DNA from: a virus
Length of the DNA stretch: 43,003 nt
IMG/VR virus record: IMGVR_UViG_3300020020_000083
Location: 1-43,003 of that record
Reading direction: 5' to 3' (one strand)
Shown: one piece after another, positions 1 to 43,003 of the stretch
Layout of the letters: each line of letters starts with the position of its first letter
Position numbering within the stretch: the stretch's first letter is position 1
Notes under the pieces: model-generated
Told to the model about the DNA's origin: nothing
Databases searched by the model: none
What the model saw: only the letters and a program-made list of their open reading frames with translations
Made by a program: the position numbers and the translations under genes

Positions 1-62
1 AGGGCGTGTTCGCCGACCTCGATGCCGCTTCTCCACGGCATCGAGGTCGGCGAACACGCCCT
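1..62. repeat. 27-bp inverted repeat at contig start, probable fold-back artefact
   Basis: Bases 1-27 are the exact reverse complement of bases 36-62, with an 8-base spacer. At the other end of the window the same sequence (from 42878) is preceded by different DNA that continues the capsid reading frame. Bases 1-23 therefore do not fit the genome and most likely come from snap-back synthesis or mis-assembly at the contig end. A real hairpin telomere is possible in principle, but the capsid gene would then be broken. Confidence 0.85.
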
Positions 63-149
63 TAGCCCCTTCGAGGTCGCCCTTGCTGATGAAATCCTCA
101 GCCTTGGCACAGAGGTCGATCGCTGTCTTATCCAGCGCGACGACGTTTG
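24..149. repeat. Terminal direct repeat, left copy (circular closure)
   Basis: This 126-bp segment matches 42878-43003 with one mismatch (T at 146, G at 43000). The mismatch changes codon 10 of the capsid protein between Asn and Thr. Joining the copies restores one uninterrupted capsid frame, so the repeat reflects a circular or circularly permuted genome of about 42,854 bp and not a functional repeat. Confidence 0.9.
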
Positions 150-174
150 TCTCGCTTGCGAGTGGATGGGTCAT
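24..174 (-). CDS. Major capsid protein, N-terminal part (HK97 fold)
   Basis: These are the first 50 codons of the capsid gene, which continues at 42877 on the other end of the window. The full joined protein would be 431 aa. It begins MTHPLASETN and is followed by a charged helical stretch (AKAEDFISKGDLEGAKGVF, then EKRREELG), as expected for the HK97 delta or scaffold domain that the prohead protease removes. The ATG at 174 overlaps the protease stop as ATGA, so the two genes are translationally coupled. This part is cut only by the contig ends. Confidence 0.85.
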
Positions 175-896
175 GCTGTCCTCCGCAGGCCCAGCTTGTG
201 CCGGGCCAGTTGAAGCCGTAGAGCCATCTCCGCAGCCTGGGCTTCCACCTCGGGCAGCACGACCGGCCGCGCCAGCTTCTCGGCAAGGGCTTTCGCCTCT
301 TCCACGAGTTCGGCAAACGCGGCTATGTGGGTGTCGTTCAGCGCGCGATACTCGGCGGCACGGCGGTTGTGGCGGGCTTCCACCTCGCGCACGGCCTCGC
401 GCAGCACCTCGCTCACGCGCTCTAGGAGCTGTTTGGTGGGGATTTCCTTGACGCCGGTGATGAGCGCCGTGTCTTTCGCGGGGATGGTTACGCCGCTAAT
501 CTCAATCAGATTTAACTTCTTCAGCAGGCGGTCCCCGTCCGGGTTGACCTCGGAATCTTTGGTGAGATAGCCAATGGACAAGCCGTCCACCAGCCCCTCT
601 TTCATCAGCTCGTAGGCGTCGGCCGCTGCTTTGGTCTTAGCAAGTTTCCAGCGCCCATAGAGTCCGTAATCGGTTTCCTCAAGGCTGATGACCTTGCCGA
701 TCGGCGTGCCCATGTCGTGCTGCCAGAGAAACTTCGGCACCCGGAGCTTCAGGCTGTCGGCAAACGCGCCGCGCACAATGATGTCACCGTAGGAGTCTGG
801 GGGGCCGCCAAAGACGGACGCCCACCCCTCGATGATGCCCTCGTCGCCACCCGCCTTCAGTTCAACTTGCTGGAGTGGGATGTCTTTGTGTGGCAC
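171..896 (-). CDS. HK97-family prohead maturation protease (peptidase S78)
   Basis: Serine protease that cleaves the capsid delta domain and allows prohead maturation. The 241-aa protein shows the family pattern: an N-terminal GWASVFG segment, then WQHD with the likely catalytic His60, GLSIGY with Ser107, and EISGVTIPA with Glu132. The C-terminal third is helical and charged (VREVEARHNRR and beyond) and may bind the capsid shell. The start is GTG at 896, preceded by a GGAGG ribosome binding site. It lies directly upstream of the major capsid gene with a 4-base overlap, the classic order. Function is secure by family; residue roles are assigned by analogy. Confidence 0.93.
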   Translation of the reverse strand: MPHKDIPLQQVELKAGGDEGIIEGWASVFGGPPDSYGDIIVRGAFADSLKLRVPKFLWQHDMGTPIGKVISLEETDYGLYGRWKLAKTKAAADAYELMKEGLVDGLSIGYLTKDSEVNPDGDRLLKKLNLIEISGVTIPAKDTALITGVKEIPTKQLLERVSEVLREAVREVEARHNRRAAEYRALNDTHIAAFAELVEEAKALAEKLARPVVLPEVEAQAAEMALRLQLARHKLGLRRTA

Positions 897-919
897 CGCG
901 CCCTCCGGGCATAGAGAAA

Positions 920-959
920 GCCCACCAGAGGGCGGCGGTGTCGCCGCGCCGTGGTGGGC
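920..959 (-). other. Two-part hairpin between zinc ribbon and protease genes
   Basis: An outer 8-bp stem (920-927 with 952-959) encloses an inner 6-bp stem (932-937 with 942-947) closed by a GTGT loop. It lies in the 117-base gap before the protease. No run of U follows on the minus strand, so it may be a processing or attenuation element and not a strong intrinsic terminator. Confidence 0.45.
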
Positions 960-1013
960 GTTATGCCCGGATGTGGGTTATGACAGAATCTTACAGCCTT
1001 CGACAGTTTACTG

Positions 1014-1235
1014 TCAAGCAAGGAGGAGCGTGCGCCCGCCGCACCGCTCGCACCGCACCTCGGCGGGCAGGCTGTACGTCGCCTCGCGCCCGTTGTGCCT
1101 GACGAAGATAACGCTACCATCCCGCACGCCGAGAGTCTTGTCGCACTTCTCGCAGCGCACCGCCGAGGCGTGGGGGCCGGGATGGCGCGGCAGTCGCGCC
1201 GTTGAGGTGATGGCCTGGCGCTCGTAGTCAATCAT
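1014..1235 (-). CDS. Small Com-like zinc-ribbon protein
   Basis: A 73-aa protein starting MIDYERQ, with two CxxC pairs (RCEKCDK and RCERCGG) separated by about 30 residues, so it should bind one zinc ion. The pattern, with a hydrophobic LLL after the second pair, resembles phage Mu Com, an RNA-binding zinc protein that activates translation of mom. Many phage genomes carry such a protein near the capsid genes. The chosen ATG at 1235 overlaps the stop of the glycosyltransferase (ATGA). A longer reading from 1268 is open but lacks that coupling. Binding to nucleic acid is inferred. The link with the Mom-like gene at 15.8 kb is a hypothesis. Confidence 0.7.
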   Translation of the reverse strand: MIDYERQAITSTARLPRHPGPHASAVRCEKCDKTLGVRDGSVIFVRHNGREATYSLPAEVRCERCGGRTLLLA

Positions 1236-2290
1236 GCCGCTTGCCTCCTGCCCTGCTCCAGCAACCAAGCAAAGGCGTCAACCCAGCGATGGGCGCTTAC
1301 CTGTAAGTTGTGCTGCTCCACCACCACCCGCCTGAGCCGCCGCGCCAGCACGCCCGCGTACTGCCTGTCCTCCACCAGCCTCGACAATCCCTCTGCCCAC
1401 TCATCCGCCGTATTCGCGATGAGGCCGGTGTCGTTGTGCCGGATGACGCTGTGATAGAGCGCGCTGGTGGCGACGACGGCCGCGCCCGACGCGCCATACT
1501 CCAACGCCTTGATGACGCTCTTGCAGGCGTTGAACGGCGTATCCGCGACCGAGCAGCAACCGATGTCGATGTTCACCAACCCGGCCGGGTACTTCGCCAG
1601 TTCGATCCACGGCAGGAACCGCAGCCGGTCGGACGGCACCGCGTCATGTACCACCTGGGCGCAATGCCCCTGCACCACGAAACGCACGTTGGGGTGCCGC
1701 TCGGCCACCCGCCGCCAGCCTTCCGCCATCGCCACGAGGTCGGCGTCGAGGCGGTTCGCGCCCGCCCAGCCAATCGTCACGGGCGGGATGATGCGCTGGG
1801 CCTGCTTCTGAATCATCCGCCACCAATCCCAGTCCAGCAGATTCGGGCAGACGGCGACGGGTATCTCGCCCTTCGTCGCCAGCCCCACCACCGTCTTGAG
1901 CCTTGACGTGCTGACAATGATGCCGTCGCAGAGCATGACCGTGTGGATCGCCTCCTTGCCCTGCTTGAGCTTTACGGCGTCCATCATGTGGTCTTCGAGA
2001 TGGAGGAATAAATCATCGTCGCATTCAAACCAGACCGCGCAGCCCAGCCCGTGCAGCATGGCGATGAACTGGCGTGCGAGGTCGATCGCGAACGCGGGCC
2101 AGGTCGTGCGCGAGAGCACGATGGCGTCGTAGCGACCGAGCGCCACGAGTCCCGCGATGTCCTCGTAATCCTTCGAGCAGTGGTGGACGGGGTAGCCCTG
2201 GCGTTGGAGTTCGGCGGTTGGCTGCCACACGCGCCAGAGTGAACTGCCGTCGCTGCCGCCCGTCAGGAAGAGGACGCGGGGTGCGGTCAT
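1232..2290 (-). CDS. GT-B type glycosyltransferase (family 4-like)
   Basis: A 352-aa protein likely to transfer a sugar from an activated donor. The N-terminal half begins with a Rossmann strand (RVLFLTGGSDGSSLWR) and has WFECDDDLF. The C-terminal half starts near ITIGWAGANR and carries the donor-site region, with SVIKALEYGASGAAVVAT followed by DTGLIA, as in group 1 glycosyltransferases. The ATG at 2290 overlaps the preceding stop (ATGA) and has GGGTGG upstream; a GTG at 2299 is the alternative. Its place between tail genes and the protease-capsid pair suggests that it acts on a virion protein. The acceptor and sugar cannot be told from sequence. Confidence 0.8.
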   Translation of the reverse strand: MTAPRVLFLTGGSDGSSLWRVWQPTAELQRQGYPVHHCSKDYEDIAGLVALGRYDAIVLSRTTWPAFAIDLARQFIAMLHGLGCAVWFECDDDLFLHLEDHMMDAVKLKQGKEAIHTVMLCDGIIVSTSRLKTVVGLATKGEIPVAVCPNLLDWDWWRMIQKQAQRIIPPVTIGWAGANRLDADLVAMAEGWRRVAERHPNVRFVVQGHCAQVVHDAVPSDRLRFLPWIELAKYPAGLVNIDIGCCSVADTPFNACKSVIKALEYGASGAAVVATSALYHSVIRHNDTGLIANTADEWAEGLSRLVEDRQYAGVLARRLRRVVVEQHNLQVSAHRWVDAFAWLLEQGRRQAA

Positions 2291-2514
2291 TGTCGCCACC
2301 CTGTCGCAAAATCACTCCACCAGTGGGGCGTCTCTTCGAGGTTCCCTTGCCCGTTCACAACTGCCAAGTGCCAGCTATCGCGATGGGAGACAGAACGAAT
2401 ATGTTCTGCCGCCTCTTCTGTCGAATCAAACGAGCCGTAGTAGTCGCCCATGCCCCCGCCCGGATAATAGGTGTCGTATCCGAAGAGGTGGTAGCGCGTT
2501 CGCTCCTCGCTCAT
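2287..2514 (-). CDS. Small hypothetical protein
   Basis: A 75-aa protein starting MSEERTRYHL, rich in Tyr, Gly and Asp (YDTYYPGGGMGDYYGSF), then a short helix (STEEAAEHIR). I do not recognise a family. The ATG at 2514 overlaps the upstream stop by four bases, and its own stop overlaps the glycosyltransferase start, so it is translated as part of the late operon. A weak resemblance in layout to the 73-aa protein at 22235 (aromatic, ending in a short AxxYV helix) may be chance. Confidence 0.6.
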   Translation of the reverse strand: MSEERTRYHLFGYDTYYPGGGMGDYYGSFDSTEEAAEHIRSVSHRDSWHLAVVNGQGNLEETPHWWSDFATGWRQ

Positions 2515-2813
2515 CCCTTGTCCCCCAGCACCATCGCCAACCCCTCGACAGGCGTGCTGATTAGCCCCGTGCCGTCTACAAGTTCCTTGCGCCACCGATA
2601 GTTGAAACGGCCCGAAGGGTAGCGGCATGTTCCGAAATACCCCTTGTCACCGATCGGCTTCTGGTGCCGCATCAAGAATTGCTTGTGTTGCTCGTACTCG
2701 TGCTCATCCATGTCGCCCAGTTGGTCGGGGAAGTGTCCGCAGTCGTAGACGACGTTCTCCCAGATAGTATTGCCGTCGCTGTCCTCGCACGGACGTGGTC
2801 CTCGTTTCGCCAT
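2511..2813 (-). CDS. Hypothetical protein with a tail-protein-derived C terminus
   Basis: A 100-aa protein. Residues 1 to about 76 match nothing I recognise. The last 24 residues (VDGTGLISTPVEGLAMV) repeat the C terminus of the tail-type protein at 3413-3745 (VDGTGLISSPVEGLALV). The DNA of these segments, 2536-2580 and 3438-3482, agrees at 35 of 45 bases. The two copies flank the HNH cassette, which suggests recombination during or after its insertion. The start codon at 2813 uses a ribosome binding site (GGGGAGG) that lies inside the HNH promoter region on the other strand. Confidence 0.6.
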   Translation of the reverse strand: MAKRGPRPCEDSDGNTIWENVVYDCGHFPDQLGDMDEHEYEQHKQFLMRHQKPIGDKGYFGTCRYPSGRFNYRWRKELVDGTGLISTPVEGLAMVLGDKG

Positions 2814-2827
2814 TTAGCGCCTCCCCA

Positions 2828-2836
2828 TGCTATAAT
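2828..2836 (+). promoter_or_regulatory. Extended -10 promoter of HNH cassette 1
   Basis: TG-C-TATAAT, a perfect extended -10 with no good -35 box. On the minus strand the adjoining bases read as the GGGGAGG ribosome binding site of the gene starting at 2813. The same promoter type precedes all four leader-bearing HNH genes. Confidence 0.75.
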
Positions 2837-2842
2837 TAGGGC

Positions 2843-2912
2843 AACGGAAAGCCCCCGCGCTGTTCGCAGCAGCCGGGGGAATGGCGCCCCAAACCTGTAT
2901 AGGAGGTTCAGA
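2843..2912 (+). ncRNA. Conserved structured 5' leader of HNH gene 1
   Basis: Hairpin P1: CCCCCG (2852-2857) pairs with CGGGGG (2874-2879), C2858 is bulged, and GCTG (2859-2862) pairs with CAGC (2870-2873). Hairpin P2: AACCT (2892-2896) pairs with AGGTT (2904-2908) around the 7-nt loop GTATAGG, which holds the first half of the AGGAGG ribosome binding site. The same two hairpins occur in the other three leaders with compensating base changes. A cis-acting role in controlling HNH translation is inferred. Confidence 0.65.
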
Positions 2913-3416
2913 ATGCCCAACCGTTATACCGGACCTTTGCCCCTCGCGCAACGCTTCTGGTCGAAAGTGGATAAATCGGGCGACTGCTGGATCTGGACCG
3001 CTAGTTACGGCAGCGTTGGCTACGGGCAATTTGGCATTGCAGGCAAACTCCACGGCGCACATCGGGTAGCCTACGAGTTGGTGCATGGACCTATCCCCGA
3101 AGGGTTGCGTGTGCTTCACCGTTGCGACAATCGCGCCTGTGTTCGCCCCGATCATCTCTTCCTTGGCACCCAAGCCGATAACATGGCAGACATGCACAGC
3201 AAGGGGCGTGGGTATAGCTACTTTCGCCAATACCCTGAGCGCGTGCTGCGTGGCGAACAGCAGCACGCCGCGAAGTTGACCGATGATGTTGTTCGCAAGA
3301 TTCGTCGACTTCATGCCGATGGCCTCAACTACCCCGAACTTGCTGCCCGATTCGGCGTGTGCAAACAGTCCATTTGCAACATCGTGCGTCGTCACACATG
3401 GCGACACGTCGCCTAA
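2913..3416 (+). CDS. HNH homing-type endonuclease 1
   Basis: A 167-aa stand-alone nuclease. Residues 14-100 form an HNH_3-like domain: RFWSKVDKSGDCWIW, then GHAHR-type strands, then HRCDNRACVRPDHLFLG with His69, Cys71, Asp72, Asn73, Cys76 and His81. Residues 122-167 look like a helix-turn-helix DNA-binding tail (ELAARFGVCKQSICNIV) ending WRHVA. ATG at 2913 follows AGGAGG at 2901; the frame is open further upstream but the leader makes that start unlikely. It runs against the late genes, and its stop overlaps the stop of the tail gene at 3413. Such enzymes usually spread themselves and their flanks into related phages. Confidence 0.88.
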   Translation: MPNRYTGPLPLAQRFWSKVDKSGDCWIWTASYGSVGYGQFGIAGKLHGAHRVAYELVHGPIPEGLRVLHRCDNRACVRPDHLFLGTQADNMADMHSKGRGYSYFRQYPERVLRGEQQHAAKLTDDVVRKIRRLHADGLNYPELAARFGVCKQSICNIVRRHTWRHVA

Positions 3417-3745
3417 TCCACACTGGCGGTAACTAGGGCTAATCCCTCCACAGGTGAGGAGATTAGCCCTGTTCCGTCTACCATCGTCACTTCATACCGA
3501 TAGGTCGTGCCCGCCGTCAGCGCCGCCGTCTGCGTGTCCGTCAGCACCAGCGTGGCGATGCCGCTCACCGGCGTCGTCAGCGTCAGCGTCGGCGCGGGGT
3601 CAATGGCGTCCGCAGCCGCGCCCGGTGCGCGCAGGTGGAACGTCAGCGTGCAGCCGGTGATGTTGACCGCTACGCTGTCCTGGGTGATGGTCAACGCCTT
3701 GCTGTAATCGTCGCCCTGTTTTATCAGCAGTGCCGCGATGCTCAT
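3413..3745 (-). CDS. Tail/baseplate-type protein with Ig-like fold
   Basis: A 110-aa protein (MSIAALLIKQGDDYSKALTI) built mostly of predicted beta strands, with the pattern of the BppU N-terminal or similar Ig-like modules found in phage receptor-binding and baseplate proteins: kxGDdxxxxLxixd, then GxxLxFxLRAP, TLVLTDTQTAAL, YRYEV. It follows the repeat-rich tail fibre gene with a TAATG stop-start overlap and GGTGGGG upstream. An in-frame ATG at 3754 is possible. Its C terminus is partly duplicated at 2511. A virion role is inferred from context. Confidence 0.6.
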   Translation of the reverse strand: MSIAALLIKQGDDYSKALTITQDSVAVNITGCTLTFHLRAPGAAADAIDPAPTLTLTTPVSGIATLVLTDTQTAALTAGTTYRYEVTMVDGTGLISSPVEGLALVTASVD

Positions 3746-5337
3746 TAGCCCCACCGTCCTCGCTTGTCGTCACTCCACACGCCTCGCCGCTCCTCGTCGC
3801 CCCACGCGCCCGCACGGTCGTCGCCCCACGCGCCCGAGGGACTGGTGATGGGCTGGAAGCCGCCCGCGCTGAATGCCCCCACGCCCGCGCCTACGAGGTC
3901 GGGCAGCGTCACCGCTGCGCTCCCGGTGTAGACGGGTGCTGTGAACGTCCCAGCGCCCGCCACGGTCAGCACAGGCAGCGTCAGCGCCCCCGTGCCCGTG
4001 TAGGTCGGCGCCGTGAACGTGCCTGTGCCGGCCGCCGTCAGGTCGGGCAGGGTGATGTCTGCCGTGCCGCTGTAGACCGCCGAGGCGAAGATGCCGGTGC
4101 CGTCCGCGTCGATCGCGGGCAGGGTGATGGCCGCCGTGCCCGTGTAGACGGGTGCCGTGAATGTCCCGCTGCCGCTGGCGGTGACGGCGGGCAGGGTTGC
4201 CGCGCCCGCGCCGAGGTATTCGCTAGCGAACGTGCCCGTGCCCGATGCCGTCATCACCGGCAGGGTGATGGTCGCGCTGCCCGTGTACGTTGGCGCTGTG
4301 AACGTCCCCGCGCCGCTCGCCGTCATCGCCGGGAGATTCACCGCTGACGTGCCGATGAACGGGTGCGTGCCCGTGCCACTGCCGGTGAGCGCGGGGAGCG
4401 TGACGGCGGCTGCCCCGGTGTAGACCGGGGCCGTGAACGTGCCCGCGCCCGAGGCGGTCATGACGGGCAGGCTGGGTGTTGCTGTCGCGGTGTACGTCGG
4501 CGCGGTGTGGGTGCCGGTGCCTGCCGCAGTCATGACGGGCAAGCTTGGCGCGGCGGTGCCGATGAACGGGTGCGTGCCCACGCCCGCTGCGGTCATCACG
4601 GGGAGGGTTATCGCCGCCGTCCCAGTGTAGACGGGGGCCGTGAATGTGCCGCTACCGTCAGCGGTCATATCCGGCAGGGTTATGGCGGCGGTGCCGGTGT
4701 AGGTCGCACCCGCCGAACCCGGTTGGATGGCGATGAGCCGCGCGGCCCACTGCGCCCCGCCGATGGCGCACGCCTCCGCGCCCGATGCCCCGGAACTCGC
4801 CTGCTCCTCGTCGTGGAGGCCGAACGCCGAGCCGTCGCCGCGCTCGGTCATGCCGGTCGCGCCGTTGGAATAGTTGTCGCCGTCGTAGTTGACCGAGAAC
4901 AACACCTTCATGGTGTTGGCGACGGTGGTATTGATCGAGGTGGTGCCGGGGGTGGCGCTGTTGCCCGTGCCGGTGTTGGTCACGTCGATGGGGTTGGACG
5001 GGAACGCGCCCGTATCCTCGGTATAGGCGATGGCGATCAGTTCGGAGAACTCGGCCGTGCTCCACGTCACCGTGTAGGAGGCGGGTTCCGAGGCGGCGAT
5101 CGTCCACCACACCCGCAGGCGGATGTCGGGGGTGTTGGCGGTGTTGACGACCTCGGAGGCGATTTCCTGAAACGTGCCGCCGCCCGAAGGTCCGCTCACC
5201 AGGTCGTCGGTGTTGTCCTCGCGATAGGCGGCGACGAACACGATGTCGCCGTCCGCCGTCCCGGTCGGCTTATTGACCGTGCGGGTGGTGGACGAGGCGA
5301 GCGCCCCGAACGTGACCGTGCGGCGCGTCCAGGCCAT
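3745..5337 (-). CDS. Tail fibre-like protein with 12 tandem repeats
   Basis: A 530-aa protein. Residues 1 to about 210 form a beta-rich domain. Residues 211-490 are twelve repeats of 22-24 aa with consensus YTGTAAITLPxMTASGTGTF. The last 40 residues are rich in Trp, Gly and Asp (GAWGDDRAGAWGDEERRG). Repeats of this sort are common in virion fibre or adhesion proteins. The start ATG at 5337 lies five bases past the upstream stop. The gene sits between head and capsid genes and not with the tail tip, so a head fibre is an alternative. Repeat number may vary between relatives. Confidence 0.7.
   Translation of the reverse strand: MAWTRRTVTFGALASSTTRTVNKPTGTADGDIVFVAAYREDNTDDLVSGPSGGGTFQEIASEVVNTANTPDIRLRVWWTIAASEPASYTVTWSTAEFSELIAIAYTEDTGAFPSNPIDVTNTGTGNSATPGTTSINTTVANTMKVLFSVNYDGDNYSNGATGMTERGDGSAFGLHDEEQASSGASGAEACAIGGAQWAARLIAIQPGSAGATYTGTAAITLPDMTADGSGTFTAPVYTGTAAITLPVMTAAGVGTHPFIGTAAPSLPVMTAAGTGTHTAPTYTATATPSLPVMTASGAGTFTAPVYTGAAAVTLPALTGSGTGTHPFIGTSAVNLPAMTASGAGTFTAPTYTGSATITLPVMTASGTGTFASEYLGAGAATLPAVTASGSGTFTAPVYTGTAAITLPAIDADGTGIFASAVYSGTADITLPDLTAAGTGTFTAPTYTGTGALTLPVLTVAGAGTFTAPVYTGSAAVTLPDLVGAGVGAFSAGGFQPITSPSGAWGDDRAGAWGDEERRGVWSDDKRGRWG
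3865..4707 (-). repeat. Tandem coding repeats, about 70 bp x 12
   Basis: Twelve degenerate repeats of 66-72 bp encode the TLP-x-MTASGxGTF modules of the fibre-like protein. Most end TAPV or TAPT, while units 2 and 5 end HPF, giving two alternating subtypes. The regular pattern fits expansion by slippage or recombination within the gene. Confidence 0.85.
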
Positions 5338-5341
5338 TGGG

Positions 5342-5659
5342 CTAGCCGATCAACGTGAAGGTATCTTCGAGGCCGCTGATTTTCCCCCCGCTGCCGATGA
5401 CGATGCGGTAGCGCGTCTGCACGCCCTGCCCCACCGCGTAGCGCGTGGTGTCACCGGGCGGGAAGTCGATGGAGCGCGGCGCGGGGCCGGTGCCGTTGAT
5501 GCGGGCGACCGTGTAGCGCGCCGTCTGCGTGGTCTGGTTGTCGCACCAGAGTTCCTGCACGTCGTTGTCCGCGTCGTCATAGGAGAAAAAGAGCGTGGCC
5601 TGGGTGAACGGCTCAACGGTGTCCGTCACCTGATACCGCTCGACCGTGATGATCGCCAT
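5342..5659 (-). CDS. Hypothetical late protein
   Basis: A 105-aa protein with mixed strands (MAIITVERYQVTDTVEP, then a hydrophobic TLFFSYDDADND and an Arg-rich RYTVARINGTG). No family recognised. ATG at 5659 has AAGGGG six bases upstream. Its 5' end overlaps the LuxR-type gene by 47 bases in another frame, and it ends five bases before the fibre gene. It is probably a small virion or fibre-associated protein, from position only. Confidence 0.6.
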   Translation of the reverse strand: MAIITVERYQVTDTVEPFTQATLFFSYDDADNDVQELWCDNQTTQTARYTVARINGTGPAPRSIDFPPGDTTRYAVGQGVQTRYRIVIGSGGKISGLEDTFTLIG

Positions 5660-5870
5660 GGTGTGCCCCTTCCCTGTACCACCAGACCACCGCCTCGGTG
5701 CGATTCCGCGCGCCCAACCGCCAGTAGGTCTGGGTCAGCGTGTTCTTCACCGTCGAGAGTCCCATGCCCAGCGCCCGTGCGATCTCTTTGTTGCTTTGCC
5801 CGCCCGCCACCATGCCGAGCACTTGCCGCTGGCGTGGGGTGAGCGGGCTATCGACCGACCGGGCGCGCAC
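5613..5870 (-). CDS. Stand-alone LuxR-type helix-turn-helix protein
   Basis: An 85-aa protein with a clear GerE/LuxR C-terminal DNA-binding domain at residues 9-60: LTPRQRQVLGMVAGGQSNKEIARALGMGLSTVKNTLTQTYWRLGARNRTEAV contains the SNKEIA and STVKNTL helices. It has no sensory domain. GTG at 5870 follows the upstream stop by two bases with a poor ribosome binding site, so translation is probably coupled. The last 16 residues overlap the next gene. A DNA-binding regulator inside a virion operon is unusual; it could control late or host genes. Confidence 0.75.
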   Translation of the reverse strand: MRARSVDSPLTPRQRQVLGMVAGGQSNKEIARALGMGLSTVKNTLTQTYWRLGARNRTEAVVWWYREGAHHGDHHGRAVSGDGHR

Positions 5871-5872
5871 GC

Positions 5873-6301
5873 CTAGCTCGCCGGTAGCGTGATGGTGAAG
5901 CTGCTGATGGCGGCGGTCCCACCGGCGATAAACGTGACCGTATTGAAGTTGAGGTCAGCGCCCGAGGTGCCCACCGTGCCGTCGATGCGCTTCTTCGTGG
6001 CGCTGCTGCCGGTTGGGCCTTCGGATACGTCGTGCATCCTGAACCACGTCACCGTCACGGAGGCGTCAACGTTGGTGTCGCTGGTGATGGCCGCGAGCGT
6101 CATCACGCCCGCCGCCGCCGACCCGATCCAGTTCGCCGTAAAGGTCAGGGTCGCCGCCAGCGTGCCCGCGCCCACGTCCGCGTCCGCGTCGGCCGGGATG
6201 GTGCCGCTGTAGAGGTTGATCGCGCCATCGGTATCGAAGAGCGTGTTCAGACCACTATCCAGAATGAAGTTTCGTGTGCCGGTGCTGAGGCGAATTGCCA
6301 T
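5873..6301 (-). CDS. Putative virion/tail protein
   Basis: A 142-aa beta-rich protein (RLSTGTRNFILDSGLNTLFDTDGAINLYSGTIPADAD). It resembles small phage proteins annotated near head and tail fibre genes, where a LYSGTxPASAD-type segment is common. The N-terminal MAIRLSTGTRN and the Thr-rich strands at the C terminus fit an extended virion component. It is followed by the LuxR-type gene and preceded by the Mu-F-like gene at one base. The exact role is unknown. Confidence 0.6.
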   Translation of the reverse strand: MAIRLSTGTRNFILDSGLNTLFDTDGAINLYSGTIPADADADVGAGTLAATLTFTANWIGSAAAGVMTLAAITSDTNVDASVTVTWFRMHDVSEGPTGSSATKKRIDGTVGTSGADLNFNTVTFIAGGTAAISSFTITLPAS

Positions 6302-6302
6302 G

Positions 6303-6923
6303 CTAGATGACTCCTTCCCTGACGATGGGTATCAATACGAGCGAACACCGAGGATGGTCGAGCTGCGGCGCGTCATCGAGCGCCACCGTCGTCCCCGCCC
6401 GCGCGAGGCACGTCGCGGTGTGGTCCTTGCCCCTGGTGGCGTCGCTAATCTTCACCTCGTCCACCACGCCACTGGCCTTGTAGCGGTTGATGGCGGCGAG
6501 GCGCTGGGCTTCCCCGATTTCTGTGGACGCCACCATCTCCGCGCGCCCCTTCCACGTAATCGAGAAGAGATGGTCGAGCATGTCGGCTATCTCTTGTGTC
6601 GTCTTGCCTTCGCGCTGGCCCTGTTGCAACACGTCGGCTATCTGTCGCCGGCTGCTCTCAGTAATCATGACCACGCGCCTTGCGGCCTCTTCCAGCAGCG
6701 CCTCGGTGTCCTCGTCGCGCAACCTGAACGTCAGCGGGTCCACCGGCAGCGTGTCGCCGGTCAGGAAGTGCAACTCAAGGAGGATGCGCCTGTACGCAGG
6801 GTCGAGCACCAGGGCTAGCCCTATCTCGTCCTCTTCCGGCACGAGATCGTCAACGCGCACGGCCTTGCGCTCAATCCGCTGCAACAATCTCTGCCACCTC
6901 GCGAACCTTCTGCTGCACGCCAT
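6303..6923 (-). CDS. Mu F-like head morphogenesis protein
   Basis: A 206-aa protein resembling phage Mu gpF and SPP1 gp7, minor head proteins that enter the prohead with the portal. The C-terminal domain has the family pattern RAEMVASTEIGEAQRLAAINRY, then DEVKISDATRGKDHTATCLARAGTTV and a final DHPRCSLVLIP. The usual HxxCxxxxG-type metal-site residues are partly altered. ATG at 6923 overlaps the 59-aa gene by 53 bases; TTG codons about 12 codons later could be the true start. It comes just after the portal gene, as in other phages. Confidence 0.78.
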   Translation of the reverse strand: MACSRRFARWQRLLQRIERKAVRVDDLVPEEDEIGLALVLDPAYRRILLELHFLTGDTLPVDPLTFRLRDEDTEALLEEAARRVVMITESSRRQIADVLQQGQREGKTTQEIADMLDHLFSITWKGRAEMVASTEIGEAQRLAAINRYKASGVVDEVKISDATRGKDHTATCLARAGTTVALDDAPQLDHPRCSLVLIPIVREGVI

Positions 6924-7050
6924 TGTCGTTAAAGACCTTCGCCCACATAGTGCGGTTGGTTTCTGCGGTCATGACGCGCGATGCCAGAAACAAGAACCCC
7001 AACCCGATGATGTGCAGCGCACAGCCAGCGATGTCGCGTAGATTCTTCAT
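6871..7050 (-). CDS. Small single-span membrane protein (59 aa)
   Basis: Starts MKNLRDIAGCALHIIG and has one hydrophobic segment (residues 8-27), then a charged helical tail ending EVAEIVAAD. ATG at 7050 overlaps the portal stop as ATGA, with AGGCAGG upstream, which supports real translation. The 3' end overlaps the Mu-F-like gene in another frame. No family is recognised. A membrane or virion-entry role is only a guess. Confidence 0.6.
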   Translation of the reverse strand: MKNLRDIAGCALHIIGLGFLFLASRVMTAETNRTMWAKVFNDNGVQQKVREVAEIVAAD

Positions 7051-8606
7051 CCTGCCTGCTCCCGATACCGCCGCAGCACGTCCCGCCGTTGCCGCGCGAA
7101 GTAGGTCGCCAGCGCCGCCTCTAGCGGTGCCTCATGCCCCGCAGCCAGCGCCCGCAGCGTGTCCTCGTAGTCAGGTGCGTTGAACGCCTTGTGGCTCAGG
7201 TGATTCAACTCGGCGCTGATGGGAGGGCCAACCTGCTTCGCCGCCCGCGCCCGTATCGGCGTGGGCGCGTCGGCCTCGTCCGTCAGCCCGTCGCCATCCG
7301 CGTCATCGCCCGTCGCCGTGGCGGGTTGCCTGCTGCCGCCGACCTCGGCCATGCCCTCATCGGTCGAGTCGTCGAAGCCGACCTCGCCGCGCGCCTCGTT
7401 GGGGGTGAGGAACGGGCCGCCGACCGCGAGCGCCAGGCGGGCGAACTCCTTATCCAAGTCGGGCTGCAACGCGCGCATCTGGCCGATGTCGTGGCCCACG
7501 TAGATCCGCCTGTCCCGAATGAACTCCGGGCGCAGTTGCGTCGTCCACACCGAATCGTCGTAGCGGTAGAGCGGGATGATGGTGTTCTCGGAGAACTGCT
7601 GGCGGTACTCGGCGCTGTTGCTGTAGGTGTTGTGTTCGAGCCCCGCCTCAACGCCCACGTAGCCCGGTTGGACGCGAAACGCCGCGCAGATGCGCGCCTC
7701 TGGCCCCATGCGGACATTCCGCAGATCCATCTCCTGCGGGTTGAACCCAAATTGCTCGGGCTTGGCCCCGCCGAACACGACTGCCGTGCTGCCCTGGTTC
7801 TCCCCACCGAACGCCGCGTTGAGCGCCCGCTTCACGCTCTCGGCTTTCTCCTGGCCGGGGTCGCCCGCTTCGACAGGGTAGGACACCACCAGCCCCGGCA
7901 CGGCGTGATTGCGTAGCATCCGCTCCAGGAACGCGGCCGTCTGGTTGTCGCCCATGATTTCGCGCAGCACCGCCCGGACGGGTGCCGCGCCGACCATGTG
8001 GTTGCGGTCGTCCACGCCCATGCGAAAGTGGATCATGTCCTCGACCGGGATGCGCTCGCGGTCGGCCTCGCTCGACCCGAATTGGTACATGTAGTAGTCG
8101 ATGAAGTTGGAGGAGTTGCGCTCGCGCACGGGCCAGCAGGCGGTCGGGGAGAGCGGCCAGAGTTCGGTCACGGCGCTGTTGCCCGCGCGCACCTTGCGAA
8201 TGTAGGCGTTGCCATGCAGGTGCTTGCCGTAGTTGATGTGGCGGTCGAGTTCGACGCGCGTCATGGAGGGATTGGGGTAGTTCAGCAACTCCTCGAACGC
8301 CTCATTCACCACCGGCTCGGGCTTGCCGTCCTTGCCCAGTTGCCACAGGCGCGGCGCAACCTCGGCGTAGCCGTCGCAGATGGCCGTGATGCAGGCGTAG
8401 ACGATGCTGTTCCAGTAGACACCACCGCCATACGCCTCGCGGTAGACCTCGGACGCACCCGGCCCGTGGATGAGCGTGCCGACCGTGGCCGGGTGCGGCA
8501 GGAAGATGGGCGCGGGCACGTTCGGCGCGGCCTTGGTGGCGAGGGGTGGGATGTAGTTGCGCGCCTGCAAGTCCTTACCCGTCAGCCAGTCGGTGAATCG
8601 ACTCAT
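7047..8606 (-). CDS. Portal protein (HK97 family)
   Basis: A 519-aa protein forming the dodecameric ring through which DNA enters and leaves the head. It begins MSRFTDWLTG, and shows HK97-portal landmarks: VYWNSIVYACITAICDGYAE, ELLNYPNPSMTRVELDRHI, LHGNAYI, MIHFRMGVDD, then GAAPVRAVLREI and a late FLTPNEARGEVGF. The last about 90 residues are acidic, then helical. The start at 8606 forms a TGATG overlap with the terminase stop; an open frame further upstream to 8738 is the terminase read in another frame. Confidence 0.93.
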   Translation of the reverse strand: MSRFTDWLTGKDLQARNYIPPLATKAAPNVPAPIFLPHPATVGTLIHGPGASEVYREAYGGGVYWNSIVYACITAICDGYAEVAPRLWQLGKDGKPEPVVNEAFEELLNYPNPSMTRVELDRHINYGKHLHGNAYIRKVRAGNSAVTELWPLSPTACWPVRERNSSNFIDYYMYQFGSSEADRERIPVEDMIHFRMGVDDRNHMVGAAPVRAVLREIMGDNQTAAFLERMLRNHAVPGLVVSYPVEAGDPGQEKAESVKRALNAAFGGENQGSTAVVFGGAKPEQFGFNPQEMDLRNVRMGPEARICAAFRVQPGYVGVEAGLEHNTYSNSAEYRQQFSENTIIPLYRYDDSVWTTQLRPEFIRDRRIYVGHDIGQMRALQPDLDKEFARLALAVGGPFLTPNEARGEVGFDDSTDEGMAEVGGSRQPATATGDDADGDGLTDEADAPTPIRARAAKQVGPPISAELNHLSHKAFNAPDYEDTLRALAAGHEAPLEAALATYFARQRRDVLRRYREQAG

Positions 8607-9886
8607 CAGTACGCTCCAACCTTGACGACGCCAAGACCATCGGCCCACGCCACCGCGTAGCGCACGCAATCCACTCCGTGGTCGTCCACCTTCACCGGCT
8701 CTTCTTTCACCGGGCGACCGTCTGCGGTTTTCGTCCACACGTAGCCGTCAATCTCCTGCTCGGTGCAGAGTGGCTTCTTCGCCTCGACCAGCCGCTCGTC
8801 GCGAGACACGAGGCTGTCACGCAGGAGGAAGAGGCGGGGCTTACCGTCACCAGCGGGGCGCAGACGGTCCTGCACGGCCTGAATGCCTACCGTGACCGAC
8901 TTGAATGCGGGGACGGTCGGGATGCCAGCCGCGTGAAGCGTGGCGCGGTCCTCGGCGTCGTGGTCGGCTACGGTGGCGACGTAGGATTCTCCTGCCGAGA
9001 GTCGGGCAATATCTCCAGCGTGATCCGATACGAGCCGCTGGGTAGCATAGAGTTCTCGGTAGCGGTAAAGTCGGCCGTCGTCATCAATCGCCCACCATTG
9101 ACAGACAAATGGATTGGTATACCCGAAATCAACAACGCGAAATCGTCGCCATCCTGCAGGGATCGGGAAACGGTCAATGAGGTGTATTGTCGGGTCGTAG
9201 TTGTCATACACAATCCCTTCCGCCGCCGCCCAGCGCCCCTCGTACAGCCGCGCACGCCGCACACCCGTCAACCGTCGCAGCGTGTCGAGGTAGGCCGGGG
9301 TGACGCTGGGGTTATCCTCGTGCCGTGACAGCAGGCGCACCATGCCGCCCTGGTTGGCGCGCTGGTTGAGCCAATGCGTCGGCGCGCTCGGGTTGCAGTC
9401 GGCAATCATCTGCTGGTAGGGCATGACGTTGTTGCGATTGCGCGTGGTCAGGCTCTCCCAGTCGTCCTCGGTCAGTTCGGTGCATTCCGGCACGTAGATG
9501 AGGTCGTACTGCGTGGACATGATTTTGCTGTTCTTGTCCATGCCGCCGACGACCAACTCGCTGCCGTTCGGATAGGTGTAGCGTTGGCGTCGGGCGCGGT
9601 CGGCACCTCGGGCAATGCCCGCAGCGCGGCCGATGAGTACCTTGGCCTCGAACTCCACCAGTGCGGATTCGGTCAGGCTCTCGCGCGTCTTGCGAGCGAT
9701 GAGGGCGCGACTCTTGGGGTACTTGTCGAGGCAGATGTGCAGCTTGGTCAGCACGCCCAGCGTCTTGCCGGTGCCAGCCGGACCTTCTATCAGCAACTCA
9801 GGGCTGCGGTCGTAGAGGAGGTCGAGCGCCGCCCCGCGTGGCTCGCGGGCGATGACGTTGGGCGGGGGGGCGAAGGTGGCGACCAT
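8606..9886 (-). CDS. terL: Terminase large subunit
   Basis: A 426-aa packaging ATPase and nuclease. The Walker A motif GPAGTGKT is at residues 35-42, and the Walker B region LIYVPECTE follows about 100 residues later. The nuclease half has acidic clusters VVDFGYTNP, TVADHDAED and VDDHGVDCVRY, matching the RNase H-like fold. The ATG at 9886 follows the 38-aa gene's stop directly (TAG then ATG). It is of the PBSX or terminase-3/6 type, often linked with headful packaging, which would fit a circularly permuted genome. Confidence 0.95.
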   Translation of the reverse strand: MVATFAPPPNVIAREPRGAALDLLYDRSPELLIEGPAGTGKTLGVLTKLHICLDKYPKSRALIARKTRESLTESALVEFEAKVLIGRAAGIARGADRARRQRYTYPNGSELVVGGMDKNSKIMSTQYDLIYVPECTELTEDDWESLTTRNRNNVMPYQQMIADCNPSAPTHWLNQRANQGGMVRLLSRHEDNPSVTPAYLDTLRRLTGVRRARLYEGRWAAAEGIVYDNYDPTIHLIDRFPIPAGWRRFRVVDFGYTNPFVCQWWAIDDDGRLYRYRELYATQRLVSDHAGDIARLSAGESYVATVADHDAEDRATLHAAGIPTVPAFKSVTVGIQAVQDRLRPAGDGKPRLFLLRDSLVSRDERLVEAKKPLCTEQEIDGYVWTKTADGRPVKEEPVKVDDHGVDCVRYAVAWADGLGVVKVGAY

Positions 9887-10003
9887 CTAGGTGAGCAACC
9901 AGTCATAGAGCAGGCGGAAAATCGGGCAGGCAATGGTGTATGCCCCAACCCCCACCAGAGGCAAGATGACCAGCCAATACAGAAGCGCGGGCAACTCGAC
10001 CAT
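9887..10003 (-). CDS. 38-aa membrane protein between terminase genes
   Basis: Starts MVELPALLYWLVILPLVG and is almost entirely hydrophobic, with one or two short membrane segments. The start forms a TGATG overlap with the small terminase stop, and the stop touches the large terminase ATG, so the reading frame is bracketed exactly by coupled genes. This placement is the main evidence that it is real. Function is unknown. Confidence 0.55.
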   Translation of the reverse strand: MVELPALLYWLVILPLVGVGAYTIACPIFRLLYDWLLT

Positions 10004-10497
10004 CACACCTTCCCCAAATCCACGCCCACCAGCCCCAGCACCAACTGCTGCCCGTCCGGCCCGCTCACCTCGGCCACCGTCTTGCGGTCGCCCATCTCCT
10101 TGGCGATGTCGTCCAGCAGCCCGCGCATGGTGTCGAACTTCGCCTTGTCGTGCACCTGATAACTGACGTGCTCGCCGTTGGCGGCTATCTTCACCTCTTC
10201 GCGCGAGAAGCCACCGGCCTCGGCCAGTTCGGTCAGCACGCCGGTACTCAGCATGTTGAGCACGCGCACGCGCTCGGTCTTGTCGGCGAACCCGGTGGAC
10301 AGAATGCGCTCGCGGAAGGTGGCGCGATGCTCGGCCACGCGGGCGATGAAGTCGGGGCGCTGCTTCCAAAGATGGAGGGTGTAACGGGAGATGCCGACCT
10401 CGGCGGAGATAGCCTCATCGGTGCGCTCATCTTCCGCGACCAGCAGAGCGGCGCGTTGCTGCTTGATTGTCAATTTTTGTGTAGTCTCACCAGCCAT
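10003..10497 (-). CDS. terS: Terminase small subunit
   Basis: A 164-aa DNA-recognition subunit of the packaging enzyme. Residues 10-52 form a helix-turn-helix: LTIKQQRAALLVAEDERTDEAISAEVGISRYTLHLWKQRPDF, typical of phBC6A51-like small terminases. A long central helical region (FRERILSTGFADKTERVRVLNML) fits an oligomerisation domain. It lies just upstream of the large subunit, separated by the 38-aa gene. Start ATG at 10497. Confidence 0.85.
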   Translation of the reverse strand: MAGETTQKLTIKQQRAALLVAEDERTDEAISAEVGISRYTLHLWKQRPDFIARVAEHRATFRERILSTGFADKTERVRVLNMLSTGVLTELAEAGGFSREEVKIAANGEHVSYQVHDKAKFDTMRGLLDDIAKEMGDRKTVAEVSGPDGQQLVLGLVGVDLGKV

Positions 10498-10521
10498 GCC
10501 ACCCCGAATAGGTACGGGCGG

Positions 10522-10710
10522 TTACAACGCACCCTGCGCCCGCAGCCGTGCCACCACCTTGCGTCCTTCGAGCTTACGGCGCGCGTATTTGGCACGACAG
10601 GAAGGGGAGCAGAAGCCCTGCCGATGCGACAACTCCCAGTGACGTCCCCGCGTGCCCGGCGGCGGTTGCTGGTATTCGGTTGCACCGCAGACTGGACAAG
10701 GCTGCTGCAT
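10522..10710 (-). CDS. Small zinc-ribbon protein
   Basis: A 62-aa protein with CPVCG and, about 20 residues later, CSPSCRAKYARRKLEGRK, a zinc finger followed by a basic helix. ATG at 10710 is preceded by AGGATGG. It is the first gene of the leftward late operon and faces the rightward early operon across a 166-base control region. A role in DNA binding or packaging control is inferred from charge and position. Confidence 0.65.
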   Translation of the reverse strand: MQQPCPVCGATEYQQPPPGTRGRHWELSHRQGFCSPSCRAKYARRKLEGRKVVARLRAQGAL

Positions 10711-10876
10711 GACTGACCATCCTAGTAGATACGGGCGGTCGAGCCAGTCCCAACCGCCCGCGAGAGGGGAGGGAGGAGAAAGGACCGGATGCAATCATGC
10801 ACCCACGAGTGCAATCATACACCAGCGCGTCAACGGTGGCTACGTGCTATGCTGCACCCCCGGCGAGGAGGGGGGA
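10711..10876. promoter_or_regulatory. Divergent control region with 14-bp direct repeats
   Basis: This gap separates the leftward terminase block and the rightward early genes. TGCAATCATGCACC (10790-10803) and TGCAATCATACACC (10810-10823) repeat at a 20-bp period with one mismatch, as regulator binding sites often do. A weak extended -10 (TG-C-TATGCT) near 10845-10853 could serve the plus-strand genes; TATGAT on the other strand within the second repeat could serve the late genes. A purine-rich run covers about 10762-10787. The assigned roles are inference. Confidence 0.45.
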
Positions 10877-11296
10877 GTGGACGAGACAGGACCGGACACG
10901 ACGCGACGCGAGGGCGTGCGGGCCGACCACTACGCCACCCAGCACGGCCTGAGCGTGGGCGCGGTGCGGAAGCGCATCGAGCGCGGGCAGTTGGAGGCGT
11001 ACAAGGGTGAGGGCGGCAGGTGGTATGTGCTCGGGCCGATGCCGGTGGACACGACGCGACAGGACACGCGACAGGACGGTGGACAGGACGCGACACGACT
11101 GGTCGCACCGACCGCGCAGGCGCAGATAGCCTTGCTCAACGAGCTGGTCGCGCCCTATGTGGCGACCATCGCCGCGCAGGCCGAGGAGTTGGGCCAGGTC
11201 AAGGCCGAGCGGGATGCGGCGCTCGCCATGCTACAATCGCAGGCAACCGCGCGCGTACCCTGGTGGCGTCGTCTGTTCGACAGGGGCAAGCCATGA
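10877..11296 (+). CDS. Helix-turn-helix DNA-binding protein with coiled-coil tail
   Basis: A 139-aa protein. Residues 12-55 form a MerR/excisionase-like HTH: VRADHYATQHGLSVGAVRKRIERGQLEAYKGEGGRWYVLG. A Thr/Arg/Asp/Gln-rich linker (DTTRQDTRQDGGQDATR) follows, encoded by short direct repeats of GACAGGAC. The C-terminal half is a predicted coiled coil (LLNELVAPYVATIAAQAEELGQVKAERD). The GTG start at 10877 has GGAGGGGGG upstream; a longer frame from 10652 would cross the control region. First gene of the early operon, so a replication or transcription regulator is likely. Confidence 0.7.
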   Translation: MDETGPDTTRREGVRADHYATQHGLSVGAVRKRIERGQLEAYKGEGGRWYVLGPMPVDTTRQDTRQDGGQDATRLVAPTAQAQIALLNELVAPYVATIAAQAEELGQVKAERDAALAMLQSQATARVPWWRRLFDRGKP

Positions 11297-11787
11297 CACC
11301 CGACGAACTGCGCTATCTACTCCAGCGCCCGATCGCCTTCCATCGCGTCTTTGCCGACTTGGCAGGGGGCGCGACGGGAGGCCTCTTCCTGTCCCAGTTG
11401 TTCTATTGGTCGGACAAAGGGAGCGACCCGGACGGCTGGATCTACAAGACGCAGGCCGAATGGCAGGAAGAAACCGCGCTCACCCGCTGGGAGCAAGAGC
11501 GGGCGCGGAAGGTGCTGCGCGAGTTAGGCATCCTCGAAGAGCAGCGGCGCGACGTGCCGGCGCGACTGTACTATCGCCTCAACGTGGACGCGCTCGCCAG
11601 TATGTTGAATCACGCACTCAAGGATGAGGGCAGCCCTCGGGCCAGTGTGCGCGATACCACCGGCAAGGATGTGCAATCCCGCAATCATTACCATACAGAG
11701 ACTACAGCAGAGATGACCAATGGAGATGCAGCGAACTCAATCGATCGGATGCGCCGTGCGGTGCGGGGTTCGCTCGGCCGGCGATAG
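11293..11787 (+). CDS. Winged-helix replication initiation-type protein
   Basis: A 164-aa protein starting MTPDELRYLLQRPIAFHRVF. The N-terminal part (GGLFLSQLFYWSDKG, WIYKTQAEWQEETALTRWEQERARKVLRELGILEE, LYYRLNVDAL) is the winged-helix pattern of phage replisome organisers. The C-terminal tail is low in structure. The start overlaps the HTH gene (ATGA). Such proteins bind the phage origin and recruit the host helicase. No replicative helicase or polymerase is encoded, so dependence on host enzymes is expected. Confidence 0.7.
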   Translation: MTPDELRYLLQRPIAFHRVFADLAGGATGGLFLSQLFYWSDKGSDPDGWIYKTQAEWQEETALTRWEQERARKVLRELGILEEQRRDVPARLYYRLNVDALASMLNHALKDEGSPRASVRDTTGKDVQSRNHYHTETTAEMTNGDAANSIDRMRRAVRGSLGRR

Positions 11788-11840
11788 CCATCGTGAACCG
11801 GTGTTCACATACGCTATATCGTCAAGTCAAGGAGGCACCA

Positions 11841-12116
11841 ATGAGGACGATCAGGCCGTTAGACTTCGAGGAGAAGCGACTTGATGACCTGATGTTTGGC
11901 GCCATTCGTCTGGGCGTAGAGGAGCGCGACGAGGCACGAGCGCGGGTGCTTGAACTCGAAGCCGAACTCGCGCGGCTGCGCGAGGCGCTGGTGGAGGAGC
12001 GGACGAAGTTCTTGCATTCGCGACGACTTGACCGGGGCGATGCGAGCACCTGGGAGGCGGCGAAGGTGCTGGCCCGGCAGACGCTCACCGCCGAGGGTCT
12101 GCTACCCCCCGCCTAA
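11841..12116 (+). CDS. Coiled-coil hypothetical protein
   Basis: A 91-aa protein starting MRTIRPLDFEEKRLDD, with a long charged coiled coil in the middle (EERDEARARVLELEAELARLREALVEERTKFL). ATG at 11841 has a strong AAGGAGG upstream. It ends against the convergent gene at 12113 with a four-base overlap. No family recognised. Confidence 0.65.
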   Translation: MRTIRPLDFEEKRLDDLMFGAIRLGVEERDEARARVLELEAELARLREALVEERTKFLHSRRLDRGDASTWEAAKVLARQTLTAEGLLPPA

Positions 12117-12415
12117 TCCCCCGCCGTCTCCCGGTCCCGCGCCCCCATCCCCTCCACCAGCCGGGGCCAGGCGAGGATGCCGCGTATCAGCATCATGAGC
12201 CCGTAGCGCGTCAGGAACAGGCTGCCGATGCCATAGCCGCACGCCAGTTCCCGCGAGGCGGGGCAATCGACCCACGCGGCCGGCAGCATCAGCACCGTCA
12301 GTTTGTCCGGTGACTCGATGACCTCGGGGAACTCCCAATGCTCACTAGCCAGTATGCGAAACCCGCAGCACATCCACGCCCGCTCTAACGGCCCGGCATC
12401 GTCGCCCGCCAGCAT
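12113..12415 (-). CDS. Hypothetical protein on the minus strand
   Basis: A 100-aa protein (start MLAGDDAGPLERAW) with a moderately hydrophobic C-terminal half (GSLFLTRYGLMMLIRGILAWPRL). ATG at 12415 is preceded by GGGGAGGGG, a strong ribosome binding site. It could lie on the repressor transcript, but a clear hairpin terminator lies between the two genes, so it may need its own promoter. No family recognised. Confidence 0.55.
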   Translation of the reverse strand: MLAGDDAGPLERAWMCCGFRILASEHWEFPEVIESPDKLTVLMLPAAWVDCPASRELACGYGIGSLFLTRYGLMMLIRGILAWPRLVEGMGARDRETAGD

Positions 12416-12442
12416 CGCCTACCCCTCCCCACTCTAGACATG

Positions 12443-12483
12443 ACCTCGCGTGGGCGGGGTGCCGGTGCCGGATGACGCGAGGT
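12443..12483. other. 9-bp inverted repeat
   Basis: ACCTCGCGT (12443-12451) and ACGCGAGGT (12475-12483) are perfect inverted copies enclosing a 23-base GC-rich loop with CCGGTGCCGG. It lies between the terminator hairpin and the gene that starts at 12415. It could be a regulator site or a second RNA hairpin. Confidence 0.45.
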
Positions 12484-12505
12484 GGAATTGTGCATCTCAA
12501 TGAAT

Positions 12506-12535
12506 GATACCACCCCGGCCCGTCGGGGTGGTATC
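12506..12535 (-). terminator. Strong hairpin downstream of repressor gene
   Basis: Perfect 12-bp stem, 12506-12517 with 12524-12535, and a 6-nt loop. It lies 30 bases past the repressor stop in the direction of its transcription. There is no run of U, as is common in GC-rich genomes. A further 7-bp inverted repeat (12544-12550 with 12568-12574) touches the repressor stop codon. Confidence 0.6.
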
Positions 12536-12567
12536 CACCATACGACCTAGCCGAAAGGTCACGGGTA

Positions 12568-13005
12568 CTAGGTCATGTCCAGCGCCAGTTGCGCGACCGA
12601 CTCCTGCAAGCGGTACAGGTTGACGCACCACGCCTCGTAGGCCTCGACCGACAGCCGCGCCTTGTGCGTCTCGCGCTGGCGCTCGAAATGCTCGCCCCCC
12701 CACGCCTCCACCTGGGCCACCATCTGCGCCACGCTCATGCTATCCGAGTCGCGCGCCACCGGCCGCAACTGCGCCGGCATCTCCTCGGGCAGATCCACCA
12801 CGCCCGCCTTGTCCAGCCACTCTAACGGCTCCTGGTCAAAGACTTTGGCGAGGTTGGTCACAATCCTGACCGTGCGCTCGCCCTTGTCTAGCTCCACCTG
12901 CGACACCGTGCTCTGGTCAATCTCCGCCAACTGCGCCAACCGCTGCTGCGTCAACCGCCTGGCCTTGCGAAACCTCCTCACCATCTGCCCAAACGTTTCG
13001 TCCAC
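12568..13005 (-). CDS. XRE/CI-type repressor
   Basis: A 145-aa protein. Residues 5-60 are a Cro/CI-type HTH: FGQMVRRFRKARRLTQQRLAQLAEIDQSTVSQVELDKGERTVRIVTNLAKVF. The C-terminal part is helical with no LexA-like protease motif, so induction would not be by RecA-style self-cleavage. GTG at 13005 has GGGGGGT upstream; the open frame further upstream crosses the promoter region. It is divergent from a strong rightward promoter and a ribbon-helix-helix gene, the layout of a lysogeny switch. Confidence 0.82.
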   Translation of the reverse strand: MDETFGQMVRRFRKARRLTQQRLAQLAEIDQSTVSQVELDKGERTVRIVTNLAKVFDQEPLEWLDKAGVVDLPEEMPAQLRPVARDSDSMSVAQMVAQVEAWGGEHFERQRETHKARLSVEAYEAWCVNLYRLQESVAQLALDMT

Positions 13006-13100
13006 CGCCGACCCCCCTGCTCTATAACGCGCCCTAATGTGCCCCCAATGCCCCCGAAGCGGACGAATAGAATCGTAATCATTTTGCCCTGCCAATACAA

Positions 13101-13129
13101 TTGACAACGTCCCATTGGAGTGATAAGAT
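13101..13129 (+). promoter_or_regulatory. Strong sigma70-type promoter of the rightward early operon
   Basis: TTGACA (13101-13106), 17-base spacer, TAAGAT (13124-13129). Transcription would start near 13136, which supports the downstream ATG at 13163 as the start of the first gene. The region between it and the repressor (13006-13100) has repeated CCCCC-A/T-ATG blocks and a possible leftward -10 (TATAGA) near 13021-13026. Likely repressor target. Confidence 0.75.
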
Positions 13130-13162
13130 AAACCCATGGGAACGAATCATAAAGGGGGTGCC

Positions 13163-13399
13163 ATGGTGACACAGCAGAGGCGGCCCGACCTGCCGAAGAA
13201 AATCAGCAAGTCGCTGAGCATCACGCAGGAACTGGCCGACGACATCCAGCAGCGCGCCATCGCCGAGACGCACGGCAACTTCTCCTTCGTGATCATCCGC
13301 GCCGTGCAAGCCTATCTCACCACGCCGATCGAGCGGGTATTCGGCCTCGACACCGTGACCATCGACCCGAAAAGCAATGAGCGGGAGACAGCAGCATGA
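13163..13399 (+). CDS. Ribbon-helix-helix-type DNA-binding protein
   Basis: A 78-aa protein starting MVTQQRRPDLPKK. Residues 14-50 (KSLSITQELADDIQQRAIAETHGNFSFVIIRAVQAYL) match the short strand plus two helices of Arc/CopG-like repressors. ATG at 13163 has AAAGGGGGT upstream and lies 27 bases past the predicted transcription start; an earlier ATG at 13136 would sit on the start site itself. It is the first gene opposite the repressor, so it may act like Cro or Arc. Confidence 0.65.
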   Translation: MVTQQRRPDLPKKISKSLSITQELADDIQQRAIAETHGNFSFVIIRAVQAYLTTPIERVFGLDTVTIDPKSNERETAA

Positions 13400-13632
13400 C
13401 CGCCTTGGGTATGTCGCCTCGCGCCGAACTCCTCAACGACCGGGCTAATGACTTTGTGGGCTGGTTCCTCCACGGCCTGGGCGACACCGGCGATTGCGCC
13501 GAGGCCGAGCGCACCTATCGCGAGTTTCAGGACGAACTCTGCGCCAGCACTGACCATCTATTCCCCAGCGTCAGCATCGACCTCGCCGCGCTCGAAGAGT
13601 GGTACCAGGGCCAAGAGGACATCCCGTACTAG
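13396..13632 (+). CDS. Small acidic hypothetical protein
   Basis: A 78-aa protein (MTALGMSPRAELLNDRANDFVGWF) with a helical, acidic make-up (DTGDCAEAERTYREFQDEL) and an acidic end. It overlaps the preceding gene as ATGA. No family recognised. Small acidic early phage proteins are often inhibitors of host enzymes, but nothing here shows that directly. Confidence 0.55.
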   Translation: MTALGMSPRAELLNDRANDFVGWFLHGLGDTGDCAEAERTYREFQDELCASTDHLFPSVSIDLAALEEWYQGQEDIPY

Positions 13633-13642
13633 GGGGTATCTC

Positions 13643-13762
13643 ATGAACTGGACACAAGACGACCCGCTAGCGCCCGCCCGAGGCTGCGTCAACGGCCTCA
13701 TGATCTCCGCCCCGTTCTGGCTCGTCATCGGCCTCATCATCCTGTCAGTGGTCAAGCACTGA
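13643..13762 (+). CDS. 39-aa membrane protein
   Basis: Starts MNWTQDDPLAPARGCVNGLM, then one hydrophobic segment of about 19 residues (SAPFWLVIGLIILSVV) ending KH. ATG at 13643 has AGGGGGT upstream and follows the preceding stop by ten bases. Its lysogenic-switch location would suit a small early membrane protein. Function unknown. Confidence 0.55.
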   Translation: MNWTQDDPLAPARGCVNGLMISAPFWLVIGLIILSVVKH

Positions 13763-13823
13763 TTCATATACAACAACGTTACCAGACGACCCGCCGAACA
13801 TCGTGACACAGGAGTTACCGCCA

Positions 13824-14009
13824 ATGGACACCGAACTGGACGACCTGATCGAAGTTGCCGCCTGCATCGAGGCCGCGCGCCTCGCCCTCATGCCCATCAT
13901 CGCCCGCGCCGAGCAACGGGAGCAGGCACGGCTACGCCAGGCGCGGAAGCGCGCGAACGCACCGACCACGCACACAAAGACAGACGCCTCGCTGACACGA
14001 AGCGCCTGA
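13824..14009 (+). CDS. Small basic hypothetical protein
   Basis: A 61-aa protein: an acidic helical first half (MDTELDDLIEVAACIEAARLAL) and a basic second half (EQREQARLRQARKRANA). ATG at 13824 has AGGAG at 13810; a GTG at 13803 lacks a ribosome binding site. No family recognised. Confidence 0.5.
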   Translation: MDTELDDLIEVAACIEAARLALMPIIARAEQREQARLRQARKRANAPTTHTKTDASLTRSA

Positions 14010-14051
14010 CGGGCTGGATTCAGGGCACGACTAACACGGAGAGTATACACC

Positions 14052-14303
14052 ATGAGCAAGACCGCTTCACCACCCGTCACCGTCGTCCCCGACCCCGCGC
14101 ACAGTACCGAGTACGTCCGTGCTTGGCGGGCTCAATCGCGCACCCACACTCACGTCCACTATTTCGTCACCTTCGACCGACTCGCGAACGAGTGGGCCTG
14201 CATGTGCCCGAGCTACCACTATCGCGGCGGTTGCGGCCACATCGACGCCGCGATCGACGCCGTGGTTGAGGAATGGATGGGCGCGCGGAAGGTGCGGCGA
14301 TGA
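14052..14303 (+). CDS. SWIM-type zinc-finger protein
   Basis: An 83-aa protein with the SWIM motif CxC-x8-CxH: Cys50, Cys52, Cys61 and His63 in WACMCPSYHYRGGCGH. SWIM zinc fingers take part in DNA binding or protein contacts, and are also found in recombination-related proteins. The preceding beta-rich part (HVHYFVTFDRLANEW) is typical of these small proteins. It lies ten genes into the early region and overlaps the next gene as ATGA. Confidence 0.7.
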   Translation: MSKTASPPVTVVPDPAHSTEYVRAWRAQSRTHTHVHYFVTFDRLANEWACMCPSYHYRGGCGHIDAAIDAVVEEWMGARKVRR

Positions 14304-14548
14304 ACGAGCAGCAACGCCACCGCGCCCGACTCTGGGCAGCGGCGCAATCCGACGACGACCTCCGCGCCGCGCTCGATGAAAACATCTCGCTCCGCGCCCA
14401 ACTCGCCGACCTGCGCGGGGAGAATGCCGCGCTGCAAATCCGCCTCGCCGCCGCCCTCGAACGCGGCCGCAAGATGCGGGAGCACCGACCACGCGACATA
14501 CGCGGGCTCCTGGCGAGTGTCAGGGACGCCATCAACGGGAGGAGTTGA
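14300..14548 (+). CDS. Coiled-coil hypothetical protein
   Basis: An 82-aa protein starting MNEQQRHRARLWAAAQ, almost all predicted coiled coil (LRAALDENISLRAQLADLRGENAALQIRLAAALERGRKM). The ATG at 14300 overlaps the SWIM gene's stop. It could dimerise or bridge other early proteins. No family recognised. Confidence 0.6.
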   Translation: MNEQQRHRARLWAAAQSDDDLRAALDENISLRAQLADLRGENAALQIRLAAALERGRKMREHRPRDIRGLLASVRDAINGRS

Positions 14549-14549
14549 C

Positions 14550-14993
14550 ATGGTTGAGTATCGACAGCGCGGCGCGCTTCCGTGTGCGGCCTGTGGCACC
14601 CGTGGCGGGCACGTCCCCGAGGGCGACAAGCAGCCCCGGCGGCGGAGGGGATGTTGCGATGCGTGCTACCGCTGGCACCACAGTTGCGGCACGCTCGAAC
14701 GCTTCCCCACCGCCGAGTCCTACACCACGCGCGCGGGCAAGCGCACCCGCATCCCCGCCGAGCGTCGCGTCGAGCAGCAGGAGGCGATCGCCCGCCGCGT
14801 GGCACGGCATGAGTCGGTCGTGCCGCTCGCGTCAACGCCGGTGGTCGAGGGCGAAGTAGACGCCGCGACCGTGGAAGAGAACGCCGAGCGCAACGCCCAC
14901 GCGTGGCTGCACACCCACCCACACCAGACCGCTCAGTGGGACCGGCCCGACCTCCAGGCATTCATCCCCGGTGGCGCGCGCAACGCCGCCTAG
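14550..14993 (+). CDS. Zinc-binding hypothetical protein
   Basis: A 147-aa protein. Residues 10-45 carry CAACG and CCDACYRWHH, four cysteines fit for one zinc ion, around a basic stretch (KQPRRRRG). This resembles the start of small phage HTH/zinc regulators. The rest is helical and polar with no known domain. The ATG at 14550 has GGGAGGAG upstream. Nucleic-acid binding is inferred. Confidence 0.55.
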   Translation: MVEYRQRGALPCAACGTRGGHVPEGDKQPRRRRGCCDACYRWHHSCGTLERFPTAESYTTRAGKRTRIPAERRVEQQEAIARRVARHESVVPLASTPVVEGEVDAATVEENAERNAHAWLHTHPHQTAQWDRPDLQAFIPGGARNAA

Positions 14994-15011
14994 AGCCGCA
15001 TAGCCCCTTCC

Positions 15012-15089
15012 AGGCGGCAGTCCGTGCCGCCTCCCCTCCGTGCTGCTCGTCACCCCCGTGGCTGGCGGGGTGGCGGTGGCGAGTAGCAC
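15012..15089 (+). other. Two adjacent GC-rich hairpins upstream of annealing-protein gene
   Basis: Hairpin one: 15012-15019 pairs with 15025-15032, 8 bp, loop GTCCG. Hairpin two: 15040-15049 pairs with 15080-15089 (9 of 10), with an inner CACCCC/GGGGTG stem (15051-15056 with 15067-15072). They fill most of the 125-base gap before the gene at 15119. They could be a terminator or a translation-control structure; no U run follows. Confidence 0.45.
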
Positions 15090-15118
15090 CGGGGAGTGAG
15101 CGACCACAGGAGGAGAGC

Positions 15119-15772
15119 ATGAGCGAGACATTCGACCCAACAAAACACCTGCGGGAACTGCGGGGCAAGGGCGGCACCGCCGCCTATCTGGATGTCAAGT
15201 GGCGTCTGGTCTGGCTTCGCACCGAATACCCGCACGCGACGACGCTGGTGGATCACGTCGAGATTAGCCCCGACATCGCCATCTTCAAGGCGACCGTCTC
15301 CATCCCCGATCGCGGCAGCGCCACCGACTACGGCAGCGAGACGCCGCGCGACTTCGGGGACTACATCGAGAAGGCAGCGACGAAGGCACTGGGGCGCGCA
15401 CTGGCGCAGCTTGGCTTCGGCACCCAGTTCGTCGGCTTCGAGCTAGACGAGAACACCCGCATCGTGGATAGCCCGGTCGAGCGCCCCCAGCAGCAGCCCG
15501 ACCCCCTCGCCATCGACCCGCGCCGGCCGCAGGACCGCAAGTCCGCGCCCCACCCGCTGCTCGCCGTCATCCGCGACGACCAGGCCGACCCGAAGGTGCG
15601 GGAGAAGGCGCTGCACAACTACATGCAGAGCGCGACGACGCTGGCGCAACTGGCCGAGTGCGTCACGCAGGTGAAGGAGTCGGGGATGCCCGAGGCCACA
15701 CGCGACAAGGCGCGAGTGTGGCACACCGACCGAATCGTGAAGGCATCAGCGCCGGCCTCGGTGGCTGGCTAG
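15119..15772 (+). CDS. Putative Rad52-like single-strand annealing protein
   Basis: A 217-aa protein. Residues 20-115 have the pattern YLDVKWRLVWLRTEYP, then AIFKATVSIPDRG, YGSETPRDFGDYIEKAATKALGRALAQLGFGTQF. The KAxTxAIGRALxxxGFG element is like that of Sak/Rad52-type annealing proteins, and proteins with this layout are frequent in Chloroflexota and cyanobacterial phages. The C-terminal half is helical and polar. ATG at 15119 follows AGGAGG. Annealing of phage DNA ends during replication or recombination is inferred; no partner exonuclease is seen. Moderately sure. Confidence 0.6.
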   Translation: MSETFDPTKHLRELRGKGGTAAYLDVKWRLVWLRTEYPHATTLVDHVEISPDIAIFKATVSIPDRGSATDYGSETPRDFGDYIEKAATKALGRALAQLGFGTQFVGFELDENTRIVDSPVERPQQQPDPLAIDPRRPQDRKSAPHPLLAVIRDDQADPKVREKALHNYMQSATTLAQLAECVTQVKESGMPEATRDKARVWHTDRIVKASAPASVAG

Positions 15773-15803
15773 ACCCCGCCCCGCGCGGGCGAGAGGAGCA
15801 CCG

Positions 15804-16379
15804 ATGGTGGTGGCAAGCCAGTTGCAGCTACCCACACTCGCGGAAGAAATCGTGGTCATCCATGCACGTCAAGCGCGGGCATTCATCGTCCAGCATCACT
15901 ACATGGCGCGCATGGAGAACTTCGCCCCCCTCTGCTACGGGCTTTACCGCGACGGCATCCTCGACGGCGTGTTCGTCTTCTCGCTGCCTTTGGGGGATGA
16001 GATGTTCCTGGGCTTCGACCGTCGCCTTGTTGTGGAACTGGCGCGCTGTGTGTGGCTTGACAAGGGCGACCGCAACACCGGCTCACGCACCATCGCCATA
16101 CTCCTCGCTCGCCTGCGACAAGACTGGTTCCGCCACCAAGGCATCAGCCCCGAGCTGGTGGTGTCCTACTGCGACACGTCCCGACACACCGGCACGCTCT
16201 ATCGCGCTTGCAACTTCATCGACGCCGGACTCACCGACGAACGCAAGAATCCCACCCGCGTCGGCAGCCTCGTTCGTCCGCGCCAGGCGTTCGCAGACAG
16301 GCAAACGGTGAAGCGTCGCTACGTGTATCCACTGACCAGAAGCGCACGCAAACACCTTATGCGCCGAGCCGCCGACTAG
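15804..16379 (+). CDS. Mom-like DNA modification protein
   Basis: A 191-aa GNAT-fold protein resembling phage Mu Mom, which turns some adenines into N6-carbamoylmethyladenine and so blocks many restriction enzymes. Matching features are AFIVQHHYM near residue 30, GVFVFSLP, a core RCVWLDKGDRNTGSRTIAILLARLR, then LVVSYCDTSRHTGTLYRACNF and the basic end KRRYVYPLTRSARKHLMRR. ATG at 15804 has GAGAGGAG upstream; a 10-bp GC palindrome precedes that. It lies between the annealing protein and an HNH gene. Modification chemistry is by analogy. Confidence 0.75.
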   Translation: MVVASQLQLPTLAEEIVVIHARQARAFIVQHHYMARMENFAPLCYGLYRDGILDGVFVFSLPLGDEMFLGFDRRLVVELARCVWLDKGDRNTGSRTIAILLARLRQDWFRHQGISPELVVSYCDTSRHTGTLYRACNFIDAGLTDERKNPTRVGSLVRPRQAFADRQTVKRRYVYPLTRSARKHLMRRAAD

Positions 16380-16426
16380 CGCCGCAGCCTGGGGCCGTTT
16401 TTGTTGCTGGAATGCGGTATTTGGGG

Positions 16427-16456
16427 TTGACAGCGAGGCCCGATGCGATCAATAAT
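16427..16456 (+). promoter_or_regulatory. Putative sigma70-type promoter
   Basis: TTGACA (16427-16432), 18-base spacer, AATAAT (16451-16456). It lies in the 282-base gap after the Mom-like gene and would drive the hairpin-led HNH gene and the replication genes after it. The leader would be about 200 nt. Confidence 0.6.
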
Positions 16457-16572
16457 TCCAATGCTTAGGACGACCGGGGGAAGCGAGCCGCAAGGCCCAA
16501 CTCTCCAAACCACAACCGCATACCACCGCTGTGACGTATCCAACAATCGGATAGGTCATGGTAAGATTATGT

Positions 16573-16634
16573 GGCAAAGCCCCGAGCCCCCCGGCGTCCT
16601 AAGCACACGCTTGGATACGGCTCGGGGCTTTGCC
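16573..16634 (+). ncRNA. Long hairpin in leader of fifth HNH gene
   Basis: A perfect 16-bp stem (16573-16588 with 16619-16634) holds an inner stem-loop: TCC-AAGC pairs with GCTT-GGA around ACAC, with one bulged T. The structure ends 28 bases before the HNH start codon. It differs in sequence from the four late-region HNH leaders but has a similar place. It may control HNH translation or stop readthrough; no U run follows. Confidence 0.55.
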
Positions 16635-16661
16635 GTGTCCGCATGTGCTAGGAGCGCGGGC

Positions 16662-17219
16662 ATGGCACGCAAGTCTACCGGGAAGCGCCTACGATTTGAG
16701 GTTTTCAAGCGCGATCACTTCACCTGTCAGTACTGCGGTGCCCAGCCGCCCGATGTGGTGCTGGTCGTTGACCACATCGACGCAGTAGCCACCGGCGGAT
16801 CCAATCACATCGACAACCTGATCACCGCTTGCGAAGCGTGCAACGGCGGCAAGGCTGACATCCCCCTGACCACGCGGCGGATCCGCCCCGACGCAGACCT
16901 TCTCTTTCTGGAAGCACAACAGGAAATAGCCGAGTACCAGCGGTATCTGCTCATCAAGGCCGAGCGAGATGCGGCGCTGGACGAGGTTGCCGAATCCATT
17001 GAGCGCGATTTCTGGAACATCAGTGCGCGTACATGGTCGGTCGCCGACCGCGTGATCCGCCCGCTGCTGGATCGCTATGACCCGCACATCGTGGAGCAGG
17101 CTGTTCGCGCAGTCGCCTACCGGATCCGGCAGGGTCGCCTCGACACCTACGGCAACGGGTGGATCGCGTACCTCAACGGGGTTGCGCGCAACATGGCCCA
17201 GCAAGAAGAAGAGGACTAA
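16662..17219 (+). CDS. HNH endonuclease 5 (classical HNH)
   Basis: A 185-aa protein. Residues 5-66 are a classical HNH domain: RLRFEVFKRDHFTCQYCGAQPPDVVLVVDHIDAVATGGSNHIDNLITACEACNGGK, with CxxC pairs for structural zinc, DHI as the first histidine and HIDNL as the central Asn. The rest is helical with a replication-initiator-like end (VIRPLLDRYDPHIVEQAVRAVAYRIRQG). ATG at 16662 has AGGAG upstream; a longer frame crosses the hairpin leader. It is not closely related to the other four HNH proteins. It may be a homing nuclease or a phage recombination enzyme. Confidence 0.82.
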   Translation: MARKSTGKRLRFEVFKRDHFTCQYCGAQPPDVVLVVDHIDAVATGGSNHIDNLITACEACNGGKADIPLTTRRIRPDADLLFLEAQQEIAEYQRYLLIKAERDAALDEVAESIERDFWNISARTWSVADRVIRPLLDRYDPHIVEQAVRAVAYRIRQGRLDTYGNGWIAYLNGVARNMAQQEEED

Positions 17220-17221
17220 CC

Positions 17222-18187
17222 ATGGCACGACGCCGCTATGTCTCGACCGTGATCAGCCAGGATACGCGCGTCAATAAGCTTGCTGTCCAGTACGGCGACT
17301 TCGCGGCGCTCCTCTACACCTGGATGATTCCCCACGCCGCCGACGACGCGACCCTGCCCGGCGACCCGGAAGAACTGCTCTACCAGATTCTCCCCGGCCG
17401 CCGCGACAAGTCGCCCGAAGATGTGCAGGCGGCGCTCGATGGCATGGCGGCGCTCGACCTCATCATCGGCACCGGCGACGGGCGGATCATGTTCCCGCCC
17501 ATCGCCTTTTACAAGTACCAAACCTACATCAAGGACCGCAACAAGCGCGGCAACGACGATGCGCGGGAAACGCCGCAACCCGCCGCACCATCTCAGCCAG
17601 CACGAACCGACAGCGCAGAACAGCGCACATCAGCGCAAAACGCCGTTTCACCTTCGTTAACGTTTTCTCCTTCGTTTTCACCTTCACTTTCAGATCCACC
17701 TTCGGGGGATACGCCCCCCATACCCCCCACGCCGCTAAGGCCGGTGGCTACGCCACCTGACCGACCGGCGAAAGACCCGCCTGGCTTTGCTGCTTTCTGG
17801 GAAGCGTGGCCCAAGAAGGAGGGCAAAGCAAAGGCACTGGCAGCGTGGAAGAGTCTGCATGTAGCTAACGACGAAGCAATCCAGTCCATCCTCGACGCCA
17901 TCCCGCGACAGCAGGCCGCGAAGGACTGGCCGCGCGAGAACTGGCGCTATTGCCCCTTACCGGCCACCTGGCTCAATCAGCGGCGCTGGGAGGACGAGAT
18001 ACCCGACCCGCCGCCGAAGGGCGAGCGCGAGCTGATCGGCAAGGACAAAGAGCGAGCCGAAGTGATGCGGCGTGTGGCCGCCAGGAGGGGTTATGAATTC
18101 GCTGGACCTGATGCAACTGCTCACCCGAACGGCCGCGAGGTATCGCACGACCCTCTCCGAGTTGGAGCTGGACGTGTACCTCGATGA
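17222..18187 (+). CDS. Replication protein (O-like/DnaD-type)
   Basis: A 321-aa protein. The N-terminal about 110 residues are a winged-helix domain (MARRRYVSTVISQDTRVNKL, FAALLYTWMIPHAADDATLPGD). A Pro/Ser/Thr-rich linker follows, rich in unlike-codon TTC repeats (SPSLTFSPSFSPSLS). The C-terminal module FAAFWEAWPKKEGKAKALAAW ... CPLPATWLNQRRWEDE is the common end of phage replication organisers. It starts two bases after the HNH stop. The last about 30 codons overlap the next gene in another frame. It should recruit the host helicase with the next gene product. Confidence 0.75.
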   Translation: MARRRYVSTVISQDTRVNKLAVQYGDFAALLYTWMIPHAADDATLPGDPEELLYQILPGRRDKSPEDVQAALDGMAALDLIIGTGDGRIMFPPIAFYKYQTYIKDRNKRGNDDARETPQPAAPSQPARTDSAEQRTSAQNAVSPSLTFSPSFSPSLSDPPSGDTPPIPPTPLRPVATPPDRPAKDPPGFAAFWEAWPKKEGKAKALAAWKSLHVANDEAIQSILDAIPRQQAAKDWPRENWRYCPLPATWLNQRRWEDEIPDPPPKGERELIGKDKERAEVMRRVAARRGYEFAGPDATAHPNGREVSHDPLRVGAGRVPR

Positions 18188-18617
18188 CCTCGCGGGCATT
18201 GACGACGTGACGCTGCACGCGGCGCTGGCCCGCTGCGCCCAGAGCAATTCCAAGTACTTCCCGACCGTCCCCGAAATCCTCGCGGCGGTCGAGGAACTGG
18301 CGACGGCGCGCGGCACCGCCGAGGGTGGCGCGGCGATGTGGGAGGACTGCGAACGGCGCATCTTCCGCCGCTGGTCCGAGGCGAACGACGCGATCGTGCG
18401 GCGTGAGGGCGGCTATCCCTGGCCCAACAAGCGGTGCCAGCACATCGTTCGCGAGACGCTGAACCTGACTCCACGCATCATCGCTCTGATGCACGCGAAG
18501 GACTACGCCGACACGCGGGCCAAGTTCATCGCGGCTTACGACAGCGTGCAGGCGGTGGAGCGGGCCGAGGCGCAGCTTGACGCGCCGAGGCTGCGGGCGT
18601 TGGAAGCGGGGGACTAG
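18093..18617 (+). CDS. Helicase-loader-like protein (SPP1 G39P type)
   Basis: A 174-aa helical protein. The N-terminal MNSLDLMQLLTRTAARYRTTLSELELDVYLDDLAGIDDVTLHAALARCAQSNSKYFPTVPEI pattern resembles loaders of the G39P type, which bring replicative helicase to the initiator. The remainder (IVREGGYPWPNKRCQHIVRE) is basic and helical. ATG at 18093 has AGGAGGGG upstream and lies inside the previous gene by 95 bases. Since no helicase is present, the partner would be the host DnaB. Confidence 0.6.
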   Translation: MNSLDLMQLLTRTAARYRTTLSELELDVYLDDLAGIDDVTLHAALARCAQSNSKYFPTVPEILAAVEELATARGTAEGGAAMWEDCERRIFRRWSEANDAIVRREGGYPWPNKRCQHIVRETLNLTPRIIALMHAKDYADTRAKFIAAYDSVQAVERAEAQLDAPRLRALEAGD

Positions 18618-19232
18618 ATGCAGCCGTACTTTGAGCGAGACGGGATAGTGATTTACCACGGAGATTGCCGGGACGTGCTGCCGCAGTTGAGCGAGCCGGT
18701 GGATCTCGTGCTGACCGATCCGCCCTATGGCCTTGATTTCCGTGGCGCAGAGTGGGATAGCGAGATTCCCGACTGGTTGCCGCTAGCGCGGGCTACCGCA
18801 CCAATCGTCATCTTCACCACCGCCCCACTAACGATGTGGGATTACCCGCGCCCTGATTGGGTGAATTGCTGGGCGCGTCCTGCGTCGAATGCCCGCTCTA
18901 CCAGCGGTGGATTCTCACATTGGTCGCCGGTGCTGGTCTACGGCAAGCCGAAGTTTCCGACCGACTACATCAGCCTGCACGCCATCCAGAACGCAGCACC
19001 GGCGTGGAATACCCACCCTTCCCCAAAGCCTGAGCGACTGTACCGCTGGCTGGTGCAGCACGGATCGCCGGAGGGCGGGCTGGTAGTTGACCCCTTCATG
19101 GGCAGCGGCACCACCCTGCGTGCCGCCCTCGACCTCGGCCGCAAAGCCATCGGCATCGAACTGGAAGAACGCTACTGTGAGATTGCCGCGCGCCGCCTCT
19201 CACAGATGGTTCTCCCACTGGGGGCAGCATGA
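18618..19232 (+). CDS. DNA N6-adenine/N4-cytosine methyltransferase
   Basis: A 204-aa protein of the N6_N4_Mtase family. The catalytic DPPY is at residues 34-37, and the SAM-binding DPFMGSGTT lies near residues 158-166, so the motif order is of the beta class. Between them are IVIFTTAP and GGFSHWSPVLVYGKPK, typical strands. It is short, so it has a small target-recognition part. It starts one base after the loader stop and overlaps the next gene. A methylase without a nuclease fits protection from host restriction. Confidence 0.88.
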   Translation: MQPYFERDGIVIYHGDCRDVLPQLSEPVDLVLTDPPYGLDFRGAEWDSEIPDWLPLARATAPIVIFTTAPLTMWDYPRPDWVNCWARPASNARSTSGGFSHWSPVLVYGKPKFPTDYISLHAIQNAAPAWNTHPSPKPERLYRWLVQHGSPEGGLVVDPFMGSGTTLRAALDLGRKAIGIELEERYCEIAARRLSQMVLPLGAA

Positions 19233-19678
19233 CCGCCACACTCGAACGCGCCGACATTTGGAGCCGCGCCCTGCCCCAGTTGCCACGCGCCGCCGCCCGC
19301 CCCGACGCGCCCGCCATCGTGGAGTACATCGGGCAATGGCTGGCCGTCCTCGCCGCCGACCCGACACGCGGGGCCGAGTTCGACCGGGAGTTGGACGCCT
19401 ACGCGGCGACGCTGCGGCAGACGGGCGCGCTAACGGAGCATCAGGGCGCAGGATTCATGCTCGCGCTGTGGTCCTACCAGAACGTCGGGAACCCCCTCGT
19501 GCCCGTCCTGGTGGCGCAGGTGGACCGACGCGCGGCGCTGCGGGGCATGAAGCATTGCAAGTGGCGCGGGGCGGTGCCGGTGGGCACGTTCCACGACTGG
19601 CGGTATGACGAGGCGCTACGGCGCGTGAGCCTGCCCAGGAAGGGCGAGGAAGGCTACCAGCCACGCCGGGGCGAGTGA
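19229..19678 (+). CDS. Hypothetical early protein
   Basis: A 149-aa mainly helical protein starting MTATLERADIWSRALPQLPR. The second half has a hydrophobic helix (HQGAGFMLALWSYQNVGNPLVPVLVAQVDRR) and a basic end. It overlaps the methyltransferase stop (ATGA). No family recognised; it may act with the methyltransferase. Confidence 0.6.
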   Translation: MTATLERADIWSRALPQLPRAAARPDAPAIVEYIGQWLAVLAADPTRGAEFDRELDAYAATLRQTGALTEHQGAGFMLALWSYQNVGNPLVPVLVAQVDRRAALRGMKHCKWRGAVPVGTFHDWRYDEALRRVSLPRKGEEGYQPRRGE

Positions 19679-19730
19679 CCGGCGCGGGCTGCGGTGAGGG
19701 GTGAGGGTGATGATTGCCAGGCCAAGGGCG

Positions 19731-20015
19731 ATGACCGAAAAGCAGTTGCAGGCGGCGGTGGTCAATCTGGCCCGCCTGCTGAACTGGCGCGTATATCACA
19801 CCTTTCTCAGCATCAGGAGCGCACCGGGCTATCCCGACCTGTGCCTCGTCAGGGATGAGCGGTTGGTCTACGCGGAGTTGAAGGGCAGCGCGGGCAAGTT
19901 GAGCCCGGCGCAGCGGGAATGGCTCGACGCGCTCGATGCGGTGCCCGGCGTGGAAACGTTCGTGTGGTGGCCCGAGGCGTGGCTATCGGGCGAGATTGAG
20001 AGGGTGCTGCGATGA
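19731..20015 (+). CDS. VRR-NUC domain nuclease
   Basis: A 94-aa protein equal to a lone VRR-NUC domain of the PD-(D/E)xK fold: MTEKQLQAAVVNLARLLNWRVYHT, GYPDLCLVRDERLVYAELKGSAGKLSPAQREWLDAL. The GxPD and ELK elements hold the metal-binding acids and lysine. Small phage VRR-NUC proteins process replication or recombination forks. ATG at 19731 has AAGGGCG upstream; earlier starts at 19701 or 19710 are possible. It overlaps the next gene by four bases. Confidence 0.85.
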   Translation: MTEKQLQAAVVNLARLLNWRVYHTFLSIRSAPGYPDLCLVRDERLVYAELKGSAGKLSPAQREWLDALDAVPGVETFVWWPEAWLSGEIERVLR

Positions 20016-20401
20016 GGGGAACCGACGACCGACGACAGAGCAGCATCCCGGCGCAGCGCCTCGGGCTGGCGGTGGACGACTACGTGGCGCGGCGGGCGGC
20101 GGGCGAGAAGTGGTGCTGGCGGTGTGCGTCGTGGCAACCGCTGGGGGCGTGGGGACGGAACCGCACCACCGCCGACGGGCTGGGCAGCATGTGCCGGGAT
20201 TGCAAGCGCGACTACGACCGTGAGCGCCACCGGCAGCGCACCGGGGCCGAGCCGCGCGCCGAGCGCCAGCCGCGCCCGCGCACCGTCGCACCCCGCGCCC
20301 TGCCGCCAGCGCCCGCACCGGCACCCGCACCACCGGCCACCGACGACCTCGCGCGGGCCAGGGCACGCATCGCCGCCAGGCGGGCGCGGGCGGCAGGCTG
20401 A
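20012..20401 (+). CDS. Zinc-binding protein with Pro-rich tail
   Basis: A 129-aa protein. Residues 30-70 hold CWRCASWQP and MCRDCKRDYDRERHR, two CxxC pairs about 24 residues apart, with ADGLGSMC between, as in the N terminus of endonuclease VII-like or HNH-related phage proteins. The catalytic part is missing, so it is a zinc module only. The end is Pro/Ala-rich then Arg-rich. Likely nucleic-acid binding. Confidence 0.6.
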   Translation: MRGTDDRRQSSIPAQRLGLAVDDYVARRAAGEKWCWRCASWQPLGAWGRNRTTADGLGSMCRDCKRDYDRERHRQRTGAEPRAERQPRPRTVAPRALPPAPAPAPAPPATDDLARARARIAARRARAAG

Positions 20402-20538
20402 TGAGGGTGCGGAACGTGACGCGGGGCGAGTCCTACCAGTTCGACAGCTACGCCGAGATGCTGGTGGGAGCGCGGATCTACGGCTGGCCGATGCTGTGGC
20501 GCACGCGCAGGCTGCGGGCGTGGGATGTGGAGGCGTGA
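20401..20538 (+). CDS. 45-aa hypothetical protein
   Basis: Starts MRVRNVTRGESYQFDSYAEM and ends RLRAWDVEA. Both ends form TGATG overlaps with neighbours, the best sign that it is translated. Basic and rich in aromatic residues. No family recognised. Confidence 0.5.
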   Translation: MRVRNVTRGESYQFDSYAEMLVGARIYGWPMLWRTRRLRAWDVEA

Positions 20539-21182
20539 TGCGACCGAGGCTGTTGGATCTCTTCTGTGGCGCTGGTGGGGCCGCTGTCGGCTACCACCGG
20601 GCCGGGTTTGACGTGGTGGGGGTGGACATCAAGCCGCAGCCGCGCTACCCGTTCATGTTCGTGCAGGGCGACGCGCTGGAGTTCGCCGCGCGCAACGGGC
20701 GGCACTTCGACGCCATCCATGCCAGCCCGCCATGTCAGCGGTTCACGGTGATGCAGCGGGTGCGCGATCGGCTGCACCCCGACCTCGTTAGCCCGACACG
20801 CGAACTGCTCCACGACCTCGCCCTCCCCTTCGTCATCGAGAACGTCCCCGGTGCGCCGCTGGTCGAACCCGTCATGCTCTGCGGCACGATGTTCCCCGGC
20901 GTGCTGAAGGTCTACCGGCATCGCCTCTTCGAGACGTCGTTCTTCATGCTCTCACCCGCCCATCCGAAGCACACCCAACGCTTCCCGCAAGCCGGGTACG
21001 GGGCCAACGCCGAGGGCTGGATGAGCGTGGCGGGCCACGTCGCCAACGTCGCCGCCGCGCGCACGGCGATGGGCATCGACTGGATGACGCAAACCGAAAT
21101 CGCCCAAGCTATCCCCCCAGCCTATACGGAGTTCATCGGCACCCAGTTGTTGCGGGCGCTGGGGCGCGAGCGGGCGGCGTAA
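20538..21182 (+). CDS. DNA cytosine-5 methyltransferase
   Basis: A 214-aa protein of the C5 methyltransferase family. Motif I DLFCGAGGAAVGY is at residues 7-19, and motif IV SPPCQ at 63-67 has the catalytic Cys66. IENVPG follows as motif VI. It is about half the length of a typical M.HhaI-like enzyme and lacks most of the target-recognition domain; motifs IX and X are weak. It overlaps the 45-aa gene. It may be a compact phage enzyme protecting DNA from restriction, or lack normal specificity. Confidence 0.83.
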   Translation: MRPRLLDLFCGAGGAAVGYHRAGFDVVGVDIKPQPRYPFMFVQGDALEFAARNGRHFDAIHASPPCQRFTVMQRVRDRLHPDLVSPTRELLHDLALPFVIENVPGAPLVEPVMLCGTMFPGVLKVYRHRLFETSFFMLSPAHPKHTQRFPQAGYGANAEGWMSVAGHVANVAAARTAMGIDWMTQTEIAQAIPPAYTEFIGTQLLRALGRERAA

Positions 21183-21259
21183 GAAGAGGCGTATATAACC
21201 GCCGATGTACGAATGGTAATTTCGCATATTGTTAGTCTCTAGTTACTGGAGGGTTGGCG

Positions 21260-21481
21260 ATGGACGAATGGGGCGGCGCGTGTACCTGTCCCGGCGACTA
21301 TCCGGGCAACGGCTACGGGCAGGGGCGCAGGCACAATGCGTGGTGCCGCTCTCTGCCTGGGCCATATGACGAGCTAGTGACGGCGCACGTCAACCGCGAG
21401 ATCAGCATGGACGACAAGACGGGCGAGGCGCTAGATGACATTATCAGGGCGGCGGTGCGACGACTAGAGCGCACCGAATAG
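21260..21481 (+). CDS. Hypothetical early protein
   Basis: A 73-aa acidic protein starting MDEWGGACTCPGDYPGNGYG, with three Cys and one His near the N terminus (CTCPGD, HNAWC), so it may bind a metal. The C-terminal half is a helix (GEALDDIIRAAVRRLERTE). ATG at 21260 has GGAGGG upstream. AT-rich DNA before it (TATATAA at 21190-21196) could be a promoter. Confidence 0.55.
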   Translation: MDEWGGACTCPGDYPGNGYGQGRRHNAWCRSLPGPYDELVTAHVNREISMDDKTGEALDDIIRAAVRRLERTE

Positions 21482-21516
21482 TTCGGACCTTCAGCGTTGT
21501 CCGTAAAGGAGGGAAG

Positions 21517-21657
21517 ATGGCGCGGTACTGGCAACCGAAATACTGGTGGCGTTGCCCGAAGTGCGAGTGGCGCGGGAAGCGAACCGACCGCATCGGTTCG
21601 GGCAAGCGTTGCCCTCGTTGCAATCACTACCCGGTCGCGAAGGAGAAGCAGACATAG
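21517..21657 (+). CDS. 46-aa zinc-ribbon protein
   Basis: Starts MARYWQPKYWWRCPKCEWRG and has two CxxC pairs (CPKC and CPRC) 19 residues apart, ending KEKQT. Basic. ATG at 21517 has AAAGGAGGG upstream, which strongly supports it. Possibly a small RNA- or DNA-binding regulator. Confidence 0.65.
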   Translation: MARYWQPKYWWRCPKCEWRGKRTDRIGSGKRCPRCNHYPVAKEKQT

Positions 21658-21711
21658 TTTTCGGACAACACGTCTTATCGTCGGTAACTTTTCGGAAGTA
21701 TCGGAGGGGCG

Positions 21712-22017
21712 ATGAACAAGCTTCAGCAGGAAGTCGGCACCTGGGCTGAGGGCGTCTTCACTCAGGCCACGCCCGCCACTATCGTCGCCCACTTACGCCG
21801 CGAGGTGGAGGAACTGGCGACAGCCTCGCAGGGCACGCCCAACGCCGCCGAACTGGCCGAGGCGGCGGATTGCCTACTGCTACTTTTCCACCTCGCTCAC
21901 AAGCGGGGCTACGACTTGCTAGAGGCGGCGCGCTACAAGTTCGCTATCAACCGCGAGCGTCAGTGGGGCAAGCCCGACGCCGAGGGCGTGGTCGAGCACG
22001 TCAGGGAACCAGCATGA
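21712..22017 (+). CDS. DUF550/MazG-like dNTP pyrophosphohydrolase
   Basis: A 101-aa helical protein matching the dATP/dGTP diphosphohydrolase family: WAEGVFTQATPATIVAHLRREVEELA, AELAEAADCLLLLFHLAHKRGYDLLEAARYKFAINRERQWG, DAEGVVEH. The ExxE and ExxD groups hold magnesium. The family includes MazZ of 2-aminoadenine phages, but no PurZ is present here. It should cut dNTPs (likely dATP or dGTP) to the monophosphate and so tune the nucleotide pool or support modified bases. ATG at 21712 has GGAGGGGCG upstream. Confidence 0.78.
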   Translation: MNKLQQEVGTWAEGVFTQATPATIVAHLRREVEELATASQGTPNAAELAEAADCLLLLFHLAHKRGYDLLEAARYKFAINRERQWGKPDAEGVVEHVREPA

Positions 22018-22235
22018 GCAAGCGCAAGCTAGAACTCATCGACGCGCTCCGCACGCACGACAACGCCCTCAACGCGCATCGCGCCGCGCTCGACAACCAC
22101 GCGCGCGGCCGGAAGTACAAGGAGTTCAAAGAGGTCGCGACGGAGGCGGCCAAGGTGGCGGCCATCGCGCAGATTCACGCCACCGAGTTGGACGCGATAT
22201 TAGAGGCTGAGTGGAAGGAACGGAGGGGACGGTGA
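22014..22235 (+). CDS. Hypothetical helical protein
   Basis: A 73-aa basic, helical protein starting MSKRKLELIDALRTHDN. It overlaps the pyrophosphohydrolase (ATGA) and the next gene (TGATG), so is co-translated. No family recognised. Confidence 0.55.
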   Translation: MSKRKLELIDALRTHDNALNAHRAALDNHARGRKYKEFKEVATEAAKVAAIAQIHATELDAILEAEWKERRGR

Positions 22236-22456
22236 TGACAAAGTCAGTCATGCTGGTAGGACGCCGCGAGGAGGACGCGACCATCATCGTGGACGACGTA
22301 TGGCAGACGGAGGGCGGGCGGTACGGGCACCGCGCCTACCAGTACGCCGATGGACTGGGGTGGGATGAGTACTGGGCGACGCGCATCGAGGATTGGGGCA
22401 CGCGCGTTTTCGGAGCGTTTGAGGATGCCCAACGCTACGTGAACCAGCGCCCCTAG
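22235..22456 (+). CDS. Hypothetical early protein
   Basis: A 73-aa protein starting MTKSVMLVGRREEDAT, with aromatic residues (YGHRAYQYADGLGWDEYW) and a last helix (FEDAQRYVNQRP). CGGAGGGG lies upstream. It is the last rightward gene and meets the leftward membrane gene at 22453 with a four-base overlap. No family recognised. Confidence 0.55.
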   Translation: MTKSVMLVGRREEDATIIVDDVWQTEGGRYGHRAYQYADGLGWDEYWATRIEDWGTRVFGAFEDAQRYVNQRP

Positions 22457-22743
22457 CGCGTGCCGGGGCGGGTTACAAAAAGCGCCACCAGCGCATTGAA
22501 CGCGGTGCTGAACAAAAGCAAAATCGTCTCCTTCGACCCGCCCACCTGCTGCGACGGGGCGAGGAAGTCCAGCAGCAGGGCGGTGGCCGATGCCAGCGCC
22601 ACCAGCGAGCAGGTCAGCACCAGCACCAGCCAGAGGATGTTTGCGACGAGGCGCGACGGCTCGGAGATAACCCCGTCATCGTCGCCCTGCGTTTCCACGT
22701 TGACCGCCGTGCTGGTGGTGATGGTCGCGTCGTTGCCGCTCAC
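22453..22743 (-). CDS. Two-span membrane protein, holin-like
   Basis: A 96-aa protein with an acidic N terminus and two membrane segments, VANILWLVLVLTCSLVALASATALLL and ETILLLFSTAFNALVALFV. The size and two spans fit class II holins, which form the membrane lesion that lets endolysin out. GTG at 22743 overlaps the 31-aa gene as GTGA. It lies in the same leftward block as the amidase. Several other membrane proteins in the block are also candidates. Confidence 0.55.
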   Translation of the reverse strand: MSGNDATITTSTAVNVETQGDDDGVISEPSRLVANILWLVLVLTCSLVALASATALLLDFLAPSQQVGGSKETILLLFSTAFNALVALFVTRPGTR

Positions 22744-22835
22744 ACCATGCCTCCCAGCAACCGCAGCAAGAACACCAGCACGAAGAGCGCGAACACGCCC
22801 AGGATGACGACGACGATGGCCCGCTCGATTGACAT
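22740..22835 (-). CDS. 31-aa membrane peptide
   Basis: Starts MSIERAIVVVILGVFALFVL and is one membrane helix plus LRLLGGMV. ATG at 22835 has ACGGAGG upstream, a strong ribosome binding site. Its stop overlaps the start of the two-span protein. Small single-span proteins of this type can be holins or antiholins, or regulators of membrane proteins. Confidence 0.55.
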   Translation of the reverse strand: MSIERAIVVVILGVFALFVLVFLLRLLGGMV

Positions 22836-22952
22836 TGGCTTACCTCCGTTCAGAGAATCGTGCCCGTAGACGCGCTGTAGTGCCCCTAGAATCGACGGAA
22901 TAGTTCTACGCGAGGAATCGGGCGCGCGTGCGCGTGCGCGATGCTCACAGCG
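22836..22952. other. Gap with alternating purine-pyrimidine tract
   Basis: 117 bases without a gene. Bases about 22920-22938 alternate purine and pyrimidine (GCGCGCGTGCGCGTGCGCG), a sequence that can adopt Z-DNA and also fold as a short GC hairpin. It sits between the amidase-side genes and the membrane genes and may act as a terminator or supercoil-sensitive element. No promoter is clear. Confidence 0.35.
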
Positions 22953-23297
22953 TCAACGCTTCCCCGACAGGTACTCCTCGTGCGTCACCGGCTGCCGGAT
23001 GCTGTAGTCGGTCGAGATGACCATGTTCTGCATCCCGCTGTCGCCCGCGTAGAACCCGCCGATGCACGCCACCAGCTTGCCCGACTGGGCCGAGCGCACC
23101 GCGCCGATTTGCTGCACGCTGTAGTTCTCCAGTTGCCCGAATTGCTCCGAGGTGTAGGCGACATTGTTCAGCGGGTCGGAGACGACGAGGCGGCGGTCTA
23201 CGACCTCGAGCTTCATGATGTAGATGCCGTCGAGGAAGAAGCCACACCGTCGGCTCTTCTCGTTGGGATAGTGTTTGCCGAACATGACGCTGCTCAT
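22953..23297 (-). CDS. Hypothetical protein next to endolysin
   Basis: A 114-aa mixed-strand protein (MSSVMFGKHYPNEKSRRC, GFFLDGIYIMKLEVVDRRLVVS, FGQLENYSVQQIGAVRSAQ). No family recognised. It overlaps the amidase by four bases, so a lysis or virion role is possible. Start ATG at 23297; a second Met at residue 5 is also possible. Confidence 0.6.
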   Translation of the reverse strand: MSSVMFGKHYPNEKSRRCGFFLDGIYIMKLEVVDRRLVVSDPLNNVAYTSEQFGQLENYSVQQIGAVRSAQSGKLVACIGGFYAGDSGMQNMVISTDYSIRQPVTHEEYLSGKR

Positions 23298-24010
23298 CGC
23301 TTCACCCACGGGCCGAACGCCCCGGCGATGAGGCTGCGGTCGTACTCCTCGCCCGCCGCGTTCTTCACGCTGCCGCCCAGGTCGGCGTAGTTCACGCCGA
23401 GGATTTCCGTCGCCTGCCCGCCGAAGTTGACCTCCGCGATGAGTTCCCCGCGCTCGTTGAGGTACTGCCGCACCCCCTCGCCCGCCACCGGCGTCGGTGT
23501 GCCGCCCGCCTCGTATGCCACCTTGATGGCCGCGATCGTCCCCGCCCACAATCCGTCGCGCCGTATCTGGAGCGGGCAGTTCTTGCCTGACCAGCGATTG
23601 TGCTGCACCACGTTCGACAGCGGGACGCCATGCTTGTGCATCAGCATCGCCACCAGTTCGGCGAGGTTGGCTCGGCAGCGCGCCCAGTTGCCGTCCTGGT
23701 TCACGCACGTCTCGATGGCGACCGACTGCCGGTTGCCGGTGCCGTTCCCGCCGTCGCCTGCGTGCCACCCAACCTCGTCATCGGGCAGCAGGTGAACCGC
23801 CTCCTTGTCGTCAACGCACCAGTGGAACGAGACACCTTCCGGCCCGCCCCCAGCGGCGAGGAAGCGTCGGTGCATCTCGGCGTTCGCGCCGACATTCTGA
23901 TTGCTGGTTTCGTGCACCGTGATATACATTGGCTTGCCCCCCATCAGTTTGATGCCGGGGCGGTTGGCGTTTGAGGCAGGGATGATCGCCTCCCTTATCG
24001 TCAGTGCCAT
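23294..24010 (-). CDS. N-acetylmuramoyl-L-alanine amidase (endolysin)
   Basis: A 238-aa amidase of the PGRP/Amidase_2 type that cuts the lactyl-alanine bond of peptidoglycan. Zinc ligands are His33 (YITVHETSN), His137 (VVQHNRW) and Cys145 (KNCPLQI). SFHWCVDD and VGWHAGDGGNGTGNRQSVAIETC mark the active-site groove. The last about 70 residues (RQYLNERGELIAEV, then FGPWVKR) form a separate, likely wall-binding or dimer part. No signal peptide, so it needs a holin or pinholin from the nearby membrane proteins. Start ATG at 24010. Confidence 0.9.
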   Translation of the reverse strand: MALTIREAIIPASNANRPGIKLMGGKPMYITVHETSNQNVGANAEMHRRFLAAGGGPEGVSFHWCVDDKEAVHLLPDDEVGWHAGDGGNGTGNRQSVAIETCVNQDGNWARCRANLAELVAMLMHKHGVPLSNVVQHNRWSGKNCPLQIRRDGLWAGTIAAIKVAYEAGGTPTPVAGEGVRQYLNERGELIAEVNFGGQATEILGVNYADLGGSVKNAAGEEYDRSLIAGAFGPWVKR

Positions 24011-24013
24011 GTG

Positions 24014-24220
24014 TTACTCCTCTTCCAGCAACTCCGCCGCCGACACTTTGAGTGCAGCCGCCAGCCGCCTGATGGTGCTAAGGCGCGGGTCGGTGTGGCC
24101 GTTCTCCCACTGGGAGATGTGGCGTGGGTTGACGCCCATGTCGCTGGCTAGCTCCCATTGCCGCAGCCCGCGCTCCTGGCGCACAGACCGCAGTTGCGCG
24201 CCGAATGTTTCATCGATCAT
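24014..24220 (-). CDS. Second XRE-type HTH protein
   Basis: A 68-aa protein that is only an HTH_3 domain: FGAQLRSVRQERGLRQWELASDMGVNPRHISQWENGHTDPRLSTIRRLAAAL. Its start MIDETFG closely matches the VDETFG start of the repressor at 12568, so the two may be related copies. ATG at 24220 has AAAGGTG upstream. It lies four bases from the endolysin start, in the lysis block, which is an odd place for a repressor; it may control lysis genes. Confidence 0.8.
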   Translation of the reverse strand: MIDETFGAQLRSVRQERGLRQWELASDMGVNPRHISQWENGHTDPRLSTIRRLAAALKVSAAELLEEE

Positions 24221-24237
24221 CGCACTACACCTTTCGC

Positions 24238-24360
24238 CTAATCGCCATCGTCCCGTCGCATCCATCCCGCCGCCTTGCCAATCGACCACACCACGCAGGC
24301 CAGGAACACCAGGCAGCCGAAGCCTATCGCCGCGAATAGCACCCACTCCGTGCCGCTCAC
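24238..24360 (-). CDS. 40-aa membrane protein
   Basis: Starts with GTG (MSGTEWVLFAAIGFGCLVFL) and holds one membrane segment, then a basic-acidic tail (GWMRRDDGD). The GTG at 24360 overlaps the preceding gene's stop as GTGA. Another small candidate for the lysis system. Function is unknown. Confidence 0.55.
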   Translation of the reverse strand: MSGTEWVLFAAIGFGCLVFLACVVWSIGKAAGWMRRDDGD

Positions 24361-24869
24361 TTGTCGTCCTCGGCCTGTGTCACATCTTCCAGCCGACGCG
24401 CCGCCGCCTCGGCCTGCTGCTCCTCCACGATGTCCACCGCCTCCTGCACCGTGACGCGCTCCACCGGGATGATGACCGCCGTGTGCATCGCCTCGTCGAG
24501 ATAGGCGTCGAGCATCCCGCGCCGGAAAATCAAGAAGATGCCCAGCGTGCAGTTCATGAGTTGCTTGACGATGAGGCCCAGCGCCAGCACCAGCCCCACC
24601 GTCGTCAGCGGGCGGTCAGGGTTGGCGGGCGGGGAGAGTGCGGCGAAGAGGCCGATGCCGACCGCGACGCACTGCGCCAGCACCAATATCCCGTGCGCCC
24701 AGAACCACGTTCGCGCCTCGATGCGCTTGGCCCCGTTCTGCCGCAGGCTGTAGACCGCCTTGAGGTCGCGTATCGCGATGACCCACAGCACGACGTTCAC
24801 CGCGCCCGTCATCAGCCCGATCGCCACCCACAGCAGTTCCATCGGCGTGGCCGTCTCAGCGATGCCCAC
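24357..24869 (-). CDS. Three-span membrane protein of lysis region
   Basis: A 170-aa protein with membrane segments MELLWVAIGLMTGAVNVVLWVIAI, TWFWAHGILVLAQCVAVGIGLFAAL and TVGLVLALGLIVKQLMNCTLGIFLI, and a charged cytoplasmic tail (VQEAVDIVEEQQAEAAARRLEDV). GTG at 24869 has GGAG upstream; an ATG nine codons later lacks one. It may be a holin with three spans or an accessory protein. Confidence 0.6.
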   Translation of the reverse strand: MGIAETATPMELLWVAIGLMTGAVNVVLWVIAIRDLKAVYSLRQNGAKRIEARTWFWAHGILVLAQCVAVGIGLFAALSPPANPDRPLTTVGLVLALGLIVKQLMNCTLGIFLIFRRGMLDAYLDEAMHTAVIIPVERVTVQEAVDIVEEQQAEAAARRLEDVTQAEDDK

Positions 24870-25080
24870 GTTGCTTCTCCTCCGCGTCGATGCGGTCGAG
24901 TGCCGCGATCGCCTCCCGGTCGGCGCGCTCCTGCACGGCGATGCGCGTCTCAAGCGCCTTCAGTCGCCGCTCCTGGTCGCGCAGCCGCGCCAGGTCAGCG
25001 GCATCGTCGCCCGCCGAATGCCAACCGAGGTGATGCAGGATGCGCTCGACGATGCTCTCGGATTGGTCGGCCATCCTCAT
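24856..25080 (-). CDS. Coiled-coil protein of lysis region
   Basis: A 74-aa protein (MADQSESIVERILHHLGW, then RDQERRLKALETRIAVQERADREAI), mostly coiled coil with no membrane part. It overlaps both neighbours and resembles the soluble partner of XhlA-type pairs in layout. Function is unknown. Confidence 0.55.
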   Translation of the reverse strand: MRMADQSESIVERILHHLGWHSAGDDAADLARLRDQERRLKALETRIAVQERADREAIAALDRIDAEEKQRGHR

Positions 25081-25283
25081 GCGCCTTTCCCCGTGGCCCG
25101 CTCCGCGAGTTCCATCGCCTTGATCGCCATCGCCTCATACACGGCAAGGCGCGATTCCATGCGACGGTAGACCGAACCGACCACCAGCCGCTCGGTGAGC
25201 AGGAGCCACAGCACCAGCAGGAGGCAGGCGATAATCCCCGCCGTGCCCCCGGTGAGGATTTGCGTGAACAGACTTTCGGTCAC
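25077..25283 (-). CDS. Single-span holin-like protein (XhlA/BhlA-like layout)
   Basis: A 68-aa protein with one N-terminal membrane segment (QILTGGTAGIIACLLLVLWLLLTERL) followed by a helical charged part (YRRMESRLAVYEAMAIKAMELAERATGKGA). This layout is like BhlA or XhlA-type holin proteins. GTG at 25283 has GGTGGGGGCGG upstream; a GTG at 25301 has no such site. It is the first gene of the lysis block, just after a hairpin-rich gap. Confidence 0.6.
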   Translation of the reverse strand: MTESLFTQILTGGTAGIIACLLLVLWLLLTERLVVGSVYRRMESRLAVYEAMAIKAMELAERATGKGA

Positions 25284-25338
25284 GTCACCACCCGCCCCCA
25301 CCGTGACGAATCGTCAACTGGTCCGTAGCACATACAAG

Positions 25339-25399
25339 CCGACTCCTCTCATACAGGGGTCGGTCAGCCGTCTGCGGTGTTCTAAGCGCCGCAGGCGGC
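25339..25399 (-). terminator. Paired hairpins between tail and lysis blocks
   Basis: Two adjacent hairpins lie in the 123-base gap. One pairs 25339-25347 with 25355-25363 (9 bp, one G-T), loop 7 nt. The other pairs 25367-25377 with 25389-25399 (10 of 11). No U run follows on either strand. They could stop or slow transcription between the tail genes and the lysis genes. Confidence 0.5.
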
Positions 25400-25406
25400 G
25401 ACTGCC

Positions 25407-25775
25407 TCAGTCGTTCAACTCCTGCCACTTATCCCGCGCCACCCGCACAAACGCCTTGAACACGGCGTCCCGCTGCGCGTTGGTGGCGCTGCCGTTCGCC
25501 GCCGCCATGAAGGCCTTGATGGCCGCGAGGTCGGTCTGGTATTGCGTGCGCGCCGCCTCCTTCGCCGCCTCGATGGCGGCCGGGTCGTGCGCGTCGATGA
25601 TGGCCTGCACCGCCTCGGGGTCGGTGTCGTCGGGCACCTCGATGACGAGGCGATCCGCGTTGTCGGGGTCGTCCTTGTCGCCGCCGATGTAGGTCGGGTG
25701 GATGCCCGCCGCGATCAGCTCGTCGTGCAGGGCGTTGAGGTCATGGGCCACCGTGTACTCCAGCCGTGTCGTCAT
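25407..25775 (-). CDS. Hypothetical late protein
   Basis: A 122-aa protein starting MTTRLEYTVAHDLNALHDELIAAG, with an alpha/beta N-terminal half (VIEVPDDTDPEAVQAIIDAH) and a helical end (RDAVFKAFVRVARDKWQELN). Proteins of this look occur next to receptor-binding proteins in many phages. TGATG overlap with the gene before it. Function is unknown. Confidence 0.6.
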   Translation of the reverse strand: MTTRLEYTVAHDLNALHDELIAAGIHPTYIGGDKDDPDNADRLVIEVPDDTDPEAVQAIIDAHDPAAIEAAKEAARTQYQTDLAAIKAFMAAANGSATNAQRDAVFKAFVRVARDKWQELND

Positions 25776-26293
25776 CAGGCAATCCTCTGCGCGGCGAAGT
25801 AGGGGCTGGTCGCCAGGTTCAGCGCGCCCCCGCTGTTCTGTGTCACCATCGCCTCGGCATAACTCGCGGCGTTGAGTTGGACGATGACCGCGAGCGAGAG
25901 CGCCGTCGTCCCCGCCGAGGTCGCCTGCACCGCCTGCTTCCCGAATATCACCGAGCCGTCGAAGCGGAGGGCCAACTCTCGCTGCCCGGTCGCGTTGGCG
26001 GCGAAATCGACCGCGACCGTGAAGAGCCACCAGCCGCTCTGCCCGGTCGGGATGGTCAGGCGCGTGGGCGCACCCCCGGCGTGCATCCCCGCCGCGTCGC
26101 TATACTCGCTATTCCACGTCACCGCTGCGGCCGAGCCGGTCCCGATGCTCTGCGTGGTGTTGTGGTAAATCGCGGCGCGCGGCGGGTTGTCCACGCGGTC
26201 TTGCAGGTAGATGATGTTGTCGCGCACCGAGGCGTTCCAGATGGCGCTGGTGAGCACCCCTCCCGCAGCGGTCGATGGAACGGAATACGCCAT
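25775..26293 (-). CDS. C1q-like tail tip protein
   Basis: A 172-aa protein. After an N-terminal anchor (LTSAIWNASVRDNIIYLQDRV) comes a jelly-roll domain of the C1q/TNF type: AAIYHNTTQSIGTGSAAAVTWNSE, AGMHAGGAPTRLTIPTGQSGWWLFTVAVDFAANATGQRELALRF. Such domains often bind receptors at the tail end. It follows the large tail tip gene, so a receptor-binding or baseplate role is likely. Start ATG at 26293. Confidence 0.7.
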   Translation of the reverse strand: MAYSVPSTAAGGVLTSAIWNASVRDNIIYLQDRVDNPPRAAIYHNTTQSIGTGSAAAVTWNSEYSDAAGMHAGGAPTRLTIPTGQSGWWLFTVAVDFAANATGQRELALRFDGSVIFGKQAVQATSAGTTALSLAVIVQLNAASYAEAMVTQNSGGALNLATSPYFAAQRIA

Positions 26294-26302
26294 ACTGCCC
26301 CC

Positions 26303-27799
26303 CTAGAAGCCGAAGGACTCGCCGTCGAAGTTGTCCACGTCGAACACGAAATAGTCGTCATACGCGCCGACCTTCTCGCAGCCGAACGTGGTGCGGTGGA
26401 ACCTGCCCCCCTCGCGCACCTCGTGGCGGATGCGCTCCACGAACATCGCCGCGTTGAGGCCCGTCTGCGACTCCACCACCGTCACCCGGTCGCTAATCTC
26501 GCGCGTGAGTTGCTGCGTCAGGCGCGTGCTGTTGGCGTTGGCGATGGTGACGCTGACCGTGGCGCGCGGCTCCCGGTAGTTGACGACCACCGAGTTGGCG
26601 AGTTCTTGCGCCGCCACCGCCGTGATGTAGGGCCAGGGCGAGAAGCCGCCCGGCAACCCGCGCGTGCCGTACTTCGCCTGACTCGCCGAGGCGTCCACCG
26701 TCTGCGGGACCAGCAGCGCCGTGCTTACCGACGGGTAGCCCCGGATGACGACGGCATCGAACGTGAACGTGTAGGAGGCAGCGCTGGTGATGGTCAGCGT
26801 GAACAGCAGTCCCGTCGCCTGATCGTAGGTTGCCGAGTACGCGCCAACCGCGACGCCATCGAGGGTGAGGTTGGGACTTTCATAGAAACCCGGCGTGCTC
26901 TCCAGGTCGGCCGGCGCATCCAGGACGACCGAGATCACCGCCACCCCAGCCGGGGCGAGCGTCACGGCGGGCACAACCGGGATCGTCGCCAGATCCCGCA
27001 GCTCGTCGCGATCGTAGGAGAGCGCCGCCGCCGCCACCGTCACGCTATTGACCACATCCTTGAGGTTCGGCTGGTAGCTGAACGGCAGCGAGTGCTTCGG
27101 CTCGGTCGAGGCGTTGCCGAACGTTACCTGGCTGGTGGTAGAGCGCGCGGTGAGCAGTCGGTAGTGGCGCGAGTGGAACGCGATCCTGCCATCCGCCTGC
27201 TCGTAGATGGCCGAACCCGGCCCCTCGGCCGCGAGCAGTTTGCGCAGCATGTCGAAGGCGTCGTCCCCCGCGCACCACCACGCCGTGAGCGTCGTCTGCC
27301 CGGTGTCGAGCAGGGTGTAGGCGCTGCCCGCTAGCCCCGCCTCCGCGAACAGCAGCGCCAGCGCGGCCGAGGTGGTGATGTTCTCCTGCAGGTCGACCCA
27401 GACGGGGATGCCCTTGAGTCGCGCCAGCATCCCCAGCCCCGGAATCCTGACGCGCCCACCGCCCTTCAAGAACGGCTCTTGCTGCAAGTCGTCCACCCGC
27501 CCCACCCATTGCGTCGCCAGCACGGGCGAGGTGGTGTTGATGGCGATTTCCCGGCCCGGCAGCAGATTGCCGTAGAGCGGGCCGCTCGCATACTCGACGC
27601 TGTAATCCTTGGAGGCGTTGTTCAGCACGAACTCGCAGCGCCCGGCCATTGGCGGGGCGAGCGCGCGGATCTGGTCCCGCCCGCGCTCGAACACGACGCC
27701 GGGTTCGTTGAGCACGCGCGCCGTCACGTTCTCGCCCGTGCCGGTCACGTCGCCGTCGTTCTCCCAGTCCACGTAGACGCCCCAGGTCGCTTTGACCAT
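26303..27799 (-). CDS. Tail tip/hub-like protein
   Basis: A 498-aa protein immediately after the tape measure stop. The N-terminal VYVDWENDGDVTGTGENVTARVLNEPG, GRCEFVLNNASKDYS pattern is common in minor tail proteins of siphoviruses, where it forms the distal tail or hub. FDMLRKLLAAEGPGSAIYEQADGRIAF and the last part, with DRVTVVESQTGLNAAMFVERIRHEV, match hub-type folds. The assignment rests on position and pattern, since distal-tail and hub proteins vary widely. Start ATG at 27799. Confidence 0.75.
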   Translation of the reverse strand: MVKATWGVYVDWENDGDVTGTGENVTARVLNEPGVVFERGRDQIRALAPPMAGRCEFVLNNASKDYSVEYASGPLYGNLLPGREIAINTTSPVLATQWVGRVDDLQQEPFLKGGGRVRIPGLGMLARLKGIPVWVDLQENITTSAALALLFAEAGLAGSAYTLLDTGQTTLTAWWCAGDDAFDMLRKLLAAEGPGSAIYEQADGRIAFHSRHYRLLTARSTTSQVTFGNASTEPKHSLPFSYQPNLKDVVNSVTVAAAALSYDRDELRDLATIPVVPAVTLAPAGVAVISVVLDAPADLESTPGFYESPNLTLDGVAVGAYSATYDQATGLLFTLTITSAASYTFTFDAVVIRGYPSVSTALLVPQTVDASASQAKYGTRGLPGGFSPWPYITAVAAQELANSVVVNYREPRATVSVTIANANSTRLTQQLTREISDRVTVVESQTGLNAAMFVERIRHEVREGGRFHRTTFGCEKVGAYDDYFVFDVDNFDGESFGF

Positions 27800-30700
27800 C
27801 TATCGCCCCCTGCGGTCGGCGGTGCTGATGGCGCTCACCACCCGGTCCTCGAACCTGCTCCCGTCGTAGATGTCGCCGTTGATGGTGAACTCGTAGATTG
27901 GCCCACTGACCCCGCCCGGAGTGCCCGAGCCGCCGCCCGAGTTGCCGCCCACGCCCAGCGGCGCGGAGAGCGCGGGGGTGCCGCTCATGCCGTTGCTGAT
28001 GCTCATGCCCTCGGCGAACGCTCGCGCCGCATCCTGCATGGTCCGCAGGAACTCCTCGGCCTCGCTCTTGATTGCCGAGGCGCGGGCGGTGAGGTCGCGC
28101 GCCCAGCTCAGCGCACCCTCAAGACCCTTCCACATCTCCTCGAGTTGCTTCGCGGGGAGGTCTTTCCACTTCGCCAGTTCCTCGAACTCCTTCAACCCGG
28201 CCGTGAGCGCGGAGATAACGTTGAGGCTGCCGGTGGCGAACGCCTGCGCCTCGGCCAAGCCTTGCGTGCCGATGCCCGCCGCAATCTGCCTGATTTTGGT
28301 GATGATGAGGCCGATGGTGCCGAGCAAGTAGTCGATGGCCTCGGCGCTCGGCACCGCCAGTTTCTCCATCTGCTTGAAGAGGTCGGTGCCGGTCTTGGCC
28401 GCGCTCAATACCTGGCCCGCTGCCGAGGCGAACGCCTGCATCTGCTTGATGCCATCGTCCTCCATCGACCGCGCCATCTCGGCGAACTTGCGGATGACGT
28501 ACTTGATGCCCTCGGAGAGTTCGTCAATCGCCTTGGCGCTGGGGATGCCGACCGGCTGATTGTTCCCGGCCTTGTCCTTGTCCCCTGACATCGCGGCGAA
28601 GAGTTCCACGCCCGTCTTGGCCGCGCCCAGCGCCTTGCCGGCCGCCTCGGCAAACTTGCCGGTGGCCTCCGTGCCCTCCGCGTCGAGCATGGTTGCCATC
28701 TCGGAGAACTTCTTGACCACGGCGCGGATACCGGCCGCGAGTTGGCTGATGGCCGTCTCGCTGGGGGCGGCGAGCGTTGCCAACTTGGCGAAGCCGTCAA
28801 CGGCGGGGCCGATGACGCCCGCCACCTTGCCAGCCGCCTCGGCGAACCGGCTGGTGGAATCCAAGACATCCTGCTCGAAGTTCCCGGCCCACGTCCCGAA
28901 CTTCTCCATCAGGTCGCTGAGCGAGGTCATGAACGCGGTGACTTGCGTCTCGGCCGGGGCCACGAACGCATCGAGCGACATCAAGCCTTTGACGCCGTTA
29001 TCGAGGATGCCGACGACTTTGCCCGCAGCCTCCGCGAACCGTGCCGACGCCTGCAGGCTGTCCTCCTCGAAGCGCCCGGCCCAGGTGCCGAACTTCTCCA
29101 TCAGGTCGGCGAGTGACCGCATGAAGTCGCTCACCTTCGTCTCTGCGGGGGCCACGAACTTGGCGAGCGACTGCAGCCCGGTGACGGCACCACTGATGAC
29201 GCCTGTCACCTTGCCCACGGCCTCGGCGAACCGCTCCGCGCCCTTTAGCCCGTCCTCCTCGAAGTTGGCACCGGCCTCGACAAAGTTCTGCACCAGCGAT
29301 TGCACCAGATGCATGAACCAGCCCATCGCGTTGCCGGTGGGGGAGGAGTTCGCCCAGTCCGCTTTGCCGAGCGCCAGCAAGCCATCGACCGCGTTCTTCA
29401 CGCTGCCGCCGACCTTGCCCACGGTGTCGGCGAACTTGCCCGTATGCTCTAGCGCCTTCTCCTCGAAGCCCGCAGCGGCCTCCTGCATGGTGGCGAGCAT
29501 CGATTCGGTCAGGTGGCGGAACCAACCCATCGCCTCGCCGCTGGGGGAGTCCTTGACGAAGTCGAAGTTGGCGAGGGCTTTCAGCGCGCCGAGCGTGTCG
29601 GTCACAGCCTTGGCGATGGCAGAGGCAACATCCGCCGCTTTCTTCGCCGCGTCCTGCTCCTTGTCGTCCATGCCCGCGACAAGTCCCTGAACGATGTTCT
29701 GCCCGTATTCGCGCATCACCGTCGAGGGCGACTTGATGCCGAGCGCCCCGGTGACAGCGGACGAGACCGCGCTCGCGAGTTCCCCCGCCTTCTTCTGCAC
29801 CGCCCCGAGCAGCGAACTAAGCCCGTCGAGGAGTCCCTGTACCGCGTTACGCCCAGCGGAGTACATGCGCCCGTACAGGCCAGCGAGGGCACCGACTATT
29901 TGCGCCGCCAGGCCCGCCATCTTCGCCACGATTGACACGATGCCCTGTGCGACAGCGTTCTGCATCCCGGTCATCGCGGTTGAGACGGTCGTCTTGACGC
30001 CCTCCCACGCGCTCGATGCCGTGCTCTTGATGCTCTCCCATGCGTTCGATGCCGTGGTCTTGACGGCCTCGACCGCCTGGCTAATCTTGTCCTTGATCCA
30101 ATCCCACGCCGCGCCGGTCGCGGTCTTGATGCCTTCCCATGCGGTCGTTAGTGCGCGTAGCACCACGGATGCGCCGATGGTGATCGAGCCGCTGATGACT
30201 GCCCACGCGCCGCTGATGATGGTCTTGATGCTGTCCCAGGCGTTGGAGGCGGTTTCCTTCATGGTGTCCCACGCGCCCGACCAGTCGCCCGCGATGGCCT
30301 GCAAGCCCGCGCTGATTAGCCCTGAGATGACCCCGAACGCGAGGCTGACGATGCCGGTGATCACGTCCCACGCGCCCTCGAATACCGAGGTGATGCTGTC
30401 GGTGTGCTCGGTAATCAGGTCGGAGATGAGGGAAAGTGTCGCACCGATGAAGTCGGCTATACCGCCGATAATCGGCCCAACGATGGCCATCACGTTCTCC
30501 CATGCCGCCGCGAATTGGGGGATAACCGTGGTGGCCCAATCGACAATCGCCATGACGGCGGGGCCGAGGGTGTCCATGATGGTCGTCGCGACCGATTGCA
30601 GGATGGGCAGGACCGCCACGCCGAGTTGCTGCACGCCGGCGATGAAGGCGAGGATGCCGGGCAGCGCCGCCTCGAACGCGGCGACAACCGCCGCGCGCAT

Positions 30701-32566
30701 CTGCTCGAAGGCGGGCACGGCCACGGCGATGAGTTGCTGGATGGCGGGGAGGAGCGTCACGGTGAACCAGTTGGAGAATTGCTGTACCAGCGGCATGATC
30801 GCCGCGATGGCGGTCGTCACCGCCGTCTGTATCGCCGTCCACCCCGCCATGAATGCGGGAACGACGTTGGTGGTGATGAACGTGCCAAGTTGCTGCAAGC
30901 CGGGAAGCAATGTGCCGGTGATGAAGGTGACGATTTGCTGAATAATCGGCATCGTCGCATCCCTGATGCCCATCCAGTTGGTCGCCCACGCCACCGCCAG
31001 CGCGCCGACAATCACGACGAGCGCGGTGATGGGCGCACCGAGCGCGGCGATGATGCTGCCGAGCACCGGCAGCACGGTCGAGAGCGCGCCCACGATTGGC
31101 CCCAGCCCCGTCAGCGCCCCGACCAGGAGCGGCAAGGCGATCCCCACGACGCGCACCGCAGGACCGAGCGCCAGGAACCCGGCGATGAGTCCCTGCACCG
31201 GCGTGGGCAGCGCGTTGAACGCCTCCTTCGCCTGCACCACGACGCCCTTGATTTTCTCCAGTGCGGTGAGGAGCGTGTTGACCCCGCCCGACGCCCGCGC
31301 CATCGCGTCAGGTCCGAACGCCGCCTCGATGGCCTTGAGGATGGGGCCGAACATGCCATTGATGTCGCCCGAGGCCAGCGACTTGAACGCCGTCACCAGC
31401 GAGCCGATAGCGGTGCCCGCCCGCTCCACCAGCCCCGGCAGCGCGCCCAACCCCGCCGAGAGCGCGCCCGCGAGTCGCGGCCCCCACGCCTGCAAGAGCG
31501 GGATGCTCGCGTTGGTCGCCTGCGTGGCGAGGTCCACCAGTTGCTTCAAGGCGGGGAGGAACGCCATCCCGAGCGCGATCTGCGCCGTCTCGAATGAACC
31601 TTTCAGCGCCTCGATGCTGCCCTTGAGGTTGTTGTTCCGCATCGCGCCGACTTGCGCCGCCGTGGCCCCATTCTCGATTTCGTGCAGCCACTTGTTGATA
31701 CCGGCCGCGCCCTCGCCATACAGCACCGTCGCAGCCGTCAGTGCTTCATTCCCGAACAGCGTGGAGAGGGCGTGCGCCCGCTGCTGGTCGGTCAACCCCT
31801 CCATCTTGCCGCGCAGCTCGCCGCTCACGTCGGCGAGGGATTTCATCTGCCCGTTGGTGTCGAAGAACTCTAGCCCGAGTTCCTTGATAATCTTGGACGC
31901 CTGCTTGGAAGGGCTGGCGAGGTTGACGAGCATCGAGCGCAGCGCCGTCCCGGCCGCGCTGCCTTTGATGCCCTGGTTCCCGAGCGCGGCAATGGTGGCG
32001 GTCACTTCCTCGATGCTGAGGCCCATGCTGTTGGCGATCGGGCCGACATACTTCATCGCCTCGGCAATATCGTCCACGCTGATGGCGCTGCTATTGGCTG
32101 CGCTGGCGAAGAGGTCCGCGACCATCGCCGCATCGCTGCCCGCTAGCCCGAAGTTGGCGAGCGCCATCGCGGCAATCTCGGCCGCGCGCCCCACGTCGAT
32201 GCCGCCAGCCGAGGCGAGGCGCAGCGCGCCCAGCGCACCACCGCCCACGATGTCCTGCACCGAGAGGCCCGCCGCCGCGAGTTCGCGCATCGCGGTCGCC
32301 GCCTCGGTCGCGCCGATGCCCGATAGGCTGGTGTCCTGGCCGAGTTGGATGGCGGTGTCGGAGAGGGTTTGTAACTCCTTGTCCGACGCGCCCGCCACGG
32401 CGGCAACGCCGCTCATCGCGGACTCGAAGTCCATCGCCGCGCCGATGCTCGACACCAGCCCGGTCGCCAACCCGAGGCCCGCAGCCGCGACCGTGGCAAG
32501 CCCAGCCGTCGCCACTTTGGCGAGGCCACTCATGCCGCCGAGTTGCTTCCCGAACCCGGACAACAC
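27800..32566 (-). CDS. Tail tape measure protein
   Basis: At least 1,588 aa, the largest protein here; its length sets tail length, roughly 0.15 nm per residue in known siphoviruses. Residues 40-330 are the PhageMin_Tail domain (AMDFESAMSGVAAVAG, STLFGNEALTAATVLYG). Hydrophobic helices fill 400-700, and Ala-rich repeats with DLMEKFGTWAGRFE or similar cover 1100-1500. GTG at 32566 is the first standard start, but the frame stays open for 19 more codons to an ATA at 32623 preceded by AGGTGGG. Those codons (ASAAELVVLLTAKDQASS) are typical of tape measure N termini, so the true start may be the ATA. Confidence 0.93.
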   Translation of the reverse strand: MLSGFGKQLGGMSGLAKVATAGLATVAAAGLGLATGLVSSIGAAMDFESAMSGVAAVAGASDKELQTLSDTAIQLGQDTSLSGIGATEAATAMRELAAAGLSVQDIVGGGALGALRLASAGGIDVGRAAEIAAMALANFGLAGSDAAMVADLFASAANSSAISVDDIAEAMKYVGPIANSMGLSIEEVTATIAALGNQGIKGSAAGTALRSMLVNLASPSKQASKIIKELGLEFFDTNGQMKSLADVSGELRGKMEGLTDQQRAHALSTLFGNEALTAATVLYGEGAAGINKWLHEIENGATAAQVGAMRNNNLKGSIEALKGSFETAQIALGMAFLPALKQLVDLATQATNASIPLLQAWGPRLAGALSAGLGALPGLVERAGTAIGSLVTAFKSLASGDINGMFGPILKAIEAAFGPDAMARASGGVNTLLTALEKIKGVVVQAKEAFNALPTPVQGLIAGFLALGPAVRVVGIALPLLVGALTGLGPIVGALSTVLPVLGSIIAALGAPITALVVIVGALAVAWATNWMGIRDATMPIIQQIVTFITGTLLPGLQQLGTFITTNVVPAFMAGWTAIQTAVTTAIAAIMPLVQQFSNWFTVTLLPAIQQLIAVAVPAFEQMRAAVVAAFEAALPGILAFIAGVQQLGVAVLPILQSVATTIMDTLGPAVMAIVDWATTVIPQFAAAWENVMAIVGPIIGGIADFIGATLSLISDLITEHTDSITSVFEGAWDVITGIVSLAFGVISGLISAGLQAIAGDWSGAWDTMKETASNAWDSIKTIISGAWAVISGSITIGASVVLRALTTAWEGIKTATGAAWDWIKDKISQAVEAVKTTASNAWESIKSTASSAWEGVKTTVSTAMTGMQNAVAQGIVSIVAKMAGLAAQIVGALAGLYGRMYSAGRNAVQGLLDGLSSLLGAVQKKAGELASAVSSAVTGALGIKSPSTVMREYGQNIVQGLVAGMDDKEQDAAKKAADVASAIAKAVTDTLGALKALANFDFVKDSPSGEAMGWFRHLTESMLATMQEAAAGFEEKALEHTGKFADTVGKVGGSVKNAVDGLLALGKADWANSSPTGNAMGWFMHLVQSLVQNFVEAGANFEEDGLKGAERFAEAVGKVTGVISGAVTGLQSLAKFVAPAETKVSDFMRSLADLMEKFGTWAGRFEEDSLQASARFAEAAGKVVGILDNGVKGLMSLDAFVAPAETQVTAFMTSLSDLMEKFGTWAGNFEQDVLDSTSRFAEAAGKVAGVIGPAVDGFAKLATLAAPSETAISQLAAGIRAVVKKFSEMATMLDAEGTEATGKFAEAAGKALGAAKTGVELFAAMSGDKDKAGNNQPVGIPSAKAIDELSEGIKYVIRKFAEMARSMEDDGIKQMQAFASAAGQVLSAAKTGTDLFKQMEKLAVPSAEAIDYLLGTIGLIITKIRQIAAGIGTQGLAEAQAFATGSLNVISALTAGLKEFEELAKWKDLPAKQLEEMWKGLEGALSWARDLTARASAIKSEAEEFLRTMQDAARAFAEGMSISNGMSGTPALSAPLGVGGNSGGGSGTPGGVSGPIYEFTINGDIYDGSRFEDRVVSAISTADRRGR

Positions 32567-32691
32567 CGACGACGCCTGGTCTTTGGCTGTGAGAAGGACG
32601 ACTAACTCTGCCGCGCTTGCTATGGCGTATAACCCACCTGAAACGTATCATGCACGACAATCGTATCTAAGTCCCAATGAGGAGGAGAGCC

Positions 32692-33105
32692 ATGTACCGA
32701 CTGCTGCTCGTTCCGTTCGTCCTGGTGGCGCTGGTGGCCTGTGGTGGCACCGCGCCGACCGCCACGCCCACCTTCGCCCGCTACACCGCCGATGATGTGA
32801 CCAAGGCGCTGATGCCGCTGGGGATAACCGACATCAAGGCGGGGACGCGCGACCCCAAGAGCGTGGCCCCGAACACCTACACCGCCGCGCAAGAGTTCAG
32901 CATCCCGAGCATCGCCCCGAAGGGCGGGCAGGTGCAGATATTCGCCACGGCCAGCGACCTGGCCGCGATGCAGACCTGGTATGCCCGATTCCCCGACCTG
33001 GCCCCGTATGTCTATGTGAAGGGCAATGCGCTCGTGCAACTGAACAACACCTTGCCGAAGGCCGAGGCCGAGAAGTTCCGCGCCGCCGTCGAGGGGATGC
33101 GTTAG
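32692..33105 (+). CDS. Lipoprotein, probable moron gene
   Basis: A 137-aa protein with a lipoprotein signal: MYRLLLVPFVLVALVACGG, lipobox LVAC with Cys17. A Thr/Pro-rich linker (TAPTATPTF) follows, then a compact alpha/beta domain ending AEKFRAAVEGMR. It is on the opposite strand to the tail genes and touches the chaperone stop by four bases. AGGAGGAG lies before ATG at 32692; a TATAAC at 32628 is a possible -10. Such lone lipoproteins can block superinfection or change the host surface. That role is inferred. Confidence 0.72.
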   Translation: MYRLLLVPFVLVALVACGGTAPTATPTFARYTADDVTKALMPLGITDIKAGTRDPKSVAPNTYTAAQEFSIPSIAPKGGQVQIFATASDLAAMQTWYARFPDLAPYVYVKGNALVQLNNTLPKAEAEKFRAAVEGMR

Positions 33106-33362
33106 TCCTCGTACCGGGTGAATGTCTCGTCTGGCTTGAGCCCTTCCATCGCCGCTTTCGCCTCGCCCTCCGCGCCCATCACGGCGAGGTAGTAGCGCAC
33201 GCGGTCGGCCGGTTCGTCCTCAAGTTGCCACGGCCACTTGCCGAACCGCTCGGCCAGATGCACCAGCGCCAGCGGCCAGGGGCACCCGACGTTGCGCCTC
33301 TTGCGCGGCGGCTTGCGCGCGTCGTCGGTGAAGGCCCAGATGGCCGCGTCTAGGCTTTTGGG
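33102..33362 (-). CDS. Tail assembly chaperone, frameshifted C-terminal part (gpGT-like)
   Basis: This frame has no start of its own. It is reached by a -1 frameshift at CCCAAAA and adds about 86 residues (PKSLDAAIWAFTDDARKPPRKRR, ALVHLAERFGKWPWQLEDEPADRVRYYLAVMGAEGE) to the first chaperone. FGKWPWQLEDEPADRVRYYLA is the usual T-domain look (helical, Trp, DLPADR-like). The short and long forms act together on the tape measure before tail assembly, in the standard place before the tape measure gene. Confidence 0.82.
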   Translation of the reverse strand, partial: PKSLDAAIWAFTDDARKPPRKRRNVGCPWPLALVHLAERFGKWPWQLEDEPADRVRYYLAVMGAEGEAKAAMEGLKPDETFTRYED

Positions 33363-33778
33363 ACCGTCTCGCCCGCGCCCAGCTTGCCGATGAGCGCCAT
33401 CAGCAACTCCGCAGGCACCTGGCGAAACCCGTCCGCGTTGCAGGGGATGGCGTTCCCCTCCTCGTCGCACACGTCCCACGCGATGACCAGTTGCGGCAGG
33501 ATGCGGATGAGTTCGCCGAACGCGCGCACACCCGCCATGTTGTCGTCGCCGCCCGCCTGGAGTTCGCTCAGGGTGAGGAAGAGGCCGAACGGCGCATTGG
33601 TGCGAATCGTCGCGCTGAACCCCGCGTAGTCGTCCTCAAGGTGTACGATGCGGGTCTTGATGGGCATACGCGCTTTGCCGGGGAGCACCAACGGCGGCGG
33701 CGTGCCGTGCCCGTTGCCCCCTTCGCTGTGCTCTGCGTCCATGTAGACCACCCTCTCGCCGCCCAGAATTGCGCTCAT
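33350..33778 (-). CDS. Tail assembly chaperone (gpG-like)
   Basis: A 142-aa protein starting MSAILGGERVVYMDAEHSEG. KTRIVHLEDDYAGFSATIRTNAPFGLFLTL and ELIRILPQLVIAWDVCDEEGNAIPCNADGFRQVPAELLMAL match the short tail chaperones that hold the tape measure protein. It ends eight bases past a CCCAAAA slip site. ATG at 33778 has GGGGG five bases before it. Start could also be one codon earlier. Confidence 0.82.
   Translation of the reverse strand: MSAILGGERVVYMDAEHSEGGNGHGTPPPLVLPGKARMPIKTRIVHLEDDYAGFSATIRTNAPFGLFLTLSELQAGGDDNMAGVRAFGELIRILPQLVIAWDVCDEEGNAIPCNADGFRQVPAELLMALIGKLGAGETVPKA
33356..33362 (-). other. -1 ribosomal frameshift site CCCAAAA
   Basis: On the minus strand the in-frame reading is C-CCA-AAA, a perfect X-XXY-YYZ slip heptamer. 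The zero-frame stop TAG follows within two codons. After slipping, the frame is open to 33102. This matches the G/GT chaperone arrangement conserved in siphoviruses. Confidence 0.85.
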
Positions 33779-33831
33779 CATGTCCCCCAGCAGGGGCGAC
33801 GACCCAGCCAGCCGCCGCCCCCGCATCTGTA

Positions 33832-34230
33832 CTAGAGGTTGTTACCCCACGACCCGTTCGCCGTGATGGTGCCCGAGATGGTCGCGGGACCGTCCACCGG
33901 CACCTCGATCGAGTAGTCCACCCAGCAGGGGCCATAGGCGTATTTCGCCGCCGCGTCCGTAGACACGTAGAGATACGCCTTCGCGCCGTCCGCCGAAAGG
34001 CTCGCCGTTTTTACGGTGCTGTCGGTGTCGTCCCAATAGCCGCTGAACTCGACCGATACGTCAGGGAGTCCCTGCACGTAGGTCTTGTTCGAGTCGCCGA
34101 AACTGGTCGTCTCTTCCTTGTCCGTGGAGTAGTCGAGACTCCAGTTGGAGAGGGATGCGACCGGGGTTGCCGTCCCGGCTGCCGTGGTTGCGAGGTAGAG
34201 CCTGCCCTTGCGTCCGTGGTACCTGGCCAA
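33832..34230 (-). CDS. Major tail tube protein
   Basis: A 132-aa beta-rich protein: GRKGRLYLATTAAGTATPVASLSNWSLDYSTDKEETTSFGDSNKTYVQGLPDVSVEFSGYWDD is typical of phage major tail tube subunits, as is the C-terminal ATISGTITANGSW. It lies right before the chaperones and tape measure. The start is TTG at 34230, with AAGGG upstream. A 50-base gap with a weak -10-like TGTATAGG (minus strand, near 34255-34262) may hold a promoter for this high-level gene. Confidence 0.85.
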   Translation of the reverse strand: MARYHGRKGRLYLATTAAGTATPVASLSNWSLDYSTDKEETTSFGDSNKTYVQGLPDVSVEFSGYWDDTDSTVKTASLSADGAKAYLYVSTDAAAKYAYGPCWVDYSIEVPVDGPATISGTITANGSWGNNL

Positions 34231-34272
34231 AACTGCTAACCCTTTTCAGCTAATGTTCGCCTATACATTCAG

Positions 34273-34296
34273 ACCGCTGCATCAGTCAGCAGCGGT
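34273..34296 (-). other. Hairpin at end of glycosyltransferase gene
   Basis: 8-bp stem (34273-34280 with 34289-34296) and an 8-nt loop overlapping the glycosyltransferase stop codon. It may end or slow transcription before the tail tube gene, or stabilise that transcript. Confidence 0.4.
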
Positions 34297-35358
34297 AGCC
34301 AATGCGTCGCGCGAGGCCACGCCATGCCCCGCGAGAGTCGCCGTGAGTTGGGCCGCACGAGCGGCGTAGGTGTGGGGTGCCGCCTTGCCGGGGAGTTGCG
34401 CGGCGAAGAATTGCCGATCGACCTCGCGTGGCAGATAGCGCCGTATGTATTGTTCGAGTTGCTGCGGGGTGCGATAGGTCGGCACCAATGAGCCGAACAC
34501 CTCGAATATCTCGTCGCGCTCATCGCTCATCGCGAACGCCCCGCACGCGGCCAGTTCCAGCGCGCGCGGGTTCAGCGACTCCGCGCCCTCGATGTGCTCC
34601 ACGCCGAGGCCGTAGCCCTTGCTGGTGCGGTAGGGGTTGAGGTTCACCTTGGCCGCCCGGTACATTGCCTGGGCGGTGCGGTTATCGACGATGCCGCCCT
34701 TGATGTAGCGCCGCAACTTGTGACGGCTTGGCAGCAGGCCGAACGCGCCGTACATCGCGAAGTCAATCCCGGTCCAGTCCACCTCGGAGAAGAGCGCGAT
34801 CCGCTCCTCGAACAGCGTGCCGATGAAGAGGACATCGTGCGCCGGTGTGCCCTCGGGAATCGGCCCGGTGCTCGACCGCTCGGGGTCGTAGGCGTGCGCC
34901 AGGTAGTGCGTGTTCGGGTTGACCCGCCCCAGCACCTCGACGCTGGTGCGCTCGTTGGTGAACACGATGTCTGCCCACGGTGCGACCCGCGCCTGCGCCT
35001 CATCGTCGTAGGGGGATTCGCTCAGGACGAGCGCCACCTTGACGCCCGCGCGCTTGAGCAGGATGAAGAAGTCGGGATGGAAGTACATGCCCGAGAAGAT
35101 GACCACCCAATCGGGCTGGTGGTAGAGCGCCTGCGGGATGACATCCATCGCCGCTTTCGTCAGCGCCTCCTCCCACGCGAGCGGGGTATTGCCTGAGCGC
35201 CGCGCCCGCCAGCGGTAGAACTTCACCGCGTCATCGAGGCGCGTGCAGAGGTCGTAGTGCTTCACGTCGTGCCCCTGCGCGATGAGCGCGCGGGCGAAGC
35301 CGTGGAACACGTCGCCGGTGGCATAGGACGCGCCCGGATGGACGCACAAAAGCTTCAT
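34282..35358 (-). CDS. CgeB-like glycosyltransferase
   Basis: A 358-aa GT-B fold protein. The N terminus (MKLLCVHPGASYATGDVF, DWVVIFSGMYFHPDFFILLKRAGVKVALVLSESPYDDEAQARVAPWADIVFTNERTSVEVLG) and the middle (DVLFIGTLFEERIALF, AKVNLNPYR, ESLNPRALELAACGAF) match the Glyco_trans_1_2 / CgeB type. It probably moves a sugar to a protein or glycan. ATG at 35358 has GAGGGA upstream, overlapping the promoter of the tRNA-like gene. It lies between the aminotransferase and the tail tube gene. Confidence 0.8.
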   Translation of the reverse strand: MKLLCVHPGASYATGDVFHGFARALIAQGHDVKHYDLCTRLDDAVKFYRWRARRSGNTPLAWEEALTKAAMDVIPQALYHQPDWVVIFSGMYFHPDFFILLKRAGVKVALVLSESPYDDEAQARVAPWADIVFTNERTSVEVLGRVNPNTHYLAHAYDPERSSTGPIPEGTPAHDVLFIGTLFEERIALFSEVDWTGIDFAMYGAFGLLPSRHKLRRYIKGGIVDNRTAQAMYRAAKVNLNPYRTSKGYGLGVEHIEGAESLNPRALELAACGAFAMSDERDEIFEVFGSLVPTYRTPQQLEQYIRRYLPREVDRQFFAAQLPGKAAPHTYAARAAQLTATLAGHGVASRDALATAAD

Positions 35359-35366
35359 GCTACAAT
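35358..35366 (+). promoter_or_regulatory. Extended -10 promoter of tRNA-like gene
   Basis: TG-C-TACAAT ends 14 bases before the tRNA-like sequence. It matches the HNH cassette promoters (TG-N-TATAAT), starts on the start codon of the leftward glycosyltransferase, and has no clear -35. Confidence 0.5.
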
Positions 35367-35379
35367 TCCCTCGATGGCT

Positions 35380-35452
35380 GGGGGCTGTAGAGTAACCGGC
35401 AGTTCGCCCGCTTTCGGGGTGGGAAGTGTGGGTTCGACTCCCACGAGTCCCC
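35380..35452 (+). tRNA. tRNA-Arg-like gene, anticodon TCG
   Basis: A cloverleaf fits well. The acceptor GGGGCTG (35381-35387) faces GAGTCCC (35445-35451) with a G-G mismatch at 7-66; G35380 can pair with C35452. U8-A9, the D stem GAGT/GTTC and loop AACCGGCA carry A14, GG18-19 and A21. The anticodon stem is CCCGC/GTGGG with loop TTTCGGG (anticodon TCG, 35414-35416). The T stem is GTGGG/CCCAC with loop TTCGACT. CCA is not encoded. It would read CGA, and by wobble other CGN. It runs against the late genes. The mismatch and C at position 73 make charging uncertain. Confidence 0.68.
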
Positions 35453-35464
35453 TCGCCATCACCC

Positions 35465-36583
35465 TCACGCCGCCCTCCGCGCCCGCATGAAGGCCCATTC
35501 GTGAATGATTCGCGCGATGTATTCGCGCTGCTCGTCGCTCACCCACCAACCATTAGGGATGCTCACTTGCCGCGCGTCGAAGGCGTCCACACCGGGCAGC
35601 GGGTCGCTGGTACTCACCTTCTTGAAGGCGTCGTGGGCATCATTGCGCCGGTGTACCTGGCTGGTGGCGATGCCGCGCTCCCCGAGGTACGCGGAGAAGC
35701 TGTCGCGGTCGTCCACGCACAGCGTCATCAGCCAGTAGGCGCACGCCGGGTCGTAGGGCGGCACGTCGATACCGGGGAGGTCGGCCAACCAGCGGCAGTA
35801 GTACTCCGCGTTGGCGCGACCACGGTCCACCGCCGCCGCCAGGCCGGGGAGGTTGGCGAGGCCGATGGCCGCCGCGATGTCGTTCAATTGGTACTTGTAG
35901 CCAATCTCCTGGATGTTCTGCGCGCAGCGGAAATCCGCGCTGCTCTCGCGGTCGAGGCCATACCAGCGGAGCAACTTCGCGCGCTGGTATTGGCTCGGTG
36001 GGGTGATGAGCGCGCCACCGTCGCCCATCGTCAGATGCTTGATGGCCTGGAAGGAGTAGCAGACGTAATCGCCTTCGTTGCCGCCGTAGGGGCCGTGTGC
36101 CGCATCCTCGATGATGGCAGGAATGCGCCCGCCACCTTGGGCAACCTCAACGAGCATTCGCATCTTGCCGTATTCGCAATTCCGCCCGCCCCAGTTGACC
36201 GCGATGATCGCCTTCGTCCGCTCTGTGACCTTCTCGGCCACGCTCAGCGGGTCGATGTTCCCGGTCAGCGGGTCAACGTCAGCCCAGACGATGCGCGCAC
36301 CACGCAGCGCGGGCGGGCTATTGGTCGCCGTGCAGGTGATGGGCGTGGTGATGACCTCATCCCCTGGCCCCACGCCGATGAGATGCAGCGCGAGGTCGAT
36401 GGCGCTGGTGCAGGAGTTGAGCAATAGCGGCGGTTCGGGTGCGCCGATGAGTTCGCCAAACTGGCGCTCGAACTCCGCGCACTTCGGACCTTGGCCGATG
36501 TACCCTGATGACAGCACCTCGTTGACGAGGTAGCCCGCGCCTTCGTCCATGCGAACTTGAAATAGCTTTATCTCGTGACTCAT
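35465..36583 (-). CDS. DegT/DnrJ/EryC1/StrS-type sugar aminotransferase
   Basis: A 372-aa PLP enzyme of the type that places an amino group on a keto sugar nucleotide. The N terminus has SSGYIGQGPKCAEFERQFGELIG. Asp160 in the IIEDAAHGPYG motif and Lys182 in SFQAIKHLTMGDGG bind PLP. LNDIAAAIGLANLP is the usual dimer segment. ATG at 36583 uses GGGGAGGGG, which belongs to the HNH cassette 2 boundary. It sits next to glycosyltransferases and an acetyltransferase, so it should supply an amino sugar. The exact sugar is unknown. Confidence 0.9.
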   Translation of the reverse strand: MSHEIKLFQVRMDEGAGYLVNEVLSSGYIGQGPKCAEFERQFGELIGAPEPPLLLNSCTSAIDLALHLIGVGPGDEVITTPITCTATNSPPALRGARIVWADVDPLTGNIDPLSVAEKVTERTKAIIAVNWGGRNCEYGKMRMLVEVAQGGGRIPAIIEDAAHGPYGGNEGDYVCYSFQAIKHLTMGDGGALITPPSQYQRAKLLRWYGLDRESSADFRCAQNIQEIGYKYQLNDIAAAIGLANLPGLAAAVDRGRANAEYYCRWLADLPGIDVPPYDPACAYWLMTLCVDDRDSFSAYLGERGIATSQVHRRNDAHDAFKKVSTSDPLPGVDAFDARQVSIPNGWWVSDEQREYIARIIHEWAFMRARRAA

Positions 36584-36597
36584 TTAGCCCCTCCCCG

Positions 36598-36606
36598 TGG
36601 TATAAT
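36598..36606 (+). promoter_or_regulatory. Extended -10 promoter of HNH cassette 2
   Basis: TG-G-TATAAT. On the minus strand the bases just beside it read GGGGAGGGGCTAAATG, the ribosome binding site and start of the aminotransferase gene. Confidence 0.75.
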
Positions 36607-36612
36607 TTGGGG

Positions 36613-36682
36613 AGAGGAAAGCCGGAGCGCTGCTACTAACAGCCCCCGGCGTGACGCCCCAAAGCCTGTCAAGGAGGCTCAG
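36613..36682 (+). ncRNA. Conserved structured 5' leader of HNH gene 2
   Basis: P1: GCCGG (36621-36625) with CCGGC (36646-36650), and GCTG (36629-36632) with CAGC (36640-36643), loop CTACTAA. P2: AGCCT (36663-36667) with AGGCT (36675-36679), 7-nt loop GTCAAGG. Compared with leader 1, P2 changes AACCT/AGGTT to AGCCT/AGGCT, and P1 changes its outer stem, with both arms altered together. Confidence 0.65.
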
Positions 36683-37210
36683 ATGACGCACCCCAACTAT
36701 ACCACCCCAACTACTCCTGAGAATGTCGAAGATCGCTTCTGGTCGAAGGTTGACCGCAGCGGTGATTGTTGGCTGTATGTGCCGGGACCAAGCACGCGCT
36801 ATGGCATTTTTTGCCCCGGCCATCAAGGCAAGGTGAGCGCGCACCGCTTCTCCTACGAACTGGCCTATGGCCCCATTCCCCTTGGAATGCTGGTCTGCCA
36901 CCGCTGTGATGTGAAGCGTTGCGTTCGTCCTGATCACCTGTTTCTCGGCACTTCGGCGGACAATATCCATGACATGCACGCGAAGGGGCGTGGTCAGCGC
37001 GGAGATAAGCATTCCGCGCGCCTGCGTCCTGAGACTCGCCCACGGGGAAGCGCTCACGGTCGCGCCCGATTGACTGAGCGCGACGTGACGGAAATCCGCG
37101 CGGCTCTCGCCTTGGGCACCCGTGGCACCGTGTTGGCACGTCGCTTCTGTGTCACGGTGTCCACAATTAGCCGCATCAACAAGGGCCATATTTGGCGTCA
37201 CGTCGCATAG
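36683..37210 (+). CDS. HNH homing-type endonuclease 2
   Basis: A 175-aa protein starting MTHPNYTTPTTPENVEDRFW. The HNH_3-like core has RFWSKVDRSGDCWLY, SAHRFSYELAYGPIP and CHRCDVKRCVRPDHLFLG. The central Asn of the usual CDNxxC is replaced by Val here (CDVKRC), which may affect activity. The C-terminal part ELAARF-like (TVLARRFCVTVSTISRINKGHIWRHVA) is an HTH. AAGGAGG precedes the ATG. It runs against the late genes between the GNAT gene and the aminotransferase. Confidence 0.87.
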   Translation: MTHPNYTTPTTPENVEDRFWSKVDRSGDCWLYVPGPSTRYGIFCPGHQGKVSAHRFSYELAYGPIPLGMLVCHRCDVKRCVRPDHLFLGTSADNIHDMHAKGRGQRGDKHSARLRPETRPRGSAHGRARLTERDVTEIRAALALGTRGTVLARRFCVTVSTISRINKGHIWRHVA

Positions 37211-37219
37211 GGGGGCAAC

Positions 37220-37414
37220 ATGGCGAACAAAAAATTGCTGCGTGCGGAGAAGAACCGGGATGCCTGGATCGAACTGTACGCCGCTGCGGTTCGGTCGTAC
37301 ATTGACCACCTTCAGCGCGGCAACTACTATCAGGCCAATGCGGTGGCCGCGATTATTGAGGACACACGCAAGCAAGTAGAGCAGGCCTGCATCGAATTCG
37401 AGGAGGCGCACTAG
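37220..37414 (+). CDS. Small protein downstream of HNH 2
   Basis: A 64-aa helical protein (MANKKLLRAEKNRDAWIELYAAAVRSYIDHLQRG). ATG at 37220 has GGGGGG upstream, nine bases after the HNH stop, so it is probably on the same transcript as cargo of that cassette. It ends five bases before the convergent GNAT gene's stop. The other three cassettes lack it. Function is unknown. Confidence 0.5.
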   Translation: MANKKLLRAEKNRDAWIELYAAAVRSYIDHLQRGNYYQANAVAAIIEDTRKQVEQACIEFEEAH

Positions 37415-37419
37415 AGGAA

Positions 37420-38154
37420 TCATCGCTGCTCTCCCATCCACCACCCGCACGGCAACTCAGCCTCGGGCGCGCTGTAGTCGAACCGGCTCACCCCATGCTC
37501 AACCCGCACCTTGGGCCGCGTGCGGTAGTGCCGGCAGCCATCCGCCTCGCCCGTCATCTCCCACTCACGGTCGTTGTGGAGCGCGCAGGCGGCCGGATTG
37601 CTCACGAGCGCCCGCGCGTAGACCTCATGCCCCACAGAGCCGATGAGATGGCTCAGGATGCGCCCGCCGTACTTCCGCCCCTCATGACCGGGCAGCACGG
37701 CGCAGGACGAGACCCAGGTGCCGTCCTCGCGCTGCAGGAGGGCGCTGTAGCCCACCAGTTTGCCGCCGAAGGTGTAGAGGAAGGCGTTCACCCGCTGCCG
37801 GTTCTCCTGCCACCACGCCCGCTGTCGCTCGTCGTCAATCTCGCTGTTGTCGGCAGAGAACCCGAACCGCTGGATGTGGCGAATCCGCCCCATCGTCAGC
37901 GCGTCGTCCTCGGTGCAGACGGGCGTGGCGACGAGCGTGGGGCGCGTGTCGGCGGGCGTGGCGAGCGCGGGCAGCGGCGGCACCGTCTCGATGACCTCGG
38001 CCTCGGGAGAGACGCAGGGGATAGCGTGACGCATGGCGTCAGCAAAGGACTTTGCAGCAAGCACGAGAGCGCCATGCTCATCGGTATACCGCTCGGGGTT
38101 GTTGAGGATTTCCCCGAAAGTCAGCTCGCCGGGCTTGCGTGGAATCACTGACAT
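37420..38154 (-). CDS. GNAT-family acetyltransferase
   Basis: A 244-aa protein. The first about 90 residues are a low-similarity region. The last 150 are a GNAT fold: NAFLYTFGGKLVGYSALLQREDGTWVSSCAVLPGHEGRKYGGRILSHLIGSVG, where the GHEGRKYGG turn binds acetyl-CoA, and PAACALHNDREWEMTGEADG matches the usual N-A-H-x-(Y/H)-W end. It could acylate an amino sugar made by the aminotransferase. ATG at 38154 has GAGGTG eight bases upstream; a GTG at 38163 is open. Confidence 0.8.
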   Translation of the reverse strand: MSVIPRKPGELTFGEILNNPERYTDEHGALVLAAKSFADAMRHAIPCVSPEAEVIETVPPLPALATPADTRPTLVATPVCTEDDALTMGRIRHIQRFGFSADNSEIDDERQRAWWQENRQRVNAFLYTFGGKLVGYSALLQREDGTWVSSCAVLPGHEGRKYGGRILSHLIGSVGHEVYARALVSNPAACALHNDREWEMTGEADGCRHYRTRPKVRVEHGVSRFDYSAPEAELPCGWWMGEQR

Positions 38155-38164
38155 CTCTAACACC

Positions 38165-38788
38165 TCAACTCGGGCGCGCGATGGCGATAAGTCGATCCAC
38201 CCACACCGGCCCCACCCCCACCGCAGCCCACAGCCGCAGCGTGGACTCGATGAAGTCCCAGTCCCCCTCGTACCGCTCCGACCATTGCCCGAGCAGGCTG
38301 GGGAGGTTCGGCGTCACGATGCAATGCCCGCCGATGAGTCCTTGCCCCAGCAGCCCCGGCGCAAGCCAGTACGTCGGCCCGTGGTAGGAGCGGAACCGGA
38401 ACAGCATCGGCGTGGGGCGCGGCAACTGCGCTGCCGTATCGCGAATCGCTCCGAACGCACCCGCCGCGAACACGTCGTCGTCGTCGTTGAAGGTGATGTA
38501 CTCGCCCCGCGCCTTGCTCATCGCGTGGTTTATCTGCGCGTGGCCGTAGTCGTGATGACCGGGTGTGTGGGGCACGAAGCGCACGCACGCGCCCTCGGGT
38601 GCCTCCTGCCCCAGCCTGCCGCACAGTTCGCGCACGTCGTCCAGCGGCGAATCGGTGGTGTCGGCCGCGACCAGGATTTCGTCGCCCTCGCAGAGCTGGT
38701 GAAGCGCGCTCAGGATGGAGCGGCGCAGGAGCGACAGGCGGTCGATGTCTGCGGCACAGGTCGGGATGATGGCGCTTATGCTAGGCAC
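38165..38788 (-). CDS. Family 2 glycosyltransferase (GT-A)
   Basis: A 207-aa protein with the GT-A N terminus PSISAIIPTCAADIDRLSLLRRSILSALHQ, DEILVAADTTDSP, and the metal-binding FNDDDDVFAAGAF. The rest is short, so it is a minimal enzyme. GTG at 38788 uses the GGGGACGG ribosome binding site in the HNH cassette 3 boundary; the longer frame upstream covers that cassette's leader. It adds to the sugar block. Confidence 0.8.
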   Translation of the reverse strand: MPSISAIIPTCAADIDRLSLLRRSILSALHQLCEGDEILVAADTTDSPLDDVRELCGRLGQEAPEGACVRFVPHTPGHHDYGHAQINHAMSKARGEYITFNDDDDVFAAGAFGAIRDTAAQLPRPTPMLFRFRSYHGPTYWLAPGLLGQGLIGGHCIVTPNLPSLLGQWSERYEGDWDFIESTLRLWAAVGVGPVWVDRLIAIARPS

Positions 38789-38803
38789 GTTAGACCGTCC
38801 CCA

Positions 38804-38812
38804 TGGTATAAT
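38804..38812 (+). promoter_or_regulatory. Extended -10 promoter of HNH cassette 3
   Basis: TG-G-TATAAT. The minus strand beside it reads GGGGACGGTCTAACGTG, the ribosome binding site and GTG start of the family 2 glycosyltransferase. Confidence 0.75.
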
Positions 38813-38818
38813 TAGGGC

Positions 38819-38882
38819 ACAGAGAATCCCCGCGCTGCCTGGTACGCAGCCGGGGAGTGGCACCAGAACGCTGGAGGTTCCA
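38819..38882 (+). ncRNA. Conserved structured 5' leader of HNH gene 3
   Basis: P1: TCCCCG (38827-38832) with CGGGGA (38851-38856), bulged C38833, GCTG (38834-38837) with CAGC (38847-38850), 9-nt loop. P2: GAAC (38866-38869) with GTTC (38877-38880), 7-nt loop GCTGGAG carrying the ribosome binding site. The T-A swap at the base of P1 and the changed P2 stem keep pairing. Confidence 0.65.
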
Positions 38883-39455
38883 ATGCCCCGCAATTATCGC
38901 AAACATCCGGCAAAATGCGAACGCTGCGACGCGGACTTCTTGCGCGTCTCGGGACAGAAGACCCGCTACTGTTCGCACGATTGCGCCAACAAGGCGCGGA
39001 GCATAGGCTTTGCCGAGCGATTCTGGTCGAAGGTAGACAAAACCGGCGATTGCTGGCTGTGGACTGGTGGATGCACCAGCTATGGGTATGGTGCTTTCTC
39101 CGTCAGCACAGGAATCGCCAAACTGGCGCACCGTGTCGCTTATGCCTTGTGCATCGCCCCGCCCCCCGATGACCTTATGGTTTGCCACACTTGCGACAAC
39201 CCACCGTGCGTGAATCCGGCGCATCTCTTCCTGGGCACGCGCGGCGATAACAATCGTGACCGCGCCGCAAAGGGACGCACGCAACGAGGCGAGGCCCATA
39301 CCTCGGCCAAATTCACCGATGAGACGGTAAAGGCGATTCGCGCCCGCTATGCTCAGGGCGGAATCACTCAGGCGGCTATGGCGCGAGAGTACGGTGTCTC
39401 GCTCCAAACCATTAGGTGTATTGTCACGAATCGATCGTGGCGTCATCTCGTTTAG
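38883..39455 (+). CDS. HNH homing-type endonuclease 3 with extra zinc finger
   Basis: A 190-aa protein. It has an extra N-terminal zinc finger (CERCDADFLRVSGQKTRYCSHDC), then the HNH_3-like core RFWSKVDKTGDCWLW, AHRVAYALC, VCHTCDNPPCVNPAHLFLG, and an HTH tail (AAMAREYGVSLQTIRCIVTNRSWRHLV). The zinc finger is the main difference from the other copies, and may change DNA binding. AGGTTCCA precedes the ATG. It lies between the tail terminator and the family 2 glycosyltransferase genes. Confidence 0.88.
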   Translation: MPRNYRKHPAKCERCDADFLRVSGQKTRYCSHDCANKARSIGFAERFWSKVDKTGDCWLWTGGCTSYGYGAFSVSTGIAKLAHRVAYALCIAPPPDDLMVCHTCDNPPCVNPAHLFLGTRGDNNRDRAAKGRTQRGEAHTSAKFTDETVKAIRARYAQGGITQAAMAREYGVSLQTIRCIVTNRSWRHLV

Positions 39456-39461
39456 CCCCGG

Positions 39462-39854
39462 CTAAGAAAATATCTCCACCTCGAACCCTGCCGTCAGCAC
39501 GCTCTTCCCGCCCATCTCGCGCGTGCTGTAACTCGTCATTGCAATCACCTGCACCGAGTGCAGCCCGTCGCCCGCGATCGGCTCTTCCAGCGCGGCGACG
39601 ATGGTGCTCGGGGCGAGGAAGTAGTCGAGCGCCGCCTGCGCCTGCCCCAAGTCCCCCAGCAGCACCCCCACCGTCACGCCGATGGTGTAGGTCAACTCGC
39701 CGGGAAAGGTCGCGTGGTAGTTGATGCGAAGCGGCAGCGTCCACGCAGCGGGGAGGTGCGGCACACCCGGCTCGATGGCGTAGGCGGTCAGCCCCCGCAC
39801 CGTCGCCAGCCGCTCCTTGAGCGCGGTTCGCACCTGCGTCAATGTCGCCGCCAT
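39462..39854 (-). CDS. Tail terminator/completion-type protein
   Basis: A 130-aa protein: TLTQVRTALKERLATVRGLTAYAIEPGVPHLPAAWTLPLRINYHATF, then GELTYTIGVTVGVLLGDLGQAQAALDYFL and a C-terminal VIAMTSYSTREMGGKSVLTAGFEVEIFS. This is the DUF3168/tail-terminator-like layout seen just before the tail tube gene. Here the sugar block stands between. ATG at 39854 uses the GGGGAGGGCGGG site in the HNH 4 boundary. Confidence 0.72.
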   Translation of the reverse strand: MAATLTQVRTALKERLATVRGLTAYAIEPGVPHLPAAWTLPLRINYHATFPGELTYTIGVTVGVLLGDLGQAQAALDYFLAPSTIVAALEEPIAGDGLHSVQVIAMTSYSTREMGGKSVLTAGFEVEIFS

Positions 39855-39870
39855 TAGCCCGCCCTCCCCG

Positions 39871-39879
39871 TGGTATAAT
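39871..39879 (+). promoter_or_regulatory. Extended -10 promoter of HNH cassette 4
   Basis: TG-G-TATAAT. The minus strand beside it reads GGGGAGGGCGGGCTAATG, the ribosome binding site and start of the tail terminator gene. Confidence 0.75.
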
Positions 39880-39885
39880 TGGGGT

Positions 39886-40054
39886 GGGAGCGATGGCGTG
39901 GTAAACCATGCTGACGAAACGGAACGGTCGCGTCGAGCCCTCTTCCGTCCTCGGGGATTGAGTCCCCGTTGAGTGGGTCCGCTCGCTCCCCAACATAAAG
40001 CCCCCGCGCTGCGCTAACAGCCGGGGGAGTGGCACAACGACTCAGGAGGTCGTC
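39886..40054 (+). ncRNA. Extended structured leader of HNH gene 4
   Basis: The 3' half is as in the other leaders: P1 CCCCCG (40001-40006) with CGGGGG (40022-40027), bulged C40007, GCTG with CAGC; P2 ACGAC (40037-40041) with GTCGT (40049-40053), 7-nt loop TCAGGAG. Upstream is an extra about 105-nt part: stem GGGAGCGA (39886-39893) with TCGCTCCC (39983-39990) around three hairpins, 39896-39911 (TAAA loop), 39919-39948 (ACGGAA/TTCCGT) and 39952-39968 (CGGGGA/TCCCCG). It looks like a four-way junction RNA. Confidence 0.6.
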
Positions 40055-40564
40055 ATGCACCCTCAGTATACCCCAGAACAGATTGCGCGCTTTTGGTCGA
40101 AGGTGGATAAGTCCGGCGACTGCTGGATTTGGATCGCCGGCCGGATTCAGACTGGCTATGGTTCGTTCTATGCGAACGGGCGCAGCCACCGTGCCAACCG
40201 CGTGGCCTACGAGATTGCCACCGGCCCCATCCCCGAGGGGATGTTCGTCTGCCACCGATGCGACAATCCATCCTGTGTTCGACCTGATCATCTCTGGCTT
40301 GGTTCCGCTGCCGAAAACTCCGCTGACATGGTGGCGAAGGGGCGCGCTGCAAGTGGCGATCAAAGCCCGGTGCGCCTGCATCCAGAGAGTCGCCCGCGTG
40401 GCGAGAAGCATCATGCCGCGAAGGTGACAGCGGAAACCGTAAAGGCAATCCGCGCCCGCTACGTGCAGGGTGGCGTCACACAGATGGCCTTGGCTGCGCT
40501 GTTCAGCCTTGACCAGACCACCATTTCGGACATTATTCGCCGCAGGAGTTGGCGTCACCTTTAG
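40055..40564 (+). CDS. HNH homing-type endonuclease 4
   Basis: A 169-aa protein starting MHPQYTPEQIARFW. The core has RFWSKVDKSGDCWIW, RANRVAYEIATGPIPEGM and VCHRCDNPSCVRPDHLWLG with the full HNH_3 residue set. The HTH tail (MALAALFSLDQTTISDIIRRRSWRHL) ends the protein. The C-terminal DETVKAIRARYxQGGxTQ block is nearly the same as in HNH 3, so these two are close relatives. Its stop overlaps the gp10-like gene's stop. AGGAGG precedes the ATG. Confidence 0.88.
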   Translation: MHPQYTPEQIARFWSKVDKSGDCWIWIAGRIQTGYGSFYANGRSHRANRVAYEIATGPIPEGMFVCHRCDNPSCVRPDHLWLGSAAENSADMVAKGRAASGDQSPVRLHPESRPRGEKHHAAKVTAETVKAIRARYVQGGVTQMALAALFSLDQTTISDIIRRRSWRHL

Positions 40565-41019
40565 CCTCCAGCCATACGGGCGACAACACGCGCTCCGACC
40601 TTGACAAAGAGTGCAGTCACCCGGCCCACGTTGGATTCAAAGGCCGGTTTCATGAATGGGCGCTTCCGCGTACCCCGGCGTCCGATACTGCGAGCCAAAA
40701 CGTACGGGTTTACGCCGTGGCGGGCAGCCCACCCGGCTACTGCGGAGACTGGGGGTGGCTTTCCTGCACTTCGGCCCATTTCTACAAATAATCCGTACCC
40801 CGCCGATGGGCCGATACGTGAGGTCAGACCGCTGATGTTGTGCGTGATGGAGCCCGCGAGCCTGCCCGTATCCTTCGGGGCCAGCCCTCGCGCCGCGCCC
40901 TCGATGAGCAGCGAACCCGCCACTAGCGCAACCTTTACCTCGCTCTCCAGCGTGGCCGGTGCCGCCGCCGCGCCCGCCGCCAGTTTCTCGATGCCCTCAA
41001 TCTTGATGCTGATTTCCAT
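40561..41019 (-). CDS. HK97 gp10-like head-tail protein
   Basis: A 152-aa protein starting MEISIKIEGIEKL. The SLLIEGAARGLAPKDTGRLAGSITHNI, YGLFVEMGRSAGKPP and RPFMKPAFESN elements are typical of the HK97-gp10/tail-component family at the head-tail joint. The ATG at 41019 forms TAATG with the connector gene. The longer frame to 41187 is a shadow of the connector gene. Confidence 0.82.
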   Translation of the reverse strand: MEISIKIEGIEKLAAGAAAAPATLESEVKVALVAGSLLIEGAARGLAPKDTGRLAGSITHNISGLTSRIGPSAGYGLFVEMGRSAGKPPPVSAVAGWAARHGVNPYVLARSIGRRGTRKRPFMKPAFESNVGRVTALFVKVGARVVARMAGG

Positions 41020-41648
41020 TAGTACACCGCCGCGCCGACGCGCCCCATCGCCCGGTATGGCTTGAGCAGCAATTCCACGTCGCTGTCGGCCTTGGTGATG
41101 CGGGTAAAGGTGGTCAGGTCGATGCCACCCACAATCCCCAGCGGCGCCCCGCGCCGCGACCACAGCCGCGCCGCTTGCAGCAGGCACGCCTCGATGACGG
41201 GAGACGGTGCCTCGCCGTTCACCACGTAGCCCCAGTCGCCAATCACGCGCACCCGGTAGCCGGGAGAGAACGCCTTCGATGACCGGGGCGCGATGGTTAT
41301 CTGGCTGTAGATGCCGCTGTCGGGCCAGGACTGCACCGGCATGAGCCAGTAGTCCGTGTTGGCGGTGAGCGTCGTCCCGTAGGTCAGGTCGCCGTCATCG
41401 TCCACGGTCACGCTGGTGACGGTGCGGATGTCGGGCTGGAGGTTGAGGGAGTCGTAGCAGGAGGCGACAAAATACTTTGTGGCTGCCGTTTCGGCGCGGA
41501 AGGTGCGCCCGGTGTACTGCTCAATTTGGAGGGTTGCGGCGTCGAGGCACCGCTGCAAAAGCACAGTATCCTCGGCGGTGAAGTTCGCCACGCCGTCCGC
41601 ACTGCTGGACAGGTGGAACTTGAGTAGGGTCAAGTCCGCGTAGGACAT
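41019..41648 (-). CDS. Head-tail connector (gp6-like)
   Basis: A 209-aa protein. The N-terminal helical part (DLTLLKFHLSSSADGVANFTAEDTVLLQRCLDAATLQIEQYTGR) and the strand part (DIRTVTSVTVDDDG, TDYWLMPVQSWPDSGIYSQITIAP, YRVRVIGDWGY), then helix VIEACLLQAARLWSRRGAPLG, match gp6/gp15-type adaptor rings. It follows the capsid gene in standard order, after a strong hairpin. Start ATG at 41648. Confidence 0.83.
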   Translation of the reverse strand: MSYADLTLLKFHLSSSADGVANFTAEDTVLLQRCLDAATLQIEQYTGRTFRAETAATKYFVASCYDSLNLQPDIRTVTSVTVDDDGDLTYGTTLTANTDYWLMPVQSWPDSGIYSQITIAPRSSKAFSPGYRVRVIGDWGYVVNGEAPSPVIEACLLQAARLWSRRGAPLGIVGGIDLTTFTRITKADSDVELLLKPYRAMGRVGAAVY

Positions 41649-41680
41649 CGGGTGCCCGCCTTTCTCAGAGGGGCCAGGGA

Positions 41681-41711
41681 GCCGGGGGGCTAGGAGGCCC
41701 AGCCCCCCGGC
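41681..41711 (-). terminator. 11-bp hairpin after capsid gene
   Basis: GCCGGGGGGCT (41681-41691) and AGCCCCCCGGC (41701-41711), loop 9 nt, 22 bases past the capsid stop. On the minus strand there is a T run before it but not after. It may stop part of the transcripts so that capsid mRNA is made in excess, or protect the capsid mRNA 3' end. Confidence 0.6.
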
Positions 41712-41732
41712 AAAAGTCAGCCTATTGAGTTG

Positions 41733-43003
41733 TTAGGTCAGCCCGGTCACGGAGCAGAAGCCATACGGACGGAACACCGCCATCGCGGCGCGCAACTCAG
41801 CGAGCAGCGCGATCATGTTGCGGACGAACATTTGGTCGATGTAGCCCATCCTGACGAACGCCTCTTCACGGTCGAAGAGGGTATGCGTCTGCGGGGTGAA
41901 CGCCCCCACCAGGCCGGTGCCGTCCGTGATGCCCAGCGACTTCACGACCGGGAGGCCGAAGATGGTCTGCGGTCCCACCTGACTCGGTGGCCCCATCAGG
42001 TAGCTGCCGAGGGTGGCGGTCGCCGCGTTCTCGCGGAGGAGGCGCACCGTCTGCCACTCGGTCGGGTGGAGCACGATGTCGGTCGGACTGACGAGGCCGG
42101 AAATCTCGATCTTCACCATCATCTTCAGGAGGGTGTCCATCGAGTTCTCGCTGGCCGCCGTCGCCTGCGTCAGAATCCCCGAGTTGAGGATGCCGAGGAG
42201 GTTCGGGCTGGTGCCGTTGCCGGTGAGCACCTGGCTCTCCAACGCGAGGTCGAGGCCGGTCAGCAGGCGACCGTTGATGATGTCCTGCATCTGCGGCGCG
42301 TCGGACAACGCCCTCGTGGTTATGGGGATCCAGTGGGCGATCGTCTCGACCGCCTTGGTGACGCGCTCGTAGTTGATGTCGGTTTCCGGCTTGGTGCCGC
42401 TGGTGCCGGTCGTCGCGGTCGCCTCGGCCACGGTCGCCGCGTTGTTGGTGAAGGTGATTTCCTTCACCCAGTCGATCGTGTCGCTGCTGGTGCGGGTGCG
42501 GGAGATGAGGTCGAGCACGTTGCGCGGGCGCTGCAACAGGTCCACGTAGCCGGGGCGGAAGTCGTTGATGACGAACGCGCCGCCACCGCTGACCGAGTTG
42601 CCCACGACCAGCGCCTTGAGTTGCAGCAGGGAGTAGTCAAGCTTCGCGGCGAGTTCGGGCATCCGCGCGTGCGGGTTGTTGAGCGCGCCCGACTCGACCA
42701 TCGCCTTGTACTCGGCCAGGCCGGTGAACGACTCGCCCGGCATCAGGCGCTTGCGCTCGCCGCCCGCGCTGCGCTCTTCCGCGTCAACGTGGCGCATCGG
42801 GGTCGCCGGCTGCGACGCGGCGCTCTTCTCGCGGGCGATGCGGGCGCGCATGGTGTCGAGTTGGCCCAGTTCCTCGCGCCGCTTCTCCACGGCATCGAGG
42901 TCGGCGAACACGCCCTTAGCCCCTTCGAGGTCGCCCTTGCTGATGAAATCCTCAGCCTTGGCACAGAGGTCGATCGCTGTCTTATCCAGCGCGACGACGG
43001 TTG
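41733..43003 (-). CDS. Major capsid protein, main part (HK97 fold)
   Basis: The main part of the capsid gene; it continues at 23-174 on the other end. The joined protein is 431 aa. The coiled-coil end of the delta domain is EKRREELGQLDTMRARIAREKSAAS. The mature part has the HK97/P-domain pattern: GGAFVINDFRPGYVDLLQRPRNVLDLISRTRTSSDTIDWVKEI, YERVTKAVETIAHWIPITTRALSDAPQMQDIINGRL, DIVLHPTEWQTVRLLRE, PQTIFGLPVVKSLGI and the last FVRMGYIDQMFVRNMIALLAELRAAMAVFRP. Cleavage should fall between the two parts; the exact site is not visible. Confidence 0.95.
   Translation of the reverse strand, partial: TVVALDKTAIDLCAKAEDFISKGDLEGAKGVFADLDAVEKRREELGQLDTMRARIAREKSAASQPATPMRHVDAEERSAGGERKRLMPGESFTGLAEYKAMVESGALNNPHARMPELAAKLDYSLLQLKALVVGNSVSGGGAFVINDFRPGYVDLLQRPRNVLDLISRTRTSSDTIDWVKEITFTNNAATVAEATATTGTSGTKPETDINYERVTKAVETIAHWIPITTRALSDAPQMQDIINGRLLTGLDLALESQVLTGNGTSPNLLGILNSGILTQATAASENSMDTLLKMMVKIEISGLVSPTDIVLHPTEWQTVRLLRENAATATLGSYLMGPPSQVGPQTIFGLPVVKSLGITDGTGLVGAFTPQTHTLFDREEAFVRMGYIDQMFVRNMIALLAELRAAMAVFRPYGFCSVTGLT
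42878..43003. repeat. Terminal direct repeat, right copy
   Basis: Same 126 bp as 24-149 with one mismatch. It overlaps the capsid frame and shows that the two ends of the window join. Confidence 0.9.

Follow-up and report, generated by a model that had tools for sequence, protein, structure and literature searches.

Organization of the Sugar-Gene Module

The window, meaning the whole 43,003-nucleotide stretch of viral DNA analyzed here, carries a set of sugar genes on the minus strand of its late structural operon. The set is flanked by the tail terminator gene (39462-39854, minus strand; phrog_17840, 4e-11) and by the gene for a 132-aa tail tube protein (33832-34230, minus strand; PF06199, 1.7e-5; phrog_1407, 2e-15). 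Between these lie a GT2 (GT-A) glycosyltransferase that opens the module (38165-38788; PF00535, 1e-9), a GNAT N-acyltransferase (37420-38163; PF00583, 2.4e-8), a DegT/DnrJ/EryC1/StrS sugar aminotransferase that closes it (35465-36583; PF01041, 5e-65) and, adjacent to the tube gene, a GT-B glycosyltransferase with a GT4-like fold (34282-35358; PF13524, 1e-14). A first-pass annotation had already named these four enzymes and both flanking tail genes; all four lie on the minus strand and score above the Pfam cut-offs, and the flanks are as it placed them. Its description of a single minus-strand run holds for the enzymes but not for their junctions, which are opened by plus-strand HNH genes, a small ORF and a tRNA-Arg. 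Further along the same operon, on its capsid side, is a second GT-B glycosyltransferase (GT-B2; 1232-2299, minus strand; PF13692, 1.8e-8). The major capsid protein (MCP) gene, which has HK97-type relatives, occupies 41733-43003 on the minus strand; the ends of the window overlap, and its start continues over the window end into bases 1-170. The HNH and tRNA interruptions, the capsid-side GT-B and the recurrence of the set in other phages did not feature in the earlier annotation.

Enzymes of the Module

The aminotransferase matches PF01041 over its full length (residues 19-359, 220 bits against a cut-off of 19.8), and both its PLP lysine, K182 in SFQAIKHLT, and D160 are invariant among 12 phage sequences. 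The best PDB matches are 4XAU and 4ZWV, which we take to be AtmS13, and CalS13 (4ZAS). Its nearest solved relatives are sugar C4 aminotransferases of the CalS13 and ArnB types. The phage enzymes share with the CalS13/AtmS13 and ArnB/WecE/PseC types the PF01041 family, the full-length match and the PLP lysine in SFQAxKHLT, but differ from them in forming a separate, well-supported group in the tree and in missing every substrate-specific NCBIfam equivalog cut-off (PseC, 156 against 423 bits; ArnB, 144 against 631; WecE, 97 against 435). Naming the exact sugar from the NCBIfam models was therefore rejected. The GNAT domain spans residues 94-196 of its protein, the N-terminal portion of which is not conserved, and the protein is 79% and 70% identical to its relatives in contigs L012 and L142. 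In the WecE-WecD and PseC-PseH pairs, a DegT enzyme followed by a GNAT enzyme yields an N-acetylated amino sugar. The phage pairing of DegT with GNAT is alike in kind, whereas the phage GNAT itself matched none of the NCBIfam models and no PDB entry by phmmer.

Structural prediction of both transferases, a check proposed in the first-pass annotation, returned confident GT-A and GT-B folds. The GT2 model (AlphaFold pLDDT 94) is closest to WrtF and SpsA, with chondroitin and heparosan synthases also near; its acidic metal-binding motif DDDD is invariant across 20 sequences, as are GH, G.HC, Y..D, W and R. The tube-adjacent GT-B (pLDDT 90.6, or about 91) had no phmmer match in the PDB, and its closest folds are BshA, PimA, MshA and SdgB. 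A 16-row alignment of its relatives preserves without exception the block P-R-x-x-E-L-A-A-C-G and, in the C-terminal donor-site region, E268 and E283. The sugar-forming and transferase enzymology of the module thus has good support from homology.

Recurrence and Exchange among Related Phages

Gene order in relatives, likewise proposed as a check, links the sugar genes, in two lineages, with those for the tail tube or the capsid. In each of the 24 viral contigs with both genes, GT2 precedes DegT on one and the same strand, and the genes between them vary: a GNAT; a FabG-like SDR with a GNAT; or a second DegT along with methyltransferases and further transferases. The set occupies a tail slot (slot A) beside the GT-B and tail tube genes in eight contigs (L143, L142, L146, L148, L149, L153, L169 and L170) and a capsid slot (slot B), running from the MCP to the head-tail connector, in nine (L151, L152, L155, L157, L160, L161, L162, L164 and L167). 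L150 offers a third context, with a GT-B-like gene and a Mu-type portal at the end of the set. The tree of GT2 conflicts with that of DegT. Both phage lineages carry GT-B2 on the upstream side of the MCP. A single-sequence pattern search of viral contigs with the tube GT-B confirmed nothing; such GT-Bs surfaced through a search with the tube alone, in which 9 of the 10 contigs recovered had a GT-B directly upstream of the tube. Two slot-A records (G000 and G001) contain the tube GT-B, and four slot-B records, 50-78 kb in size, lack it.

Among 50,697 GenBank phage records, neither GT2 nor the tube GT-B (by tblastn) nor the GNAT found a match, and GT-B2 reached only 22-24% identity in four records. 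The arrangement, called unusual in the first-pass annotation, is indeed so with respect to cultured phages, but not within the lineage of this phage, where the order is conserved. In a search for the host, an MCP profile run against 400 genomes from the phylum to which an Anaerolineae MAG belongs turned up just four remote HK97-type matches (30-35%).

Antisense HNH and tRNA Inserts

Each opened junction carries a plus-strand insert, antisense to the operon. At the DegT/GT-B junction this is a tRNA-Arg (TCG; 35380-35454; ARAGORN; Rfam RF00005, 39.3 bits), where the genes of L142, L146 and L148 overlap by 4 nt. The GNAT/DegT junction, a 4-nt overlap in several relatives including L142, holds the endonuclease HNH1 (36683-37210; PF13392, 5e-12), preceded by an extended -10 element (TGGTATAAT) with a two-hairpin leader (36601-36682) and followed by a 64-aa ORF (37220-37414, plus strand), relatives of which were not found in slot-A contigs. 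HNH2 (38883-39455; PF13392, 5e-7), with its own extended -10 and two-hairpin leader (38807-38882), separates the tail terminator from GT2, which overlap by 4-8 nt in L141, L142 and L143. Upstream of the terminator, HNH3 (40055-40564; PF13392, 9e-14) follows an extended -10 and a long leader (39874-40054), and the corresponding gp10/terminator junction in L142 is a 1-nt overlap. A fourth such cassette (2831-3416, plus strand) comprises an extended -10 at 2831, a leader and HNH4 from an ATG at 2913; by inspection, its core FWSKVDKSGDCW...HRCDN is common to HNH1-3. No Rfam family matched the HNH leader at gathering score, the sole match being at chance level. In a set of 10 leaders drawn from the window and from other phages, the Shine-Dalgarno sequence is predicted to lie in a hairpin (mean best stem of 5.1 bp against 3.2 in shuffles), and the stem sequences differ among them.

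T4-type homing endonucleases, namely I-TevI, SegB and MobE, are under hairpin control, and MobE is also an HNH enzyme (PMC2988022). The inserts described here resemble these systems in being HNH genes, as MobE is, and in the predicted hairpin that holds the Shine-Dalgarno. They differ in that every copy comes with an extended -10 promoter of its own and a first GC-rich hairpin, and in that the copies run antisense to the operon, with the promoter strand carrying a Shine-Dalgarno for the interrupted gene.

Because the junctions are stop/start overlaps of 1-8 nt in relatives, the inserts are intruders, and the native operon is that of the sugar genes. The idea that HNH cassettes brought the sugar genes was rejected, since relatives free of an insert at a junction keep the same operon with overlapping genes. 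Another reading would make the sugar genes passengers that spread with HNH homing endonucleases and lack any set function in the virus particle. HNH genes do occur at module junctions in the window and in L142, L148, L149, L153 and L008, and the conflict between the GT2 and DegT trees suits such a history. We nonetheless judge it improbable, given that most module-bearing contigs have no HNH gene within the module, that the native junctions overlap in relatives with no insert there, and that the catalytic residues are conserved. A further reading can be put forward tentatively, as one possibility among several: the module may act as a phage "serotype locus," with fixed GT2/DegT bookends and exchangeable sugar genes, re-targeted between tube and capsid by a move of slot, such that related phages would bear different, partly self-made virion glycans. 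In this scheme, antisense HNH genes that land on junctions and supply a replacement Shine-Dalgarno may drive the exchange.

Proposed Sugar Pathway and Likely Acceptor

The gene families, with their catalytic signatures intact, the conservation of order, the use of two slots, the exchange of middle genes and the tight translational overlaps were observed directly. The earlier proposal of an N-acylated amino sugar is supported in that the set resembles the last steps of such a pathway plus transferases, as judged from the nearest DegT structures and from the cellular contig L098, which carries on one strand a GT2 domain of the same family, DegT and GNAT downstream of RmlA-like and RmlB-like genes. 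Dehydratase and nucleotidyltransferase families are absent from the window, and the precursor must therefore come from the host. Below the terminase, two long-form phages carry genes like those for transaldolase, GmhA, HddC, HddA, an SDR and an epimerase, and appear to encode a heptose-nucleotide pathway as well.

We infer which substrate is used, in what order the transferases act, what the acceptor is and that the glycan sits on the virion, as follows. The host would supply an NDP-4-keto sugar, with dTDP-4-keto-6-deoxyglucose or a 4-keto-pentose as the likeliest candidates; DegT would aminate it and the GNAT would acylate the amine; GT2 and the tube GT-B would then assemble a short glycan on the tube protein, and GT-B2 would act on the capsid side. 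The cassette is found beside either a tail tube or a capsid gene, and the genes between its fixed bookends are swapped among phages. The tube protein, the candidate acceptor, is 22.7% Ser+Thr. Such content was rejected as an uninformative sign of glycosylation; a high value has no diagnostic force, since the L011 tube reaches 19.5% with no GT-B beside it.

The first-pass annotation had left the target as either a tail protein or a host glycan, and conservation of gene order leans toward the virion. Position in a late operon also fits enzymes that work on the host envelope late in infection, and serotype conversion through phage transferases is established. The cassette might remodel a glycan at the host surface, be it capsule, wall polysaccharide or teichoic acid, blocking superinfection or aiding release, and merely share the late transcript; the polysaccharide transferases nearest in fold to GT2 agree with this. 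We hold that reading to be unlikely: none of the proteins of the set spans a membrane or resembles a flippase, the tube GT-B goes with the tube gene, and even in diverged lineages and across two slots the set keeps its attachment to tail-tube or capsid genes. The joining of the genes to those for tail tube or capsid in two lineages, together with the lack of membrane spans in any module protein, favors the virion, a target suggested by gene position, over a host glycan.

Modification of phage DNA, or of another small substrate, is very unlikely. T4 glucosylates its DNA, and this phage has a DNA-modification gene of the Mom family (15804-16379) and one resembling a DNA methylase (18618-19232). 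The module, however, is part of the late structural operon and stands apart from Mom, the parts of related contigs that were examined showed no relative of Mom, and among the structural matches listed the transferase folds match nucleotide-sugar and polysaccharide enzymes rather than phage DNA glucosyltransferases.

Given that the sugar genes lie in a late operon and that the set recurs beside the tail-tube and capsid genes of many uncultured phages, these genes most likely make an unusual amino sugar and place it on the virus particle. We consider it probable, if well short of certain, that these genes form a portable virion-glycosylation cassette within the late structural operon, which finishes an N-acylated, probably 4-amino, sugar for the tail tube and/or the capsid.

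Relation to Known Virion Glycosylation

The known instances of phage virion glycosylation come from a few mycobacteriophages, where the sugar is apparently host-derived. The phages considered here seem to bear the finishing enzymes for a special sugar, welded to capsid or tail genes and swapped like a serotype locus. If this is true, phage surface glycans are an evolving trait that metagenomes make readable, and the position of the cassette predicts which particle protein is decorated.

Mycobacteriophages glycosylate capsid and tail tube by means of their own transferases (PMC12363180), with Che8, Corndog and Myrna as examples (Freeman et al., 2023, via PMC12363180 and PMC11256854). The cassette may be a variation on this theme. 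A tblastn search of the phage collection detected no homology of GT2 or the tube GT-B to known phage transferases. The two systems have in common tailed-phage virions and phage-encoded glycosyltransferases, here linked to capsid or tail-tube genes in two slots and many contigs; capsid and tail tube are the acceptors there and, from gene position, candidate acceptors here. Compared with Che8, Corndog and Myrna, the present phages differ in also encoding a nucleotide-sugar aminotransferase and an N-acyltransferase, together with the putative heptose-nucleotide pathway of the long forms, and in carrying a set that is embedded in the structural operon and exchangeable.

Genome Layout and the Interrupted Sugar-Gene Run

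The 5' part of the major capsid protein (MCP) gene is encoded twice, in overlapping stretches at the two ends of this virus contig (43,003 bases, the whole record). It reads ...ETNVVALDKTAIDLC... on the minus strand at the left end (window 1-170) and ...TVVALDKTAIDLC... at the right (42850-43003), which makes a near-complete, circularly permuted genome probable, with the contig cut inside the MCP gene. The late genes follow on the minus strand in the order terminase, portal, MuF-like, second GT-B (1232-2299), prohead protease, MCP, connector, gp10-like, tail terminator (39462-39854), GT2 (38165-38788), GNAT (37420-38163), DegT (35465-36583), GT-B (34282-35358), tail tube (33832-34230) and tape measure. 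Elsewhere lie a gene for a Mom-family DNA modification protein (15804-16379, plus strand; PF25680, 2.5e-20) and, antisense between the chaperone-like and tape-measure genes, a small lipoprotein gene (32677-33105, plus strand). Relatives of the latter occur in contigs L148 (60%) and L172 (76%), the L172 copy adjoining a leader of the HNH type described below; it is possibly a superinfection-exclusion moron.

All four sugar enzymes named in the first-pass annotation were found where it had placed them, with scores exceeding the Pfam cut-offs. The minus-strand run that it described is interrupted at three junctions by plus-strand genes that it overlooked: HNH1 (36683-37210) with a 64-aa ORF between GNAT and DegT, tRNA-Arg(TCG) (35380-35454) between DegT and GT-B, and HNH2 (38883-39455) between terminator and GT2. 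A further plus-strand endonuclease gene, HNH3 (40055-40564), lies upstream of the terminator. The related contig L142 lacks inserts here, and its corresponding genes overlap by 1-4 nt (terminator/GT2 GTGA, GNAT/DegT ATGA, DegT/GT-B GTGA, gp10/terminator TGATG), indicating that the plus-strand genes are insertions and that the sugar genes form a native, translationally coupled operon. L142 carries its own antisense HNH at GT2/GNAT, the one junction that is tight in the window. The closest relative, L012, has a different antisense ORF (140 aa, 7531-7953, minus strand) at the GNAT/DegT junction, the position of HNH1 in the window.

All four TATAAT boxes of the window fall in HNH cassettes, whose conserved plus-strand leaders (2831-2912, 36601-36682, 38807-38882 and 39874-40054) comprise an extended -10, a GC-rich hairpin and a second hairpin. 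Stems of the first are swapped between CCCCG/CGGGG and GCCGG/CCGGC, with CCGAGG/CCUCGG in L148, as compensatory changes; the second is predicted to carry the Shine-Dalgarno in the loop or on the 3' arm. The leader has no counterpart in Rfam. Four further viral contigs carry its exact hairpin motif, there in front of HNHs of at least two types, and the leader also stands ahead of genes that are antisense or of HNH type in L148, L149 and L171-L174. On the opposite strand, the HNH1 promoter region reads GGGGAGGGGCTAAATG, a Shine-Dalgarno for the operon gene that the insert interrupts; the remaining three cassettes of the window, as well as L148, L149 and L171, have closely similar sequences. Each window copy (G-rich, GGGGAGG...CTAA-start; 2813-2831, 36583-36601, 38788-38807, 39854-39874) is positioned to serve the minus-strand gene that follows, and the insert thus seems to restore the ribosome site that it disrupts.

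The Module in Related Phages

The tail tube, used alone as the query, returned 10 contigs, some of them near-duplicates; in nine, the gene immediately upstream of the tube encodes a same-family GT-B, usually at a distance of 13-60 bp. Querying with a GT2 alignment recovered 31 viral loci, and wherever a viral contig holds both genes (24 of 24) GT2 comes first and DegT after, on the same strand. As far as each contig extends, the order terminator, module, GT-B, tail tube (slot A) is found in the window, L142, L143, L146, L148, L149, L153, L169 and L170. In slot B (L151, L152, L155, L157, L160, L161, L162, L164 and L167) the module lies between MCP and head-tail connector; in L150 a GT-B-like gene and a Mu-type portal come after it. 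The middle of the module holds GNAT, GNAT with another GT2, SDR with GNAT, or a longer set, in which a gene labelled MTase (a label only, the gene having no Pfam match) is joined by a second DegT, an FkbM methyltransferase, a further two transferase-like genes and one more GNAT. L153 and L169 have slot-B-type contents in slot A, and both the DegT and GT2 trees place them within the slot-B group.

Exchange is also indicated inside the module. The window clusters with L141, L142 and L143 in the GT2 tree (100/100) and with L143, L146, L148 and L149 in the DegT tree (100/98), where L142 falls outside. Identities shift accordingly: for GT2, GNAT, DegT and GT-B in turn they are 73, 70, 50 and 45% to L142 and 43, 39, 73 and 58% to L148. 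The switch is located at the GNAT/DegT junction, the site of HNH1 in the window, which is suggestive of endonuclease-driven exchange, though not proof of it.

Enzymes and Likely Sugar

DegT retains an invariant PLP lysine; among solved relatives, 4XAU, 4ZWV and CalS13 (4ZAS) come closest, followed by ArnB, and DegT belongs to none of the named-substrate equivalogs. The DegTs of slot-A and slot-B phages cluster together, and a 100/100 branch sets this cluster apart from 37 of the 38 bacterial rows. GT2, a minimal GT-A enzyme (predicted structure, pLDDT 94), is closest to WrtF and dTDP-binding SpsA, and the tube GT-B is GT4-like (pLDDT 91), closest to BshA, PimA, MshA and SdgB. In contig L098 (464-6940), RmlA-like and RmlB-like genes precede a GT2 domain of the phage-type family (in a fusion), DegT and GNAT, which suggests that entry is likely through dTDP-4-keto-6-deoxyglucose. 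L098 is binned in archaeon LFW-28, contains a tyrosine recombinase and may itself be a mobile element. Neither the window nor L012 has a match to the dehydratase or nucleotidyltransferase families searched (PF16363, PF00483).

Two long-form slot-B phages, G006 and G007, share a six-gene block below terminase (L051:16532-19999, minus strand, with L052:470-1369, minus strand; L049:4968-9780, plus strand) encoding transaldolase-, GmhA-, HddC-, HddA-, SDR- and epimerase-like proteins. All score below equivalog cut-offs; taken together, they read as a putative GDP/NDP-heptose route. With this block, sugar biosynthesis is a recurrent habit of the phage group.

Target and Relation to Known Systems

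Gene position leads us to favor the virion, with some reserve, as the target of the module. The module is joined to the structural operon in both slots; a GT-B is tied to the tail tube and was not found in slot-B records of 50-78 kb; and a second GT-B lies near MCP in both lineages. The first-pass annotation had also named a host glycan as a possible acceptor, an action that we consider unlikely; the module proteins have no membrane spans, which again argues for the virion.

Among 50,697 GenBank phage records, GT2, GNAT and the tube GT-B had no match and the best DegT match reached 42%; searches of the open-access literature yielded no account of a cassette of this kind. A virion target has precedent in mycobacteriophages, whose capsid and tail tube are glycosylated according to one report (PMC12363180). 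Set against known phage virion glycosylation, we rate the cassette as a new variant.

Follow-up and report, generated by a model that had tools for sequence, protein, structure and literature searches.

The leader of HNH4, one of four plus-strand HNH genes in the window (the whole 43,003-nt stretch of viral DNA analysed here), harbors a one-off insert, termed element X, which is predicted to form a self-folding junction at the 5' end of the transcript. Its most likely effect, if any, would be a shielding of the 5' end and a slower decay of the HNH4 mRNA, a reading to which we assign a probability of roughly 0.4 and for which we infer the RNA start, the folding in the cell and the effect on stability. 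The coordinates of all features are compiled in Table 1.

Table 1. Features of the HNH4 leader and neighboring genes (positions in the window)
Feature	Position	Strand	Characteristics
Glycosyltransferase	38165–38779	-	Neighbor of HNH genes
Tail terminator	39462–39854	-	Neighbor of HNH genes
Extended -10 promoter TGGTATAAT of the HNH4 cassette	39871–39879	+	Motif common to the four HNH genes
Element X	39885–39990	+	Insert between promoter and P1; RNA start predicted at ~39886, foot of closing stem
Closing stem, 5' arm GGGAGCGA	39886–39893	+	Inverted-repeat match, pair probabilities
Hairpin H1, GGCGTGG-TAAA-CCATGCT	39895–39912	+	Pair probabilities mostly 0.98–1.0
Hairpin H2, GACG..AC-GGAACG-GT..CGTC	39913–39934	+	Pair probabilities 0.91–0.93
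Hairpin H3 core, CGGGGAT-TGA-GTCCCCG	39952–39968	+	Pair probabilities 0.84–1.0
Closing stem, 3' arm TCGCTCCC	39983–39990	+	Inverted-repeat match, pair probabilities
P1 hairpin with bulged C	40001–40027	+	Common to HNH1–3 and many other phage leaders
P2 hairpin	40037–40053	+	Predicted folds; overlaps RBS AGGAGG (40044–40049)
HNH4	40055–40564	+	169-aa free-standing HNH endonuclease; Pfam HNH_3 9.3e-14; phrog_826 2.2e-30
Neck1-like	40561–41019	-	Neighbor of HNH genes
Head-tail adaptor	41019–41648	-	Neighbor of HNH genes

HNH cassettes and borders of element X

Besides HNH4, whose product revealed an HTH-like C-terminus based on weaker HTH profile matches, the window carries HNH genes at ~2913–3416, 36683–37210, and 38883–39455. 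Among the neighboring minus-strand genes looked at, three encode head-tail connector or tail proteins and one a glycosyltransferase. The left ends of three cassettes (2811–2836, 36580–36606, and 39852–39879) seem to provide the divergent minus-strand gene with a ribosome-binding site (RBS; CCTCCCC on the other strand), and the stop codon TAG of HNH4 overlaps the TAA of the upstream minus-strand gene (40561–40564).

All four HNH genes are preceded by the promoter motif CCCCRTGSTATAATTDGGG (four matches vs. 0.03 expected in the window), an extended -10 element of the TGnTATAAT type with TGn in 4/4, while no -35 hexamer was found at these promoters. A search for the motif in IMG/VR resulted in three matches, all unrelated and AT-rich, and no combination of promoter and P1 was detected in GTDB genomes. 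In HNH1–3, the -10 element is followed by 14–15 nt, hairpin P1, the RBS, and the start codon, and the HNH4 leader 3' of X displays the same pattern. Element X (c. 106 nt, starting with T and ending with C) lies between the extended -10 promoter of HNH4 and P1, and its flanks align with the HNH1 leader, where TATAATTAGGG is joined directly to CAACGGAAAG, vs. TATAATTGGGG and CAACATAAAG on either side of X in HNH4. Relative to the leaders of HNH1–3, it is thus a clean insert present in HNH4 alone among the four HNH leaders of the window.

P1-type leaders gathered by a pattern and a bulged-helix scan included 54 with an open reading frame, 23 of which have a -10-like hexamer at most 40 nt from P1. 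In these 23, the distance between hexamer and P1 is 9–21 nt vs. 121 nt in HNH4, the only leader among the 54 whose sole -10-like hexamer is distant. Thus, P1 normally lies near the 5' end of the RNA, and X represents a unique displacement and a discrete insertion of the HNH4 copy only. The extra stretch of about 105 nt between promoter and P1, described in the first-pass annotation as restricted to one copy, accordingly stood out as unique both among the four HNH leaders and among the 24 leaders with promoter and P1. Our best reading is that X is a one-off leader extension, an orphan and predicted 5'-terminal structured domain, which would act at most in cis.

Predicted fold and searches for related sequences

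The two arms of the closing stem form an exact 8-bp inverted repeat that occurs only once in the window at this spacing and can be extended into the flanks to 14 nt at 86%. A perfect end-joining stem of at least 8 bp was obtained in 23 of 20,000 shuffles and in 30 of 20,000 genomic windows of the same length, so that inverted ends of this kind at the spacing of X are rare (about 1 in 800). The stem, already noted before our analysis, is exact, and it is predicted to enclose the three hairpins H1–H3. Six of its eight pairs reached probabilities of 0.96–1.0 and the two innermost 0.73 and 0.61, while most pairs of H1–H3 attained values of at least 0.9; in the minimum free energy (MFE) structure, an elongated H3 (GAGC/GCTC) competes with the last two pairs of the closing stem. 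Closing-pair probabilities were nearly equal for X alone and for X within the whole leader. Element X thus probably folds into a closed cloverleaf-like shape with the closing stem around three hairpins; since no homologue offers covariation, the four-way junction is a prediction only.

Minimum-energy folding against shuffled controls, as suggested by the first-pass annotation, gave an MFE of -50.4 kcal/mol for X compared to a shuffle mean of -40.4 (sd 3.8; z -2.64), with 4 of 200 shuffles as good. Of 429 plus-strand windows from this GC-rich phage, 11 reached the same z (~2.6%; a rough figure based on 20 shuffles each) and 26 the same energy. The fold is thus real, i.e., better than shuffled sequence, but not outstanding among windows of the phage, so that the notion of a structured element stood, though in a weaker form than claimed. 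The minus strand of X also folds (z -2.05), as expected of an inverted-repeat insert. Elsewhere in the window, two neighboring strong hairpins were detected at 25301–25410 (plus strand, z c. -5), and a strong intergenic hairpin between two minus-strand genes at 896–1011 (z c. -6 against shuffles).

No second copy of X was detected in the window. Rfam revealed no family for X, neither at the gathering threshold nor at E<=5 (39800–40100), and blastn against phage and plasmid records resulted in chance-level short matches only. Patterns of H1 and of the junction revealed no copy in IMG/VR or GTDB genomes, and a covariance model (R1), proposed earlier as a way to find copies in other phages, matched X alone in 82 and 100 sources (~1.4 Mb of related loci) and in 25 whole virus records; the pattern scans require exact matches and R1 was built on one sequence, so that a diverged homologue could escape both. 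The best other match of the model (L103, E 0.035) is devoid of most of H1 and of H3 and was regarded as chance. Three close relatives based on the major capsid protein (L201, L203, and L204; 67–83% identity) lack any HNH gene at the position of HNH4 and thus cannot provide a second X; in L201, the two minus-strand genes flanking this site abut directly.

Possible role of element X and competing explanations

Since the -10 element ends at 39879 and transcription usually starts 6–8 nt further on, the RNA start is expected at 39885–39887, at the foot of the closing stem or one to two bases from it; the predicted start at ~39886, deduced from this spacing, is the first base of that stem. In the proposed model, a single insertion placed the c. 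106 nt of X in the short spacer that separates the promoter from the conserved P1–P2 leader in one HNH cassette. Transcription from the extended -10 promoter would then yield an RNA starting at or near the foot of the closing stem, in which X would replace P1 as the 5'-terminal structure of the HNH4 mRNA, fold autonomously into a closed junction with three hairpins, and shield the 5' end in cis, slowing down decay, while the SD-overlapping hairpin P2 would retain control of translation, as in the remaining HNH copies and in other phage homing endonucleases (PMC2988022). In bacteria, a paired 5' end renders mRNAs resistant to attack by RppH and RNase E-type enzymes (PMC3997798 and papers cited there), and RppH prefers single-stranded 5' ends (PMC3997798).

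Shielding is favored by the edges of the insert, which coincide with the perfect 8-bp inverted repeat. Moreover, X is predicted not to interact with P1, P2, or the RBS, so that the likeliest effect, if any, would be one in cis on the message. On the other hand, P1 alone already lies near the 5' end in other copies and extra protection by X is thus not obviously needed, while many 110-nt windows of the phage fold equally well. Since no homologue was found, selection on X is not apparent either, and X may be neutral.

Neutral debris, i.e., a GC-rich insertion that folds by virtue of its composition, has no function, and owes its inverted ends to luck or to a trace of the insertion, is in fact nearly as likely as 5'-end protection, though tentative in itself. 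It would agree with the lack of homologues in phage and plasmid records, virus records, relatives, and the IMG/VR and GTDB patterns, and with the 2.6% of windows reaching z -2.64. Inverted ends placed exactly at the insertion borders are rare, however (23/20,000), and the three hairpins were predicted with high fold probabilities, both of which argue against debris.

The first-pass annotation had compared the ends of X to those of an inserted mobile structured element. A mobile element of the non-autonomous type (MITE-like or a palindromic repeat) that came to lie behind the HNH4 promoter would likewise be a short non-coding insert with inverted ends, and the inverted 8-bp repeat at the termini of X (14 nt at 86% once the flanks are included) as well as the clean insertion relative to HNH1–3 fit such an origin. 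In contrast to these repeats, X is present once in the window, and the patterns tried brought up neither relatives nor further copies from phages, plasmids, IMG/VR, or GTDB genomes; with regard to MITE-like features, the terminal inverted repeats were found, but multiple or related copies were not. Its flanks (GGGG and CAAC) show no target-site duplication, and there is no exact empty HNH4 leader for comparison. Thus, the inverted-repeat ends stood, while a second copy, target-site duplication, or homologue did not turn up, and we regard a mobile element as unlikely.

The likeness to a riboswitch drawn in the first-pass annotation fared worse. Control of HNH4 by a regulatory RNA that senses a ligand or binds a protein (riboswitch-like aptamer) would suit the position in the 5' leader and the predicted junction with three arms, but Rfam revealed no known riboswitch class and no family at E<=5. 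Furthermore, no terminator-like site was detected at X, removing X from the prediction leaves the pairing of the SD (AGGAGG) and AUG unaltered, and the duplex that X is predicted to form with the leader further downstream is weak and no better than with shuffled X. A coupled expression platform (terminator or SD switch) was thus not predicted as far as local pairing is concerned, as opposed to long-range or tertiary switches, and a riboswitch with a local platform is not indicated. Since X is, in addition, a lone copy ahead of a selfish gene, we consider such regulation very improbable. Similarly improbable is that X belongs to a class of functional RNA not described so far (sensor or ribozyme), which one homing-endonuclease cassette would have recruited for upstream control on top of the widespread P1–P2 leader; hammerhead and HDV-like ribozyme cores were not seen in X by eye.

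With respect to coding capacity, a 17-codon ORF read inside X was dismissed, as it has no RBS, and an antisense ORF spanning X (39857–40558) gave no family match.

An assembly artefact in the metagenomic contig is highly improbable as well. The window harbors a direct terminal repeat (positions 1–120 and the last 90 bases; circular or permuted genome) and, ahead of it at the contig start, an inverted copy of about 28 bases that is probably an assembly artefact and lends this explanation some color, but X is internal to the contig, is neither a copy nor an inversion of other window DNA, and is flanked on both sides by the continuing HNH leader pattern. Finally, a degraded tRNA or tRNA-like structure, also suggested by the first-pass annotation based on the shape, i.e., an acceptor-like closed stem with three arms, is most unlikely, since no Rfam match at E<=5 (39800–40100) was obtained, ARAGORN was silent there and reported a tRNA-Arg at 35380 as the only tRNA, and no T-arm consensus was seen in X by eye.

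The P1–P2 leader and comparison with known systems

The P1–P2 leader is a more general finding than X. It occurs four times in the window (2851–2940, 36621–36713, 38826–38912, and 40000–40084) and in the loci L005, L018, L034, L046, L067, and L083 as well as about 40 more, and P1 was found in at least 119 IMG/VR stretches, mostly before HNH genes and in some cases before others. P1 consists of CCCCG-C-GCTG, a loop, and CAGC-CGGGG. Downstream of it come TGGC or TGAC, in many cases a stretch that can form a hairpin around the SD (mean z -0.84 over 54), and ATG, with a near-invariant TA about 10–13 nt into the reading frame. Among 45 leaders, 6 of 10 P1 pairs revealed compensatory changes on both sides, though these counts lean to the helix, since the set was partly gathered by a pattern requiring it. 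The RBS lies inside or beside hairpin P2 in HNH1, HNH2, and HNH4, and the P2 pairing is preserved despite sequence differences in HNH1 and HNH2. Rfam assigned no family to the four window copies at gathering score, and no paper describing this leader was found in the literature searched; it seems to be a structured leader of phage HNH genes that has so far escaped cataloguing.

Further observations were made in other loci. Based on reading of N-termini only, the leader also stands before genes without apparent HNH character, namely those of a serine-recombinase-like protein (L086) and of primase/polymerase-like proteins (L130 and L178). In eight loci of other phages (L097, L117, L125, L139, L156, L163, L174, and L199), the P1 sequence runs into GTTTC or GTTTTG tails, and no HNH-type start follows, an arrangement reminiscent of a terminator or end hairpin. 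In the HNH leader of L010 (~2830–2985), an upstream GCTTAGAGTAG complements CTACTCTAAGC in the P1-like loop by eye, a possible pseudoknot or switch.

By itself, X is one orphan leader extension. It indicates that, in a widespread phage leader, a large structured insert can be accommodated in the short spacer between promoter and P1, and it offers a natural test of whether P1 must occupy the 5' end of the RNA, while the P1–P2 leader merits a separate study.

5'-terminal stem-loops, the subject of Belasco-group papers listed among the references of PMC3997798, are an established class of mRNA stabilisers. Like those of the ompA and papA type, X is predicted to be stable, to lie at or near the RNA 5' end, and to precede an independent RBS, so that at best it may work like such a stabilising structure; whereas the ompA/papA-type structures are simple hairpins, X would form a multi-arm junction of c. 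105 nt. Hairpins sequestering the RBS have been described for the phage homing endonucleases T4 I-TevI, segB, and Aeh1 mobE (PMC2988022). The HNH4 leader is likewise structured ahead of a homing endonuclease and its P2 overlaps the SD in a similar manner, but X lies c. 50–160 nt upstream of the SD and is predicted not to sequester it. The hairpin upstream of seg43(25) in Aeromonas phage 25 is, like the predicted fold of X, very stable and located before the RBS of a homing endonuclease without hiding it; there, the RBS is found directly at the base of the stem (PMC2988022), whereas X is separated from the RBS by P1 and P2.
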